This document shows positions 1 through 64,000 of a DNA stretch of 64,000 bases, piece after piece. The first letter of the stretch is position 1. Each line of letters starts with the position of its first letter. The position numbers were made by a program, and so were the translations under genes. Under the pieces are notes generated by a model. It ran no database searches. It was not told the DNA's origin and saw nothing but the letters and a program-made list of their open reading frames with translations. This DNA is from Liolophura sinensis (taxonomy: Eukaryota; Mollusca; Polyplacophora; Chitonida; Chitonidae). The DNA lies in assembly GCF_032854445.1 (NCBI RefSeq), contig NC_088301.1:59036512-59100511 (forward strand). Direction: 5' to 3'.

Positions 1-3000
1 TCATGAGAGGTCAATTGTAGGTATATCAAGGTACCAAGATTTCCAAGGCACCTTGTGGTTACACCATGGTAACTGCTAGCACCTTTGGGGGGGGGGGGTG
101 ATTTGAACTTCATGGTATCATTACCAGATCAATTTCAATGAGAGTGTTTGTCAGACAAAAACAAAATAACTTGTTTTAGTGGCATTTAGGAGTTGGCACA
201 AAACATTGTGACAATAAACCCAGAAGTTCTAAATCTATAAGCAATGCCTTGTCCAGTGTACAAAACAAAATAATAAATAATGGAATTCAGTACACAATGT
301 ATTTATTTCTGCCTCATGTATGACATGAAATGAGAACAATAAAACAATGCCATCTATGCACTGAATTAAGATTTCACAGAAAGGATGAAAATGCCAACCG
401 AATACATGTACATACTGCAACAGTGTTACCTATTAATACTTAATGAATAGGTAGGGACTTAATTGGGGGATCAGCTTATAAGAATGATGTCAACAACAAA
501 TGATAGATAATTTTTTGTTTTCACATAAACTTAAATTATCATTGAGTACTGGCAAGTTTCTAAAATCTATGTTAGCACACAGTTTTATTATGCTGCGCAA
601 AACATTTAAAACTGCATCACTCCATACCAGTCTTGTAATAGGTGATAAAAATTGCAACAATGTTATGTTTTGTATTTACCAAGAAAAATGTACAGGAAAC
701 TTTGAATTCATTGGTAACATGTCAACACTGCCTCTTTGCCCAACCTCAATTGTTGTACAGTAAACTATTTTCCACATTTGATACTTTGTTTCGCCTTGCT
801 GGGCCCTATCCTCTGATAGGAACTATGTCTTCTATATAAAAAAAAGAGTAACAAAAAGAATGTATTGCTTGAGCATAATGTTAAAATGAATGGGCTGAGC
901 TGGTCACATATTTTAATTATCATGCATGTGGAACTGATGCACTTACTGTATTTTCCCAAAACTTGAGCATTTCTCAAGGGACACATTTTGATCGATTCTT
1001 ATTGATTACTCCACAGCATAGGGTTAATTTCACATCAGAAAAGACCTGGCATCAAAAGTATCACTTTAAGACCTTCATGTGTATTTTTACATACCAAACT
1101 TTAGGTAAAATACAGTACTCATGATTGTTCATACTGTACATATATCCATGCTGTACTACATGTAGCCATGCTGTACTACAAACATATTTCGTCTGCCTCT
1201 AACACTACTAAGCATTTGGCCATGTGTAGCAATCATGTGAAGGTTAGGTCATTTTAACAAAACCTCGACACAGCTGGGAGTAGCCTGCCTTGTGATCTGG
1301 GTTTGATTCAACAAAGTCAAGAGCAACTGCTGGCGTATGGCCAGGTTTTGTCTGTTTGCATATTGTTTGTACCACCATGACTGGCATCATCTGCTCTGAT
1401 GTCGCCATGTGAACATCAATGAGACCTGATGCATGTTATGCACCACAGTGACCAGCTACTTGCAAACTGTACTCAGTGAACACAACGGCTATGGATACAA
1501 CTGAAAGCTTCAAATCACACAACAAGTCCATCTACACCCAGCTGCATGGAACCTACCTCATGCTTCATGCAGGTAGCTTTGTAGTGTTGTAAACACTGCA
1601 GAGATTGTGTCAAACAGTGCAGATGACACTCTGATCAATATTCAACTTGTGACTTGCATATAGGCTTACACTGCCATCTGAAAGAAACCTTCAAGAGCCT
1701 CATGACACTTGATGATCTCTACATACATTTCTTGGAGATTTCTCTTTATCATTTTACAGAATTTGGAGTGAGACAAGCAGGCAAATGCCTTATTGACCAT
1801 GAAAGGTTGATGGACTGTGCTCCTCACCAGTTTCTAAACTGTTGCAGTTGTCCCCTAAGATGTCTTCTACATGCAGCCCTGAAGGAGACATACAAATGTA
1901 TATGTTCTAACCTTAGGCCACACCAAAAAAAACTTGTTTCTCGTCCTAAACCTCATGAAAAATTTGGTGGATGTATGTAATGTGTTAATTTTAACAGATA
2001 GTCTGTTATGTGAGTGATGCTAGAATGTACTCTGTTATTATAACACAGTATTGTCATATTCAATCTACTGTCCTGTTAGTCTAATAAGGTCTTCATCTTG
2101 AATTAATAGAATACGTATCATACTAGTATTTAAAATAATAATCTGTGGGAGTAACAGAATACACTCCAGCATCACTCAGACAATAGACTTTCTGCGAAAG
2201 TTAACATGTTTTTTTTTTCCAGTATAAAGTATGGCGGATAAAAGTCTGGATATAATGTGATGGGAAACAAGACATTTCTTATGATGCATCAGTACGTCAT
2301 AGCAGTATTTACCAATCAGATCCTCATCTGAACTGTCTTTCCACTTTTGGAATATTTCTAATTTCCTTTCTCTATTAACAAGAAAAAAATGAGCAGTTCA
2401 ATATTGACTAGAGTCACACGAATAATCACATAATGCTCCAGCTAAAAAAAATATTTTGGTATTACAATGTTTTGTGTACAAAATAGTAATATTTAGCAAA
2501 AACAAAAAGACATGACTAAAAAAATGATATGCAAAAAAAAAAAATCCCTCAATATTTTAACTTCACAAAACACAGGTAACAGCCGAAACTATTTCACTAA
2601 AGACAAACAGCATGAAAAAGAACCTTTGCCTTTCTTACCTAAACACACAAGTAATTCTGGGACTTGAATATAAACAGTAACATTTTAATTTTTTCCATAA
2701 TCATTATCATTTTTCCATACTGGCAAGCCAAATCTGCCCAGCAGATTATTGAAATTATATCGTCTGTAGAGGAAAAGACCAACACCGTGAAAGACAGGCA
2801 TGTTAAATACATGGTATATGACAACATAAGAAACAGGGCAAGTTTTGGGATGAAATGTCTGCACTCCAAAAGTAGTGTAAAACCTATGAGCTATGTCAGA
2901 CAAGAACTGATTTTTATGAAAGCCTCTGTTTTGGTTTTCACCATTTGACACTAGTAGCACCATATTCTGTGCTGCTTATAAAGTCTTGAAGATTACAATT

Positions 3001-5662
3001 ACTTTATTTGTCTTTTGTTTACACTATTTTTTCTAATCAGAACAAAACTAACAAAGTTCAGCCAGACTAGATACAGATAGTATGTCACAATATACATGTA
3101 TCAAAAAAGAAAAGAAAATATAGAAACTCCTTAAGTTCTGCTCTCCATCACGTAACATAACATGCTTTACTGCTCAGTATGAAAGTTGGGTAAGATGTAT
3201 ATAGAGTGTATATTTTGTAGAAAAAAAGAGACAAAAACAACATAAGAGATTTATTCTATTTAGTAGCAATGTATATAAGCAATTTGATGTAAAAGAGTCT
3301 CAAGAAAAGCATGTATCACAGGGATGTGATTTACAACAGGTGTAAATGTCTGCTGAAGTAGCTGGCAAAATACTTAAAGTCACAATGGAGAAAGTGAAAA
3401 TTGGTTTGTGTAGGTTAATAACCAAAAATAAAGACTACATGTGTTTGGCGAACTAGCGTTGCAAAGATTCTTATCTTAAAAAATGAACTTTGTCTGTGAT
3501 CAAATATTATGACAGTTGCTAAGAAGGGCATAGTTAAAATAATGTTACTATAAACAAACACTGACCAAAGTGCTGCTCCACTCACTGAAGAGCACAAAAT
3601 ATGCCGTAAGCCTGAAATTAGTATGGATGCAATGGAATTACAATGTGGGGTAATGTTAGATACCATCAACCATTTGTCATTGTGCAGATGGGTTTGGAGT
3701 TTGACAAATAAGATAATTCTAAAACATTCGCAAGGCTTCATTTGGGGAAACACACAAGCTGCTTTCATTACTATCAGTACACAAAACTTTTTTTATCACC
3801 AAAGAGAAAGGAAATAAAAATACAACACCTGGAAGTGGAGTCAGGCCACACTGGTGTTGTAAAATATGCTCACAAGGATTTTCACCTGTGCCCTGGTTAT
3901 ACATGTTAATCACATAGGCTTCCCAAATTTAACATGGTACAGCACAGGTGAGAAAGATCTTAATTATAGCGTAACATCAGAGCAGGAAATAACAATATAA
4001 CTGGGCATGGAAAGCTGTTACAATGCATTGGTGTAAAGTAAGAAAACATCTAAGAAACAGAGGATTTGTCTGGTATGGTATTAGCATACAATACATATAC
4101 TATGGACTATTGTACAATGTTTCTTTAGTACAGGTATGTCAGCAATGTACATGGTCATCTGTCCAAGGGAAACACAAATATAGTTTCATCATACACAATT
4201 ACCTACGCACATATAGTTGACCAGTAAAGCCAGCCATTTAAGAGAAAAATTTTTTACCAAACATAACAACTGGATGACTGTGCTCTTGTTTTTACCTGTA
4301 TAACCCCATGAATCAGCACAAAGAAAATGTACTTATGTCCTGAAAATTTGATGAGATACAACAAAGGTTGACACATTGATCAGAAATGGGAATGTCCTGA
4401 TGGGGGGCAACATATAACAACAAAATCTGAATGCAGGAAAATCTTCAGAGGAGTGGGGAAGCAAAATGCAATGGTTGAGAATCCAGAAAAACAACACTTC
4501 ACATACAACACATGTTTACAGTAAGGTAAACTATGAAATGAGACAACATATCAACTTACAAAATTTCTATGTCATTTAAATATTCAGTGGTAAACATCTG
4601 CATAATTTTTCTCTATTATTCAACTGAAAGTGCAATAATATCCAAAAATAAGCCCATTCCACCACTGGATACATGAAACCATTCTTTTAACAGTTAAGTA
4701 TTTTTTGTGATAATTATGCATGTTAACAAGGAAAGTAGTATTTTTGCCAGTAGGCCAAATTACAGGAGGTGATGTCACTTAAATACTGTAGGAAATATAA
4801 CTTGACTTATCAAAATGTCAGCATACAGATGTACATACATAGATTCTGCTTCAATCTGAAAGATTCCACATCTTTAGGCCTAGAGGTAAAAGAGAATAGA
4901 TTTTTCATGTTAAAATTGCTTTTATGCACCATGAATCATGGAATATCAAAACCGTTTCCCACATGAGGTTAGATTTCATTATGCTTACTAGCTTTGGTTT
5001 CCAAAAGCCAGAAAAACTACGACAGCAGAATAACAAGGGCGGCGTCTTTTCAATATATCCCATTCCCAAGCCTGTCAGTATGTAATCTCTGTAATAATCT
5101 ATTTATAACAACAATACAAAGTCTTGAATTTAGATCAACTGACACAGGTAGCAAATATCTGTCACTGTCATCAACTAGGACAGGTAGTGCTTGGCACATA
5201 CATGTAGGTGAATGCCAAGAAGACATGAATCTGCACCTATGTTGAATACAAAATTTAATTCATACAAATGATGCAAAAGGTAAGCTCTTTAAGCCAGCTT
5301 AAGTGCTCATCTTTAGTTTTGCTTGTAACTCCTCAAACAAAATAACAAACATTATCATTTAATAATAATTTTCCTTATTTTGTGAAAACAACAACAACAA
5401 CCTCTCTACAGCTGAGAACCTCACCCTAACCCTTCACCATGTTTAATATCAAAACCATGCCAACCAGATCTACATGTGGACTAGCCATCCCATAATTTCT
5501 CACAACATTATCCACCTTCAGTTCATCCAGTGCACCAGAGGGATTCCGTGGATCACAGGTATAAATTGATGGAACAAAACTGCACATATCTACAGTGCTT
5601 TCTTCCTAAGTCTTTGTTCACATGTCTGCCTTGGGACAATGAGGCAGGCAATGATGTAGGAT
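1..5662. other. Non-coding stretch downstream of ARL6IP5
   Basis: I find no supportable gene here. The part nearest 5662 is presumably the 3' UTR of the minus-strand ARL6IP5 gene. Visible landmarks are a poly-G run near 86-98, a 14-bp direct duplication near 1148-1181 (CCATGCTGTACTAC twice) and a hairpin element at 1981-2207. Short open frames at 1654-1980 (plus), 1250-1500 (minus) and 2685-2963 (minus) resemble nothing I recognise and have no convincing splice context. Confidence 0.6.
1981..2207. mobile_element. Hairpin MITE-like element with ~65-bp inverted arms
   Basis: The left arm (about 1981-2045) and the right arm (about 2138-2207) are imperfect inverted repeats. Both contain the shared core GAGTGATGCT followed by a related AGAATGTACTCTGTTA-type stretch, and both end in a GTTAA block. 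The roughly 90-bp loop between them has no coding potential. This is the layout of a short non-autonomous DNA transposon. I could not identify a clear target-site duplication, so the family is unknown. Confidence 0.6.
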
Positions 5663-8600
5663 CTAGGACCCAGCCTCTTGCTCCTGACCCAAACCCTCAA
5701 GAATCAAGCCCATCGGCGTTCTCTTCAGGCCCACAAACTCCATCTTATTGGAAAACTTGTTCTTCATGTTGCGCATCCTCAAGGAAGCATGAATCAAAAT
5801 TACTGAAAAACGACGAAAAAAAAAAAATACATGGAAATCTGTTACAAGATAATCCAAATGCACCGGTAAAAAGTCATGCATCATTCAACAATAGAACATG
5901 TTACCACTTCACTGTTGGTCAAAATATTCAAGAAACTTCATTCAAAATTTTCATCCTTTTTGAAAGTACAATGTATGGTAAAGAGACACTATCATGTCTG
6001 AACATTTGACACAATCATACAGAAATAAGACAATAGATGTGTAAGCAATTAACTGTAAAATAGTTAGCTGGGAAACAAATAAAAATTTTACTAGCCCACA
6101 ATCCTACTTTGTATGGTAGCGTACTTACAGAGTAATGGTAATGCCACCCCAAACATAAACACGATGACAGCCCCAAACATATACACAACCAGGTAACCAC
6201 CGACCAGGACTATCATCACACTTATGATTGGATGATCTCTTTTGAACCTCTTCGCTCGCCACTGAGTGTTTGTGCAGTACACAAATCCCAGGAACACAAC
6301 CGAAATAGCAGCAAAACCAAGCACCATTTTAACAGGATGGATAATTCTGAAGGAAAACAAGAGAAAATATACAGTACACAATGTATATCGATTGGTTACA
6401 TAAAGGTTACGGACTGGTTACTCAAAGTCAATTGACTGCTACAAAAAGGTTAAGTCACTCTTACCCTTCAGCTAAGCGCAAAAGCCTAGCAAAGAATGGC
6501 AGTAGCTTACACCCGCTGTTGTCATGCCTTTAAATATCATCATTGGGCAGGCCACTGAATTTGGTGCAAAATTCAATTTCAAAACCTTTCCACCTAGCTT
6601 TATCGAGAAACCATTGTGGCTAGTGTGCCATAAGTACAAATCTATGCAATCATTTATAGATTCAGTTGAGTGAAAATGTGTTGGGTCCACGCCATTCAGG
6701 TTTGATGCCCTATTGCTTTTGTAAAGATTAATATTATTCTCCAAAACTTTGCACCTGTTCACCAGGCAAAACTAGTATAGCCATGCTTTGGAAACTTATA
6801 GTTAATGCAGCGTTAAAAAACTAGGGGTCATAGGTCACATGACCTGGTGGCCATATCATACTTACAGAAATTTCATCAGTAAACTTCTCCTCCAAAACAA
6901 CTGATTGCAGACTAAGATATAACTGTTCTCCAAGGCCTTCTCTAGAATTTATGTTTGTTTTCATTTCAGTTCTTATGTTAACTAGGCTTATGTGACCATG
7001 GTTAATAGGTCACAAAACCTATATTTCAGTTGTGTTATTTTTTCTTTGGAACTTTATCCTGTAAAAAAGAGCCAAATATGATTGTAACTTTAAGTTATAA
7101 TATAATAAAATCTAGAATGATGGGTACCGTGCTCTCTCGTTTTACAGGTATGTCCACCGTTTTGAGTTATGATCACTAGATTTGTTTCTTTCTGAAGACT
7201 TAATATTTTGCCACCCAGAGTCAGTCTGCACAAAGTTTTGCAAGGAATCGGAAAGGAAATTATAAACACTTTGCTGTCACAGGGGCCATGCTTTTGGCAT
7301 TTTGGCCCACTGCCTTAATGACAAACATTGCCCAAACTAATATACAGCTAGTAAAGTGAATAAAAATATGATGGTTTTCTTTCAGACTTAAAAGCTCTCA
7401 GAAATTTTACACGATTTCTTTTTGCACATTCACAATGCATGCTCCCCTATGATACGAGCCTTCAATTTCTTGTAGAAATGACCCTGTATCATATGAGGGA
7501 ATCAGGTAGAAAAGAAAAATAAGCGTGTATGTAAATTTTGATTGGCTACTGCAACCTCCATTATAAATACATCAAAGATACATATGTGCTAAATAGTAGA
7601 AGTGCCGTCAAAATTTCCACAGCTTGCATCAGGATCTGAAGACTAACCCTCTCGTGGACATGAAGAATGAGACAGAGCGGTGTGACTTGGTGCAATATCT
7701 ACAGTGCTTTACCAGCAACAGCAAATCTGTGCCTGATGTTGTGAAAGTGACTATAAACTTGATCACACTGAGTCCAAACCCAGAAGATGACACAAGTTCT
7801 TTCTGCACTTTTCTTTTATGTCTTATCTGAAATAATTGGCAGTTATGACCATGTTAAATACTATCACGGCCATCACTGTCAGACCTCACAGCAGTACTGG
7901 TATTATCAATTTTTAACAAATGATGATTAGCAAAAGCCTAATTTATAAGAGGTGAAATCTTTCCTGTAGAGACTGTAAATATTGCTTTCTATTGCTTGCT
8001 TTCCACATTACACAGCGGCAAGCAGACAAGGAGGTGCAAAATAAGAAGGAAGGTATAGGTTGATAATAACTAGAAATTACAGTACAGTATGTTAGGTAAC
8101 ATAACAGCATATGTATCTTGTAAACGTCAACAAAACCTATCTTTTTTATATATATTTAAGAGGCAGAGTAGCAGAGTTTTGTAATAACTCCTTTCATACT
8201 TGTCTGAGTAAAATTTCTTGGCACAAGTGAGACAGCAAATGGGCTGATGTCTGCTGTCTCAAATCCAGCAAAGGTCTAACAGAGTATTCAACATGGGTCA
8301 GACATGATTTCAGTTAAACATTCAGTCAACCATTCAGTCAGACAAGTCAACGCACAGAATTTCATGTCGTTGGTTTAAGTAGTTTCACAATGCGTCAAAA
8401 ATCTAATTTCTGAGTTAACACCGAAAGGGAGAGAACTTTTTGATTTAAAACGATTCAAACATCTAGGCTAAGTTTCTTAGTTGCAGGTAACTCATTGAAG
8501 CCTTTGGTTTCAGATAATCACTCAGCGACAGATCACTTAATAGACGCTCTTCACGTAATCCATGCCAAAGAGAACAGTTGGTCGGCAAACGCAGAAAAGC

Positions 8601-8854
8601 ACACCTTCATCACGTTCATGTGTCGTGGCAGCAGGCGAGTTAGTCCAGCATAAAATCAATTACAGAGGTTCTTACCCGATTAGAAGAAACACAACGACAG
8701 CCGTCAAGAAATAATTTGTCTGGTAGTAAAGAAGATTGTTCAGAACTCTGTTCGACCATTTTTCTGGATCTCTAAGATTCGGAATCTGGAATCTTGCCGA
8801 TTCAAAGGCAAAATCATTAAGAGATCGCAGTGGAGCCAACTCAATTTCCGCCAT
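5663..8854 (-). CDS. ARL6IP5: PRA1 family protein (ARL6IP5/PRAF3-like), 3 exons
   Basis: The exons are 8854-8676, 6346-6129 and 5802-5663, with consistent GT-AG sites and phases, giving about 178 residues (family members are about 180-190). The protein starts [15 protein letters not shown] and contains [17 protein letters not shown] near residues 32-48, the PRA1 signature leading into the first hydrophobic hairpin. A second hydrophobic pair lies in exon 2 ([16 protein letters not shown]). Exon 3 encodes [13 protein letters not shown] and GLKRTPMG, a conserved tail of ARL6IP5. These proteins sit in ER and Golgi membranes and modulate vesicle traffic, including glutamate-transporter export in vertebrates. 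The start codon is the first ATG of the exon and has a purine at -3. The gene is divergent from UBA3. PRAF2 is a close paralogue and cannot be fully excluded, but the UBA3 neighbour favours ARL6IP5. Confidence 0.93.
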
Positions 8855-9129
8855 GCTGTCAGCTGTGACCCCCTATAACATTGACAATTTATAAACAATC
8901 TGTATTTCGCACACAGATTGAGCTTTTGTGTGTTCAAAGGAGATTGTATGTTGCTTATCGTCGATTATGAATGATTGTTAAAATTTGTGTCCGCTGTTAT
9001 GCTCATATAGAGTCACAAGGAAAGGAACGACGTAATTATTAAGTCTATTAGGGGCGAATACATTGACAGTTGCGCGCCGCATGGTATTTGAAGTGAAAAC
9101 AAATCGGTAGTATTTAGACATAAACAGCG
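8855..9129. promoter_or_regulatory. Probable bidirectional promoter between ARL6IP5 and UBA3
   Basis: Only about 275 bp separate the ARL6IP5 start codon from a plausible first splice donor of UBA3 at 9129/9130 (AACAGCG/GTGAGT). The interval contains a small GC-rich patch (GCGCGCCGC near 9073) in otherwise AT-rich DNA and no evident TATA box pointing either way. A head-to-head housekeeping pair with so short a gap normally shares a promoter. The exact start sites are inferred. Confidence 0.6.
9040..9129 (+). other. Putative non-coding first exon of UBA3
   Basis: The proposed donor AACAGCG/GTGAGT at 9130 would join the acceptor ending TCTCTTTTAG at 10446, just upstream of the first in-frame UBA3 ATG. 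The candidate exon has one short upstream ORF (ATG at 9080, 9 codons then TAG). No coding sequence equivalent to the vertebrate UBA3 N-terminal extension is visible, so the exon is called as 5' UTR. Its 5' end is a guess. Confidence 0.4.
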
Positions 9130-10508
9130 GTGAGTCTGGGCGAAGTAGAAGTCATATCGTGGTTTAGTCTGTATGTCTGTTCTCATAGGCTGAACCAAAT
9201 TGTCTGTTTCTCAAAGTTTTTTGAAATTTGGTGGTGTAATAATAATCGGACACTCATGGATGGAGTGATATACGTTACTACCGGCTTACCAAAGGAATCT
9301 AGGAGTTCTTCTTATCCAACTAATTAATAATGTTCACAATATTCTCAAACAGATCATGTAATTACAACTGGACGGTACATGGAATGAAAACAGAGAAAAA
9401 AGTCAAATAAATCGTGTATTGTAGGGCAAACTAGTGGTAGTGTGCTGAAGTGATACAAAAATAACACTAGCTGGACGGGTTTAATCTTACAACATTGGTT
9501 ACGCTCGATTCAGTGTTCCATACCAGAAATTCAGCAATGGTTTCACATCTCCTGCACTAGTACAGTTATATTGAATGTTGAGGTCTGTTTTCAACAATTT
9601 CTTATATTTACTTGTCTGTGTGTTTAATCATTGAATTCAGAGACATGGCAGGTCAATTCTGCATGATACTTTGTGGAACAAAGTTGGCCGTTAAATCTAT
9701 TCCAAAACTGAGGCACACATCAATTTCTGGTGTGCATTGATGAGAATAGGATTTTTATTACCAGTCCTGTAAGTGCAAATCTATTACTAAGTCGAAGTGT
9801 TGTTGAAATCCACAGGAATATTTCCTTCTCACTCATTAAAATAACTGTGCTGTCATGGCAAGTCAGGTGTACTGAAATCTCGAATCTGCGTGCCAAAGGA
9901 TACGGAAATCAACCTAGCAAGACAAAACCACGCAACCAGTCTTAAATGACAACTTTAGTTATGATTTCATTAGTGATCAGGGATGTAAAATAGAAAGAAT
10001 AATTAGCCCAGCCAGTCAGGCGTGAAAATAAATTCTAAAGGCTCCAGTCAAGACTTGGGACTATTATGACCCACCTGATTTTATGCTGATTTGGAATGGA
10101 TTTAATGGCAAACTTTGTTTTCCAAAGTGCGCAAAGGACCTACGGCATTTTTTAATTCAACATTAAGCAGCAAGCAGAGGCAAATAAATATCTGAAATTG
10201 TTGAAAGGAGACCTCAACGTTCAATTTAACTGAACTACTCCTACACCAGCCAATTAGCTGTGATTCCCTATCCCATGAGAATGTAAATGTATACAAATAT
10301 TCCAGAAAAAGAATTTTGGAACTATCAGGTTATGTAAGGGCAGGGGTGGTCTTAGTTGGGGATTGTTACATTCTGTGTTGGTAAAGTGTATGGATGCCAC
10401 TGTTTACAACCATTTATAAAAACATTTATGCTATAATCTCTTTTAGGAAATATTTACTTGGGTGACTTAACAAAACTATCTGTTCAGAGATCCATTCACA
10501 AGACAGAC

Positions 10509-13500
10509 ATGGAAGAAAGTTGGCCAGGACGCTGGAACCATGTGAAGAAGTTCTTGGAGAGGACTGGACCATTTGCACATCCAGACTTTGAACCTAGCCC
10601 TGAGGTGCATATAGTTCATCAGGTTTTTTTTTTTTTTTTTTTTTTGGGGGGGGGGGGGCTTAGGGGATTTCCAATGGGACAGTAAAATATAGAATCAGTG
10701 TGGTCCTAATGTCTGTAGCTGAAAAGATAATACAAACTTACGTTTGATGAAAGCAGGTTTGATGGAAGCTAAATTTTAGTTGTTTTTTTTTTTAGAAAAA
10801 TCAATCAAATACCTGTCAAGTATGCTTTTAAAACCTTAGGTTTTGGGCCCATCAAGAATGATAATGCATGAAGCCATTGGTGAGATTATTGCAGCTACAA
10901 AATCTGTTGAGCTATTAAGGATAAGAATTTCAATCTTCCATTGATTAGACATAGGAAACAACCTAAACTCACAAAGTTTGTAAACATATTTTGATGTAAA
11001 TAAAGTGTATTGATAGTGACCCATGTATTCTTGTGTTCCCTGAAATAATAGCTGTGTACATGTTTATTACTGACAACACTTTACATTGAACTTGTTTGAA
11101 ATGAGTTAGGTCTGCCAGTGGTTCCCCTTTATTTTGTGTTGCTATTCAGTTTTCTTGATAATACACTCAGCATTGCTATATTTACTGTTAGTGTGTTTAC
11201 CCTGGTTTCCTCTCACCATATTGCTGGCCGCAGTTGTGTAAGTGGAATATTCTTGAGTACGGCGTAAAACACCAATCAAATAAATAAAGAAATATTTACT
11301 GTGAGAAGTATGTGTGCTGTACTTGACAGTTAATCAACAAGCAGAGTTTTAACTGCAGCTCTGCATCAAGTGTTGTTAATTTTTCCTACAGGAGCATATT
11401 TCACGCAAAATGAAAATGGTGCTTGTGTTGAATATGTTTGATATACAGGTATTTTTCTGTCAATAGGTTCTTGATTTCATGCAGCAGATGTGTAAACTGT
11501 TGGTCATAGGTGCAGGTGGTCTTGGATGTGAACTCCTGAAAGATTTGGTATGAGTTATTTCTCCTTGTTATCATTTCCCTTACACACTGGTACATATAAA
11601 GATCAACACAAGCAAAAATAGGTCTATGTGGGCATTTGTGGCTGAAAATAGTTGATCTTATACATGTAAATAAATAATGTACATATCTGGTTATCTTTCA
11701 GGAATATTAACGAAATATTTGCTACATTCAGTACAGGATAAGTATATTTTGTTTTTTAATGCCATCTATGTATTTCCCTCATGTTTGAAGTAGAAGAAAA
11801 TGAATGCACCTATCTGGATACCTTGTATTTTTATTGTTATTTTGGCAGGCAATGCTAGGGTTTCAGAATATTCATGTGATTGATATGGACACTATAGATG
11901 TATCAAATCTCAACAGACAGTTTCTCTTCAGGTAAAACCATCAGATAAGATGGACTCTATATGACCCAAAAGTTTGCCCCAAAAAGTGCATCTTAGAAAC
12001 CAGTGCTTGTAAACTCACATTTTCCCAGGATATCATAATATCTTCCAAAGAATCACCTTTCAGAGATAAATACATGTAGAACTTGTGTAAAAATGTGCAA
12101 TTTTAGTTGTGGGCGAAATTTTAGGTCTATTATCATAAATGTCTAATAGTACATTGTAACAGTATTTTCGTACAAAATTTATATAATATACAAAATAAAA
12201 TATGATATAAATAGAATTTGTGGTGTGTAATTACCGAAGTGTCGGAATGCTTAGAGTTTGACAGGTATTGGGCATGTTTTACCAGATCACCACTGTAATC
12301 CTGTAAACAGTATCACAGGTTAAGAGTATTGTATTGATTTTATTTTAGTACATCTTACTTTCTCTAAAAGGAGGTTTTACTATGCTGTTTATTCTACCAA
12401 GTACTGAAATTCAATAGTATTTCGTAAATGTTGAAGAGTGCTGGTTATTTGTTACAAATCATACCAATTAGATTACTTCATTTTCCATTTTAATAATTAC
12501 ATGTGACAAATTGTTTCTCAGATGTTACTTTTGGTGATATTTCCCATGTGTTGTAAGTTATTACCTTTGTTCTTATAGGCCTAAGGATGTGGGGAAGTCG
12601 AAAGCTAAAGTTGCAGCAGAATTTATCAACACCAGAGTACCAGGCTGTAATGTAACACCGTATCCTTTACAGGAAAGGAATTGATTGGAAAATGAAGAAT
12701 TTTATTCCTTTGCAACTCCGTTAATGTTGCTGTTTTATCTCCTAACTTACTCATGAGATACTAGAGACAAACCAGACCTCCATGTAAGAATTGCATCTGG
12801 TTTATTTAGCTGTATTTACTTGCATTTCTGAATCATTATAACATATTGCCATATCTATGATCCTTTACTTCTATCAGGTATTTCTGCAAAATTCAAGATT
12901 TTGATGATTCATTTTACAGAGGTAAGTGGAAACGTAGTATTTTCTGTAAATATTTGTGCCATGAATAAAGAAGCACAGAAGTTTTTGCATGAAGGTCCCG
13001 ACCGATCTCTTTATGCTTTTCTCCTTTATGGGATTACACATTGTCATCTCTGAAAAATCATGAATATATGTCCCAGTGATGAATTTCATAAACAGTCTTA
13101 CACTTTGAAATTCTGTAGGAAGTCGTGAAAAAGTTGTGAATTAGCACAAGTATTAGTAATATGGCATGTTCATTGCTTGAATTGTTATCGATTGGTGAAT
13201 GTGGATGCCTTTATTATTCCAATCTGTTGGCAAAACACCTGAGCTACGATCTTTAATCGTGCATTACTAGTTTTCAGTTTTTGTTATGAAACTCAAGAAG
13301 GTGGTGTTGCATATTAAATTCAGGATGCTCAATTTTCAGAGACATATTTGATCCAAAAGAATGTTATATACTGCTATGGTTGATTCAGGGGATGGATGTA
13401 ATTCTTGATTTCCACTGCTTTCCAGATTTTCACATAATAATCTGTGGTTTAGACTCTATACTTGCCAGAAGATGGATTAATGGAATGGTGGTAAGAGAAC

Positions 13501-16500
13501 ACCTAAGTTACTGCTTTATTTTTCTTGTATGTGCTTAAAAATTGAATGTTAGTTCAGTTAGAAAGTAAACTTTAATAATAAACATTTAAACTTAGTTTTC
13601 CAGATAATAGGCTGTTTATTGGCCCTACATAGTATTTTATTGGTATTCTTAAACAATATATTAACCATATTATCTTAGTTTAAGTTAGAACAACAGCAAA
13701 AAAGGCATGAAACTATAAGAATGAACTCATCCCTCATCATTTATGGTTTATGGAATCACAGAGCCCTCCTAATGTAACTGGTGACATTGTAGGTGAGTTT
13801 ATTGCGGTATGAGAACGGCCAGTTAGATCAGTCCTCGGTGATTCCTGTAGTTGACGGAGGAACAGAAGGGTTCAAAGGGAATGCCCGTGTAATCCTCCCA
13901 GGGATGACGGCCTGTGTGGAGTGCACACTTGACCTCTACCCACCACAAGTGAGTCCTGAATATAGTCATGTGGCAAAAAAAATTCCTTGTTTTCACTTTT
14001 CATGAGTGTAACACCAGATGTTGCATAGTTTTAATACATGTACCTCAGGGGCTCATTTTTATTCTCCACTTATTAAAAAGATTTATTTATTGTGTGGAAT
14101 TGAAGCAAATGACAAACTTTGTTTTTTGGGCTAAGGGTGGCAGCATGTGTGTTGTTGTTGTTGTTGTTGTTGGGATGGTGTTGTCTATTCAGCAGTGCTA
14201 CATATATGCTACAGCCATGTTCCTGTGTACTGTTCACTGTAAGATGAGGAATATTAAGGAGTTGGCCCAAACTTTGACGTGCATATGTATGATTTTTGAT
14301 ACCCTAATTCTTCATTCTTCTGAGAGAACTATGTAGTGTTGAGAAATATTTTGCACTGTTTTATGAAGCTTGCATCTTTATTGGCACAAAAAAATCATAG
14401 TTACTGTCATTTTCATAATGAATGTATTCATAAATTCCACTGAAAAAAAGTGCTTTAGTGGTTGAAAAGGTTGAAGATTTACAGTAATATGATTTACTTT
14501 TACTTATAGATAAATTTCCCATTGTGCACTATTGCCCACACTCCAAGATTACCAGAACATTGCATAGAATATGTGAGGATTTTGTTGTGGCCTAAGGAGA
14601 ATCCATTTGGGGGTAAGAAATACTGAAACATGGCTTGGCTATGTAGTCTCCTTTGTTAAGTTATAAATATGGAGCATACTCTTAATGTATGTTAGTGTTT
14701 AAAGACATAGTGTTTAGACTGGCATGTACAGATTAGAATACAAATTGTAGGTGTTTATAATGACATGTCAGAGGTAGAATTAATGCAGGTTGGAAGGATC
14801 TTGAAGTTTGATTACTTGTGCATGGATAAGTTAATTTTTTAAATATTTCATTGGTGTGATCAATTCCAAAAAATTAGAGCAAATTCATTATATAATGAAT
14901 TCTGGATCTCAAACAAAACAATGTCTTGTATGTATGTGTGTTTGAGGTTTTATGTCCTACTTACCATTTTCCAGTCATGTAGAGAAAGTGTAAATAGCCA
15001 GTGATGTTCCCCAAAACACTACGTGTGCCTGATATATATTTTGTAGAAGATGTGTCAATAGACGGTGATGATCCCAACCACATTAAGTGGATCCTTGAGA
15101 AGGCAATGGAGAGAGCTCAGGCTTATAACATCACTGGAGTCACCTACAGGCTAACTCAAGGTACTGTGCTGTGCCAAAAAATAGCTGACACAAGGGCTTG
15201 TGGTACACATAGTAGACCACAGTGCTGTCCTTATAAACAGCTGACACAAGGGCTTATGGCACACACAATAGGCCACAGTGCTGTCCTTATAAACAGCTGA
15301 CCCAAGGGTTTAGGTTACACACAATAGACCACAGAGCTGTCCCGATAAACAGCTGACACAAGAGCTTATGGTACACACAATAGGCCACAGTGCTGTCCTT
15401 ATAAACAGCTGACACAAGGGCTTATATACACAGTGATCCACAGTGCTGTCCCAGTAAACAGCTGACACAAGGGCTTTTGGTACACACAATAGGCCACAGA
15501 GCTGTCCCAATAAACCGCTGACACAAGGGCTTATATACACAGTGATCCACAGTGCTGTCCCAATAAACAGCTGACACCAGGGCTTATGGTACACACAATA
15601 GGCCACAGAGCTGTCCCAATAAACAGCTGACACCAGGGCTTATGGTACACACAATAGGCCACAGTGCTGTCACAATAAACTGCTGACCCAGGGGTTTAGG
15701 TTACACACAATAGACCACAGTGCTGTCACAGTAAACAACCGACACAAGGGCTTATGGTACACACAGTAGACCACAGTGCTGTCCTTATAAACAGCTGACA
15801 CAAGGGCTTATATACACAGTGATCCACAGTGCTGTCCCAGTAAACAGCTGACACAAGGGCTTATAGTACACACAATAAGCCACAGAGCTGTCCCAATAAA
15901 CCGCTGACACAAGGGCTTATATACACAGTGATCCACAGTGTTGTCCCAGTAAACAGCTGACACAAGGGCTTATGGTACACACAATAGGCCACAGAGCTGT
16001 CCCAATAAACAGCTGACACCAGGGCTTATGGTACACACAATAGGCCACAGTGCTGTCACAATAAACTGCTGACCCAGGGGTTTAGGTTACACACAATAGA
16101 CCACAGTGCTGTCACAGTAAACAACTGACACAAGGGCTTATGGTACACACAGTAGACCACAGTGCTGTCCTTATAAACAGGTGACACAAGGGCTTATATA
16201 CACAGTGATCCACAGTGCTGTCCCAATAAACAGCTGACACCAGGGCTTATGGTACACACGGCAGACCACAGTGCTGTCCCAGTAAACAGTAAAACACTCA
16301 AGGATATTCTACTTAAGTGGAGAAATGTGACCAATTTTACCTCATTGCTGAATTTTAAATCACAAGGAAACTGATTTATTAAATCACAATGTAAACTTTA
16401 CAAATTGTTCTTATTGTAGGTGTTGTGAAAAGGATTATCCCAGCAGTGGCCTCAACTAATGCTGTGATATCAGGTGAGTTCTCTGGTGATGGGATCTTTA

Positions 16501-18628
16501 CCATAGTTTTCTCCTAGCATCTTGACGTATTGACGTGGAGTGTAAATTTTGTATAAAAAAAAACACTTGGAATGTGATTTCACCCTTAATGTTTCTTTTA
16601 ACTGCGTACATGAAGTAGAGGAAGATAAGGTCTAAAGGATCAGCTCTTCCAATCCACCAGTAAATAATGTTTTCCCACTTTTTTTTTTCAGCCACATGTG
16701 CTACAGAAGTTTTCAAAATAGCATCAAGGTAAGTTCACAAGAGTCCACACGTCATGTAGCGGAGCATATTTTCTCTATACGTTTCTGTATATGTGGTATG
16801 CATTATGCGTTCACAATTTACATACAGTGTGTAGATTGGTCTTTTGTCTTACATACTGTAATTTCCGGTTATTATCAGCTGTAGTTCTCAGAATATCATT
16901 CATTATTTTTCATTTCCTGTAACTTTCATTGTTAGCTTTCACCTCGTCATCTTTATGCCTCTACCTCATGTAATGTCTAAACACTGTGTTCTTATGATCT
17001 AATAACGAATATTGTTTGTAGACAGAATATTGTGACGAGAGAACTGGTCTTATTTCAGCTGTGCTCTTCCACTAAACAACTACATGAATTTCAATGATGT
17101 TGAAGGAATTTACACATACACATTTGAAGCAGAGAAAAAGGTGGGTGATATAAAAAGAGGCAATGTTGTGTTTTTTGACAAGTATTGAAACTCGATAAAT
17201 ATCCAAGTTTATTACACATAGTACTGCATAAAGCACAGGTTATGTTTGTATTAAACCTTGACCTGTTCTTACCTGTTTCAGTGGGATGCTATTCCCCACA
17301 TAATACTTATTTTTGTTGTGTGTCAGGACAATTGTCTAGTGTGCAGCCAAATCCCTCAGACTCTGTCATTCTCAGACACAGCAAAGTTACAAGACATCAT
17401 TAATTACCTGGTGGAGTCTGCCTCGTAGTAAGTGTTTTCTACATTATTAATTATCTATATTTTACTATTATATTTTACCCTTTGTTCTGTGCCATCTGAC
17501 TAGCAAATTTAACTCTTTCACAGGTATTTATTAGGTGAAAGCAGGGTCAGTCTGGTAGTGGTTGTTTATTAAATTAACTCATTCCTAAGGGGATCTAAAC
17601 GAACACCTCCCACAACCCACTGTTTGTCACTGTACAGTGGTTGTTTATTAAATTAACTCGCTCCTAACCAGATCTAAACGAACACCTCCCACAACCCACA
17701 GTTTGTCACTGTACAGTGGTTGTTTATTAAATTAACTCGTTCCTAATGAGATCTAAGCGAACACCTCCCACAACCCACTGTTTGTCACTGTACAGTGGTT
17801 GTTTATTAAATTAACTCATTCCTTTGACTGGTTGTTGTTTGAAATTATCATGGTCAGTGGTATTTTGAGAAGTGAAGTCAGATATTTGACTGGTTGGTGT
17901 TTGAAATGATCATGCTCAGTTGTAATTTGAGAAGTGAAGTCAGATTTTTAACTGGTTGGTGTTTAGAAATGATCATGCTCAATGGTAGTTTCATACTGAA
18001 ACTGTCACCAACAGTGTATTGTGTTGTGGGCATACAGTCACTGGTTCTGTTTTTTCAAATTGTAGCAAGTGTTTAGCTAAATGAATGTTTTATAATACGT
18101 ACAAGATGGAACATCACTCCTGACAAAGTTGGACCAAGTATAATACCTGAATTCACTTTGTTTAATTTTCAGTCAGATGAAATCTCCAGGCATTGCAACT
18201 ACTGTTAATGGAAGGAACAAAACTCTGTATATGCAAACAGTGAAATCCATCGAAGAAAGGACCAGAGAAAACTTAAAGAAGACCCTGAATGGTAAGTCTT
18301 TCTCTAAGTTCCACTCTTTGAACTTGATGGACTACAATGATTTTGTAATTCAATCCTGAATCAAGTCATACCCAAGATTTCAACATCGGTAATTTTGGCA
18401 CTGCATGTTTCTCACTTGGCAGTAAGCCGTTGTGGTATGTCTGATATAATGTTGAATGATGCTAGTCCCCTATCAACAAAGTCATCGGATAATACAAATG
18501 ATATAAAATTTATTTTGTTACTTTCAGAATTGGGCCTGGTGGATGGACAGGAGCTGTATGTGGCAGATGCATCAACCCCGTCCACAGTAACATTTAAGTT
18601 ACAGCTGGGAACAGAAATGGAGAAATAA
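10509..18628 (+). CDS. UBA3: NEDD8-activating enzyme E1 catalytic subunit, 15 coding exons
   Basis: Coding exons: 10509-10604, 11467-11547, 11849-11931, 12579-12659, 12878-12921, 13426-13490, 13793-13948, 14510-14612, 15047-15160, 16420-16473, 16692-16728, 17059-17140, 17327-17427, 18173-18291 and 18528-18628. Phases agree throughout and give 438 residues, close to the family length. With its partner NAE1 the enzyme adenylates NEDD8, forms a thioester and passes NEDD8 to UBE2M for cullin modification. Visible motifs are the nucleotide loop GAGGLG (47-52), [11 protein letters not shown], zinc cysteines 191/194 and 335/338, the catalytic Cys208 in [16 protein letters not shown], and [15 protein letters not shown]. 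The C-terminal ubiquitin-fold domain (from about 350) ends [17 protein letters not shown]. The start is the first ATG of its exon (AGACATGG context). All key residues are intact. Introns carry a minisatellite beginning directly after the 15160 donor. Confidence 0.97.
10622..10658 (+). repeat. Poly-T/poly-G homopolymer tract
   Basis: A run of about 22 T is followed directly by about 13 G, 18 bp after the splice donor at 10604/10605 in a UBA3 intron. The sequence is prone to length error in assembly and could form a G-rich structure in the transcript. Confidence 0.8.
11200..11286 (+). mobile_element. SINE family 1, 3' fragment
   Basis: A truncated copy in a UBA3 intron keeps only the 3' end: the CTGGCCGC block, ATATTCTTGAGTACGGCG, TAAAACACCAATCAAATAAA and an A-rich tail. 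It matches the ends of the fuller copies at 21004 and 46018. Confidence 0.75.
15165..16290 (+). repeat. Minisatellite, ~57-bp units with higher-order pattern, in UBA3 intron
   Basis: About 20 units contain CAGCTGACACAAGGGCTTA, a GGTACACACAATAGGCCACA-type block and GTGCTGTCCC. Two unit types alternate, a longer one with GGTACACACAATAGG and a shorter one with TATACACAGTGATCC, which creates multi-unit higher-order repeats. The array starts within a few bases of the exon donor at 15160 and runs to about 16290, 130 bp before the next exon. Open frames read through it are artefacts. Confidence 0.92.
17555..17822 (+). repeat. Tandem repeat, ~79-bp units (about 3.4 copies)
   Basis: Units contain GTGGTTGTTTATTAAATTAA, CTAAACGAACACCTCCCACA and GTTTGTCACTGTACA. 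The array lies in the UBA3 intron between the exons ending 17427 and starting 18173. Confidence 0.85.
17824..17995 (+). repeat. Tandem repeat, ~61-bp units (about 3 diverged copies)
   Basis: Three diverged units of the form TTGACTGGTTGGTGTTTGAA, ATGATCATGCTCAGT, TTTGAGAAGTGAAGTCAGAT follow directly after the 79-bp array in the same UBA3 intron. They are unrelated to it in sequence. Confidence 0.75.
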
Positions 18629-19255
18629 CACAACTGCACCATAGATGTGATTCATCCTTGTGACATTCATAGTGCTTACTAAATGACTGAAATAATGTGA
18701 TAAATTTTATTAAACAGCAAACATTGCAGACTTTGCCTTGAAAAGAGTGAATGAGGATGTTTTTGTGTGAGAAAAGAAATGCACCTTCCCAAGGCTTCCA
18801 GTTCAAAAGTGTGTACTGTCTGTGCATGCTGTTTTTCAGTAAATCATAGCTGAATAAGCTGAAGGATAAGCCTTCATAGCCATCTACTTATTAGAGAAAT
18901 ACAATGTAACTTTGGATGTAAACCTAAATTTACAGTAACTATGTAGATGTACATAATGTATATATATTTACAGCGAAGGATTTTTGTATGAATATGTACA
19001 TGTTCTGGTTTTAAGGTGTCCACACATGGCTCTGGTTTGACCCCCCCCCCCCCCCCCAAATTTTTTTTCTTTAATAACAACCTGGTACATTTACTAGTGG
19101 TGTTATGTTGCATAATGGTCATGGATTAAGCTAAACATTCAAGAAAACCATTTGCTCTCCACCAGTGGGTATCTCAGTATATATTCTCAGTAACAGACAT
19201 ACAGCCTTACACCAGCCACGCCAGTTTCCTCCATCCGTAAAACTCTTCACCGTTG

Positions 19256-19342
19256 TGTACATGTAGGTGTGTGTATAAGTGTACATGTAAGTGTACATAT
19301 AAGTGTACATGTAAGTGTACGTATAAGTGTACATGTAAGTGA
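19256..19342 (+). repeat. Short tandem repeat of AAGTGTACATGT / AAGTGTACATAT type
   Basis: Alternating 12-bp units (AAGTGTACATGT, AAGTGTACATAT) repeat about seven times. The reverse strand gives a spurious MYTYTYM-type open frame. Confidence 0.85.
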
Positions 19343-20055
19343 AAGCCTCTTGAGTATGTGAACAAATGTGAACATCTTCAACTGAAGTACTTTATTAAAG
19401 TTCATTCATTCCATTGTATTCATTAAATTTCTTATATTCTGTGTGTGCGATTAATTTATAGTCACCAAGGTAATATTACAGATTTAAATTTTGCACCTTT
19501 GATTCTTACCAGTAATAAATGGAGTTTCCACAATGCTACAGGTACTCTTCTAAAGATCTAGTGAATGAATCCAAACTAACATTGTTCATGTAGATGGACC
19601 GAGACTGGTTGGTCTCTTATTGTAAGGTCAGCAAGTGTGGTAATGTGATCTTGGGCAAGTATGTTGTATACCTGTCTTGTAATAAGGTTAATGCACTCAT
19701 GGTTTGTGAAATGCGTAGATCCATTCCACTCTAGTGTCCACCAGAACTATTTAAACATGAAGGATGGAGGAGTATGGACGGCAGTTGGGTAGTGGGCCTG
19801 TTTTCTTATTGACCCGTTTAACATCTTGTTGCTGTAATGAAGGCACACAATGATGTAAGTGCTGTGCAAGAAGTCTACCCTTATTAAACTTTTTACATGT
19901 AAAGAAGTGAACAAAAATACTATAATTTTCTTGTTTGGTATTATTTTCTATGCCGGTGTGTGCGTGTTTATATAATGAATGGGTAGATGGGGTGAGAGCA
20001 TTCACTAGCTTATATCTGCCCAGCATTTTAAAGGGGCAGATGTCATTCTATTAAT

Positions 20056-20277
20056 CAGGGGCCAAGGTGTCGGATGTGGTTAGAACCTCTCACCACTGTA
20101 GTCTCTGTGAGTGAAGTGCAGCTAATGCTAGCTCCTCTCTAGCCATACATGGGAAAGTTCCAGCAACCTGCAGACAGTCATGGGTTTCCTCTGATCTCTG
20201 CTCAGTTTCCTCCCACCATAATGGTGAAATATTCTTGAGTATGACGTAAAACCCATATCAAGTAAAAAAATACATAA
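20056..20277 (+). mobile_element. SINE family 1, diverged copy
   Basis: Matches the full copy at 21004 in order: CTCTCACCACTG..GTCTCTGTGAGT, AGCAACCTGCAGA, GGGTTTCCTC, CCACCATAATGG, AAATATTCTTGAGTATGACG and an A-rich tail. The tRNA-like head is eroded. Confidence 0.7.
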
Positions 20278-20775
20278 AATATTTTGCATGTAACAGAATG
20301 AAGTTAACAGCTTCAGTAGATGTTTCGATCTAACACAGCAAATGTAATACTGGTATCAGTAGAATTTAAATCAGTATGTGGTAAGTTAGAGGTTAGATGT
20401 TTAATATGCGTCCAAAATATAGTGATATATTCAGTACAATCTAATATGTATCACACTGAAGCGCACCAGTTTCTAAGCACAGAGTTTTTCACATTCGTTG
20501 GCGTAAATAAACATTGCATGGTAAAATTTTGTGGATAATCTTAAATTGTGATTGTCTTATCTGTGGGTGCTGTAAATAAAACTTTCCATGAGTAAGTCCG
20601 TGCATCTTTATCATAATTTTGATGATAACTCCATGGCATATATAACTTGCTGACTTCTTGAACAAAATAGCAAAACTAAATCTGTATAAATTAACACCAT
20701 TGTGACTGAAAGTATTGCCACGGGCTGAAATAGTTCGAATTACTTCCCTTGTCTTGCACTCTTCAGTAAAGAAAC

Positions 20776-23700
20776 ATGGCGGTAAACCTTGAAAGGCACT
20801 TCAACTTCTCAGAAATCCAACATTTGAAACACAATATTGAACGTTCTGAAAGGTTACACCAAGCTCAAGCTGAACACTTGTGTTTCGTAAGTTTTGTCAC
20901 AAGACATTGATTCAAAATAATGATACACTGCCACAATAGCACAATCTTCTATAAAGATCCCAATAACAGTCCGCTGTTGTTGTAACAGTAACATTACCTA
21001 TATTGCCCTCCGTGGCTCAGTTGGTTAACGCGCTAGCGTAATGACCCAGGAGCCTTTCACCAATGTGGTCGCTGTGAGTTCAAGTCCAGCCCATGCTAGC
21101 TTCCTCTCCGGCGGTACGTGGGAAGTTCTACCAGCAACCTGCCGATGATCAAGGGTTTCCTCCCACCATAATGCTGGCCGCCGTCATATAAATGAAATAT
21201 TCTTGAGCACGGCGTAAAACACCAATCAAATAAATAAATAAATAAGCTATATTGCCTAACTACCACCATTCACAAGGAATTGTCGCTGAGTATCTTTGGA
21301 TCCGCCGCGGGCATTCTGTGATTGCCGTGTACAACGCCTGTGGTTGCCTGCTGGTCACCTTTCCCTGTGTCCCACTTCAAATCCCGCTCCGATAGCTCGG
21401 TTGGTAGAGCATCAGCTTCTGGGGCGGTAGATTCAGGGTCAATCCTGGGTCAGGTCGCGCCTAAGACTTTATAAGGGGAAGATGTTAACTTTCTTGTGTG
21501 GCATTCAGCATTAAGGGAATAGTGCAACCACTGGTTGACCCTTATCAGTATAATGGCTCGGGCAGGGCAGGTTACTTGCCTTCGATAAGTTATCTCATTG
21601 AAGCAGGACTAAATGTAAGAGGGGTGAAAATCCATCCTGCAACAAGGAGGTGCATTACATGCACTCTAAGAACTCTTGGCCTCATATGACTGCAAAATTG
21701 TTAAGCATGACGTTAATTTAAACCCTAAGCACTCAGTCAAATGTGTTTTGCAGATGCATGGGGTTCTTACAGTGGCCCATTAGTGCCATTCAAAGTTTTT
21801 AACATTTTCTACTGATTTACAATAATTTGGAGGACTTTCAAATGAAACATCACCATAAACAAAAAATTTGAAGTATGTGCAAATTGGAATTAATGCAGAA
21901 ACAAAAGCATTTTACACTAAAATGAAAATTGATAAATACAACTTAAAACACCAAAAAATGTAAACCTTTTCTACTCAGGGAAAACCTTTACTTAATGGTG
22001 GAAACATTTTCTCCATGGTGTAAACCTTTTCTTGTTGGTGTAAATTTTTTCCTCATTGTGTAAACCTTTTATCCACGGTGGAAAGGTTTCTCCGCAGTGG
22101 AAAACCCATGTGATGACATTTGCCATCTTTGATGATGAACATACGCTTCCTGGGATGCAGAGTCTAATATCTCAGATCAAGGTTAACTGTCACATGGGTT
22201 TCCGCTGCAGAGAAAATGTTTTCACCGTGGAGAAAATGTTTACACTGCAGACAAATGATTTACACCATGCAGAAAATGTTTTTTCACTGTTTTTTAAAGT
22301 TTATAGCTGAATTTATCAATTTTATCTAAAATGTTTTTGTGTTTGTGTTAGTTCCCTTTTCCAGATATTTTAAATTCTTTGTTCCTAATAATAAGCTTTC
22401 GTTAGATAATCCTTGAACAACGATAAATCATTAGAAAAATGTTTAAAATTTCGAATGGCACTAACAGGCCATCGTAGGTTCTACATGTAGATTCAAGTCT
22501 AGTTCTTTACAAAAGGTTACTTTGTTTTACAGTTCTAACTTGACACATATATATGCATGTTTTTATAGCTGTGTTAAAACTACCTGCCTCTCATTAACAA
22601 CTGCATGCACACAGGAAGTCACCCAAACCACCACAAATTTGGGGCAAGAGTAAAGCCGGATGGCTATTCCATTGAACCTCTTCAGACATTACCCCTGTCT
22701 GTCTGAAGCAGTGCTGTTTCACACTGATGTTTTAAAACAGCCAAATCTACGACCATCTGGGCATCTAAATTTTCCACAGATATGACTCTTTTCAAAACGT
22801 CTGCTTTAAACAATGTCCCTTCAGCTTACAAGTTTAAAAGCTGATGTTCCTAATACTCTAGCCATTTGGCCCATATCCTGGGCCCATGCAGTTCTTGAGA
22901 GGTAAGTATTTTTTGCCAAGTTATGAAAATATGGGCATATGAGTGTGTGTCAAGTCAGAACTTTAAAACAATCATATTGTAGAGGACTAGGCTCAAGTCA
23001 TAATATGTGGAGGGTTCTGCTGGAGCAAGCCTTTGGGACAGCTATCCTGGTGGTGCTTCTGAATGATTTGCAGTGAATGACAAGGTTTGATGCTGAATGT
23101 CGATGTGAAATCAGGCAGATAATGTGCCATGAATTAGGGGAATTTTGATGGAATGAAATGAAAAGTATTTGAAAGTATCATTTTATTTCTTTGTGATCCC
23201 TGAGACATAAAAATAGTAGATCTAAGATATTGTTAATGTACATCCCTCACATAAGCTCCAGATTCTCAAAGCAATCACAGGCCTGGCCTTACTTACACTG
23301 AAGGCATCAACTTGGTTATCTGGGCATGTAGGATGAAAATTATGAGAACCAGAAAAAAGGATAGAATGGATTCAGACATGAATATTATATTTCCTAGGTG
23401 CTGAGAGTGGAGAGGTACATTGCAGACCCCACATTTCAGTCCCTCGTAAAATCAAAACATGCCACAAATACATCATATGACGTCTATGATCTTGTTATAA
23501 CGGATGGGAAATTTAAGTTGAAGTGTGTTCTGTGGACAGCGCTCAATGCTTTTATTTCAAAAGGAAGGGTAAGTATTGTTGCTGTTCACAATATAAAGAT
23601 TTCTGTTCACTGCAGTAACTTGTGCCTTTAGTGCCTTGGTGATAATTGATTTAAGAACAGAAGAAATTTGTTGATACAGATTTCATCTTGATTCTGATTT

Positions 23701-26700
23701 TTTCGTAGAATTGCCATTTGCTGATTGTAAATTTTTTAAAGTTCCACCAGATGTTGTGCTAACATATTTACTGAAACACTTTTAAAATCTGTGTCTGACA
23801 ACTAATGAGTGGAACTGAAAGGTGTTTATTATTAGAGAAAAACAGCTTTATCGTTCTACAAATCACAGAAGAATATTGCCCTGACCAGAATACAAGTTTT
23901 ATGTTTTGGACCTGAATTATACGAAAAAATTCACCAACTTCTGTGTTATTCATATTCAAGGTGTGTCAGTATTGGTATCTTCTGCGCATCTGTCTCCTAT
24001 TGATTTTTTGTATTATCTGTTGATAGGGGATGTCTGATTATTTTCTTTAGGTTGTGGCTGGATCAGTTATCAAGTTGACCAAATGTACTCTACTCTATGA
24101 TGAGACAGATTTAAATGGTTTTAATTTTGTTCTCATAGAAGATTTGACGGTTGATGGAACTGACATAAACTTTTCAGGTGAGTACTTTAATTGCTACTCA
24201 GCCATGTGAATATTTAAATATTTCAGATTATAACTACATATTTCAATGTTTTGCAATGATGAGAAATATTGAGATAATTTCCATCACATACATTGTACGA
24301 TACACATATACCATAAATAATCAAAAAACATTACCAAAAAGTACATATTTAGTGATAAATGTAATGAAGTGTTACTTTTGCTGTGGAAACTTACATTTGT
24401 TCCAGTAGAATATCACCTTACCTAACAAACAAACCTCAAAACACCCTTCTTTCAGAATGAGCAGCTATCATTTTTCACCTAGTTTGGCAGGTAAAAATGC
24501 ATCGTTTTAGGCACATGAAAGCCTCAAATGATACTTTTGCCATTACTTATATTTATCTGATAAGAAATTAACCAAGCTTCACAAATAACTGTTAAATGGT
24601 TCTGTAAGATGGGTGAAATATTTGGAATTAAACAAAATGTGTCACTTAGAAAATGCTAAACTTTAGGTGAAATTATACAGTAATTTTATGAATGAAATTT
24701 TAAGTCATTTAGGGTATACATATACAATTGTTGGATAACAACAGAATGGTTTACAAACTCGTTTTGGATTAGCATATACATGTACATGTACATGTACGTT
24801 CATACAATAAGTTGTTGAACACCATTGATCTTTGGCTTTTTCATTGTTTATTGTAAACAAAAAGTTGTAAATAAATGTTTGCCTTTTCTTTATGAAAGAT
24901 ATTGACACATCTTTTGAGACGTGTTTTGAGACTGTCTGTCTGTCAGTCCATCTGCGTGTCCATTTTTTTGCTAACACTATCTCCTGAATAGTATACAAAC
25001 AGCTCACCAAACTTACACCACATGAGGAAGAACTCTTGATTTTCAGCGAACTTGACTATAACCTAAGGTCAGTTGGGTCTATATCTCTTGAAATTTGTAA
25101 CAAAGTTTACTAATCATACATAAAACGTAGACTGAGGTATGTAGATTAAAGCTATTTAGTTTTGATGTTCTATGACCAATCGTTTGGCAGTCTGGCAATC
25201 TGTCTGTCGGTCCATTTTCATCTTAACATTCAAAAGCTTTTCCCAAGTTCAGCAGACATACACGTCTTAAGGAAGAACCGTATGGATTTTCAGTGACCTT
25301 AACCTTTTTTTCAAGATCATTAAAATTAATTTTATGAAAGGCTTGTAAACATTAATTCATTCTTTTGAAACTTGTGACCAAAGTTTACTAAACATGCACA
25401 TCTAGGCCGTCTATGCAGATAAATGTATTGAATTTCAATGTTCCACGGCCGATTTTTTTCAGACTTGAATTAAATGTATTTGTTTATGCTGAAATAAGGA
25501 TCCACAGTAATCACATTGCTCAGAAACAAATTAAGAATTTGTTGCTCATAAATTATTCTTATGATTAATGTTGTCCAACTTGAAAATGCCCTTAAACAAG
25601 ACATTCACATGTGTCAAAACTTCATCTATTTGTTAGCTTTCCTTAAGTCTAATGGGTTTTGAGTGTATTGCACAGAATTAATTACACTTACAGTAAATGA
25701 GGAGCGCATTCCCTGGTCTCCTGATGCTTGCACCAGAGAACAAAAGCAGGTGCCACTTGCATCAAGCCGTGGTTGTTATGTGTCCCTTTGGTCTTCCTTT
25801 GAGACGTATGGAGAAGTCTGGGAACAAACAGGTACTTTGGTGTTAAAGGTTGTGCTTGCAAGATTCCAGGTTTCTCAACCAAGTACATGTTTTTCTCATG
25901 GTATTTGATTACACTGCATTCTGTAGTAAAATCTCAATTCAGTAGTTTACTATTTAAATTCTGTTGAAATAAAAATATGTTGTGTTAACCCTTTATAGGA
26001 TTTTTTCTTGTTTCACAATAGCCATTTTAATGACATGTAGTATATGTACTTGTATGCAGTTGCTCAGCAGAAATGGTTAATCTTTGTTCTTGAGCCCTCT
26101 CTAGAATACCCATGAAACAAGTAACTAAATAATAAATAAATCATTAAATGCACAAGGACTGTTCATGGATTCAAAGAATTTTATATGATAGTGTGTTCTG
26201 TCTTCAGTGCCTGATAGTCAGTCTGTCTCAGATACCACTGTATTAGACTGCTACACCTTGAAGGAACTTTCCAGGCTTGGGAGATCAATAAAGGCCAGCT
26301 CAATCCCTCCTGTCATTGTAAGAGTGTTAACTAGATCCAGGCTACGGCAGTATGCAAAACCGCAAAAAGCGGAAAAATGGCCATACCAAGTGAGTAGTTC
26401 AAGTTGAAAAAATGTCTTCTAAACCTTATATTCTTAGGCAGTCTAATGAAAAGCATGCATGCTAAAAATACCTCAATTGACATTTTATGAAGAAAACAAA
26501 ATTTCTAGTAAGTGACATTAGTATTCCAGAACGACACACAAGATCACATGACATCATGTTTCTTACGGTGGGTGATGGAATTTTAACAAACATCAGATGT
26601 TAGTTTAAAGAGACAAGTTTAATGTCATGATCACCTATACATAATAATCGCACTGGTAGCTTTATATATGTGAATGATCAGCTTACAGCATCTTTGTCCT

Positions 26701-29246
26701 GATAAACTGGATCTTTGTGCAAAATGTTGATGTAGAGTCCATGTGCTTGTTTAAATTGTTTTCTCATTTCTGAATTTACTTAAATAGGTTTGAAAAGTCC
26801 TTCTATTCCTTCTCATCGTTCTATAATGCTGATTTAGTTTAGGGGTTAACAGGCGTGAAAATGTTCAATATTTTTAGCTCTTCAGAGTGATAACCACATC
26901 AAAAATTTAGATCATTTAATTTGATTTAAAGGTGTCCAATGTGTATATTTCAGTTAATTTCATTGGAAAGCAATTCAATAGTGGATAAAATACCACAAAC
27001 AATTATTCATGTCTTAAATTATGTGTGTTTGCATATTATAAAGCCATATTTGTGACTGGGTCATAATTGAAAAACGAGTGAGTGACAATCTTCATGACCC
27101 ATGTGTAAGGGGCTGCCATCCATGTGCATGTATATGGCTGACTCTTAAAAATAATATGTGAACCACATTATTGGTTTGATTATTTCACACATACATAAAC
27201 ATCAGTCATTGATCTCATTTACAATATTTTAGCCATACAGAGTTCTTTTCTGACTTATTTCTTAGGGATTCTTGAATTACCTGTTCATACACTGCTGTAC
27301 ATCAAAGAGGTCTTTGGAAGTGACTTGTATATACACTAGTCTATAGGTTTATATGATCATATTTGTTTATATCTATAGATATCTATGGTGATTGGAGACA
27401 GATCAGGGAGCTGTACAGCTGTTGTTTGGAACTCGTTGTGCACCAAGTTTAACAAAAAGTAAGCTTGTCTGTTGTATGATGTAGTAGGGATTAGGCAGTC
27501 TGTATATTTATGGTGTATCAGTATAAATAGTCAGACACATATGTCTATGTCACTTGATGCATTGGTTAACTAATGTCAGAATCATGCCATGAATTTTGAC
27601 CAAGGACAGTCAGATATTGCCTCTGCTGATGGTCTCGTTTGGTCAAATGCACCTAAGAGAGTGTGAATGACGGGCCTGGTTTTACCTGTACCTAGTGATC
27701 AATTTACTGTCAACACTTGAGTGGCTGCATAACAGGGGCTCATTCTTTCCTTCTCCGTAGATAAAATCACAGAATCTTTCCTTCATATGTCGGTGAAGCA
27801 GAGGACAGTCATGGGACAAGTCATTAATTCTCCAGTAAACAGTACATGGAGGCTTTTCATGTTGTTTCACACAGTGACATCCCTGCTGTTCTGTGTAAGG
27901 TCTTATAAATACTGGTCATGAGGAATGTTTTCCATGACTGAGTGAAGAACATGTTTAGAATCCAGCCCCAAATGGCTCAGTTTTGACACAGAAACTTTTT
28001 TGTGTCCAGACTAAAATAGTACTCTTTTGATCGACCCAGTCCTGGTTATAGTATGTTTATGTTTTTTTTATTTTAGCATTCAGGAGGGAAGTGTTTTGCT
28101 TCTAGAAAACTACTCAGTGAAACCTCACTTCAGTGTTTACACCTATGCTAACCAGACCAAGGTAATTAAGGGCAGTCATTATGACATTGACTTGAATCTC
28201 AACCCATACAATCCTGAATGCAAAGTGACAATAATACATGCCAGTGCTGTGGAGAGTTGCTGGCAGCTGCCCTCTCTGGAGTATGAACTAATCGACCGGA
28301 AACAGTTAGGGTGAGTTATGGCTTTTAACCGTGAAAAAATTGGTGAGATAAGAATGGGAAATATTGAAGAATGGTTGGAATTAGTTAGCAGGAAAAGCAT
28401 TGTAGATACACATGAAAAATACTGAACAAATGGTAAGTAATATACTTAATGAATTTCACTTTACTTTACAAAACATGTAATTAGAACAGACTCGGTAGAA
28501 AAAACCCATTTCATTGATTGTAGTGTTATTTATTTACAAGTTTGTGAAATTTTGCATTTCCCCATTGTTAGGCGACTACCAGACAACTTTATCTGTGACA
28601 TAGTCGGATTAGTCATATTTTTGGGACGTTATGAAAGGGTGGCACCTCAGACAACAGGTGAGGCTAAAATCATATAATGGTTTATATGTGTATGTATGAC
28701 ATATGGCTTGGTGTTATATCAGCTTAAAGTCATGATTATCATTGTTTTAGCCTGCATGTTCACGGTTATTTTGGACGTACTTTAATATTCCTTCAACCAG
28801 TGACCGCTTCATTTGCCTAATGGTGAGAACGTCTGCCTCACAGTCTGGAGACCTGGGATCAAACCTGGGTCGGATCATACCAAAGACTGTAAAAACGGTA
28901 TTTATTGTTGCTGCCTCGCTTGGCACTCTGCACTGAGAGATTAGAGTAAGGAAACATGACTGGTCAGCCAGGTGTCAGTATAATGTCATTTGGCAAAGTG
29001 TCATGTATGGTGTCTTCAGTATGATGCTTCAGTGGCAGCAGCACTTTGGTGGTATGGACTTGCCTGGCCACAAGAAGACACAGTAAATGTACACACACCT
29101 AATGACTTGTCGTCGTCATATGACTGAAAAATTGATAAGATATTAAACCCCAAGCATTCATTCATCCATTCTACCAGTACAAGATTAAGCATTATTTGTA
29201 CATGTACTCTGTAATTTGATAGTTCTATTTACATTGTCTTCTGTTT

Positions 29247-29303
<57 letters not shown>

Positions 29304-32300
29304 CATCTTTCTTCTTCTTCACTTGAAAGACAGCCTTGGCAGACGTGAAACCTTCTGGGTGATTAGAGATGTAGAATTGGTGGACCCATCCTTTGTATAC
29401 ACGGGGAAAACATTTGTTATAAAGCTGTTCAGATCCATTCAGGTAAATTTGCTACTGATATTGTTTCTGAAGCTATTTTAGTATCAGTAAATGTACTTTT
29501 ATTATTGTACATCAGTACTCATATTGCATACACTAGGTAACTTTGTCTGGGCAATAATTTGAGACCTCTTTTGCCTTTAAACATAGATAGTGGTATGAAA
29601 TTAATTTGTGTTTGCTGCTAAACTGGATTATTGTTAGGTTTGCCAGCGCATGGATAACATACATGTACAGTATGTACTGCTTGTCTAAAAGAGTCACTGG
29701 CTTTAATGCCCTAGATCATGGGTATCATTGTAGGCTGACACGTTGGATAGGTTATGCCCAGGTGATATGTTACTGTGCAGCAATATGCGAGTTGTGCACA
29801 ATTTGACACTGGTATCCAACTCTAGACAGAAACGCCATGTGTACCTGACCTGCACAGGGGAAACACAGGTAAGTCTGTGGAAACAGAAAAATAAGAACAA
29901 CACATTGAGGCAACCTTTAATTGAGCATTTTGTAGGTACATTGAATTTTAGTGAAAGAGTCCTGTGAATGTAGTTAATGATGTGCATTGGTTTCGAATGA
30001 CCATACAGCTGTTGTAGAAATAGGCTGTTGTAGAAATGAGAAGTGTTATAGATGTGAGGTGGTAATGGGATGAGTCAAGGCAATAGACGCATCAAAAAAA
30101 GCTCCCATCAGGTGTACTCCCTTCAGGTGTTGCTGGTTTAATGATTAATGGTTCTGTTATATGCTTCTGTTCACTGAGGTTGGTCTTCCACTTTATGCTT
30201 TAACTTTTCACAGGTGACGATTATTCAGAAAAGTAGAAGCACACTGGATCATCCAGTGGTCAATCAGTTGATAACATGGGCAAGCTCATCCCGAGGATCG
30301 GCTGTAGTAAGAGCAGCCACCTATGGTGGTTATTTCTCGTACCCTCCTCTGCCCAAGGATCTCCAGTTATACAAACAGTTATGGCCAGAGAATAGAGCTA
30401 TGCAGGTAGACACTCTTTAAATCCACTCACTGAAAGGGCCTGAGAAGTTGTTGGCCTGTTTTCACAAATGTCATCAATGCAGGTTTATAAATTATCTGAA
30501 ATATAATACCATTAGGCTCTTTGCTTTTCAAGAGGTTGCATAAAATTGATTTTTACAAAACCAGACAGAAGTACCACATATTACACAATGGTACACTTTT
30601 TCACTTTGCCATGGTTAGCAATTAATTTCCACATATATTGGTACACAGTTGATTTGACGGAGTGTTTGGTTTCTCCAGCCTAAGGGCACAGCTTAATCTA
30701 CTTTTCATAGGTGTTTTTATTTCCAGATCACACAAAGTGACCAGTGGGAAAGTGTTTTGCAAAGTCTCTCGTATAGAGAAAGTAGAAATCTGATTGTTCA
30801 AGCTGACATTGTGAGGATCTGTCACCACTCCTTGAAATATGTACATTACAGGTAATGTATACAAATACCAGCCTATTGTCTGTTGAATATACAACCGCCC
30901 CGGATAGCACAGTTGGTAGAGCGTCCGCTTCGGGACTGGTAGATCCAGGATCAATCCTTGATCGAGTCACACCTAAGACTTTAAAAGAGGAAGTTGTAAC
31001 TTCCTCGCTTGGCATTCAGCATGAAGGGGATAGTGCAACGACTGGTTGACCCGTATCAGTATAATGGCTCGGGCGGGGCGGCTTACTTGCCTTCGGTAAG
31101 TCGTCTCAGAGAAGCAGCACTAAATAAAAGAGCGGTGGAAATCCGTCCTGCAACAAGGAGGCACATTACACGTACATGCACCCTAATGATTCCTTCGTCG
31201 TCATATGACTGAAAAATTGTTGAGTACGACGTTAAACCCCAAGCACTCACTCACTCTGTTGAATATACAAGTATATTGAAGAGAGAACAAGCAGTTGCCA
31301 TCTCGTGAGCATTTTCACTAGTCTCAGGATAGTTATTTCAGTGTCGAAAATGCGGTGCATATAGGTGCATTCCCTGGTGATGATGCTAGTTGCTTTCGAA
31401 ACACTGAAATTAAAAATGGTAACTTGTCTTACTTAAGATCTTACGTGCTGAGGTGATAGTTATGCACTGTAAGTCACCACTTTTTTTTCTTTGTTCATAT
31501 CCCAATAAACAGAAAAAAGGTTAGTCAACCCTTAGGTTTTAAATGTAGAGAATTCTCTGTTGTAACTTCAGGTGGAACTTTCATTTTTGTGGCTACTGTT
31601 AAACATTTCAAATGTGTGTGGATTGATATAAAGCCAATCAACGAACTTGCACTCCGCATAGCAACAGGCGGGTGTCAACGTAGGAAATTTTGTGACATCA
31701 TCAGCTGTGGTTTTTTTAGTTTGTATCAGCTTGAGTGCTCGAAGTCTGGATCGTCATAATGATATTGTTACAGTGATCCAGACTCCGAACACTCAAGTAC
31801 AGTATGGTGATAATGTACTTGTATTTCTTCACTTATAAATAAAAAAACCTTACCCATTAGGCAGCGTTAGCTCAGATTCAAGCAGTTTTGAAAGGACAAG
31901 CTGGCTTCAACAGGTCTAAGTCTTGAAAATCTTATATCCTGGAATTTGGAATTTTAAACTTGAAACTGAACGTACATCGTACAAAACCCACGTGAGCTTA
32001 CTGGTTATAGATTGCTGACAATCTGTTGTGTGCAGTTTGTTTCAAAGATCCTTGAAATTCTTTTTTTTTCTTTCACCAATCAGAAGACTAACATTTATAT
32101 TCAGCCACACTTTCCTTCTTCATTTGTTTTTCAATTCACATTCCGTCCCTGTTTTTTTGGCAATATATTCTTCAATTCTAAAGTATTCAGCTGCTTTATT
32201 AAGTAGATTTTCTATATGTAATGTTTTTTTATTTTTTTTTGGTCTCAAAAATGCATTTCTTTGCTGGTATAAGTAAAGTGTTTATTTTTGGTTTTCATTG

Positions 32301-35300
32301 AATAAGCCCAAACTTATTAGACTGCAGCATTGTCGTTTTTGCACATAAAGTTGCACTACTGCTTTAACCACCTTTCAGGTCTAAGTCAAAACATTTTAAC
32401 AATTTCACACTGGATAAATAAATGTTCGATGGTTTCCTTTTCTTTGTTACAGATCACAAACGTCATCATCTTTTCTGTCAATTTTGTACAGCTAAGATTT
32501 TATAAAACATATCAGGTGCAAAATTTATTATTGAAAATGTCTAAATTTTATGTATCTAGTACTTTCGAAGAGAGATAAGAAAATACTTTTCACATTAATA
32601 TCATTTAGCTGTGAGATATGCTCCCATTTACTTAGTATTTGTGTATCACAGTCACTGGCGTCTAAAATATCATAAAAAACATGTGTGCCTCACTTCTGCT
32701 TAAATAGAATGTTGTAGTACACAGGATAGGCAGCTGAAAGCACGTCTGTATTCAGTTTTATATCAATTAGCCACTCCTTTAGTATAATTTTTACTTATTT
32801 ATTGTAATCTAAAAATATACTTTTTGTTCCATATTTGTCCTTAACGCCTTTAAAATTTATAATGTCCCTAATATACAATATCTTACTTTTATACCAATTT
32901 TGAATGAAGTACGATGGGTTTTTAAAATTTGTGTGGCACCATAAGTGTTCATCCAATATTTTTCTTGCTGTTTTATTTTGATTTTTCCACACAAACTTCC
33001 CAACATTCGAGTGTTTCAATCCAAAAGGGTTTTTAATTGTCTGTACAATGTCTTGGATGTATCTACCTCCAAGGCTCTTCAACTTATCCGAGTGTACAGG
33101 TGTAATCAAAATTTTTGGCCAGTTATTTTCTTCAAAAACCAGCTGTTTCACCCATGTTATTTTTAAAGAAAGGCATAAGTAAAAATCATCCTTAGATCCC
33201 CATAGGCGTAATCTTTTGTTATAGTCGACATCTTTATCCTATCTGGCCCATCACTCCAAAGAAATTTATAGAGTAAACTGCTAATTTGTTTTTAAACATA
33301 CAACGGTGGATGATGGTTTCTTAATCTTCACTTTTGTAACTCTAGTTTTAATTCCTCTATTCTTCCAATATAGTTAGTTCTCCATATGCTGTTGAGAACT
33401 GAATACCTAGTATGTTTGGTTCATTCCCCCAGTCCAGCTTTACCTCCTGGCATAGTTTTAGACACCCAGACAAAGAGGCTATGTATCACTAGGTCCATAC
33501 AAACTACACACAGTTACAGGTACTTCATGTATCACTAGGTCCATATAAACTATACACAGTTACAGGTACTTCATGTATCACTGTCTATACAAACTACACA
33601 CAGCTACAGGTACTTCATGTATCACTAGGTCCATACAAACTATACACAGTTACAGGTACTTCATGTATCACTAGGTCCATACAAACTATACACAGTTACA
33701 TGTACTTCATGTATCACTAGGTCTATACAAATTATACACAGCTACAGGTACTTCATGTATCACTAGGTCCATACAAACTATACACAGTTACAGGTACTTC
33801 ATGTATCACTAGGTCCATATAAACTATACACAGTTACAGGTACTTCATGTATCACTAGGTCCATACAAACTACACACAGTCACAGGTACTTCATGTATCA
33901 CTAGGCCCATACAAACTATACACAGTTACAGGTACTTCATGTATCACTAGGTCCATATAAGCTATACACAGCTACAGGTACTTCATGTATCGCTAGGTCC
34001 ATACAAACTACACACAGTTACAGGTACTTCATGTATCACTAGGTCCATACAAACTACACACAGTTACAGGTACTTCATGTATCACTAGGCCCATACAAAC
34101 TATACACAGTTACAGGTACTTCATGTATCACTAGGTCCATACAAACTATACACAGTTACAGGTACTTCATGTATCACTAGGTCTATACAAACTACACACA
34201 GCTACAGGTACTTCATGTATCACTAGGTCCATACAAACTATACACAGTTACAGGTACTTCATGTATCACTAGGTCTATACAAACTACACACAGTTACAGG
34301 TACTTCATGTATCACTAGGTCCATATAAACTATACACAGTTACAGGTACTTCATGTATCACTAGGTCCATACAAACTATACACAGTTACAGGTACTTCAT
34401 GTATCACTAGGTCTATACAAACTATACACAGCTACAGGTACTTCATGTATCACTAGGTCCATACAAACTACACACAGTTACAGGTACTTCATGTATCACT
34501 AGGTCCATATAAACTACACGGAGTTACAGGTACTTCATGTATCACTAGGTCCATACAAACTACACAGAGTTACAGGTACTTCATGTATCAATAGGTCCAT
34601 ATAAACTATACACAGTTACAGGTACTTCATGTATCACTAGGTCCATACAAACTATACACAGTTACAGGTACTTCATGTATCACTAGGTCCATATAAACCA
34701 TACACAGTTACAGGTACTTCATGTATCACTAGGCCCATACAAACTATACACAGTTACAGGTACTTCATGTATCACTAGGTCCATACAAACTGTACACAGT
34801 TACAGGTACTTCATGTATCACTAGGTCCATACAAACTACACACAGTTACAGGTACTTCATGTATCGCTAGGTCCATATAAACAATACACAGTGACAGGTA
34901 CTTCATGTATCACTGGGTCTATACAAATTACACATAGTTACAGGTACTTCATGTATCACTAGGTCCATATAAACTATACACAGTTACAGGTACTTCATGT
35001 ATCACTAGGTCCATACAAACTGTACACAGTTACAGGTACTTCATGTATCACTAGGTCCATATAAACTATACACAGCTACAGGTACTTCATGTATTGCTAG
35101 GTCCATACAAACTACACACAGTTACAGGTACTTCATGTATCACTAGGTCCATACAAATTACACACAGTTACAGGTACTTCATGTATCACTAGGTCCATAT
35201 AAATTATACACAGTTACAGGTACTTCATGTATCACTAGGTCCATATAAACTATACACAGTTACAGGTACTTCATGTATCACTAGGTCCATACAAATTACA

Positions 35301-38300
35301 CACAGTTACAGGTACTTCATGTATCAATAGGTCCATATAAACTATACACAGTTACAGGTACTTCATGTATCAATAGATCCATATAAACTATACACAGTTA
35401 CAGGTACTTCATGTATCACTAGGTCCATATAAACTATACAAAGTTACAGGTACTTCATGTATCACTAGGTCCATACAAACTATACACAGTTACAGGTACT
35501 TCATGTATCACTATGTTTATACAAACTACACACAGTTACATGTACTTCATGTATTACTAGGTCCATATAAACTATACACAGTTACAGGTACTTCATGTAT
35601 CACTAGGTCCATATAAACTATACACAGTTACAGGTACTTCATGTATCACTAGGTCCATATAAACTATACAGTTACAGGTACTTCATGTATCACTAGGTCA
35701 TATAAACTATACACAGTTACAGGTACTTCATGTATCACTATGTTTATACAAACTACACACAGTTACATGTACTTCATGTATCACTAGGTCCATATAAACT
35801 ATACACAGTTATAGGTACTTCATGTATCACTAGGTTCATATAAACTATACACAGTTACAGGTACTTCATGTATCACTAGGTCCATACAAATTACACACAG
35901 TTACAGGTACTTCATGTATCACTAGGTCCATATAAACTATACACAGTTACAGGTACTTCATGTATCACTAGGTCCATATAAACTATACACAGTTACAGGT
36001 ACTTCATGTATCACTAGGTCCATACAAATTACACACAGGTACAGGTACTTCATGTATCAATAGGGCCAAAATTGCCAAGTGGATTGATATGTACGTTTTT
36101 TATTTTGTAATCAAAGTTTTGATTGATCAGTGTGATTATACCTCTAGAGTGAGAGCAAAGGTGGCTAACCCTATTCCTTTAACACTTCTTGTAATAGTTG
36201 AAAATATCATGTCTTTTTTTTTTTTTTTTGCAAGTCATAGACAGTTCATCGAGATTATATTTACTCTTTCAGCCATTTCACATTTTGTAGAAGGTTAAAG
36301 TGGTAAAATATTTGCCATTTACATTTTGTTCCCCTTTTCCTTTAGGTATTAACTTTGATATATTGTCCTTAGTTTTTCATTTTGTGTTAATATGGTGTGC
36401 TTTACAGATGTGAGTTTTTCTCCTTTTTACCTAGAATCACACATTCACAGCTGTCCCATGTCCCATTCATTTCTTCATTTATAGTCCTGCAATCCCAGTG
36501 ATAGTGGAACATGATAAAATTAGTGTCTTCATATTGGTGAAATCTGTATATCATTAAATTTAATTGTTTTACAGTTCTCATTAAGTCATATGTTCATTTT
36601 TAAATTAGGTTCAAAGCAACAATATAATTACAGAACTTGTCCTCTTTATGTTAATACAAAGATATTGGGTGAAAACTATTAATATGGTATGAGCATATAC
36701 CAAATTGGTATAGGCTACAGTCCCAATCTTCCTCACGATTGTCCTACATGACAGTTAACTAAGACAGCATTATTCACGTAGTTAAGTAATGATGTTTTTA
36801 GAGGCTGCCATGCAAGTTACAGTTGTAATAACATACTATGTGGTTAGTTACAAGACCCAGTGGTGCGTGGTATATGGGACGACAAACTAATCAGGTCATC
36901 AATACAGGTCGGCGATCTCATCTGTCTTATGTGGTTGGTAAAGTTCTTTGCAAAAATCTTTCCATCACATGACCAAGCATAATGGATCATTGGATGAGCT
37001 GATGTGCCTTTCAGTAAATTATGATTTTTCGGTGTCCAGTCTTTTATAACGATGTTGGATCCCTATAAAGCCCTTCTAAATTTCATGACTTCAGCCTTAT
37101 GTCGTCGAGATGTGAACTTGACTATGACCCTTCTTGGTTTTGAACCTAAGTCCGGTCTCAATTTTCTGTTCTGTTTTCTCCAACTTTTCTCACCTGTGAC
37201 CATAGAGTTGAGTTTATTCTTTATGAGCGGCAGCTGATCCAGGCTTTGTACCTCACTGGACGATCCTTGATCCCCTTCCTGGATGTTGCTGATGTTTCGT
37301 CCATCCTGCTTTGTGCAGATAATTCCCCTCTTCGGCGTTTTTTTATGTTGTGGCATAAGTTGGAGTTGTTTTAGAAACACCCCTGAATACATATGGGACA
37401 AATACTGAAGGCTCAGGTTTATGTTTCAGTTGAATACTGGGTTTCGTCAATGCCACATGTAAGAATCCAGTGGAGATACTGGTTTGGCTACATCTGAAGC
37501 CTGTGCAGTTGTGTAGTATTCTTATACAAACTACCCCCCATGTATTACCTTGTTAGAGCGAGCAATTGGGGAGAGGGGGAGGTATGTGTTGTCACATAGG
37601 TTCATGATGTGCTTATGGTAATTTGCCTCACGACTGTATATACGTCATATGTAAGGGGTTGATCGGAGCTGTCTACAGCCGCCATGTTTTTAATTTTGCA
37701 CCTTCCTTGAAATTCTTAATGCACTGCTGTGTACATGTGAAAGATTGTATGAAGGTGGTAAACAGGTGCAAGTGTAGAATATTTATTCCAAGTAACCGGG
37801 AAAATGTGAATTTTGAGCCTGCAGAAGACGTGAAAATAGAAAATGGTGTTGTTGCTGGACTGGTTATAAAAAAATAAAAAAGGGACTAAGAACGAGAACA
37901 CAATCATGCTCAAGTGCACTTGTAATACAAAGCTTAACATCAAAGTCATCTCTTTATATCATTTCCAGAAGGACATCTGAGCCAAAAATGCTTGTTGATA
38001 TGGAGTTTAGAGAGGAGGTGAAATTCCAACATCCGGATTACATGTCAGACAACGGTACAGTCCTTGGGAGCACAGAGTTGTACTCTGAATCATTGCCTTG
38101 CAAGTTTTCACCACATGGCAGAGAACATATATTATCACAAGCAACTTTCCCTCCCTCTGTCTACTCCTCGGGCCTTAGGAGAGCACAGGGTGCAAGTAAG
38201 AAGAGGTTTAATTTTCAAGTGTTAAAGGAGGTTAAATGCCATTAAATGGTCTCTGAATTTTTCATAAAGATCTGTACTTGCAGACAAATGATTGATGTGT

Positions 38301-38970
38301 GGAAATTTCAAAATTTTTCTGTTTAATTGTTTAATGCCATACTTGAGAACTTTTCACAAATATGATGATGGCTAGTTTTTAGTGTATGGATGAAAGCGGA
38401 GTAAGACCCAGAATTAGTGGAGGAGAAATCTCCCTTAAGAATATACCTTGTCTATGAATGGGGTTGGACCCACATTTGTGTGACTGAGCAGTCGAGTTAC
38501 TTAAGTCTTTGTCATATTTTGATTAGGACATCCAACCCTGAGGTCTAATTCTAAATATAAGCATTAACAGAGGACACTTTCTTTCATTTCTGAGCTGTGA
38601 ATTCAAAAGGCACAATCATTGCAGAAGACCTATACATGCACAGGTTTGTCCAGTCTAGCACTCTGTCGCACAAACAGTTTGTATTTCTGTTTCAGGTCCA
38701 GCTCTTGCCATCAAGCCTAGTTTCAGTTATGAAAGTGTGACACTGATGGGCCTAAATCATCCTGTTATGCTTCATACAGTTTTCCTTCACAGTGAACTTT
38801 CACTGCATTCTAGATTTATCAATGTGATATCTAATAATGCCCGCTCCAGAGCTCAAAGTCATGGAAATGAGGACAGTGCTTCATGGCGATGTTTGTGCCA
38901 CATAGACCTTCATCAGCTGGACACAGGCAGGACTGAAATCATCCTCAATATGGCCTACTTGTTGACCTGA
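20776..38970 (+). CDS. RADX: RADX-like RPA-related single-strand DNA-binding protein, 14 exons
   Basis: Exons: 20776-20886, 23398-23568, 24051-24177, 25694-25831, 26208-26389, 27379-27458, 28077-28310, 28572-28657, 29330-29442, 29734-29868, 30214-30405, 30727-30851, 37969-38195 and 38696-38970. Phases are consistent and give 731 residues (the human protein is about 855). RADX binds single-stranded DNA at replication forks and antagonises RAD51. The first OB fold starts at residue 38 (VLRVERYIADP..YDLVITDG). GCYVSLWSSFETYGEVW (about 165-180) matches the family's YLALW..YGDIW stretch. A second OB region begins PPVIVRVLTRSRLRQYAKP (about 220) and continues WNSLC..VLLLENYSVK. A third follows IVGLVIFLGRYER, with WASS..GGYFSYPPLP near 500. 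The start is the only ATG upstream of the exon 1 donor and gives MAVNLERHF. The family call rests on several conserved segments. The C-terminal 200 residues are less certain. Confidence 0.9.
21004..21246 (+). mobile_element. SINE family 1 (tRNA-derived), near full length
   Basis: The head resembles a tRNA with an A-box-like TGGCTCAGTTGG and a B-box-like GAGTTCAAGTCC. The body contains AGCAACCTGCCGATG and TAATGCTGGCCGCCGTC. The tail is AAATATTCTTGAGCACGGCG, TAAAACACCAATCAAAT and then (AAAT)n. It lies in RADX intron 1. Confidence 0.9.
21386..21716 (+). mobile_element. SINE family 2a (tRNA-derived)
   Basis: The head GCTCGGTTGGTAGAGC followed by a GGGTCAATCCTGGGTC block resembles a tRNA promoter. 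The body shares TGACCCTTATCAGTATAATG and CATCCTGCAACAAGGAGG with the copies at 30896 and 51081. The tail is CATATGACTGCAAAATTGTT, GACGTTAATTTAAACCC, AAGCACTCA. Confidence 0.9.
21773..22475. mobile_element. Foldback-type element with ~300-bp inverted arms made of ~19-bp subrepeats
   Basis: The left end TGGCCCATTAGTGCCATTC is mirrored at the right end by GAATGGCACTAACAGGCCA. Moving inward, both arms carry tandem degenerate ~19-bp units of the type GTGTAAACCTTTTCTCCACG. The innermost arms are AGTGGAAAACCCATGTGA on the left and TCACATGGGTTTCCGCTG on the right, around a loop of roughly 75 bp (about 22115-22190). Nearly the whole element is therefore palindromic. It sits in RADX intron 1 and encodes no transposase. 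Long inverted repeats built from short direct subrepeats characterise Foldback elements. Confidence 0.8.
24890..25460 (+). repeat. Two diverged copies of a dispersed repeat
   Basis: Two stretches (about 24925-25150 and 25195-25450) share a TCTGTCTGTC..GTCCAT start, a middle of CTCACCAAACTTACACCACA / AGTTCAGCAGACATACACGT type, GAGGAAGAACTCTTGATTTT / AAGGAAGAACCGTATGGATT and TTTTCAG..GACCTTAACC. Both are in a RADX intron. The repeat resembles a widespread invertebrate interspersed repeat, but I cannot name its class. Confidence 0.5.
28797..29168 (+). mobile_element. SINE family 2b (different tRNA-like head, family 2 tail)
   Basis: The head is GCTTCATTTGCCTAATGGTG with a B-box-like GGGATCAAACCTGGGTC. 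The body includes CCTGGCCACAAGAAGACACA. The tail GTCGTCATATGACTGAAAAA, TTAAACCCCAAGCATTCATT is the same as in family 2a copies. It lies in the RADX intron between the exons ending 28657 and starting 29330. Confidence 0.8.
29251..29301 (+). repeat. (TA)n microsatellite
   Basis: About 25 TA units end only 28 bp before the RADX exon starting at 29330, so the repeat sits upstream of that acceptor's pyrimidine tract (TTTCTTCTTCTTC). Confidence 0.95.
30896..31256 (+). mobile_element. SINE family 2a, full length
   Basis: The head is GCCCCGGATAGCACAGTTGG, TAGAGCGTCCGCTTCGGGAC with the B-box-like AGGATCAATCC. The body contains CCCGTATCAGTATAATGGCT and the tail GAGTACGACGTTAAACCCCA ending (CTCA)n. It is nearly identical to the copy at 51081, so it is probably young. 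It begins about 45 bp after the RADX donor at 30851. Confidence 0.93.
31329..31410. repeat. Inverted repeat (hairpin)
   Basis: ATTTCAGTGTCGAAA on the left is mirrored by TTTCGAAACACTGAAAT on the right with a spacer of about 50 bp. It lies in the large RADX intron just after the SINE at 30896. Confidence 0.7.
31730..31797. repeat. Inverted repeat with ~23-bp arms
   Basis: The left arm CTTGAGTGCTCGAAGTCTGG plus ATC is mirrored by GATCCAGACTCCGAACACTC plus AAG, with two mismatches and a spacer of about 21 bp. It could be the core of a second small hairpin element in the RADX intron. Confidence 0.75.
32000..33300 (-). mobile_element. Degenerate LINE fragment: C-terminal part of ORF2
   Basis: The minus-strand reading, interrupted by frameshifts and stops, gives FLWSDGPDRIKMSTITKDYA and DLRMI (about 33270-33190). 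An uninterrupted stretch at 33151-32795 contains LWCHTNFKNPSYFIQNWYKS, KILYIRDIINFKG. A later segment reads CNKEKETIEHLFIQCEIV (about 32460-32400). These are the post-reverse-transcriptase landmarks of many invertebrate non-LTR retrotransposons, including the terminal CCHC-like knuckle. The reverse-transcriptase core and endonuclease are absent. It lies antisense in the large RADX intron. The 3' boundary is approximate. Confidence 0.75.
33478..36062 (+). repeat. 2.6-kb minisatellite, 46-bp unit, ~56 copies
   Basis: The unit is GTATCACTAGGTCCATACAA, ACTATACACAGTTACAGGTA, CTTCAT. Most copies differ by one to three substitutions (TACAAACTACAC or TATAAACTATAC variants), a few have small deletions near 33582 and 35670-35700, and an imperfect last copy ends at about 36062. 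It fills the middle of the RADX intron 30852-37968, between two LINE-derived fragments. Confidence 0.97.
37063..37400 (-). mobile_element. LINE ORF1-like fragment
   Basis: The minus-strand reading includes NRKLRPDLGSKPRRVIVKFT and SRRHKAEVMKFRRAL. This resembles the RPV-V-F-S/T-x-K-x-R-E-V-x-x-x-R segment of the RNA-binding domain in LINE ORF1 proteins. Only about 110 codons remain. It has the same orientation as the ORF2 fragment at 32000-33300, so both could derive from one interrupted insertion. Confidence 0.5.
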
Positions 38971-39492
38971 CCACGCAAACTGTTTCTTAACACCTGGGCC
39001 ACTTGTACAAAGCCCACATGATGCTACGAGCGTGTGAAGCAATGCCTACATTGGTGGTTGCCATGGTAGTTAAGCGCTCGTAACATTAAGATGGCTTCGT
39101 AGTAGTGGACCCTGGCTCCTTCAGGTGTTGTGCTGTTATTTGAGATTTATTTCATTCTTCCCACTTTAGCTTTAAGAACCATGTGGAAGCAAAGCTGGGA
39201 ACACGAATGTCCAATTTCAGAGGTAGTTCTGTGCTTGATCTGACACATACACATGTACATGTAGAAAAGCAAGACGTTTCAAGTGGCATTACAGCTTTTT
39301 TTTATTAAGTATTATTTTATATTGTTAAGAAGGATATTTGACAAGCTTATGTTAAAAGCCAGTGCTATTTTTATGAAATGACAGGTTCACTTATTTATTT
39401 TAATATTGGTAGCTGCACCATTTTCTAATGAAATAAATAGGCATTTTATCATGTGACAGCCATAGTCTCTATACAGCTCATGTGCTCTTCTG
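38971..39492. other. Convergent 3' ends of RADX and the ankyrin gene
   Basis: Only 522 bp separate the two stop codons. The 3' UTRs probably abut or overlap. AATAAA at about 39431 on the plus strand could serve RADX. The interval also holds the hairpin element at 38993-39115. Confidence 0.6.
38993..39115. mobile_element. Short hairpin MITE in the RADX 3' UTR
   Basis: CCTGGGCCACTTGTACAAAG, continuing to GCTACGAGCG, on the left is mirrored by CGCTCGTAAC and GGCTTCGTAGTAGTGGACCC, TGG on the right. The arms are about 45 bp with several mismatches, around a loop of about 25 bp. It begins 22 bp after the RADX stop codon, so the transcript would carry a strong stem-loop. Confidence 0.65.
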
Positions 39493-42400
39493 TCACATAA
39501 CTGCACAGGTACTGGATTTCTTCTTCATTGCATTGGTGGCACTCTTCTTTAGATCTTCCTCCAGAATTTGCTGAATGTCTCTGAAACCTTCGTCCTTTGC
39601 TAGAGCCAGAGCTGTTTTCCTGTCCTGCAGTAAATAGGATAAAAAGTAAGGTTTTAGTGGGGATGTTCTCTGTTGTGTGAATGGTAATGATGAAAGCTTT
39701 TAACTTACGGTTGTAGCAAACTCTCCATACAGTGTACGGTACTCGATTCTTAAGTTTAACAATCTTAGTCATATTTAAAACATGATTGTGATTCATAATT
39801 CATTTATGAAAACTATGACTTTAGAATAACATGGATATGAGTGAAACATTAGCAAAGCATGGGAAATGATAGAGATGACAACTGAGGGGCTTTTGCCTGT
39901 AGTAGAGTTGTATGGTTTACACTTGGTAATGCAGTTTTCTCCATTTAAATCCTGGCGTAGTTTTAAAAGTTAAAAATTCAGAGTTAAGCGCCAGTCAATC
40001 AGAAAACACGGTTGTACTGATAACAAAGCTTATTTTCCTCTTTTGCAATGCAACCTTTCAGCTGTAGTCGTGTACAGGTGCGATTATTGAGACGTTTAGA
40101 TGCGGCCACTGTAGCCTACTGTGATCCTAATTCACCTTGTTAATCATTGTCTGTTTCGCTCCGTACTTCAGAAGTTGCCGCACTGTCTCAGGTCGGTTGT
40201 TTTTCACTGCGACGTGCAGAGCAGTGTTTTTTTCCTGTCATAAGCACAAAGAACGCATATATTGGAAGTCAGATGTCAAAGACATACTGTGTCGCTTCAC
40301 CCTAGGTACAAAAACCGCCAGAAAGACACTGTAAACTTGGGTTTGTGTTTATAACGTGTATAATGCCAATTATTTAATTTGATGTCAAAAGGCAGAAAAA
40401 TGAAAAACAAAGAACACGCTGGGATTAAAACTGGGCTGTTCCACAGCATATATCTTACGTTGTCAAGGGCTTGACCAGAAATGAACCTAAACTCGCCATG
40501 AGACCACGTGAATACTTATTACCCAACTAAGTTTTATTAGTCTACAATCCAGCTGAAGGACAATCTACATGGATGTTTAGATTTTAGGGGCAAAAGTTTT
40601 GGAATAGGTGGCGATACTACATTTGGGGTTCTCTTTTTCATGGATATGTTTCGGCCCTAGAGGAAGAAACATGGACTTCAGTGTGATGATTACTATCAGC
40701 TGTTTGTGTCAAGGAATGACAATAACACGTGTTTTCTTAGCAAAATACATGTAAGAATACCGTCCTGTCAAACAGTGCTTATGGTTTAATGGATGTTACG
40801 TTCACAAATCGCACTACGGTAAAAATTCAAGCCTTATTTCCGCCAAAGGCTTGCCTTTGTAACTAAGATCTAACTTTTGTCCATTTTAAATTCACGCTCC
40901 CGTCCTGTAGAGAGAGAGTGGTGTAAGTAAAAAATGTCCACAAACTACTTGCACAAGTCACAAGAGTTACCTGCAACGTTAAGCCGTTAATGTTTGCTCG
41001 TAGGCGAAAAAGTTCACTTATCCTCTGTTCTCTCTGTCGTTGATTTTTTATCAGTATGGCACGATGAATAGGTTTGAGACCAGCCTATAAACAAAATTCG
41101 TAGATAATATACATATAGTCAAGAATGTCAAGCCAGTATTAAATAAATGAAAATGCAAGATACCGGTCTTCCCTGTTTTATTTTAATACCAATTAATTGC
41201 TTTAAATAACCGCTTACTTCGTCTGCTTTGTTAATTTGTGTCATGTGTGGAAGGGGTTCCAGAATGTCTTCTTCCTCCTCTGCACTCTCAGGCTGTAAAG
41301 TAATGCAATCAACTTACAGAAGTGCAAACGAATATATTTATCCATTCATTTATTTATTTATTTGAGTGGTGTTCTACGCCCGACTGATATTTCACTTATA
41401 CAATGGCGAACAGCGTAATGGTGGGAGGAAACCGAGCAGGGGAAACCTACAACCATCCGCAGGTTGCTGAGAGACCTTCTCACGAACGGCCGGAGAGGAA
41501 GCCAGCATGAGTTGGGCTTGAACTCACAGCGACCACATTGGTGGGAATCCTTTGGGTCCTTACGTCGCGCTGCCAACGAATATATACAAGTATCAAACAA
41601 TGCAGATTAATTTTACCAGGCGCTGTTTTAATAACTGCTATATGTCCTGCGTGAAAATTAGGGTAAATTTAAATATTAAGAAGAGACATTTATACAATAG
41701 TGTTCAAGAGTGAAATAACTAAGGAGATTATAGTATAAGGAGTCTGAAATCTTCCTATCAGCAAGCAATTTCCAGGTCTACAAGAAGACGCTTCGGGTCA
41801 TAGTTTAGCATGCATGCATATCCGTATTCACTGGGCAAGTGCGTTAAAAAAAAACCTAAATTTTTGCCTTTAGTTGTGCATTTTTGCTGGCAAATAAATG
41901 TCTTGCCAAAATAATACTTTTGATGCTAAGGGTTACATTTTTAAGTAAGATATCGTATTACCTTCTTTACAACCTGAAAACAATTGTAAAAATTGATGAT
42001 CGACGGAATTTTAGACCATAAACAGAACAGTGGCTGTCCCTTACTTCGGCCACAGCTTCAGTTTCCATCTCTGGTGATTCGGGTTGTGGTGTGGGGACCG
42101 GAGATGGTTCCTTAGGGGGCTCAGGTGTTGGCTCCGGTAACGGCTCAGGTATCGGCTGTGGTGATGGTCTTGGATCTGGCTTTGCCTTTATGGTAACGTG
42201 AATAAAGGTTTAGTTAACAGATACGCTCACTGACGTATTTATAAGTGATAAATAAAGTTAAGTATACAAATGCTAAAATGATTTTTAAGTTTGAAAAAGT
42301 TATTAATTTAAGAAACTTCATTACAAATTTTAAACACGTGCAGAGGTTGATAGTTCGTGAATTTTATAGGTAAATAGGCATATTTGGGCTATTCTTACAT

Positions 42401-44409
42401 TAAAGCGAACATTCGACTGCATTTCTGATCGCTTATTTGCCCAAAAATAGCCACTTAAAAATAGGCATACATGTATTTCCGAAGAACTACATCTATAACT
42501 TCATGAATGTATGCAAAGATAGAATTACTCGGAACGGAGCACCAAGGAGAGTCACGATGTCGTGGTATTGTCTTTCCTGTGCCAGATCCCGACTGTCTTT
42601 TCCATCCTGTACAATGGATGAACATATATTTATATATTTGATCACGGTTTTAACGCTGTAATGAAGAGAACTGAAGTTATTCCGTGGCTGTCAGTTTACG
42701 GAGTTAATAACTGACGCATATGACTGAAAAATGTGTAAGTATGTAAACCCAAGCATACAAACATACTGGTACATAAATCTTTGTAATCTTTCAGTTGCCC
42801 AAAATGTAGTATTTTCTACCGCAAAAGAGACGTTTTCGTATGTTCTAAAAGTTCTACACATCTTGTTCAAACAGACCCCTAGGCCCTAAAGACCTATAAG
42901 AATTCAGAATAGAACATGTTCATCGAGTATATTGCCGCTTACCAGGTCTTTGAAAGAAACGTCAGCACCATTACTGAGTAGATACTCCACAATCTCGTTC
43001 ATTTCACCCGATGTCCGTAATCTCTCTGTTTTAACGACTAGATTGAGAGCTGTATCACCTTCCTGGGCCAAATAAAACTGACATTATGTGTATGCATTCA
43101 TAAATGAACTAATCGTATATCTTTTAAACATTAACCAATCATCTGGAGGAATCCTTGGAACTAATCGGTCTTGAATAGTACACAATCGTAACAGGTGAAT
43201 CTCTCATTGTCATGATGAATGATTTGTTATGTCATTGTCACATTCACACATTGTTCCGTCCAAGTTTATACCAACTACAGCCTTTGTTACGAATTTTTAC
43301 TCACTGATTATTAGTGCTGGTATACATATAGGCCTACACTTGTCTAAGTTTTGATCTCATCCTGTGGGGAAGGCACTTTAGCAAGTGTCGAGTAACTTTA
43401 GAAATTGTTTAATATAGATCCAGTTAACCAGATCTAGCGTCTATATTTGGTCATTGAATATCTTCCAATTAAGGTTGTAGGTCTGTTTTAGTCGACATAA
43501 AATAAACCTTCAAGGAAACGCTTTAGGGAATCGTTTTACTTTGGTGATATCGGTTTATAGTTACCCATCTCCATCGGAATCATTTGATCATAACTGTTGG
43601 CAATACTTGTGTTCTAGTATTCATTTTGCAAAGATACACAAACCGTGAATATAAGCAGTGTTAGACGTTATAGTGAGCAATGATAGTTGGTTCAGCAAGG
43701 GAGCGGGGGTCGTATGTAGTGTATATATATATATGCCTACTGTGTGTCTGAGGTGTTCATGGGACCATTCCAGGGATCATTTACAGAATGACACGCCTGT
43801 GCACAGAGACACCAACTTACGTGATCTCGGAGATTGATGTCGCAACCACCTTCCACCATTTTGCGAAGAATTTCTAAAGTTGCCAGCTTACAGTGTGTAA
43901 CGGCATAGTGGACTGCACCTGCTCCATGCTATACATAAAGAAGATTGGTCTTACCTGAAGGAATGCATGCACACATAATTGGACACTTTCGATTTTCTAT
44001 ACAGACTTTTTACATGAAAAGTCGTATAACGCATTAGCATATATATGGAACCTTCGATTTATACAGTACGTTCAGATACAGATTCAGATTCTAACGTCAT
44101 ATGAAAGCATAATGGCTATCGTTTACATGTGATTGACGCTGACCATACTGAAAGTAATATCGTACTATCATAATATATATTGTATCTACAGGTAGGTATA
44201 TAGGTACAGGTATTCTCTTCTTTTCACACTCGTTGTAGTAGTCTACCATATCTGACTCAAGTAAATGGATGTACACGCGGATAGTATAGAGACTAACTAA
44301 GCATATTACCTGGTTTAACAAATTCATATCAGCACCTCTTCTAAGACATTCTGAGAACATCTCCTTGTCGGATCCGAAGACTGCTTCTATCAACTTTTTC
44401 TGAAGAAAA

Positions 44410-44491
<82 letters not shown>

Positions 44492-45615
44492 CATTTGAGG
44501 CGACAATACAAACACTTAATGCAGAGTGAGCTACATAACGTCATTTCAACATGCAGATACACTAAGTTAGAGTATCAATATGCGTTAATCTGCACGGCAT
44601 AGTTCGGCTTAGTCTGTTCATTTAGGCCAGTGTATTGTGTTCTTCGGAGCAGACCTGCGACTTTAATAATTGGCATTCTTGGACAGCCTAGTTAGTAAAA
44701 TGACTGACTTACGCCCCAATATTGCTGTGTTTCTTGAGTTGCGATATCTTTTGCACTGTCCAGTTGTAAAGTGCCCTCCAGGATGGATGCCAGAGGAATG
44801 AAGTTCCGTGATATTGCACAGTCATAAGGGGTTTGTAACCTCTGTGAAAAAAAAAAGACACAAACGAGGCGACACGTGAATGAATTGGCAACAGCGTTGT
44901 CCGGGGTACTGGCTTACAATATCGGATATAAAGCTAACGAGGCGACACGTGAAGGAATTGGCAACAGTATTGCCCGGCATGACTTTCGATATTGCAGTGC
45001 ATGCCATACGCAGGATTATTAAAGGGCTCTATAAACACGATGGAATATGGTTTTCATGTATCTTTATATATTGGCCATTCCCATATATAGGCCCTATCCT
45101 AACTGCTGTACATAACATTATAATATGAATGAGATTTTCAACACTTTTTCTTCTAGTTTAGAGACACATACATGGCAGGCCGAAATCATTCCTGTACAGC
45201 TAATCTCCACTGCAACAATGTAAGTTAATTCATGTGTTAAACCATTTTTGATTTACTGACGTATATTATACTCTGCCCATAAACAGCCTAAACCTCGCAA
45301 ACGGATTGAACTAGGCCTATAATACATGTCATAGTTTCCATCCGTGGGCCACTTTAGCAATGGTGTTCTTTGCTCGAATCCAGCAAAACACTATGGCATA
45401 TGAAGACTATCAAACAAGACTGAATTTCATTATTCATGGATCTCGGTGCCACTATCAAGCTCACCCCAACAGTAAAATGATAAACTAACCAGTCTCTACC
45501 CGGGATTTATGTAAAATAAATTTCCTGCTGAGATAAACTTACAACTTCCCTTTACTCACTAAAGCAAATGTGTTAAACATGCAATTTCAACCCTCAGAGG
45601 CTGCATATATCTATA

Positions 45616-45688
<73 letters not shown>

Positions 45689-47808
45689 CAATATGTACAT
45701 GTACAATAACAGTATATTCATAAACAAATACAACTATACTGACGTTCAAAAGAAGCGATACAAATATCATTTTAACTTGTTTCATTTGGAACCTCTGTTC
45801 ATGTGTCTTTGGGTCACTGTTCATCGAGTCACTGAGTTTCATCTGGTTCACCCCATCCTAAAACATCGCTCTGTTGAATACATATCTTTTGCATATGCAA
45901 CGTGTGATTGTTTTTGTTCAGTCGTCTCTAAAAGCCGTGGTAACTTTCTTTTTGACGTCAGTATATTTGATTGATATTTAACTCAAGCTAATCCTAAACC
46001 AGTAGTAATTCTGAACGGGGGCCTCCGTGTCTCAGCTGGTTAGCGCGCTACCCAGAAGCCTCTCACCAATGCGGTCGCCGTGAGTTCAAGTCCAGCTCAT
46101 GCTGGCTTTCTCTCCGGTCGTACGTGGGAAGGTCTTCCAGCAACTTGCGGATGGTCGTGGGTTTCCTCCGGGCTATGCCCGGTTTCCTCCCCCATAATAC
46201 TGGCCGCCGTCGTATAAGTGAAATATTCTTGAGTACGGCATAAAACACCAATGAAATAAATAAATAAATAAATAATTGGGAATGAATACGTCACCTTATT
46301 TCTGATGTCTGTTTTGGCACCATTTTCTAGGAGTTTAACAGCCACTTGTAGCCCATTTGTGTAATCACCTCGATGAGCGATCAGATGCAGCGCGGTGTCC
46401 CATTCGGAGATCGTGACGCCATTGACGTCAACTCCGTTGTTCAGGAGAACGTCAATGACGTCTTCAATGTCAGGTCGGTCACTGAGCACTGCCACATGCA
46501 ATGCACTGTAACCAAGCTAATTAAATTGGACGAAATCGTCGGAGAATTACAAATGATTTTGGAATTGTACATCTAACAATGGCATCGAAGTAAAACTATG
46601 AAGTAATTAACTGATTTCAGTATGTAGGTAGGCTAAACATGTAACATTGAGAGGCAAATAAAGTGTTAAGCGTATTACTTTATACTTCCACGTTCATATT
46701 TTGATTCTCAGTTAAGTTTAATCAAAATCATTATCTGACATAATATATTGCAAAAATAAGTTAGGAAATAGAACTATACGAATGATCGACTTTTTGATGG
46801 GCTTACAGAGTTATGGTCCTTCACTTTGGAGACATCAGCACAGTTGTTCTCAATGTCTTGAATACTCCCCTTTGCACAAGCTATGAAGAGGTCATCCTGT
46901 GAACATTAAACAGATAAAAATATAAAAATCAGTGTATAGCTATTATTTAGTAATACATTGGGTATATCAGGTTTGACCAGTAGAAAACACCCCTTATTCA
47001 CTTTTATACGAGTGATTTTTACAAAGAAAGCCGAAGAGCTGGTGTCTAAATGTCAGACGATTACACTTTCATGTTTGGGGTCTAAAGGTCCGGTGATATC
47101 ACTTTTATACATTGGGGTCTAAATGTCAGGTGAGTACACTTCTATGGATTTGGTCTAATGCCAGTCGAGTACACTACCATGGGTAGGGTCTAAGGGTCTA
47201 CTTTCAAATAATGGGATCTAAATGTCACGCAGGTTCACTTCCACGCTTTGGGTCTAAATGTCGAAGGAGTACACTTCCACGGTTGGAGTCTAAATATCAC
47301 GAGAGCAAACTTCCACACCTGGGTTCTAAATGTCGGTTGAGTACATTTCCACGGTTGGGGTCTAAATATCAGGGGCCGCTTGCACGTATTGGGACCTAAA
47401 TGTCAGGCGAGTAGATTTCCACGGTTGGGGTCTAAATGCTAGGCATGTTCACAAATATACTGCCCACGGCCCAATTTTACAATGGTATGCATGTACGGTA
47501 AACGCACATATATATCGGACAACAGTACGGTCATAGTGACATTCTAAATATCGTACGACAAATGTACGATGAAAAAATGTCGTACGCCGCTTTGTAAAAC
47601 TGTGACCTGTAGTGTTTCTGTTGTAGTACACGCCATTTGACAAGGATCGTAGGGGCTTGTAGGAACATACTATTCCTTGACTGGGGACGCTTTAAATTTC
47701 TCTCTAGCTTTATATGAACTATATTCAAATGTTTACCTCTCCCCTGCGTCCAATGAAGTCTGCTTCCGTCAACTGCCCATAAATACCGTGGGGTGGAGAA
47801 ACCGTCAT
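39493..47808 (-). CDS. Ankyrin-repeat protein with C-terminal polybasic CaaX motif, 12 exons
   Basis: Exons: 47808-47737, 46896-46807, 46516-46295, 44841-44713, 44399-44310, 43928-43821, 43062-42943, 42185-42045, 41292-41218, 41084-40971, 40234-40136 and 39624-39493, giving 463 residues. All lengths are multiples of three and all introns are phase 0. Several exons hold ankyrin-type helices: YSALHVAV..VDVLLNNGVDVNG (about 57-95), TALHLIAHRG, GAVHYAVTHCK, TALNLVVKT..YLLSNGADV, KNTALHVAVKNN..LLKYGA. Exon 8 (278-324) is a Pro-Glu-rich linker of PEP repeats, followed by an acidic exon (SAEEEEDILEP). The protein ends KKKSSTCAVM, a lysine cluster plus CaaX box with final Met, the signal preferred by farnesyltransferase. 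The start is chosen because the exon 1 frame MTVSPPHGIYGQ runs open into exon 2. I do not recognise a named orthologue. It is probably a cytoplasmic or membrane-anchored scaffold. Confidence 0.85.
41342..41582 (-). mobile_element. SINE family 1, full-length minus copy
   Basis: Starts (as read on the plus strand) with ATTTATTTATTTATTTGAGT, GGTGTTCTACGCC and ends with tRNA-like GCGCGCTGCC-type sequence. It contains the reverse of the AGCAACCTGCGGATGG and GTTCAAGCCCAACTCATGCT blocks. It lies in an intron of the ankyrin gene, in sense with it. Confidence 0.85.
42705..42775 (+). mobile_element. SINE family 2 tail fragment
   Basis: Only the 3' end is left: GACGCATATGACTGAAAAAT, GTAAGTATGTAAACCCAAGC, ATACAAACATAC. 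It is in an ankyrin-gene intron. Confidence 0.6.
44411..44489 (+). repeat. (TA)n microsatellite
   Basis: About 39 TA units end 11 bp before the acceptor of the ankyrin exon at 44399 (minus reading). They therefore lie in the branch-point and pyrimidine-tract zone of that intron. Confidence 0.95.
44863..44998 (+). repeat. ~75-bp direct duplication
   Basis: ACGAGGCGACACGTGAATGA, ATTGGCAACAGCGTTG is repeated as ACGAGGCGACACGTGAAGGA, ATTGGCAACAGTATTG, spaced about 73 bp apart in an ankyrin-gene intron. Confidence 0.8.
45605..45687 (+). repeat. (TA)n microsatellite
   Basis: About 38 TA units with small CTATAT interruptions at the left end. Open frames through it (runs of YI) are artefacts. Confidence 0.95.
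46018..46277 (+). mobile_element. SINE family 1, full length
   Basis: The head is GGCCTCCGTGTCTCAGCTGG, TTAGCGCGCTA with B-box-like GAGTTCAAGTCC. The body is AGCAACTTGCGGATGG..GGGTTTCCTCC, CTGGCCGCCGTCGTATAAGT and the tail GAGTACGGCATAAAACACCA, ATGAAATAAATAAATAAATA. It ends about 18 bp from the ankyrin exon boundary at 46295, inside the intron. Confidence 0.93.
47030..47450 (+). repeat. Diverged minisatellite, ~37-bp unit, ~11 copies
   Basis: The unit is roughly GGGGTCTAAATGTCAGGCGA, GTACACTTCCACGGTT. Copies are diverged, with indels in several. It occupies intron 1 of the ankyrin gene. Confidence 0.85.
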
Positions 47809-49014
47809 GTCTATTAACCATAGAAGGCTCTTCGTCATTTATCCACTTCATGCAAGTTACGTATGAGTGAATGGTCCACTTTTGGAATTCTTGAGGTAGA
47901 GCAAAAGCTTATGCCTTCTTCCAATGTAATATACAGTTTTCTTTCAATCGTTGACACACGACATTCATGGTATCGTCGGGTCCTTGATATAATTTCGCTT
48001 TCTCTCATTCACAGTTTGTTGTCACAGTTATTGCATGGTTTAATTCTGCTTACATTTTCCTCGAGGTTCCATCTGTTGTTGCCTGCTTGTGCGGTCGTTG
48101 GTTGGTGTTTTCTTAGCTGTTACCGTTTGGCTCCTATGTACTTCACAATTCATATATATGTGCCATTTCAGCATATAGTGCTGTGACTATACGATAAACT
48201 GCAGTTTTCATGGATGTTACATTTCCTGTGTCGTTCTTTTCCTAACAGTCCTCTCAGTGACACATTATATACGGGTGCCGTCCCAGGCAGGCTATTACCG
48301 TGTCCCTGTAGGTCCGTATTGTAGGTTGTATGTATATAGTAAGCAACGATAACGTCCAGGTAACCAAATACTTTGTTGTTTAACAAGACTAGACGTATGT
48401 TGTAAACAATCCGTCAGTGTGTTTCCAGGTATACACATTGACTGAACAGGTACCTATGCGTCTCTTGCATGCGTGCCCGGCCTCGTTTGGCCACACAGGT
48501 ATGAGGTGTGTATAAGGTTAGACATTTACTTCACATTGTGTATTTGCCACACCTTAATTCAAGTGCTATTACCGTAAAAGCCATTGATAGATGTATAGTC
48601 AGCCCTGTGTTTCGGGGTTAATCTTCGCCGATAATCCCCGCACATACTAAGGATATTTCACTTGGTTATAAATAATCTTTCCTATACATGTATATATATA
48701 TAGACATCATATACCTAGCTATGATTCCACCACATATACACACCTATACATATTGTATGGGTGTATGGGTTATATGGTCGAAGTATTTTCTATACTAGAT
48801 TAGGTAAGTACACAATTTTATGGGCAGCGGGATATATAAACTGCTTGAAATATAGGCAACAGCATGGAGAGCAAAATCAGGGGAGTGATGGCAGTGTGAT
48901 ATTTGGCAAATTGTGACACGCAAACAATGAAATATGGCCTCTTTACAATTTATTTCAGCTGTAGGGTTTTGTCCTAGCTTTTCATGCAAATGCTTATATA
49001 GAAGCATTTCCTCA

Positions 49015-49190
49015 CGAATTCTTCCTCTTCGGTCGTATGTGGGATGGTCTAAAAGTAACCCGCGGATGATGGTGGGTTTCCCCCGTGCTCTGCGAAGTTT
49101 CCTGTCACCATAATGCTCACCCCCGTCGTATAGAAGTGAAATATTTTAGTGCACCGCGTAAAACACCATTTAGTTAAAATAAATAAGCCC
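49015..49190 (+). mobile_element. SINE family 1, diverged partial copy
   Basis: Keeps TCTTCGGTCGTATGTGGGAT, AACCCGCGGATGATGGTGGG, CATAATGCTCACCCCCGTCG, GTAAAACACCA-type tail. The tRNA-like head is missing. Confidence 0.75.
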
Positions 49191-50127
49191 CTAAATAATT
49201 AACATCCCCTAAAACCCTACACTGACTAATACTGTCAAAGTTCATATTATTTTTGAATGTATACTTAACAACCATTTGCGTTCAGCTTGTATATATTGGA
49301 CCTAAGGTAGCCCCTGTTAAAATTCGTTTTCCACCTTGCTTCAGAAACATTCGTGTTTATCCAATGTTTAACATTGTTTAAGGTCAAATTTTTGTCTTCA
49401 GGTTGCCTTACAAGCTTATACACAAGTCAATTCGAAAGTGTAAGTAACTGCTTTAATAATGATTGAATCGAAGAGCAATATATGACCAAGCAAATGCAAT
49501 TTTAGTAGAGCGCTACACTTGGTGAATGGTATACAGTTGTAAATCCTATGGCCAGGCCTATAAGATACGACTATAGTTGTAGCGGCAGTTGTATACTTGA
49601 GCAGTGTGTAGTACGTATGTGTATACACATAGCTCTATAGTGCAACTGTATATATGGGTTGTAAAATTGCACTGTGTGAATGGCACTACAAGTGTTAACT
49701 TAAAGATCATTAAATTCTGAAGAGGTTGGAATTGTGCACGTACAGGTAATGGACAAACAACTTAAATATCTAACACAACACTGTATGCTTTCTTCACACA
49801 GACGTGGATCTCAAGACATAGTTATATCTTCTACAGAGCACATGAAGAGTCGCTATATCATTAGTTATCACAGACTAACCGTCAGATTAAGGTATTTAGT
49901 ATATATGCAAGAGCATGCAAAAATCTTTTTGGATGAAAACTGGCAGATAGGCTACCACACCAACAGTAGGTAATATATGTATATACACAGATATCTGTGT
50001 TGAGCAAATCACCGGATCACGCTGACTTCGAACACAGCTACAACATTCTCTTCCACGCAGACGATCCCACAACGAATACAACCAGAGGCGCTGCCATTAA
50101 ATTTCACCATGCCAGTCATCACCTTGG

Positions 50128-50129
<2 letters not shown>

Positions 50130-50175
<46 letters not shown>
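50130..50175 (+). repeat. (TA)n microsatellite
   Basis: About 22 TA units in the spacer between the ankyrin gene and MTMR14. Confidence 0.95.
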
Positions 50176-50177
<2 letters not shown>

Positions 50178-50393
50178 TAACTTGTACGGACCATGTCAGT
50201 ATTATGTGTATCACATTGTACAGACACTGGGAATTAGCATATTTGAGCACATGAATCCAAACAAGTGCTAAAATACACCTCAAGGTATGGCAATGGGACC
50301 AGTAATTTTTATGCCAGCTTAAATAGCAGGATTGAATACCTTTGCCAAACCAACGCTAACATAAATTCTGTGCCAACCTGATTAGCAATTGAT

Positions 50394-50600
50394 TTATTTA
50401 TTTGATTGGTGTTTCACGCCGTTCTCAAAAATATTTCAGTTAAACCACGGCGGCCAGCATTATGGTGGGAGGAGTATAGGGTATAGCCCGGGGAGAAACA
50501 CACAACCATCCGCATGTTGCTGAAGGACCTTCTTACGCACGGCGGAAGAGTTCATTATGCTACGCTAGCGCGCTAAATAACTGAGCCACGGAGGCCCCGA
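50394..50600 (-). mobile_element. SINE family 1, minus copy
   Basis: As read on the plus strand it begins GATTTATTTATTTGATTGGT, GTTTCACGCC and ends GCTAGCGCGC, TGAGCCACGGAGGCC, the reverse of the tRNA-like head. Part of the middle is deleted. Confidence 0.85.
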
Positions 50601-50629
50601 TTGGCAATTGAGGTTTCTTATGTTTAACC

Positions 50630-50815
50630 TCTGTCACATTATACTAACACAGGGACAACCAGTCCTGTTTCCTTGCTCTAACCTTTTACTGCTGAGCGCC
50701 AATCGCGGAAGCAGCGTGTTCCATTTTTAAATATTTGGTATGACCTGACCCGGGTTTGATCCCAGGTCTCCCAACTTCGAAGCGGGCGCTTTAATCATAA
50801 AGCCACTGAAGCGGT
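50630..50815 (-). mobile_element. SINE family 2b, minus partial copy
   Basis: The reverse complement starts CACCGCTTCAGTGGCTTTAT, has the B-box-like GGGATCAAACCCGGGTC and matches the head half of the 28797 copy. The tail half is missing. Confidence 0.75.
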
Positions 50816-51080
50816 GAATTACTAGAAAGAAGATTTTAGCGTTGGTTTGGATAATGTACATAGTCATGCTAATTAAACTGATAATGGCCTTCTCAATAGG
50901 ACAAGTAGGGAAACATCACTTAAGAAAGGTTGATCCCGGGAATTTTTGTACCTGAGATGAACAAATCTTTCAGCGCTCAAGGATCACACCATATTGGTGG
51001 AAGATAACTGTTCCTTATGACGAATGTAGAGGCTGCGCAAACAGCCATGTGGTCGATCGCTTATTGTCAACAAGATCTTT

Positions 51081-51447
51081 ACCGGCCCGGATAGCACAGT
51101 TGGTAGAGCGTCCGCTTCGGGACCTGTAGATCCAGGATCAATCCTTGGTCGAGTCACACCTAAGACTTTAAAAGAGGAAGTTGTAGCTTCCTCGCTTGGC
51201 GTTCAGCATGAAGGGGATAGTGCAACGACCGGTTGACCCGTATCAGTATAATGGCTCGGGCGGGGCGGCTTACTTGCCTTCGGTAAGTCGTCTCAGTGAT
51301 GCAGCACTAAATAAAAGAGCGGTGGAAATCCGTCCTGCAACAAGGAGGCACATTACACGTGCATGCACCCTAATGATTCCTTTGTCGTCATATGACTGAA
51401 AAATTGTTGAGTACGACGTTAAACCCCAAGCACTCACTCACTCACTC
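51081..51447 (+). mobile_element. SINE family 2a, full length
   Basis: Almost identical to the copy at 30896 along its whole length (head CCGGATAGCACAGTTGGTAG, body CCCGTATCAGTATAATGGCT, tail GAGTACGACGTTAAACCCCA, (CTCA)n). High identity between unlinked copies suggests recent activity. Confidence 0.93.
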
Positions 51448-51490
51448 AACAAGATCTTACAAGTGGTGAGGTGAGGATCCACAAATTCAA

Positions 51491-51593
51491 TGTCCACTGT
51501 CAGTCATGAACCCACATCTTGGGTGGCCTATATTGCAACAATGTACACTGTCAGTCATGAACCCACATCTTGGGTGGCCTATATTGCAACAAT
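51491..51593 (+). repeat. 51-bp perfect or near-perfect direct duplication
   Basis: The block CACTGTCAGTCATGAACCCA, CATCTTGGGTGGCCTATATT, GCAACAATGT occurs twice head to tail. 51 bp is a multiple of three, so a short open frame runs through it, but nothing else supports coding. Confidence 0.85.
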
Positions 51594-54286
51594 GTACAAG
51601 CATCTCAACCATTTGACAAAGACCAGCTCCTGTCGTAAATTTTTTAAGAAACACAAATTATGCAGCAATGAACACTTCTTAGAATGGACAATAATTCATT
51701 TCTAAGGTGAAAATAATTCCCGGTTATATGGGTGAGGTTACATGAACAGAACAAAACAAGCATTACATACAACGGTGTTTATTTTCAGGGAATTATGTTA
51801 GCTGTGTGTCTTTTTATCTGTCGATATTTTTCCACTCCAGTGGTAAAAATGAGATGTATACAGGCTTTCAGGGTAGTGGTGAAAGACAAAAATAAAACTC
51901 TAAAATGCATGGAGACTTTTAACATTGATAAAGACTAAGTAAATGGTATCATACATACTACATCTACATGGAATATGGCATGAATGAGGAACAGATCTGC
52001 TGTAGGGCTTGTTCTTCTATTACATGTTGTCTGAGTCACCTTCACAAGGTGTTATATACCGATCTGCACGTGTTTTATTGCTTTTTTTTTACATCTGAGA
52101 AAAATCTCACAAGGGATAAAAATATGTCAAGATCGCTATATTTTTCATAAATCCTCAATGTCTAAAAAATCATTGGTATATTTAAGGCGGATGTTTGTTC
52201 ATATATCATTGTTTACGTTCAACAGCTAATTTAAAAAAGAATGAAACAAATTTGTAAATTTTGAAAGGGCTTTGATTTGCTAGATAACATGTACTAGGCG
52301 CCTCCAAAAAAATTGGTCTTAACGTAAATTCCACGTAAAAAATAATAATGGTATAGTCTTCATGGAAACAAATGGTGGTCTTCCATTTCTGTGACGTGTC
52401 AGTTTAATGAAAAAGAAATTAAAAATTTAATTCTTTATTCATGACTCATTTAACATGAATTAAAGAATACACAGTAAGTTTGTTATTGTCTAAAGGGACA
52501 AAAAGTACATTGTATAAGTGTATTAATGAGTGCAGAAGATTTGGCATGAACACATTACGCGGTTAGGTCCTATTTCCACTCCTCCAAGGGACTATAAAAA
52601 TGAATGTTTTCTTGAACAAAAATTACCTGCTTTTCAGGATTTTTTTGTTCAGATAGCTTGCAGATGTGTTCTGAGTAAGTTTAAGTATTTACATTGTGCT
52701 GAGAGAATGGTTGGCTCTTATGAACAAACAGTAAAATAATTTTTATATTTGATGTTTTTGTTCTTCATCACAATTCCGAAGTTTCCACTTGGCTCTGGAT
52801 GATACCTACTGAGTACTCAAAAGTATATGGATAACTACATGTATACATACGCTACCACAATAAAATGAATATAATTTTAATAGTAATCTTCTAACTATAC
52901 TGTATATATTGTTTTGTATACATTCTTTTTTACCTTCCCAAATGCTATGAGGTCTATGAGTATGTAAGTACTGTAGATAAGAATGTCATTTTACCAATCC
53001 AACAGAATCAAGGTGGTATTATGTAAGTAGTGTATATCGTCATGTGATTCATACCTGGTCAACTTTTAATCTAAACGCCACTGTCAACAAGTGTAGGCCC
53101 CGATTTACTATATCATCGTATGCTGTGGCTCAACATATTTCTGCTTATGAGGTAAACAGTTCCTTGTATACACAAAATAAATCAGTTCTAAACAAAAACA
53201 CTATCACAGATAAAAGAGAAAACAATATCCCATTACCTTGTGGTATCTTTTTATGATGAGCGGTTTCGACCAGGCACCATATACACATGTAACTCCTATT
53301 CTTAATCCTTATGGTACACTAAATGATAATGTTGGATATAATCACCAAATATAGGGCACAGTTTCTATTTGTTACTCACAAATTGCTCACATATATGGCA
53401 ATCGCACTGAACAAAACAGTTTCTCTTACAGAGCTACTTTTTTTTTTCTTCAAGAAAATATGAGTTTTCCTTGGATCAGAATGAGAATTCTTTACTTAGT
53501 CCATATCTTCCCACTGATAAACTTGGTTGAAGTTATGCACCACATCAATTAACATCGCACATGTTGACAGCCACTGGATGTACTTGGGTATCCATTGTAC
53601 ATTTTGAACACCTAGTTGATGCACATGTCTTAATTGAGATTTAAGGAAGTTTTGAGAGGAATGTCCACTAAATGAGTCTACATACCAAGGAATAAATATC
53701 TGTTAAACTTGCTTAATTCTTTGGCCATTATGCTACCATCAACATATCTAACTGGGTGATATACCCATAAACTAAATAGTCTAAAGCAATGATTATCTGT
53801 ACCTTTCATGGAATCCTTAAATCTTTAAGTATTTATGTTAATAATCTCAGGTAATCACATCAGCCAGAGGACATAACTCATATAATACTCTCTAATAAAA
53901 TATACTGTCACAAGAGGTTAAAAAAGAGAATTTAAGATGTTTATATACAAACAATGAATAAATGAATGAAGAATTGCACAAACCGGTAACCATTTAAAAA
54001 AAAAAATCTAACAAAGGAAAAACAAAAAAAGAAAACACTCTTGGTTTAGAGAAATTGAGCTTTCATCTTCATGCCCTGCCCAGATAAAATTTTTCCTTGG
54101 AATGGTCCTTTACTAAAACTGTAATACAATCATAACATCACAAATTAGTATGTTATATATCGTCCTCTTATAAATATGTTTATTAGTTTTAACAAATTCT
54201 TCATGGAAACTGATATATCACCAGGTTGGTCTTTGAAACATGTTTTATTGATTTGCTTCTGTTTGGCCACTGAAATCTGTTCATCC

Positions 54287-56798
54287 TCAGATAGGATTAT
54301 TTCTGATTCCCACTCTTTCTGTAAAGCGATCTAGGAATGCTCCAAGTCCAGTAGATTGTGTACCATATCTAACGCTGATCTTATTGGCATATGCATTGCT
54401 AAAAAGTCTCCAAACATTATTAAGTCTCTGCCATCGCACACTGACATCTTCTTCTGTGACTTCACTGCATCTGTGAACATCACATAAATATTGGCTTTTT
54501 AAAGCTGGGGACATCAAATAAATGCTAATAAGATATGTGTTATACCCTATCAACAAATAATAATCAAAAAAGAACAGAAAATTTGAAGACTTTGTGAGAA
54601 ACTTAAGTCACTAAATGCCACAAATAAATCCACAAAAGATAACTTACAATTAAAAAGAAAGGGGGCAAAAGTAGGTAAAAAAATTTATTAATGTCATATC
54701 TTCATGCATTTAAAAACTGCAAAGGCTCTGTTTGGGTTGAGTTGATGACGTGATGACTGCTGGATTTCAGCCAATGAATAATAACATAACTATTTGAGTG
54801 GTAAATACATCAGTCAAGCCATCAACAGCAACAAGGCAGATGGACTGCAAATTAGCAAGTAACAAAGCCTTAATTGTCTTCATATTTTCTCGCCCTACTT
54901 CTTGAGCTCTGTTGGAGCTGTCTACTAAAAGAAATAACGGTAATATTAAAAAGCTGTTCCTGCTGCTTAGTACACTGCGAGAAGCAAATACTGTAGAAAG
55001 AAATGCAACAATCCTGATGTAAAGTTGCAATGAAGTGAAAGAAAATAAAATTTTAGCTCTGCTGAAGCAAGTCAGGCAAATTCATAATGCTTGCAAATTA
55101 TTTTGTTCAACTACATACTCTACAGAAACTGATGTTCAGATAAACATGTGAGAAAATTAAAAATAGGTAACCAAACTTTTCTCAAACACTGGGTTTGGTT
55201 GGCAACAGCCCCCCCTCCCCCCCCCCCCACCCCCATTTTTCCAACTTGTATTCCGTGTCTTTTCTCATATCATCAAATAATTTTAAAATCATTTTTGAAA
55301 TGCCATCCTTGAATGGATACTGCCGAGATATACAATACGCTCAATAGTTCCACTCCCCTCCCCCCCAACCAAAAAAACACACTCCCTATTTTAACTGTAG
55401 AAGACAGAAAACAAAAATGTAATGGCACATAATGGTTAACTTATAAAATCACAGTTTCCCATAAAACTGCTGAATTTTTTATTTAGTTAATTCTGCCATT
55501 ATGTCCGAGTTTAATTGTCTGATATGCATGAAGTGTTTTTTTCTGTATGTCTTTTATGACCATGGAATCTCCAGTAAGCTGATATTTATGATAATAATGC
55601 AATGTAATTGTCACTTACGAACTAGTATGGCTTGACCGTCTAGAACTAAGGTAGAGCTCTGCCAGAGAGGATGGATCACATGAGGTACCGTGTAACAATG
55701 AAAAACCACCAATACCCTCCGACCCAGAAATAATCTGCCAACTTTACAACAAAACAGAATTTTAGCAATGTTTATCCTCAACCAGAGAAAGTTACGAAGC
55801 TTTTTCTGTCTGTTGTGCAGGTATTTTTTAATACACATGTAAAATTGTAAGGGTACACTATTAAATATATTTCACCAAATAGTGTGCTTTTGTTTCACAA
55901 ACATATCCGAGTCATTCCAGTTCCTCAAATGCATGGTTGGAGAAGCTCAGATTTTAGAATCAAAGGCCATACTGGATTGAAGAGTGAACTCAAGCAGCTG
56001 TTATTAGAGGCAGTTAGTAAGACATGTTAAACCAACAGTGAAGACAACACATACAAGCGACATGCGATGAAGCTGTTAAACATCCATGCTCTTATGTATA
56101 ACAAAACACAAGATATTCTGAGGTTGTTAGCTATTTTCCCCAGAAGTATACATGTTTTAGTACCATACATACAGGTAATGTACAGGTGTAACTAGGAGTT
56201 TGATAACAAGTAATATTTTATTATCTGCATAGATTAACTACATGCCAAGACCTATAGACTGGTTGTGAGTTGTACATCTAAACTCTATCCATTATCACTC
56301 TATAAACAACACTGATGCAATGTTATTAGGAATAATATTCAAAATCAAGCCATATTAGGCAACCCAATTTAACAGGTTTGTTTAATATTACCATGTAATA
56401 TTGCCAACAATTTTAGAGTCCATTAGTTCATTCTACCTGTAAGGACATCCTAACACAATTAAAAACAAATATTCTGAAAGAAAAAGGCCAGTTTAAGAGT
56501 ATCAACCAAAAATACATGGAAAGTTACATGTATCTTGCCTTATACTAAATTTTTCGCCATTCATCTTTTCCAGGTATAATAAGAGAATTAATTGCATTTA
56601 CCTGCCCGAGACAGGTGACTGTGAAGTGACGGCTTCTGTGTTTCGGATACGGTTAATTGGTACCGGCATGGGACTGGAAGAGGAGGAGCTGGATGGAGCA
56701 GAGTAATGGGCTGATAACTCTGCTGGAACTGAACCAACGTGCCCAGCTCTCTTCATGTTCAGCTTCAAGGATCTTTGAGGGTAGTTTGGACAAAAGCA

Positions 56799-56863
<65 letters not shown>

Positions 56864-59800
56864 AGATGAAACACAAGAAAAAATTCAGGTGAACCCAAAA
56901 CATATCCCAGTATATTACTACTTTTCTTTATTTAGCAGATATACGGTAGATACTGGTAAACTGGTTACCATGGCAACTGCAGAAAGGTGTGAGAAATCTT
57001 CACCCTATGTCCATGAATCCACCAAAAGTTAAAGTTGTAGTCTGTTTCCATAAATAAAACTGACAGCTGTGGTCGAAGCCAAAGATTCTTGGGTACAGTG
57101 TTAAACACCAATAACATAAATAAATGTATATTTACACTGTATATATACTGGCAATCTGTTTACCATAACAACAACAGAAACAGACAAATGTGAGATCAGA
57201 CACATCCTCTGTTTCTATGTATCCACCTAAAACTAAATCAGTACACTTAAAACAATTTTTTTTTTTCAGACATACCTTGAAGTACTTATTATTCGCTGGA
57301 ATCTATTTTCGCGGATTTTCTCCCAAGAAATGTTCGCGTATTTAAGAGAATACTTAAAAACAGATCTTAAAATTTTCCAAGATAGAATATGGCCAGAATT
57401 ATTCAACCACGTAAACCAGGTATTGTCATGGGTGGATCTAATCCTCCTTTGTTTCCTGTGGTGTCCCTAATCCTCGTGATCTGGATCAGAGATTAAAACA
57501 ATGGGGGATGGATTATCACTATGTGAGATTACTTTCGCACCTACTGTGAGCAGTACTCAAACAGGTGTCACTTCTTTTCGAATCAGTCACTCATTCTTTA
57601 TCAAGCAACAGGGTAAGTTTTGCATTGTTTTCCATTTTAATCGTCCTCTGTAGCAGGTCAGAAGCCGCAAAAATTGCCGTAGCTGTCAAATGGCCATTGT
57701 GTTGTTGCACACACTTAACAGTTTGTTAGAAGCTCAATCATTAGACATTCATCAGAAGCCAACAAGTGCTGGTATCTACTCTTCTTTCACTTAACAGGCA
57801 TAGCGAAGACTGATCAAACTAAAGACGATTAAACTCCCACTTTGTTTTATACCCACCAAGCCTTAGCACCAGAGTTTGTATATATCTAAGCCATAACTTC
57901 CCCTCCCTGGTGTTTAAAAATTTAGCTGGCAACTCCCTTCACCCTGGCAAAGGTTTCACTTCATTAAAACTATTATCTGTAGTTTATGATTCAATACTGG
58001 ATATTTTTTTCACTGGAATTATTTTTCACGGTAAATTATTGACAGCGAAATCTGCAAAAATTAGTTCCACGTGAATATTAAGTACCTCACAGTATTCACC
58101 TGAATGACAGACATATAACAAGTGGAGCAAAAACTGATAATATTTTGGCACCAGAGGTGAGAGAGAAAGTAAATTTAGATATCGTACCCATTTGTTAAGG
58201 CTGGCTCTATATTAGTTGGGGTGATTCCAAGGGAGCCAGTATCGAGCCCCATGCTGCCCCCAGTGTCTATTCCACTGCTCCCACTGTTTAGACTGCTGTT
58301 GCTACTTGTATGACTGCTGATCACATGGCTGTCAGAGTCTGGAAATAAACAGAGATATGAACATAAAATAACTACAGAATATGACACTGGCTTTTTCCAG
58401 GGCTGGGTGGTCTACTAGCTTGTAAAATTAACTTGATCTTCCAGCCACTGAGCAATACCAGTCTGGATCTCAAAGTCAAGGTATTACCAAATAAGTACTG
58501 GTTATCATTCTGCACAACAAAGTATGAAATCTTACCAAGCAAGATGCCATCTATGTGACAGTCTGTCTCTGAAATATTTGATGCCTGAGATCCTTTCCTA
58601 TCAAAAATAAAACAAGGGTTCACATTGTAAATGTGAACTGTATGTATGTATGTATGCTTGGGGTTTAACGTTGTACTTCACAATGTTTCAGTCATATGAC
58701 GACGAGGAGTCATTAGATGCATGTACATATACTGTGTCTTCTTGTGGCGGGGGGAGTCCATGTCGGCAAAGTGCTGCCGTCACTGAAGTATCATGCAGAG
58801 GACACAAGATATGACACCAGGCCAACAAGTCATGTTTCCTTGCTCTAACCTCTCAGTGCTGGATGCCAAGTGGGGCAGCAGCAAGAACAGTTTTTAAAAA
58901 CATGCATTGTAAACACACCATCTACAAAACCACAGTAGAAATTTGTGTAGTCAATCCTAGTGATTAACATTATATTAAACCCTTAGCATCAGTTAATCAG
59001 ATAGGGAAGCTAAAATGGTAATTCTTATTGAAAAACTTAAGTTTATATTATATTTTAATAAATTTCCCTTGACATAACCACTACATTTCAGATCATTTTG
59101 TTTCTACCATAATGAGTGAAACAACTTACCCTACTTATTTTCCTGGAAAAGTTCAAGCCAATATATTACAATGCATGCAGTTTGAAATTTCTGCTTACCG
59201 TTGCTTCATGTTTGGTGTTGGAGTTCTCTTAAGTGAGAACTCCTCAGATGCAATGAATTTCAAAAAATGGAAACAGAAATAGAGAATCTGTAACAGATAA
59301 AAAGATGAACAAATCCAGATATAATACACTTGTGTTATACACAAGAATACTTACAAACATCCTATGCCATCTTTCAAACTACTTCCATGAAATCTATCAC
59401 AACTGTTGCACTTACATTTAGATTAAATGTAAATATGTTCTAAATTAATGAATAAATGCTTGACAATGTTGATATTGATGAAGTCTGAGTTGTACCTCTT
59501 CTCCCTTTTGCAATCTATCTGTCAAATCATGACTGAAAAAAAAGAGAATAGAACCACGGTTAATGAATGCTTCAATATATTTGAAAAAAACTTCCCTTGA
59601 CCTTCAACTTTTTAAAGAGAACAAAGACAACAAAGATTGAAAAAAGTAAACAATATGTAAAATATAAAGACCACATTATCTACATGTACTGAAACACTAT
59701 GATTACAATATTCAGTGAAGAAAAATACATCAGAAGTGCATCAAAAAATAAAAAAAAATAATAAGAAAATCCTCGAGCTCCTTTTCATTGTATAAACATG

Positions 59801-62800
59801 GATGCTTCAGCAATGTATTATAATGTTATTTATAATATTTACCCAAACAGAAACCAGTCGTAAGCAATGGTGAGGTATAAAATCTCAGTGGCTGAGAGGG
59901 ACTTGTGTATTAATCCATCTGCCCACAGACTCAGCCTCAGCAGAGACACAAACATGGGGGTGCGGTCCCACCCAGAGATACAGTGTACCAACACACCCTG
60001 ATTACCTGAAACAGAAACAAGTCAAGAGCCTCAGCAGAGACACAAACATGGGGGTGCGGTCCCACCCAGAGATACAGTGTACCAACACACCCTGATTACC
60101 TGAAACAGAAACAAGTCAAGAGCCTCAGCAGAGACACAAACATGGGGGTGCGGTCCCACCCAGAGATACAGTGTACCAACACACCCTGATTACCTGAAAC
60201 AGAAACAAGTCAAGAGCCTCAGCAGAGACACAAACATGGGGGTACGGTCCCACCCAGAGATACAGTGTACCAACACACCCTGATTACCTGAAACAGAAAC
60301 AAGTCAAGAGCCTCAGCAGAGACACAAACATGGGGGTGCGGTCCCACCCAGAGATACAGTGTACCAATACACCCTCATTACGTGAAACAGAAACAAGTCA
60401 CAAGCCTCAGCAGAGACACAAACATGGGGGTGCGGTCCCACCCAGAGATACAGTGTACCAATACACCCTCATTACCTGAAACAGAAACAAGTCACAAGCC
60501 TCAGCAGAGACACAAACATTGGGGTGCGGTCCCACCCAAAGATACAGTGTACCAACACACCCTGATTACCTGAAACAGAAACAAGTCATAAGCCTCAGCA
60601 GAGACACAAACATGGGGGTGTGGTCCCACCCACAGATACAGTGTACCAATACACCCTGATTACCTGAAACAGAAACAAGTCACAAGCCTCAGCAGAGACA
60701 CAAACATGGGATGCGGTCCCACCCAGAGATACAGTGTACCAACACACCCTGATTACCTGAAACAGAAACAAGTCACAAGCCTCAGCAGAGACACAAACAT
60801 GGGGGTACGGTCCCACCCAGAGATACAGTGTACCAACACACCCTGATTACCTGAAACAGAAACAAGTCAAGAGCCTCAGCAGAGACACAAACATGGGGGT
60901 GTGGTCCCACCCAGAGATACAGTGTACCAACACACCCTGATTACCTGAAACAGAAACAAGTCACAAGCCTCAGCAGAGACACAAACATGGGGGTGCGGAC
61001 CCACCCAGAGATACAGTGTACCAACACACCCTGATTACCTGAAACAGAAACAAGTCACAAGCCTCAGCAGAGACACAAACATGGGGGTGTGGTCCCACCC
61101 AGAGATACAGTGTACCAACACACCCTGATTACCTGAAACAGAAACAAGTCAAGAGCCTCAGCAGAGACACAAACATGGGGGTACGGTCCCACCCAGAGAT
61201 ACAGTGTACCAACACACCCTGATTACCTGAAACAGAAACAAGTCAAGAGCCTCAGCAGAGACACAAACATGGGGGAGCGGTCCCACCCAGAGATACAGTG
61301 TACCAATACACCCTGATTACATGAAATGGAAACAAGTCACAAGGCTAGTATATTTTCTTTGTCTGACTGAACATTTGTATTCATAAACATTACACTGGCT
61401 AAAACTCAGTACATCATCAATTCAGCATTACCTTAAAATTCTTTATGTCAATATTTTCTAATTTATTTGTCATAGATTAAAACACATACATCCCAGGAAA
61501 ATATTCTTTACATCTTAAACACAATGTCAGACTTACCTTCATGAAGAAGATGTAACAACAGCTTCACATAATTCTGTGTTAATTTCAACAGGTTCCAGTT
61601 CTGCCAAACAAGAAGACAAACCATGGTGTGTGTACATTTTGAAGATTCCGTGTGAATTTCCTTAAATATAAATCTTAAATACAATGCACTTGAGTTCTTC
61701 TTTTCAAAACTGTTATGAATTACTTTTTACATGCCAAAAAAAAATACACAGGAATGTCAATTTCCTTTAAACATTACATGTTGTGCAGACGCAAATATTA
61801 CCCCAACAATAATCAGGCGATACACACTAGTCTTTTCTAGTATTAACATCCATGCAGTTTTTATTAATCGATCATAACAATACATTAAGGTTTACAACAA
61901 AAGGAGTAATGAACTCAGTCCTACCTTATACTTGTTCCAGTCAACTCCCAGCTTTTCCATAAGGGGTATAGGTGGGATGTCAAGACATGCATCAACATAA
62001 CCCTGTTGACAAAGGCAAGAAAAGTATAAACATTTCTTTAATTAGTCCTACTTCTTTCTTAACAATGAACTGTCCTGGTTTTATTTCTCACTTTACCTAC
62101 CTGAATGGTATACCTGTGATATAGCAAAAAATTATGAAAACAAAAAAATGCATCTGATGAGTTGTAGAGATTAAAAATATAATTAACACTAAAAATTGTG
62201 AGAAAAAAAACTCACATCGTTTGTGTGCCCTTGAATGGCGTTAGTATGCCAAATATGTGTGATGTAACACTAGTACTCCAGTTTAGAAGCGCAATGTTGG
62301 CTACATTGGATTTGATTCACGTTTTTTGACAGGAAAACTGCTTTTTTGCCCAGGAATGTTGAAAATAGTAGGTACTGCTTCAACCATCGTCAGATTCTTT
62401 TACCGAAAACCAAACCTCAGCAGGTATCTTACAAACTTATAACATGCTTACCTGGCTCCAATCGAAAAGAACATGATCTGTTTCATAACCACTATCTTTC
62501 CACTTTCTGAAGAATTCACAGCCTATTGAATGAAAGCAAGACTATGAACAAATATTTAACGATAGTAAGAAACAACAATGAAATACAAATAAAATGCAAA
62601 AGCAACGAGACACTGAAATTCTTGTCACATTAATCTGTCATATGATGCACGAACATAAGAAAAGACCAAGTTAAAAATACACATGTATGTGAAAAGATGT
62701 TCTATTATCTGTATAATTACTTTCAGTATCACAAACCTGGGTATGGAACTGAAAAGATGTCAAAATCATTATATCGTTGCTCCTTGTCCACTTTTTCTGA

Positions 62801-63556
62801 GGACGTTATACTGAAACAACAAACATTTAAAACATATGTAAAATCAAGTCTACTTAGTTAAAATCATCTTTTTTCTGATCACAGCTACTAGCTGGCTACT
62901 GACAAACCGCCGGATGACCCCAGACCATCCACTGACTGACCATAAACAAACCACTGGCTGGAGGTACTGCTGAACACAGCCAAACCATAGCTGGGTACTG
63001 GCTGACAAACCATTGGCTGGCTACTGGATGACCACTGACAAACTACTGACTTACACACCATTGGCTGGCTACTGGATGACCACAGACAAACTACTGACTG
63101 ACAAACCATTGGCTGGCTACTGGCTGACCATAGACAAACTACTGACTGACAAACTATTGGCTGTCTACTGGCTGACCACAGACAAATCACTGACTGGCTT
63201 CTGGCTCACAAGAAAAAAAACAAATAGCTGGCTACCAGTTCACCACTGACTCGTTATTAAAATGGTCCTATAGCTTGGTTGTTATTTGTGGTGGTTAAGA
63301 TACAGGTGGATCTTAATTAAACTGTGATAAGATATTATACCCATTCCTACAAAGTGAAAATAATACTCCACTTGCATTCAATAAAAATGTAAGTTTTAGA
63401 AAAAGAACTCTTTTCATTTTGATATTCAGAAGAACTCACTTCATGCCAAATTTGACTTTCTTTTTCTCTACCATTAGATCACATATGTATCCCACATTAA
63501 GGGTCTTTAGAAGCTGTATATCTTGGCCTCTCACACGGTTGTACAGCTGCCAATCA
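54287..63556 (-). CDS. MTMR14: Myotubularin-related phosphatase 14, 3' portion, 12 exons (5' end outside window)
   Basis: Exons: 63556-63440, 62810-62737, 62522-62452, 62002-61925, 61600-61537, 60005-59843, 59532-59496, 59287-59199, 58597-58536, 58338-58188, 56772-56602 and 54464-54287, with consistent phases and about 418 codons. The enzyme removes the 3-phosphate from PI3P and PI(3,5)P2 and affects autophagy and muscle Ca2+ handling. Family landmarks are VRGQDIQLLKTLNVGYICDL, FGMNITSSEKVDKEQRYNDF, the P-loop VLVHCISGWDRTP with catalytic Cys and Arg intact, LSLWADGLIH, ILYLTIAYDWFLFGHD, IASEEFSLKRTP, a Ser-rich tail, and the end LGAFLDRFTERVGIRNNPI, which matches the conserved MTMR14 C-terminus. 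The protein diverges from the family between residues coded by 58597 and 56602. Upstream exons lie beyond 64000. The catalytic exon is preceded by a tandem array derived from itself. Confidence 0.94.
55209..55231 (+). repeat. C-rich homopolymer tract
   Basis: CCCCCCCTCCCCCCCCCCCA-type run in the last MTMR14 intron. On the gene strand it reads as G-rich. Confidence 0.85.
56801..56859 (+). repeat. (TA)n microsatellite
   Basis: About 29 TA units starting 28 bp upstream (gene sense) of the MTMR14 acceptor at 56772. Confidence 0.95.
57068..57126 (+). mobile_element. SINE family 1, 3' tail fragment
   Basis: Retains GTGGTCGAAGCCAAAGATTC, TTGGGTACAGTGTTAAACAC, CAATAACATAAATAAATG in an MTMR14 intron. 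Confidence 0.55.
58643..58905 (-). mobile_element. SINE family 2b, minus partial copy
   Basis: On the plus strand it begins with the reverse tail GCTTGGGGTTTAACGTTGTA, CAGTCATATGACGACGA and continues TGTGTCTTCTTGTGGCGGGG, GTCATGTTTCCTTGCTCTAA, TGCCAAGTGGGGCAGCAGCA. This matches the 28797 copy without its head. It lies in an MTMR14 intron, in sense. Confidence 0.8.
60006..61335 (-). repeat. 94-bp tandem array derived from the MTMR14 catalytic exon and its acceptor (~14 units)
   Basis: Each unit, read on the gene strand, is intron tail plus acceptor (TTGTTTCTGTTTCAG) followed by the first ~63 bp of the catalytic exon. That stretch covers GTAATC, the codons for VLVHCISGWDRTP and the start of MFVSLL. 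The true exon (60005-59843) is the gene-proximal member and the only one continuing into LSLWADG. Spacing is 94 bp (one unit is about 2 bp shorter). Two sub-types differ at AAGTCAAGAG / AAGTCACAAG. In the gene's reading frame, entering any upstream copy runs into AGG TAA at the next unit boundary. Copies near 60380 and 61317 have lost the AG. Confidence 0.95.
62885..63245 (+). repeat. Minisatellite, ~48-bp unit with 12-24-bp sub-periodicity
   Basis: Units of the form ACCATTGGCTGGCTACTGGA, TGACCACAGACAAACTACTG, ACTGACAA repeat about seven times with degenerate edges. It lies in the MTMR14 intron between the exons ending 63440 and starting 62810. Open frames on both strands (WSASSQPMV-type and AGYWMTTDKLLT-type) are repeat artefacts. 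Confidence 0.9.
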
Positions 63557-64000
63557 CTGTCAAGAAAACAATATACCATTTATTACATATAGCACTCACA
63601 GCATGATGGTATTGTACTCTATTTCACCTATACTGTGATATGTAAACAAACATCCACTTTAAGCATCACATAAAGGCTTTCAAACAATTGCTTTTGAAGG
63701 AATGTTAGACTTTTATTCCTATAAGAACACAGATCTTATATTTCACATGACATAGACTATGCTTGGTTCCAAATACTTGTAACAGGGATGGTTTTATCCT
63801 CAAAAAAAAACAAAAGAAATAAAATGCCTTTTTTACTTCTTCTTTTACTGCTAAGTATCAGCCTAGCGAGAAAAATTTAGCAATATAGACCTACATATCT
63901 ATGGTATACTTAAAATCATGAAATAAAAACAATCAAAACAAAAATGATGAGGTCAAAACCAATTTTTGTCGGTTTGTGGCAATAATTGCGCAGTTATCAA
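63557..64000 (-). other. MTMR14 intron running off the window
   Basis: AT-rich sequence with several A-runs. No exon matching the N-terminal part of MTMR14 is visible, so the remaining exons must lie beyond 64000. Confidence 0.6.

Follow-up and report, generated by a model that had tools for sequence, protein, structure and literature searches.

Results

A tandem array repeats an intron-exon boundary of MTMR14

The locus examined here, in the chiton Liolophura sinensis, raises the question of how a phosphatase gene is spliced when the intron preceding its catalytic exon carries 14 additional copies of its own 3′ splice boundary. The copies lie in a 64-kb window (the whole stretch of DNA that was analysed), whose minus strand holds 12 coding exons of the gene (54287..63556) separated by GT-AG introns, with more upstream exons past the window end. 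The gene had been predicted to be MTMR14, and this is confirmed by the joined exons, which match the NCBI L. sinensis record for myotubularin-related protein 14-like isoform X2 with a listed identity of 100% over 100% of 420 aa (the first residue of the query is padding and reads D where the NCBI record has N). The joined product contains a myotubularin-like phosphatase domain (Pfam). The annotated L. sinensis MTMR14-like protein has a length of 586 aa; at the protein level, chiton MTMR14 carries GNQG at a position where most named mollusc records have GD, the exceptions being Potamilus, Bulinus and Biomphalaria.

The real catalytic exon (59843..60005, minus strand) is 163 nt long, starts with GTAATC and leads into its own donor TGG|GTAAAT. 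It encodes HCISGWDRT, as expected from the original prediction that the repeated exon is the catalytic P-loop exon. On the upstream side of the array, the preceding exon (61537..61600) ends at AAG|GTAAGT. Between these two exons, as defined by the annotated protein, lies the intron that holds the array (60006..61536; 1,531 nt), and this protein agrees with a direct splice from 61537 to 60005, with one intron at the array site. Another MTMR14 intron (62811-63439) contains a 48-bp array of approximately four copies (62996-63196) that lies away from the splice sites.

Tandem Repeats Finder reports one 94-bp array at 59933-61343, with 15.0 copies, 96% matches, 0% indels and a score of 2556. The start of the catalytic exon is found 15 times on the minus strand, from 61320 down to 60005, at spacings of 94 (n=13) or 93 nt (n=1), the shorter unit (60664..60756) having a 1-nt deletion. 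Fourteen of these copies are upstream of the real exon, in line with the predicted number of about 14, and the last copy is the real exon's own start. The copies are arranged head-to-tail, and each consists of the first 73 nt of the exon followed by approximately 21 nt that match the end of the preceding intron. Homology of the units to the real exon ends at exon base 73 (position 59933), so the earlier claim that exon sequence and acceptor are repeated together is upheld, whereas the 63 bp given for the exonic part must be revised to 73 bp. Because each unit joins an exon start to an intron end, the CAG|GTAATC boundary is recreated at unit-unit junctions. Tandem repetition across an intron-exon boundary is a defining feature of the ‘mirage’ minisatellites of amphioxus, and it is present here as 15 copies of a 94-bp unit.

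Most unit boundaries carry abutting acceptor and donor signals

The sequence AG|GTAAT is kept at 13 of the 15 boundaries. These are the real boundary and 12 decoys of the form CAG|GTAAT[C/G] (60099..61227, minus strand), which were located by boundary reading, donor scoring and a motif scan. The first bases of the decoys are 61226, 61132, 61038, 60944, 60850, 60756, 60663, 60569, 60475, 60287, 60193 and 60099. The acceptor AG is lost in the other two of the 14 upstream copies: the edge copy has a degenerate acceptor, CAT|GTAATC (61320..61343), and the boundary at 60381..60382 reads CAC|GTAATG. Thus, an acceptor that directly abuts a donor-like GTAAT, which had been proposed for every boundary, is found at all but these two. 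AG/GT signals on the copies are expected of a mirage, and AGGT at unit boundaries is expected of dual-specific arrays of the human UBC type; 13 of the 15 boundaries have them.

In the pre-mRNA sense, an intact boundary comprises a pyrimidine tract, CAG and GTAATC, or GTAATG at decoy 60475. The real acceptor (60006..60026) also has a branch-like TTGAC motif ahead of its pyrimidine tract and CAG. This motif is present 16 nt before the unit end in seven of the 14 units, and its position is occupied by GTGAC in six of the others and by ATGAC in one; six of the 12 decoys are without the TTGAC of the real site. All 14 upstream units start with GT and 13 of them end with AG, so 13 of 14 are complete GT-AG introns.

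Across the 64-kb window, the minus strand has 14 YAG|GTRA motifs with a pyrimidine tract, 13 of them in the array, and the plus strand has three, none of them inside the array. Among 200 simulated stretches of 1,411 nt, the mean number was 0.04 and the maximum was 1, and the motif density in the array is therefore not due to chance. The recursive-site motif Y5N0-4YAGGT was matched at 13 array sites, each with a juxtaposed acceptor and donor. Judged by its sequence, the array layout is that by which a ratchet point is defined (PMC8605326, PMC10156609).

Donors of this chiton gene were scored with an approximate human weight matrix, which gave values from 2.81 to 12.45 for the 11 donors of the gene in the window, the highest belonging to the upstream exon (61537; 12.45). 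On this human matrix, the AG-bearing array boundaries score 7.27 or 7.34 as donors, and the donor rebuilt after a splice from the upstream exon scores 7.10 (7.18 with GTAATG), above four of the gene's 11 donors. By the same human matrix, the rebuilt donor competes at decoys with a downstream donor of 7.27 (7.10 versus 7.27) and at the real exon with that exon's own end donor of 4.86 (7.10 versus 4.86).

Leaving the array aside, the real exon (59843-60005) has a start donor that exceeds its end donor (7.10 versus 4.86 on the human matrix), as in annotated recursive exons, which tend to be skipped. Published work on recursive exons describes a similar arrangement (PMC8605326, PMC6224609).

The copies are nearly uniform and show no coding constraint

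The last three copies are identical across the 94 compared columns, and the edge copy (61320) is the most diverged, with 86% identity to the last. Homogenised inner copies beside a diverged edge are a further feature of mirages. Mean identity is nearly flat with copy separation (range 0.926 to 0.962 when copies 1 to 13 units apart are compared), a pattern as in an array that is turning over. Six decoys equal the real site from 31 nt upstream of the boundary to at least 42 nt downstream, and decoys 60193 and 60099 do so over all 94 compared columns. The real acceptor shares its variant CTTGAC with six decoys, and the edge copy shares CTTGTGAC with five other decoys, so sequence exchange within the array has probably involved the real boundary.

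Within their coding part, the 14 upstream copies show 3 synonymous and 7 nonsynonymous distinct substitutions, compared with 43 and 143 possible (the deletion was left out). The catalytic R of the CX5R motif is replaced by H in three copies, and the preceding D by V in one. These substitution counts, together with the changes at catalytic residues, indicate that the copies do not evolve under coding constraint. Selection on the splice signals was considered and rejected, since the block from −19 to +5 has 1 of 24 variable columns versus 10 of 70 elsewhere (hand count, edge copy excluded), a difference that is suggestive at best.

The left array edge reads AGCCTTGTGAC and the inner junctions read AGGCTTGTGAC, AGGCTTATGAC or AGGCTCTTGAC. 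These sequences point to an initial duplication that joined a short AG[C/G]CT repeat.

Use of a decoy would truncate the protein

The prediction that use of an upstream copy truncates the protein agrees with our models, in which all 12 read-through uses of decoys do so. The stop is at the predicted AGG TAA in 10 of the 12 cases; it is at ACG TAA for decoy 60475 and occurs earlier for decoy 60756 because of the 1-nt deletion. When read-through and single-unit exon inclusion are modelled together, truncation results in 24 of 24 cases, and six or seven exon junctions follow the stop. Units of the UBC array can be kept in frame, whereas all 12 single-unit inclusions in the chiton gene truncate. 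Modelled skipping of the real exon, which would join 61537 to 59532, also truncates the protein. As a general rule, mRNAs with junctions downstream of a premature stop are degraded, and decoy mRNAs that stop early would probably undergo nonsense-mediated decay.

We searched for a decoy-isoform protein with a 333-aa query, which yielded 573 proteins among 990 candidates with lengths of approximately 183-582 aa, a range that ends just short of the annotated 586-aa protein. None of the best 120 of the 573 matches is near-identical to a decoy isoform, and the top match is 62% identical, a result that is a weak negative.

Other features of the window

A second candidate mirage was a 56-bp array (15166-16289), which was examined for derivation from the UBA3 exon end at 15160 and was rejected when 114 of 500 mononucleotide shuffles scored at least as high as the real sequence. 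This array has approximately 20 copies and starts 6 nt past the exon end of the gene, which encodes the NEDD8-activating enzyme E1 catalytic subunit on the plus strand. Two adjoining arrays with units of 79 bp and 62 bp (17557-17991) lie between apparent exons of UBA3. A 46-bp array of approximately 56 copies (33481-36068) has CAG|GTACTT in most units of the parts that were read, an AGGT series without a good pyrimidine tract. The minus strand also contains an ankyrin-repeat coding segment (46097-46516) and a PRA1-family-like segment (6091-6417), the latter with a Pfam score of 27.6, below the curated cut-off of 30.1.

Discussion

A tolerated minisatellite is the favoured explanation

Taken together, these features make it rather probable that the array is a mirage-type minisatellite that is mostly tolerated, with splicing that ends in the normal mRNA and mis-splices that can be removed. 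A segment comprising approximately 21 nt of intron end and 73 nt of exon start would have been duplicated in tandem, probably at the AG[C/G]CT repeat present on both ends. Amplification and homogenisation by unequal exchange or conversion would have followed, with the real exon included. If a decoy acceptor were taken, the junction donor and the later acceptors would remain, and the wrongly kept sequence could be spliced out later. Every route that ends at the real acceptor would give the same mRNA; routes that stop early would introduce a premature stop and probably lead to nonsense-mediated decay.

A mis-splice would be removable because the exon starts with GT, which makes 13 of the 14 upstream units GT-AG introns. 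This removability may be the reason that such an array is tolerated directly before a catalytic exon. The array itself most likely does little, and it would have no selected function.

Two considerations weigh against this explanation. First, the product with which it agrees is a predicted one, and the name ‘isoform X2’ implies that a sister isoform of the predicted MTMR14-like protein exists. Second, the rebuilt donor exceeds the real exon's own donor (7.10 versus 4.86 on the human matrix), and simple donor competition therefore predicts that the real exon is skipped. Since the rebuilt donor outscores that exon's own donor, inclusion of the exon needs some repression outside the donor-score model, and this repression would hinder self-correction at the decoys too. 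In mammals, the exon junction complex represses rebuilt donors and holds recursive exons in, whereas no such effect is reported for Drosophila cells (PMC6224609). If valid in chitons, donor repression would hinder recursive ratcheting as well.

Alternative explanations

The strongest alternative, which we nevertheless regard as unlikely, is that the intron is strictly removed in one step and the decoys are never used. The real acceptor would be picked by exon definition, as only it precedes the full 163-nt exon with enhancers and a proper donor. This proposal is consistent with the direct junction of the annotated protein, with the search for decoy isoforms (none near-identical among the best 120 of 573 matches) and with the absence of the branch-like TTGAC from half of the decoys. 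Furthermore, conventional lariats outnumber recursive ones in human introns shorter than 1,000 nt (PMC10156609), although the intron here has 1,531 nt. Strict avoidance of decoys is more difficult to reconcile with the six that match the real site on both sides of the boundary, two of them over all 94 columns, and with the fact that decoys are transcribed before the real acceptor. Moreover, 11 of the 12 decoys are followed at 93-94 nt by a donor that scores 7.27 or 7.34, above the 4.86 of the real exon, and decoy 60475 is followed by one that scores 3.0 (human matrix).

A recursive-splicing ladder, in which the intron is removed stepwise via its AG|GTAAT boundaries and each boundary serves as a zero-length ratchet point, appears improbable. 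The Y5N0-4YAGGT motif at 13 boundaries speaks for it, as do rebuilt donors that rank above four of the gene's 11 (human matrix) and the presence of another donor 93-94 nt past each unit, as a recursive exon needs. However, intronic ratchet points generally have the stronger donor (PMC8605326), whereas the rebuilt donor here does not exceed its usual downstream competitor (7.10 versus 7.27, human matrix). The intron is also short for this mode of splicing, which is associated with long introns, though a human study reports recursive lariats in introns from 0.2 kb (PMC10156609).

The real exon itself provides a further argument. It opens with the same donor as the decoys and is still kept in the annotated protein. 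Copy-specific changes aside, the donor rebuilt at a decoy is identical to the one rebuilt at the real exon, both across the entire upstream exon and downstream as far as exon base 73. Efficient ratcheting is thus disfavoured, because the same donor would then cause skipping of an exon that the annotated protein retains. The distance to the next acceptor does differ, being 93-94 nt for most decoys and approximately 470 nt for the real exon, and this difference leaves room for ratcheting at the decoys. We hold it equally improbable that a ladder of 12 dual-specific sites is truly used, with the intron cleared at random in multiples of 94 nt, errors erased by the next splice and array length setting the truncated share. 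In that case, MTMR14 output would be a variable-number-repeat trait in chitons.

Even less likely is a dosage device in which decoy use turns a constant fraction of transcripts into poison isoforms, so that the amount of active phosphatase depends on array length. All 12 read-through uses truncate, with six junctions downstream of each stop, and this layout is of the type that leads to decay. The coding part of the units is without constraint, however, the conservation of the splice block (1 of 24 versus 10 of 70 columns) is unconvincing, and no poison-isoform protein appears among the best 120 of 573 matches.

An assembly artefact or a wrong copy number is highly improbable: near-identical repeats can misassemble and the assembly is 14× HiFi, but many copies can be told apart by their variants, the contig on which the protein is annotated equals scaffold_3 of the published HiFi assembly in length, and the mean read length of 8.3 kb is, at that coverage, enough to span the 1.4 kb array (PMC11068029). 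The PacBio HiFi assembly of that study, whose reads are deposited as SRX20411988, was first labelled L. japonica and was later corrected to L. sinensis (PMC12441733).

Comparison with known repeats at splice boundaries

In its anatomy, the chiton array belongs with the mirage minisatellites of amphioxus, which two reports describe in Adh3, the globin genes BflGb6 and BflGb9 and troponin C, and in imperfect form in PGBD5 (PMC3087553, PMC3902484). In those accounts, the repeats span an intron-exon boundary and AG/GT is present on many, though not all, of them, as in the chiton, and boundary copies left out of homogenisation are listed as a further likeness. In BflGb6, as in chiton MTMR14, the repeat combines an intron's 3′ end with the 5′ part of the exon that follows; the two BflGb6 haplotypes have six and three units. 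Normal mRNA splicing is reported there to be unaffected by the Adh, troponin C and globin mirages, and Adh3 data and globin RT-PCR suggest that regular splicing is undisturbed. The chiton array differs in its mollusc host, its 94-bp unit, its position at a catalytic exon and its 14 extra copies, compared with the six and three of the BflGb6 haplotypes.

A tandem array of dual-specific AGGT sites that is used is described for human UBC by Duan et al. (PMC10809524). Regular AGGT sites bound the units in both cases, and each unit could in principle serve as exon or intron. As described there, a UBC unit has 228 nt, is coding and leaves the reading frame intact, and RT-PCR demonstrated that the units are used, whereas the chiton units are 94 nt, intronic and truncating if kept. 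In line with the removability considered here, Duan et al. also argue that expansions of AGGT-containing repeats do less harm since splicing can remove the added sequence.

Recursive splicing, as represented by Drosophila Ubx and kuz and by mammalian recursive exons, likewise involves an acceptor that abuts a donor and a donor rebuilt after the first splice (PMC8605326, PMC6224609). The introns in those examples are long and contain one or two ratchet points, whereas the chiton intron has 13 motifs in 1.2 kb.

In intron gain by tandem duplication, as for ATP2A1 and potato RdRp, a duplicated AGGT-containing segment makes GT-AG units, and such a segment is present in the chiton gene. Unlike those cases, the chiton array is inside one intron, and the annotated product has no new intron in its mature exon-intron structure. 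The human IFI6 (6-16) minisatellite supplies repeated splice donors. It is similarly a minisatellite from a splice boundary, though it differs in being on the donor side and in having a short unit.

Implications

Mirage-type arrays are already known, and what the chiton locus adds is a mollusc host and a higher copy number. Among the open-licence papers matched by our searches, we found no report of a splice-boundary array of this kind in molluscs, and the locus would extend the amphioxus phenomenon to this phylum. It sets 12 upstream copies of a 3′ splice site against the real one in cis, and the gene has many animal relatives. The array is thus a natural test of three models of how splice sites are chosen: first-come, exon definition and stochastic multi-step selection. 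A 150-base read over the junction and the 73 shared bases separates use of the real site, after which the sequence continues with GAGTCTG, from use of a decoy, after which it continues into CTTGAC or CTTGTGAC. Liolophura RNA-seq is public for five tissues as samples SAMN35319765-SAMN35319769 (PMC11068029).

The locus may also point to a more general rule. Arrays of 3′ boundaries would be expected to survive chiefly in front of exons that begin with GT, since the repeated units are removable introns only in that case.
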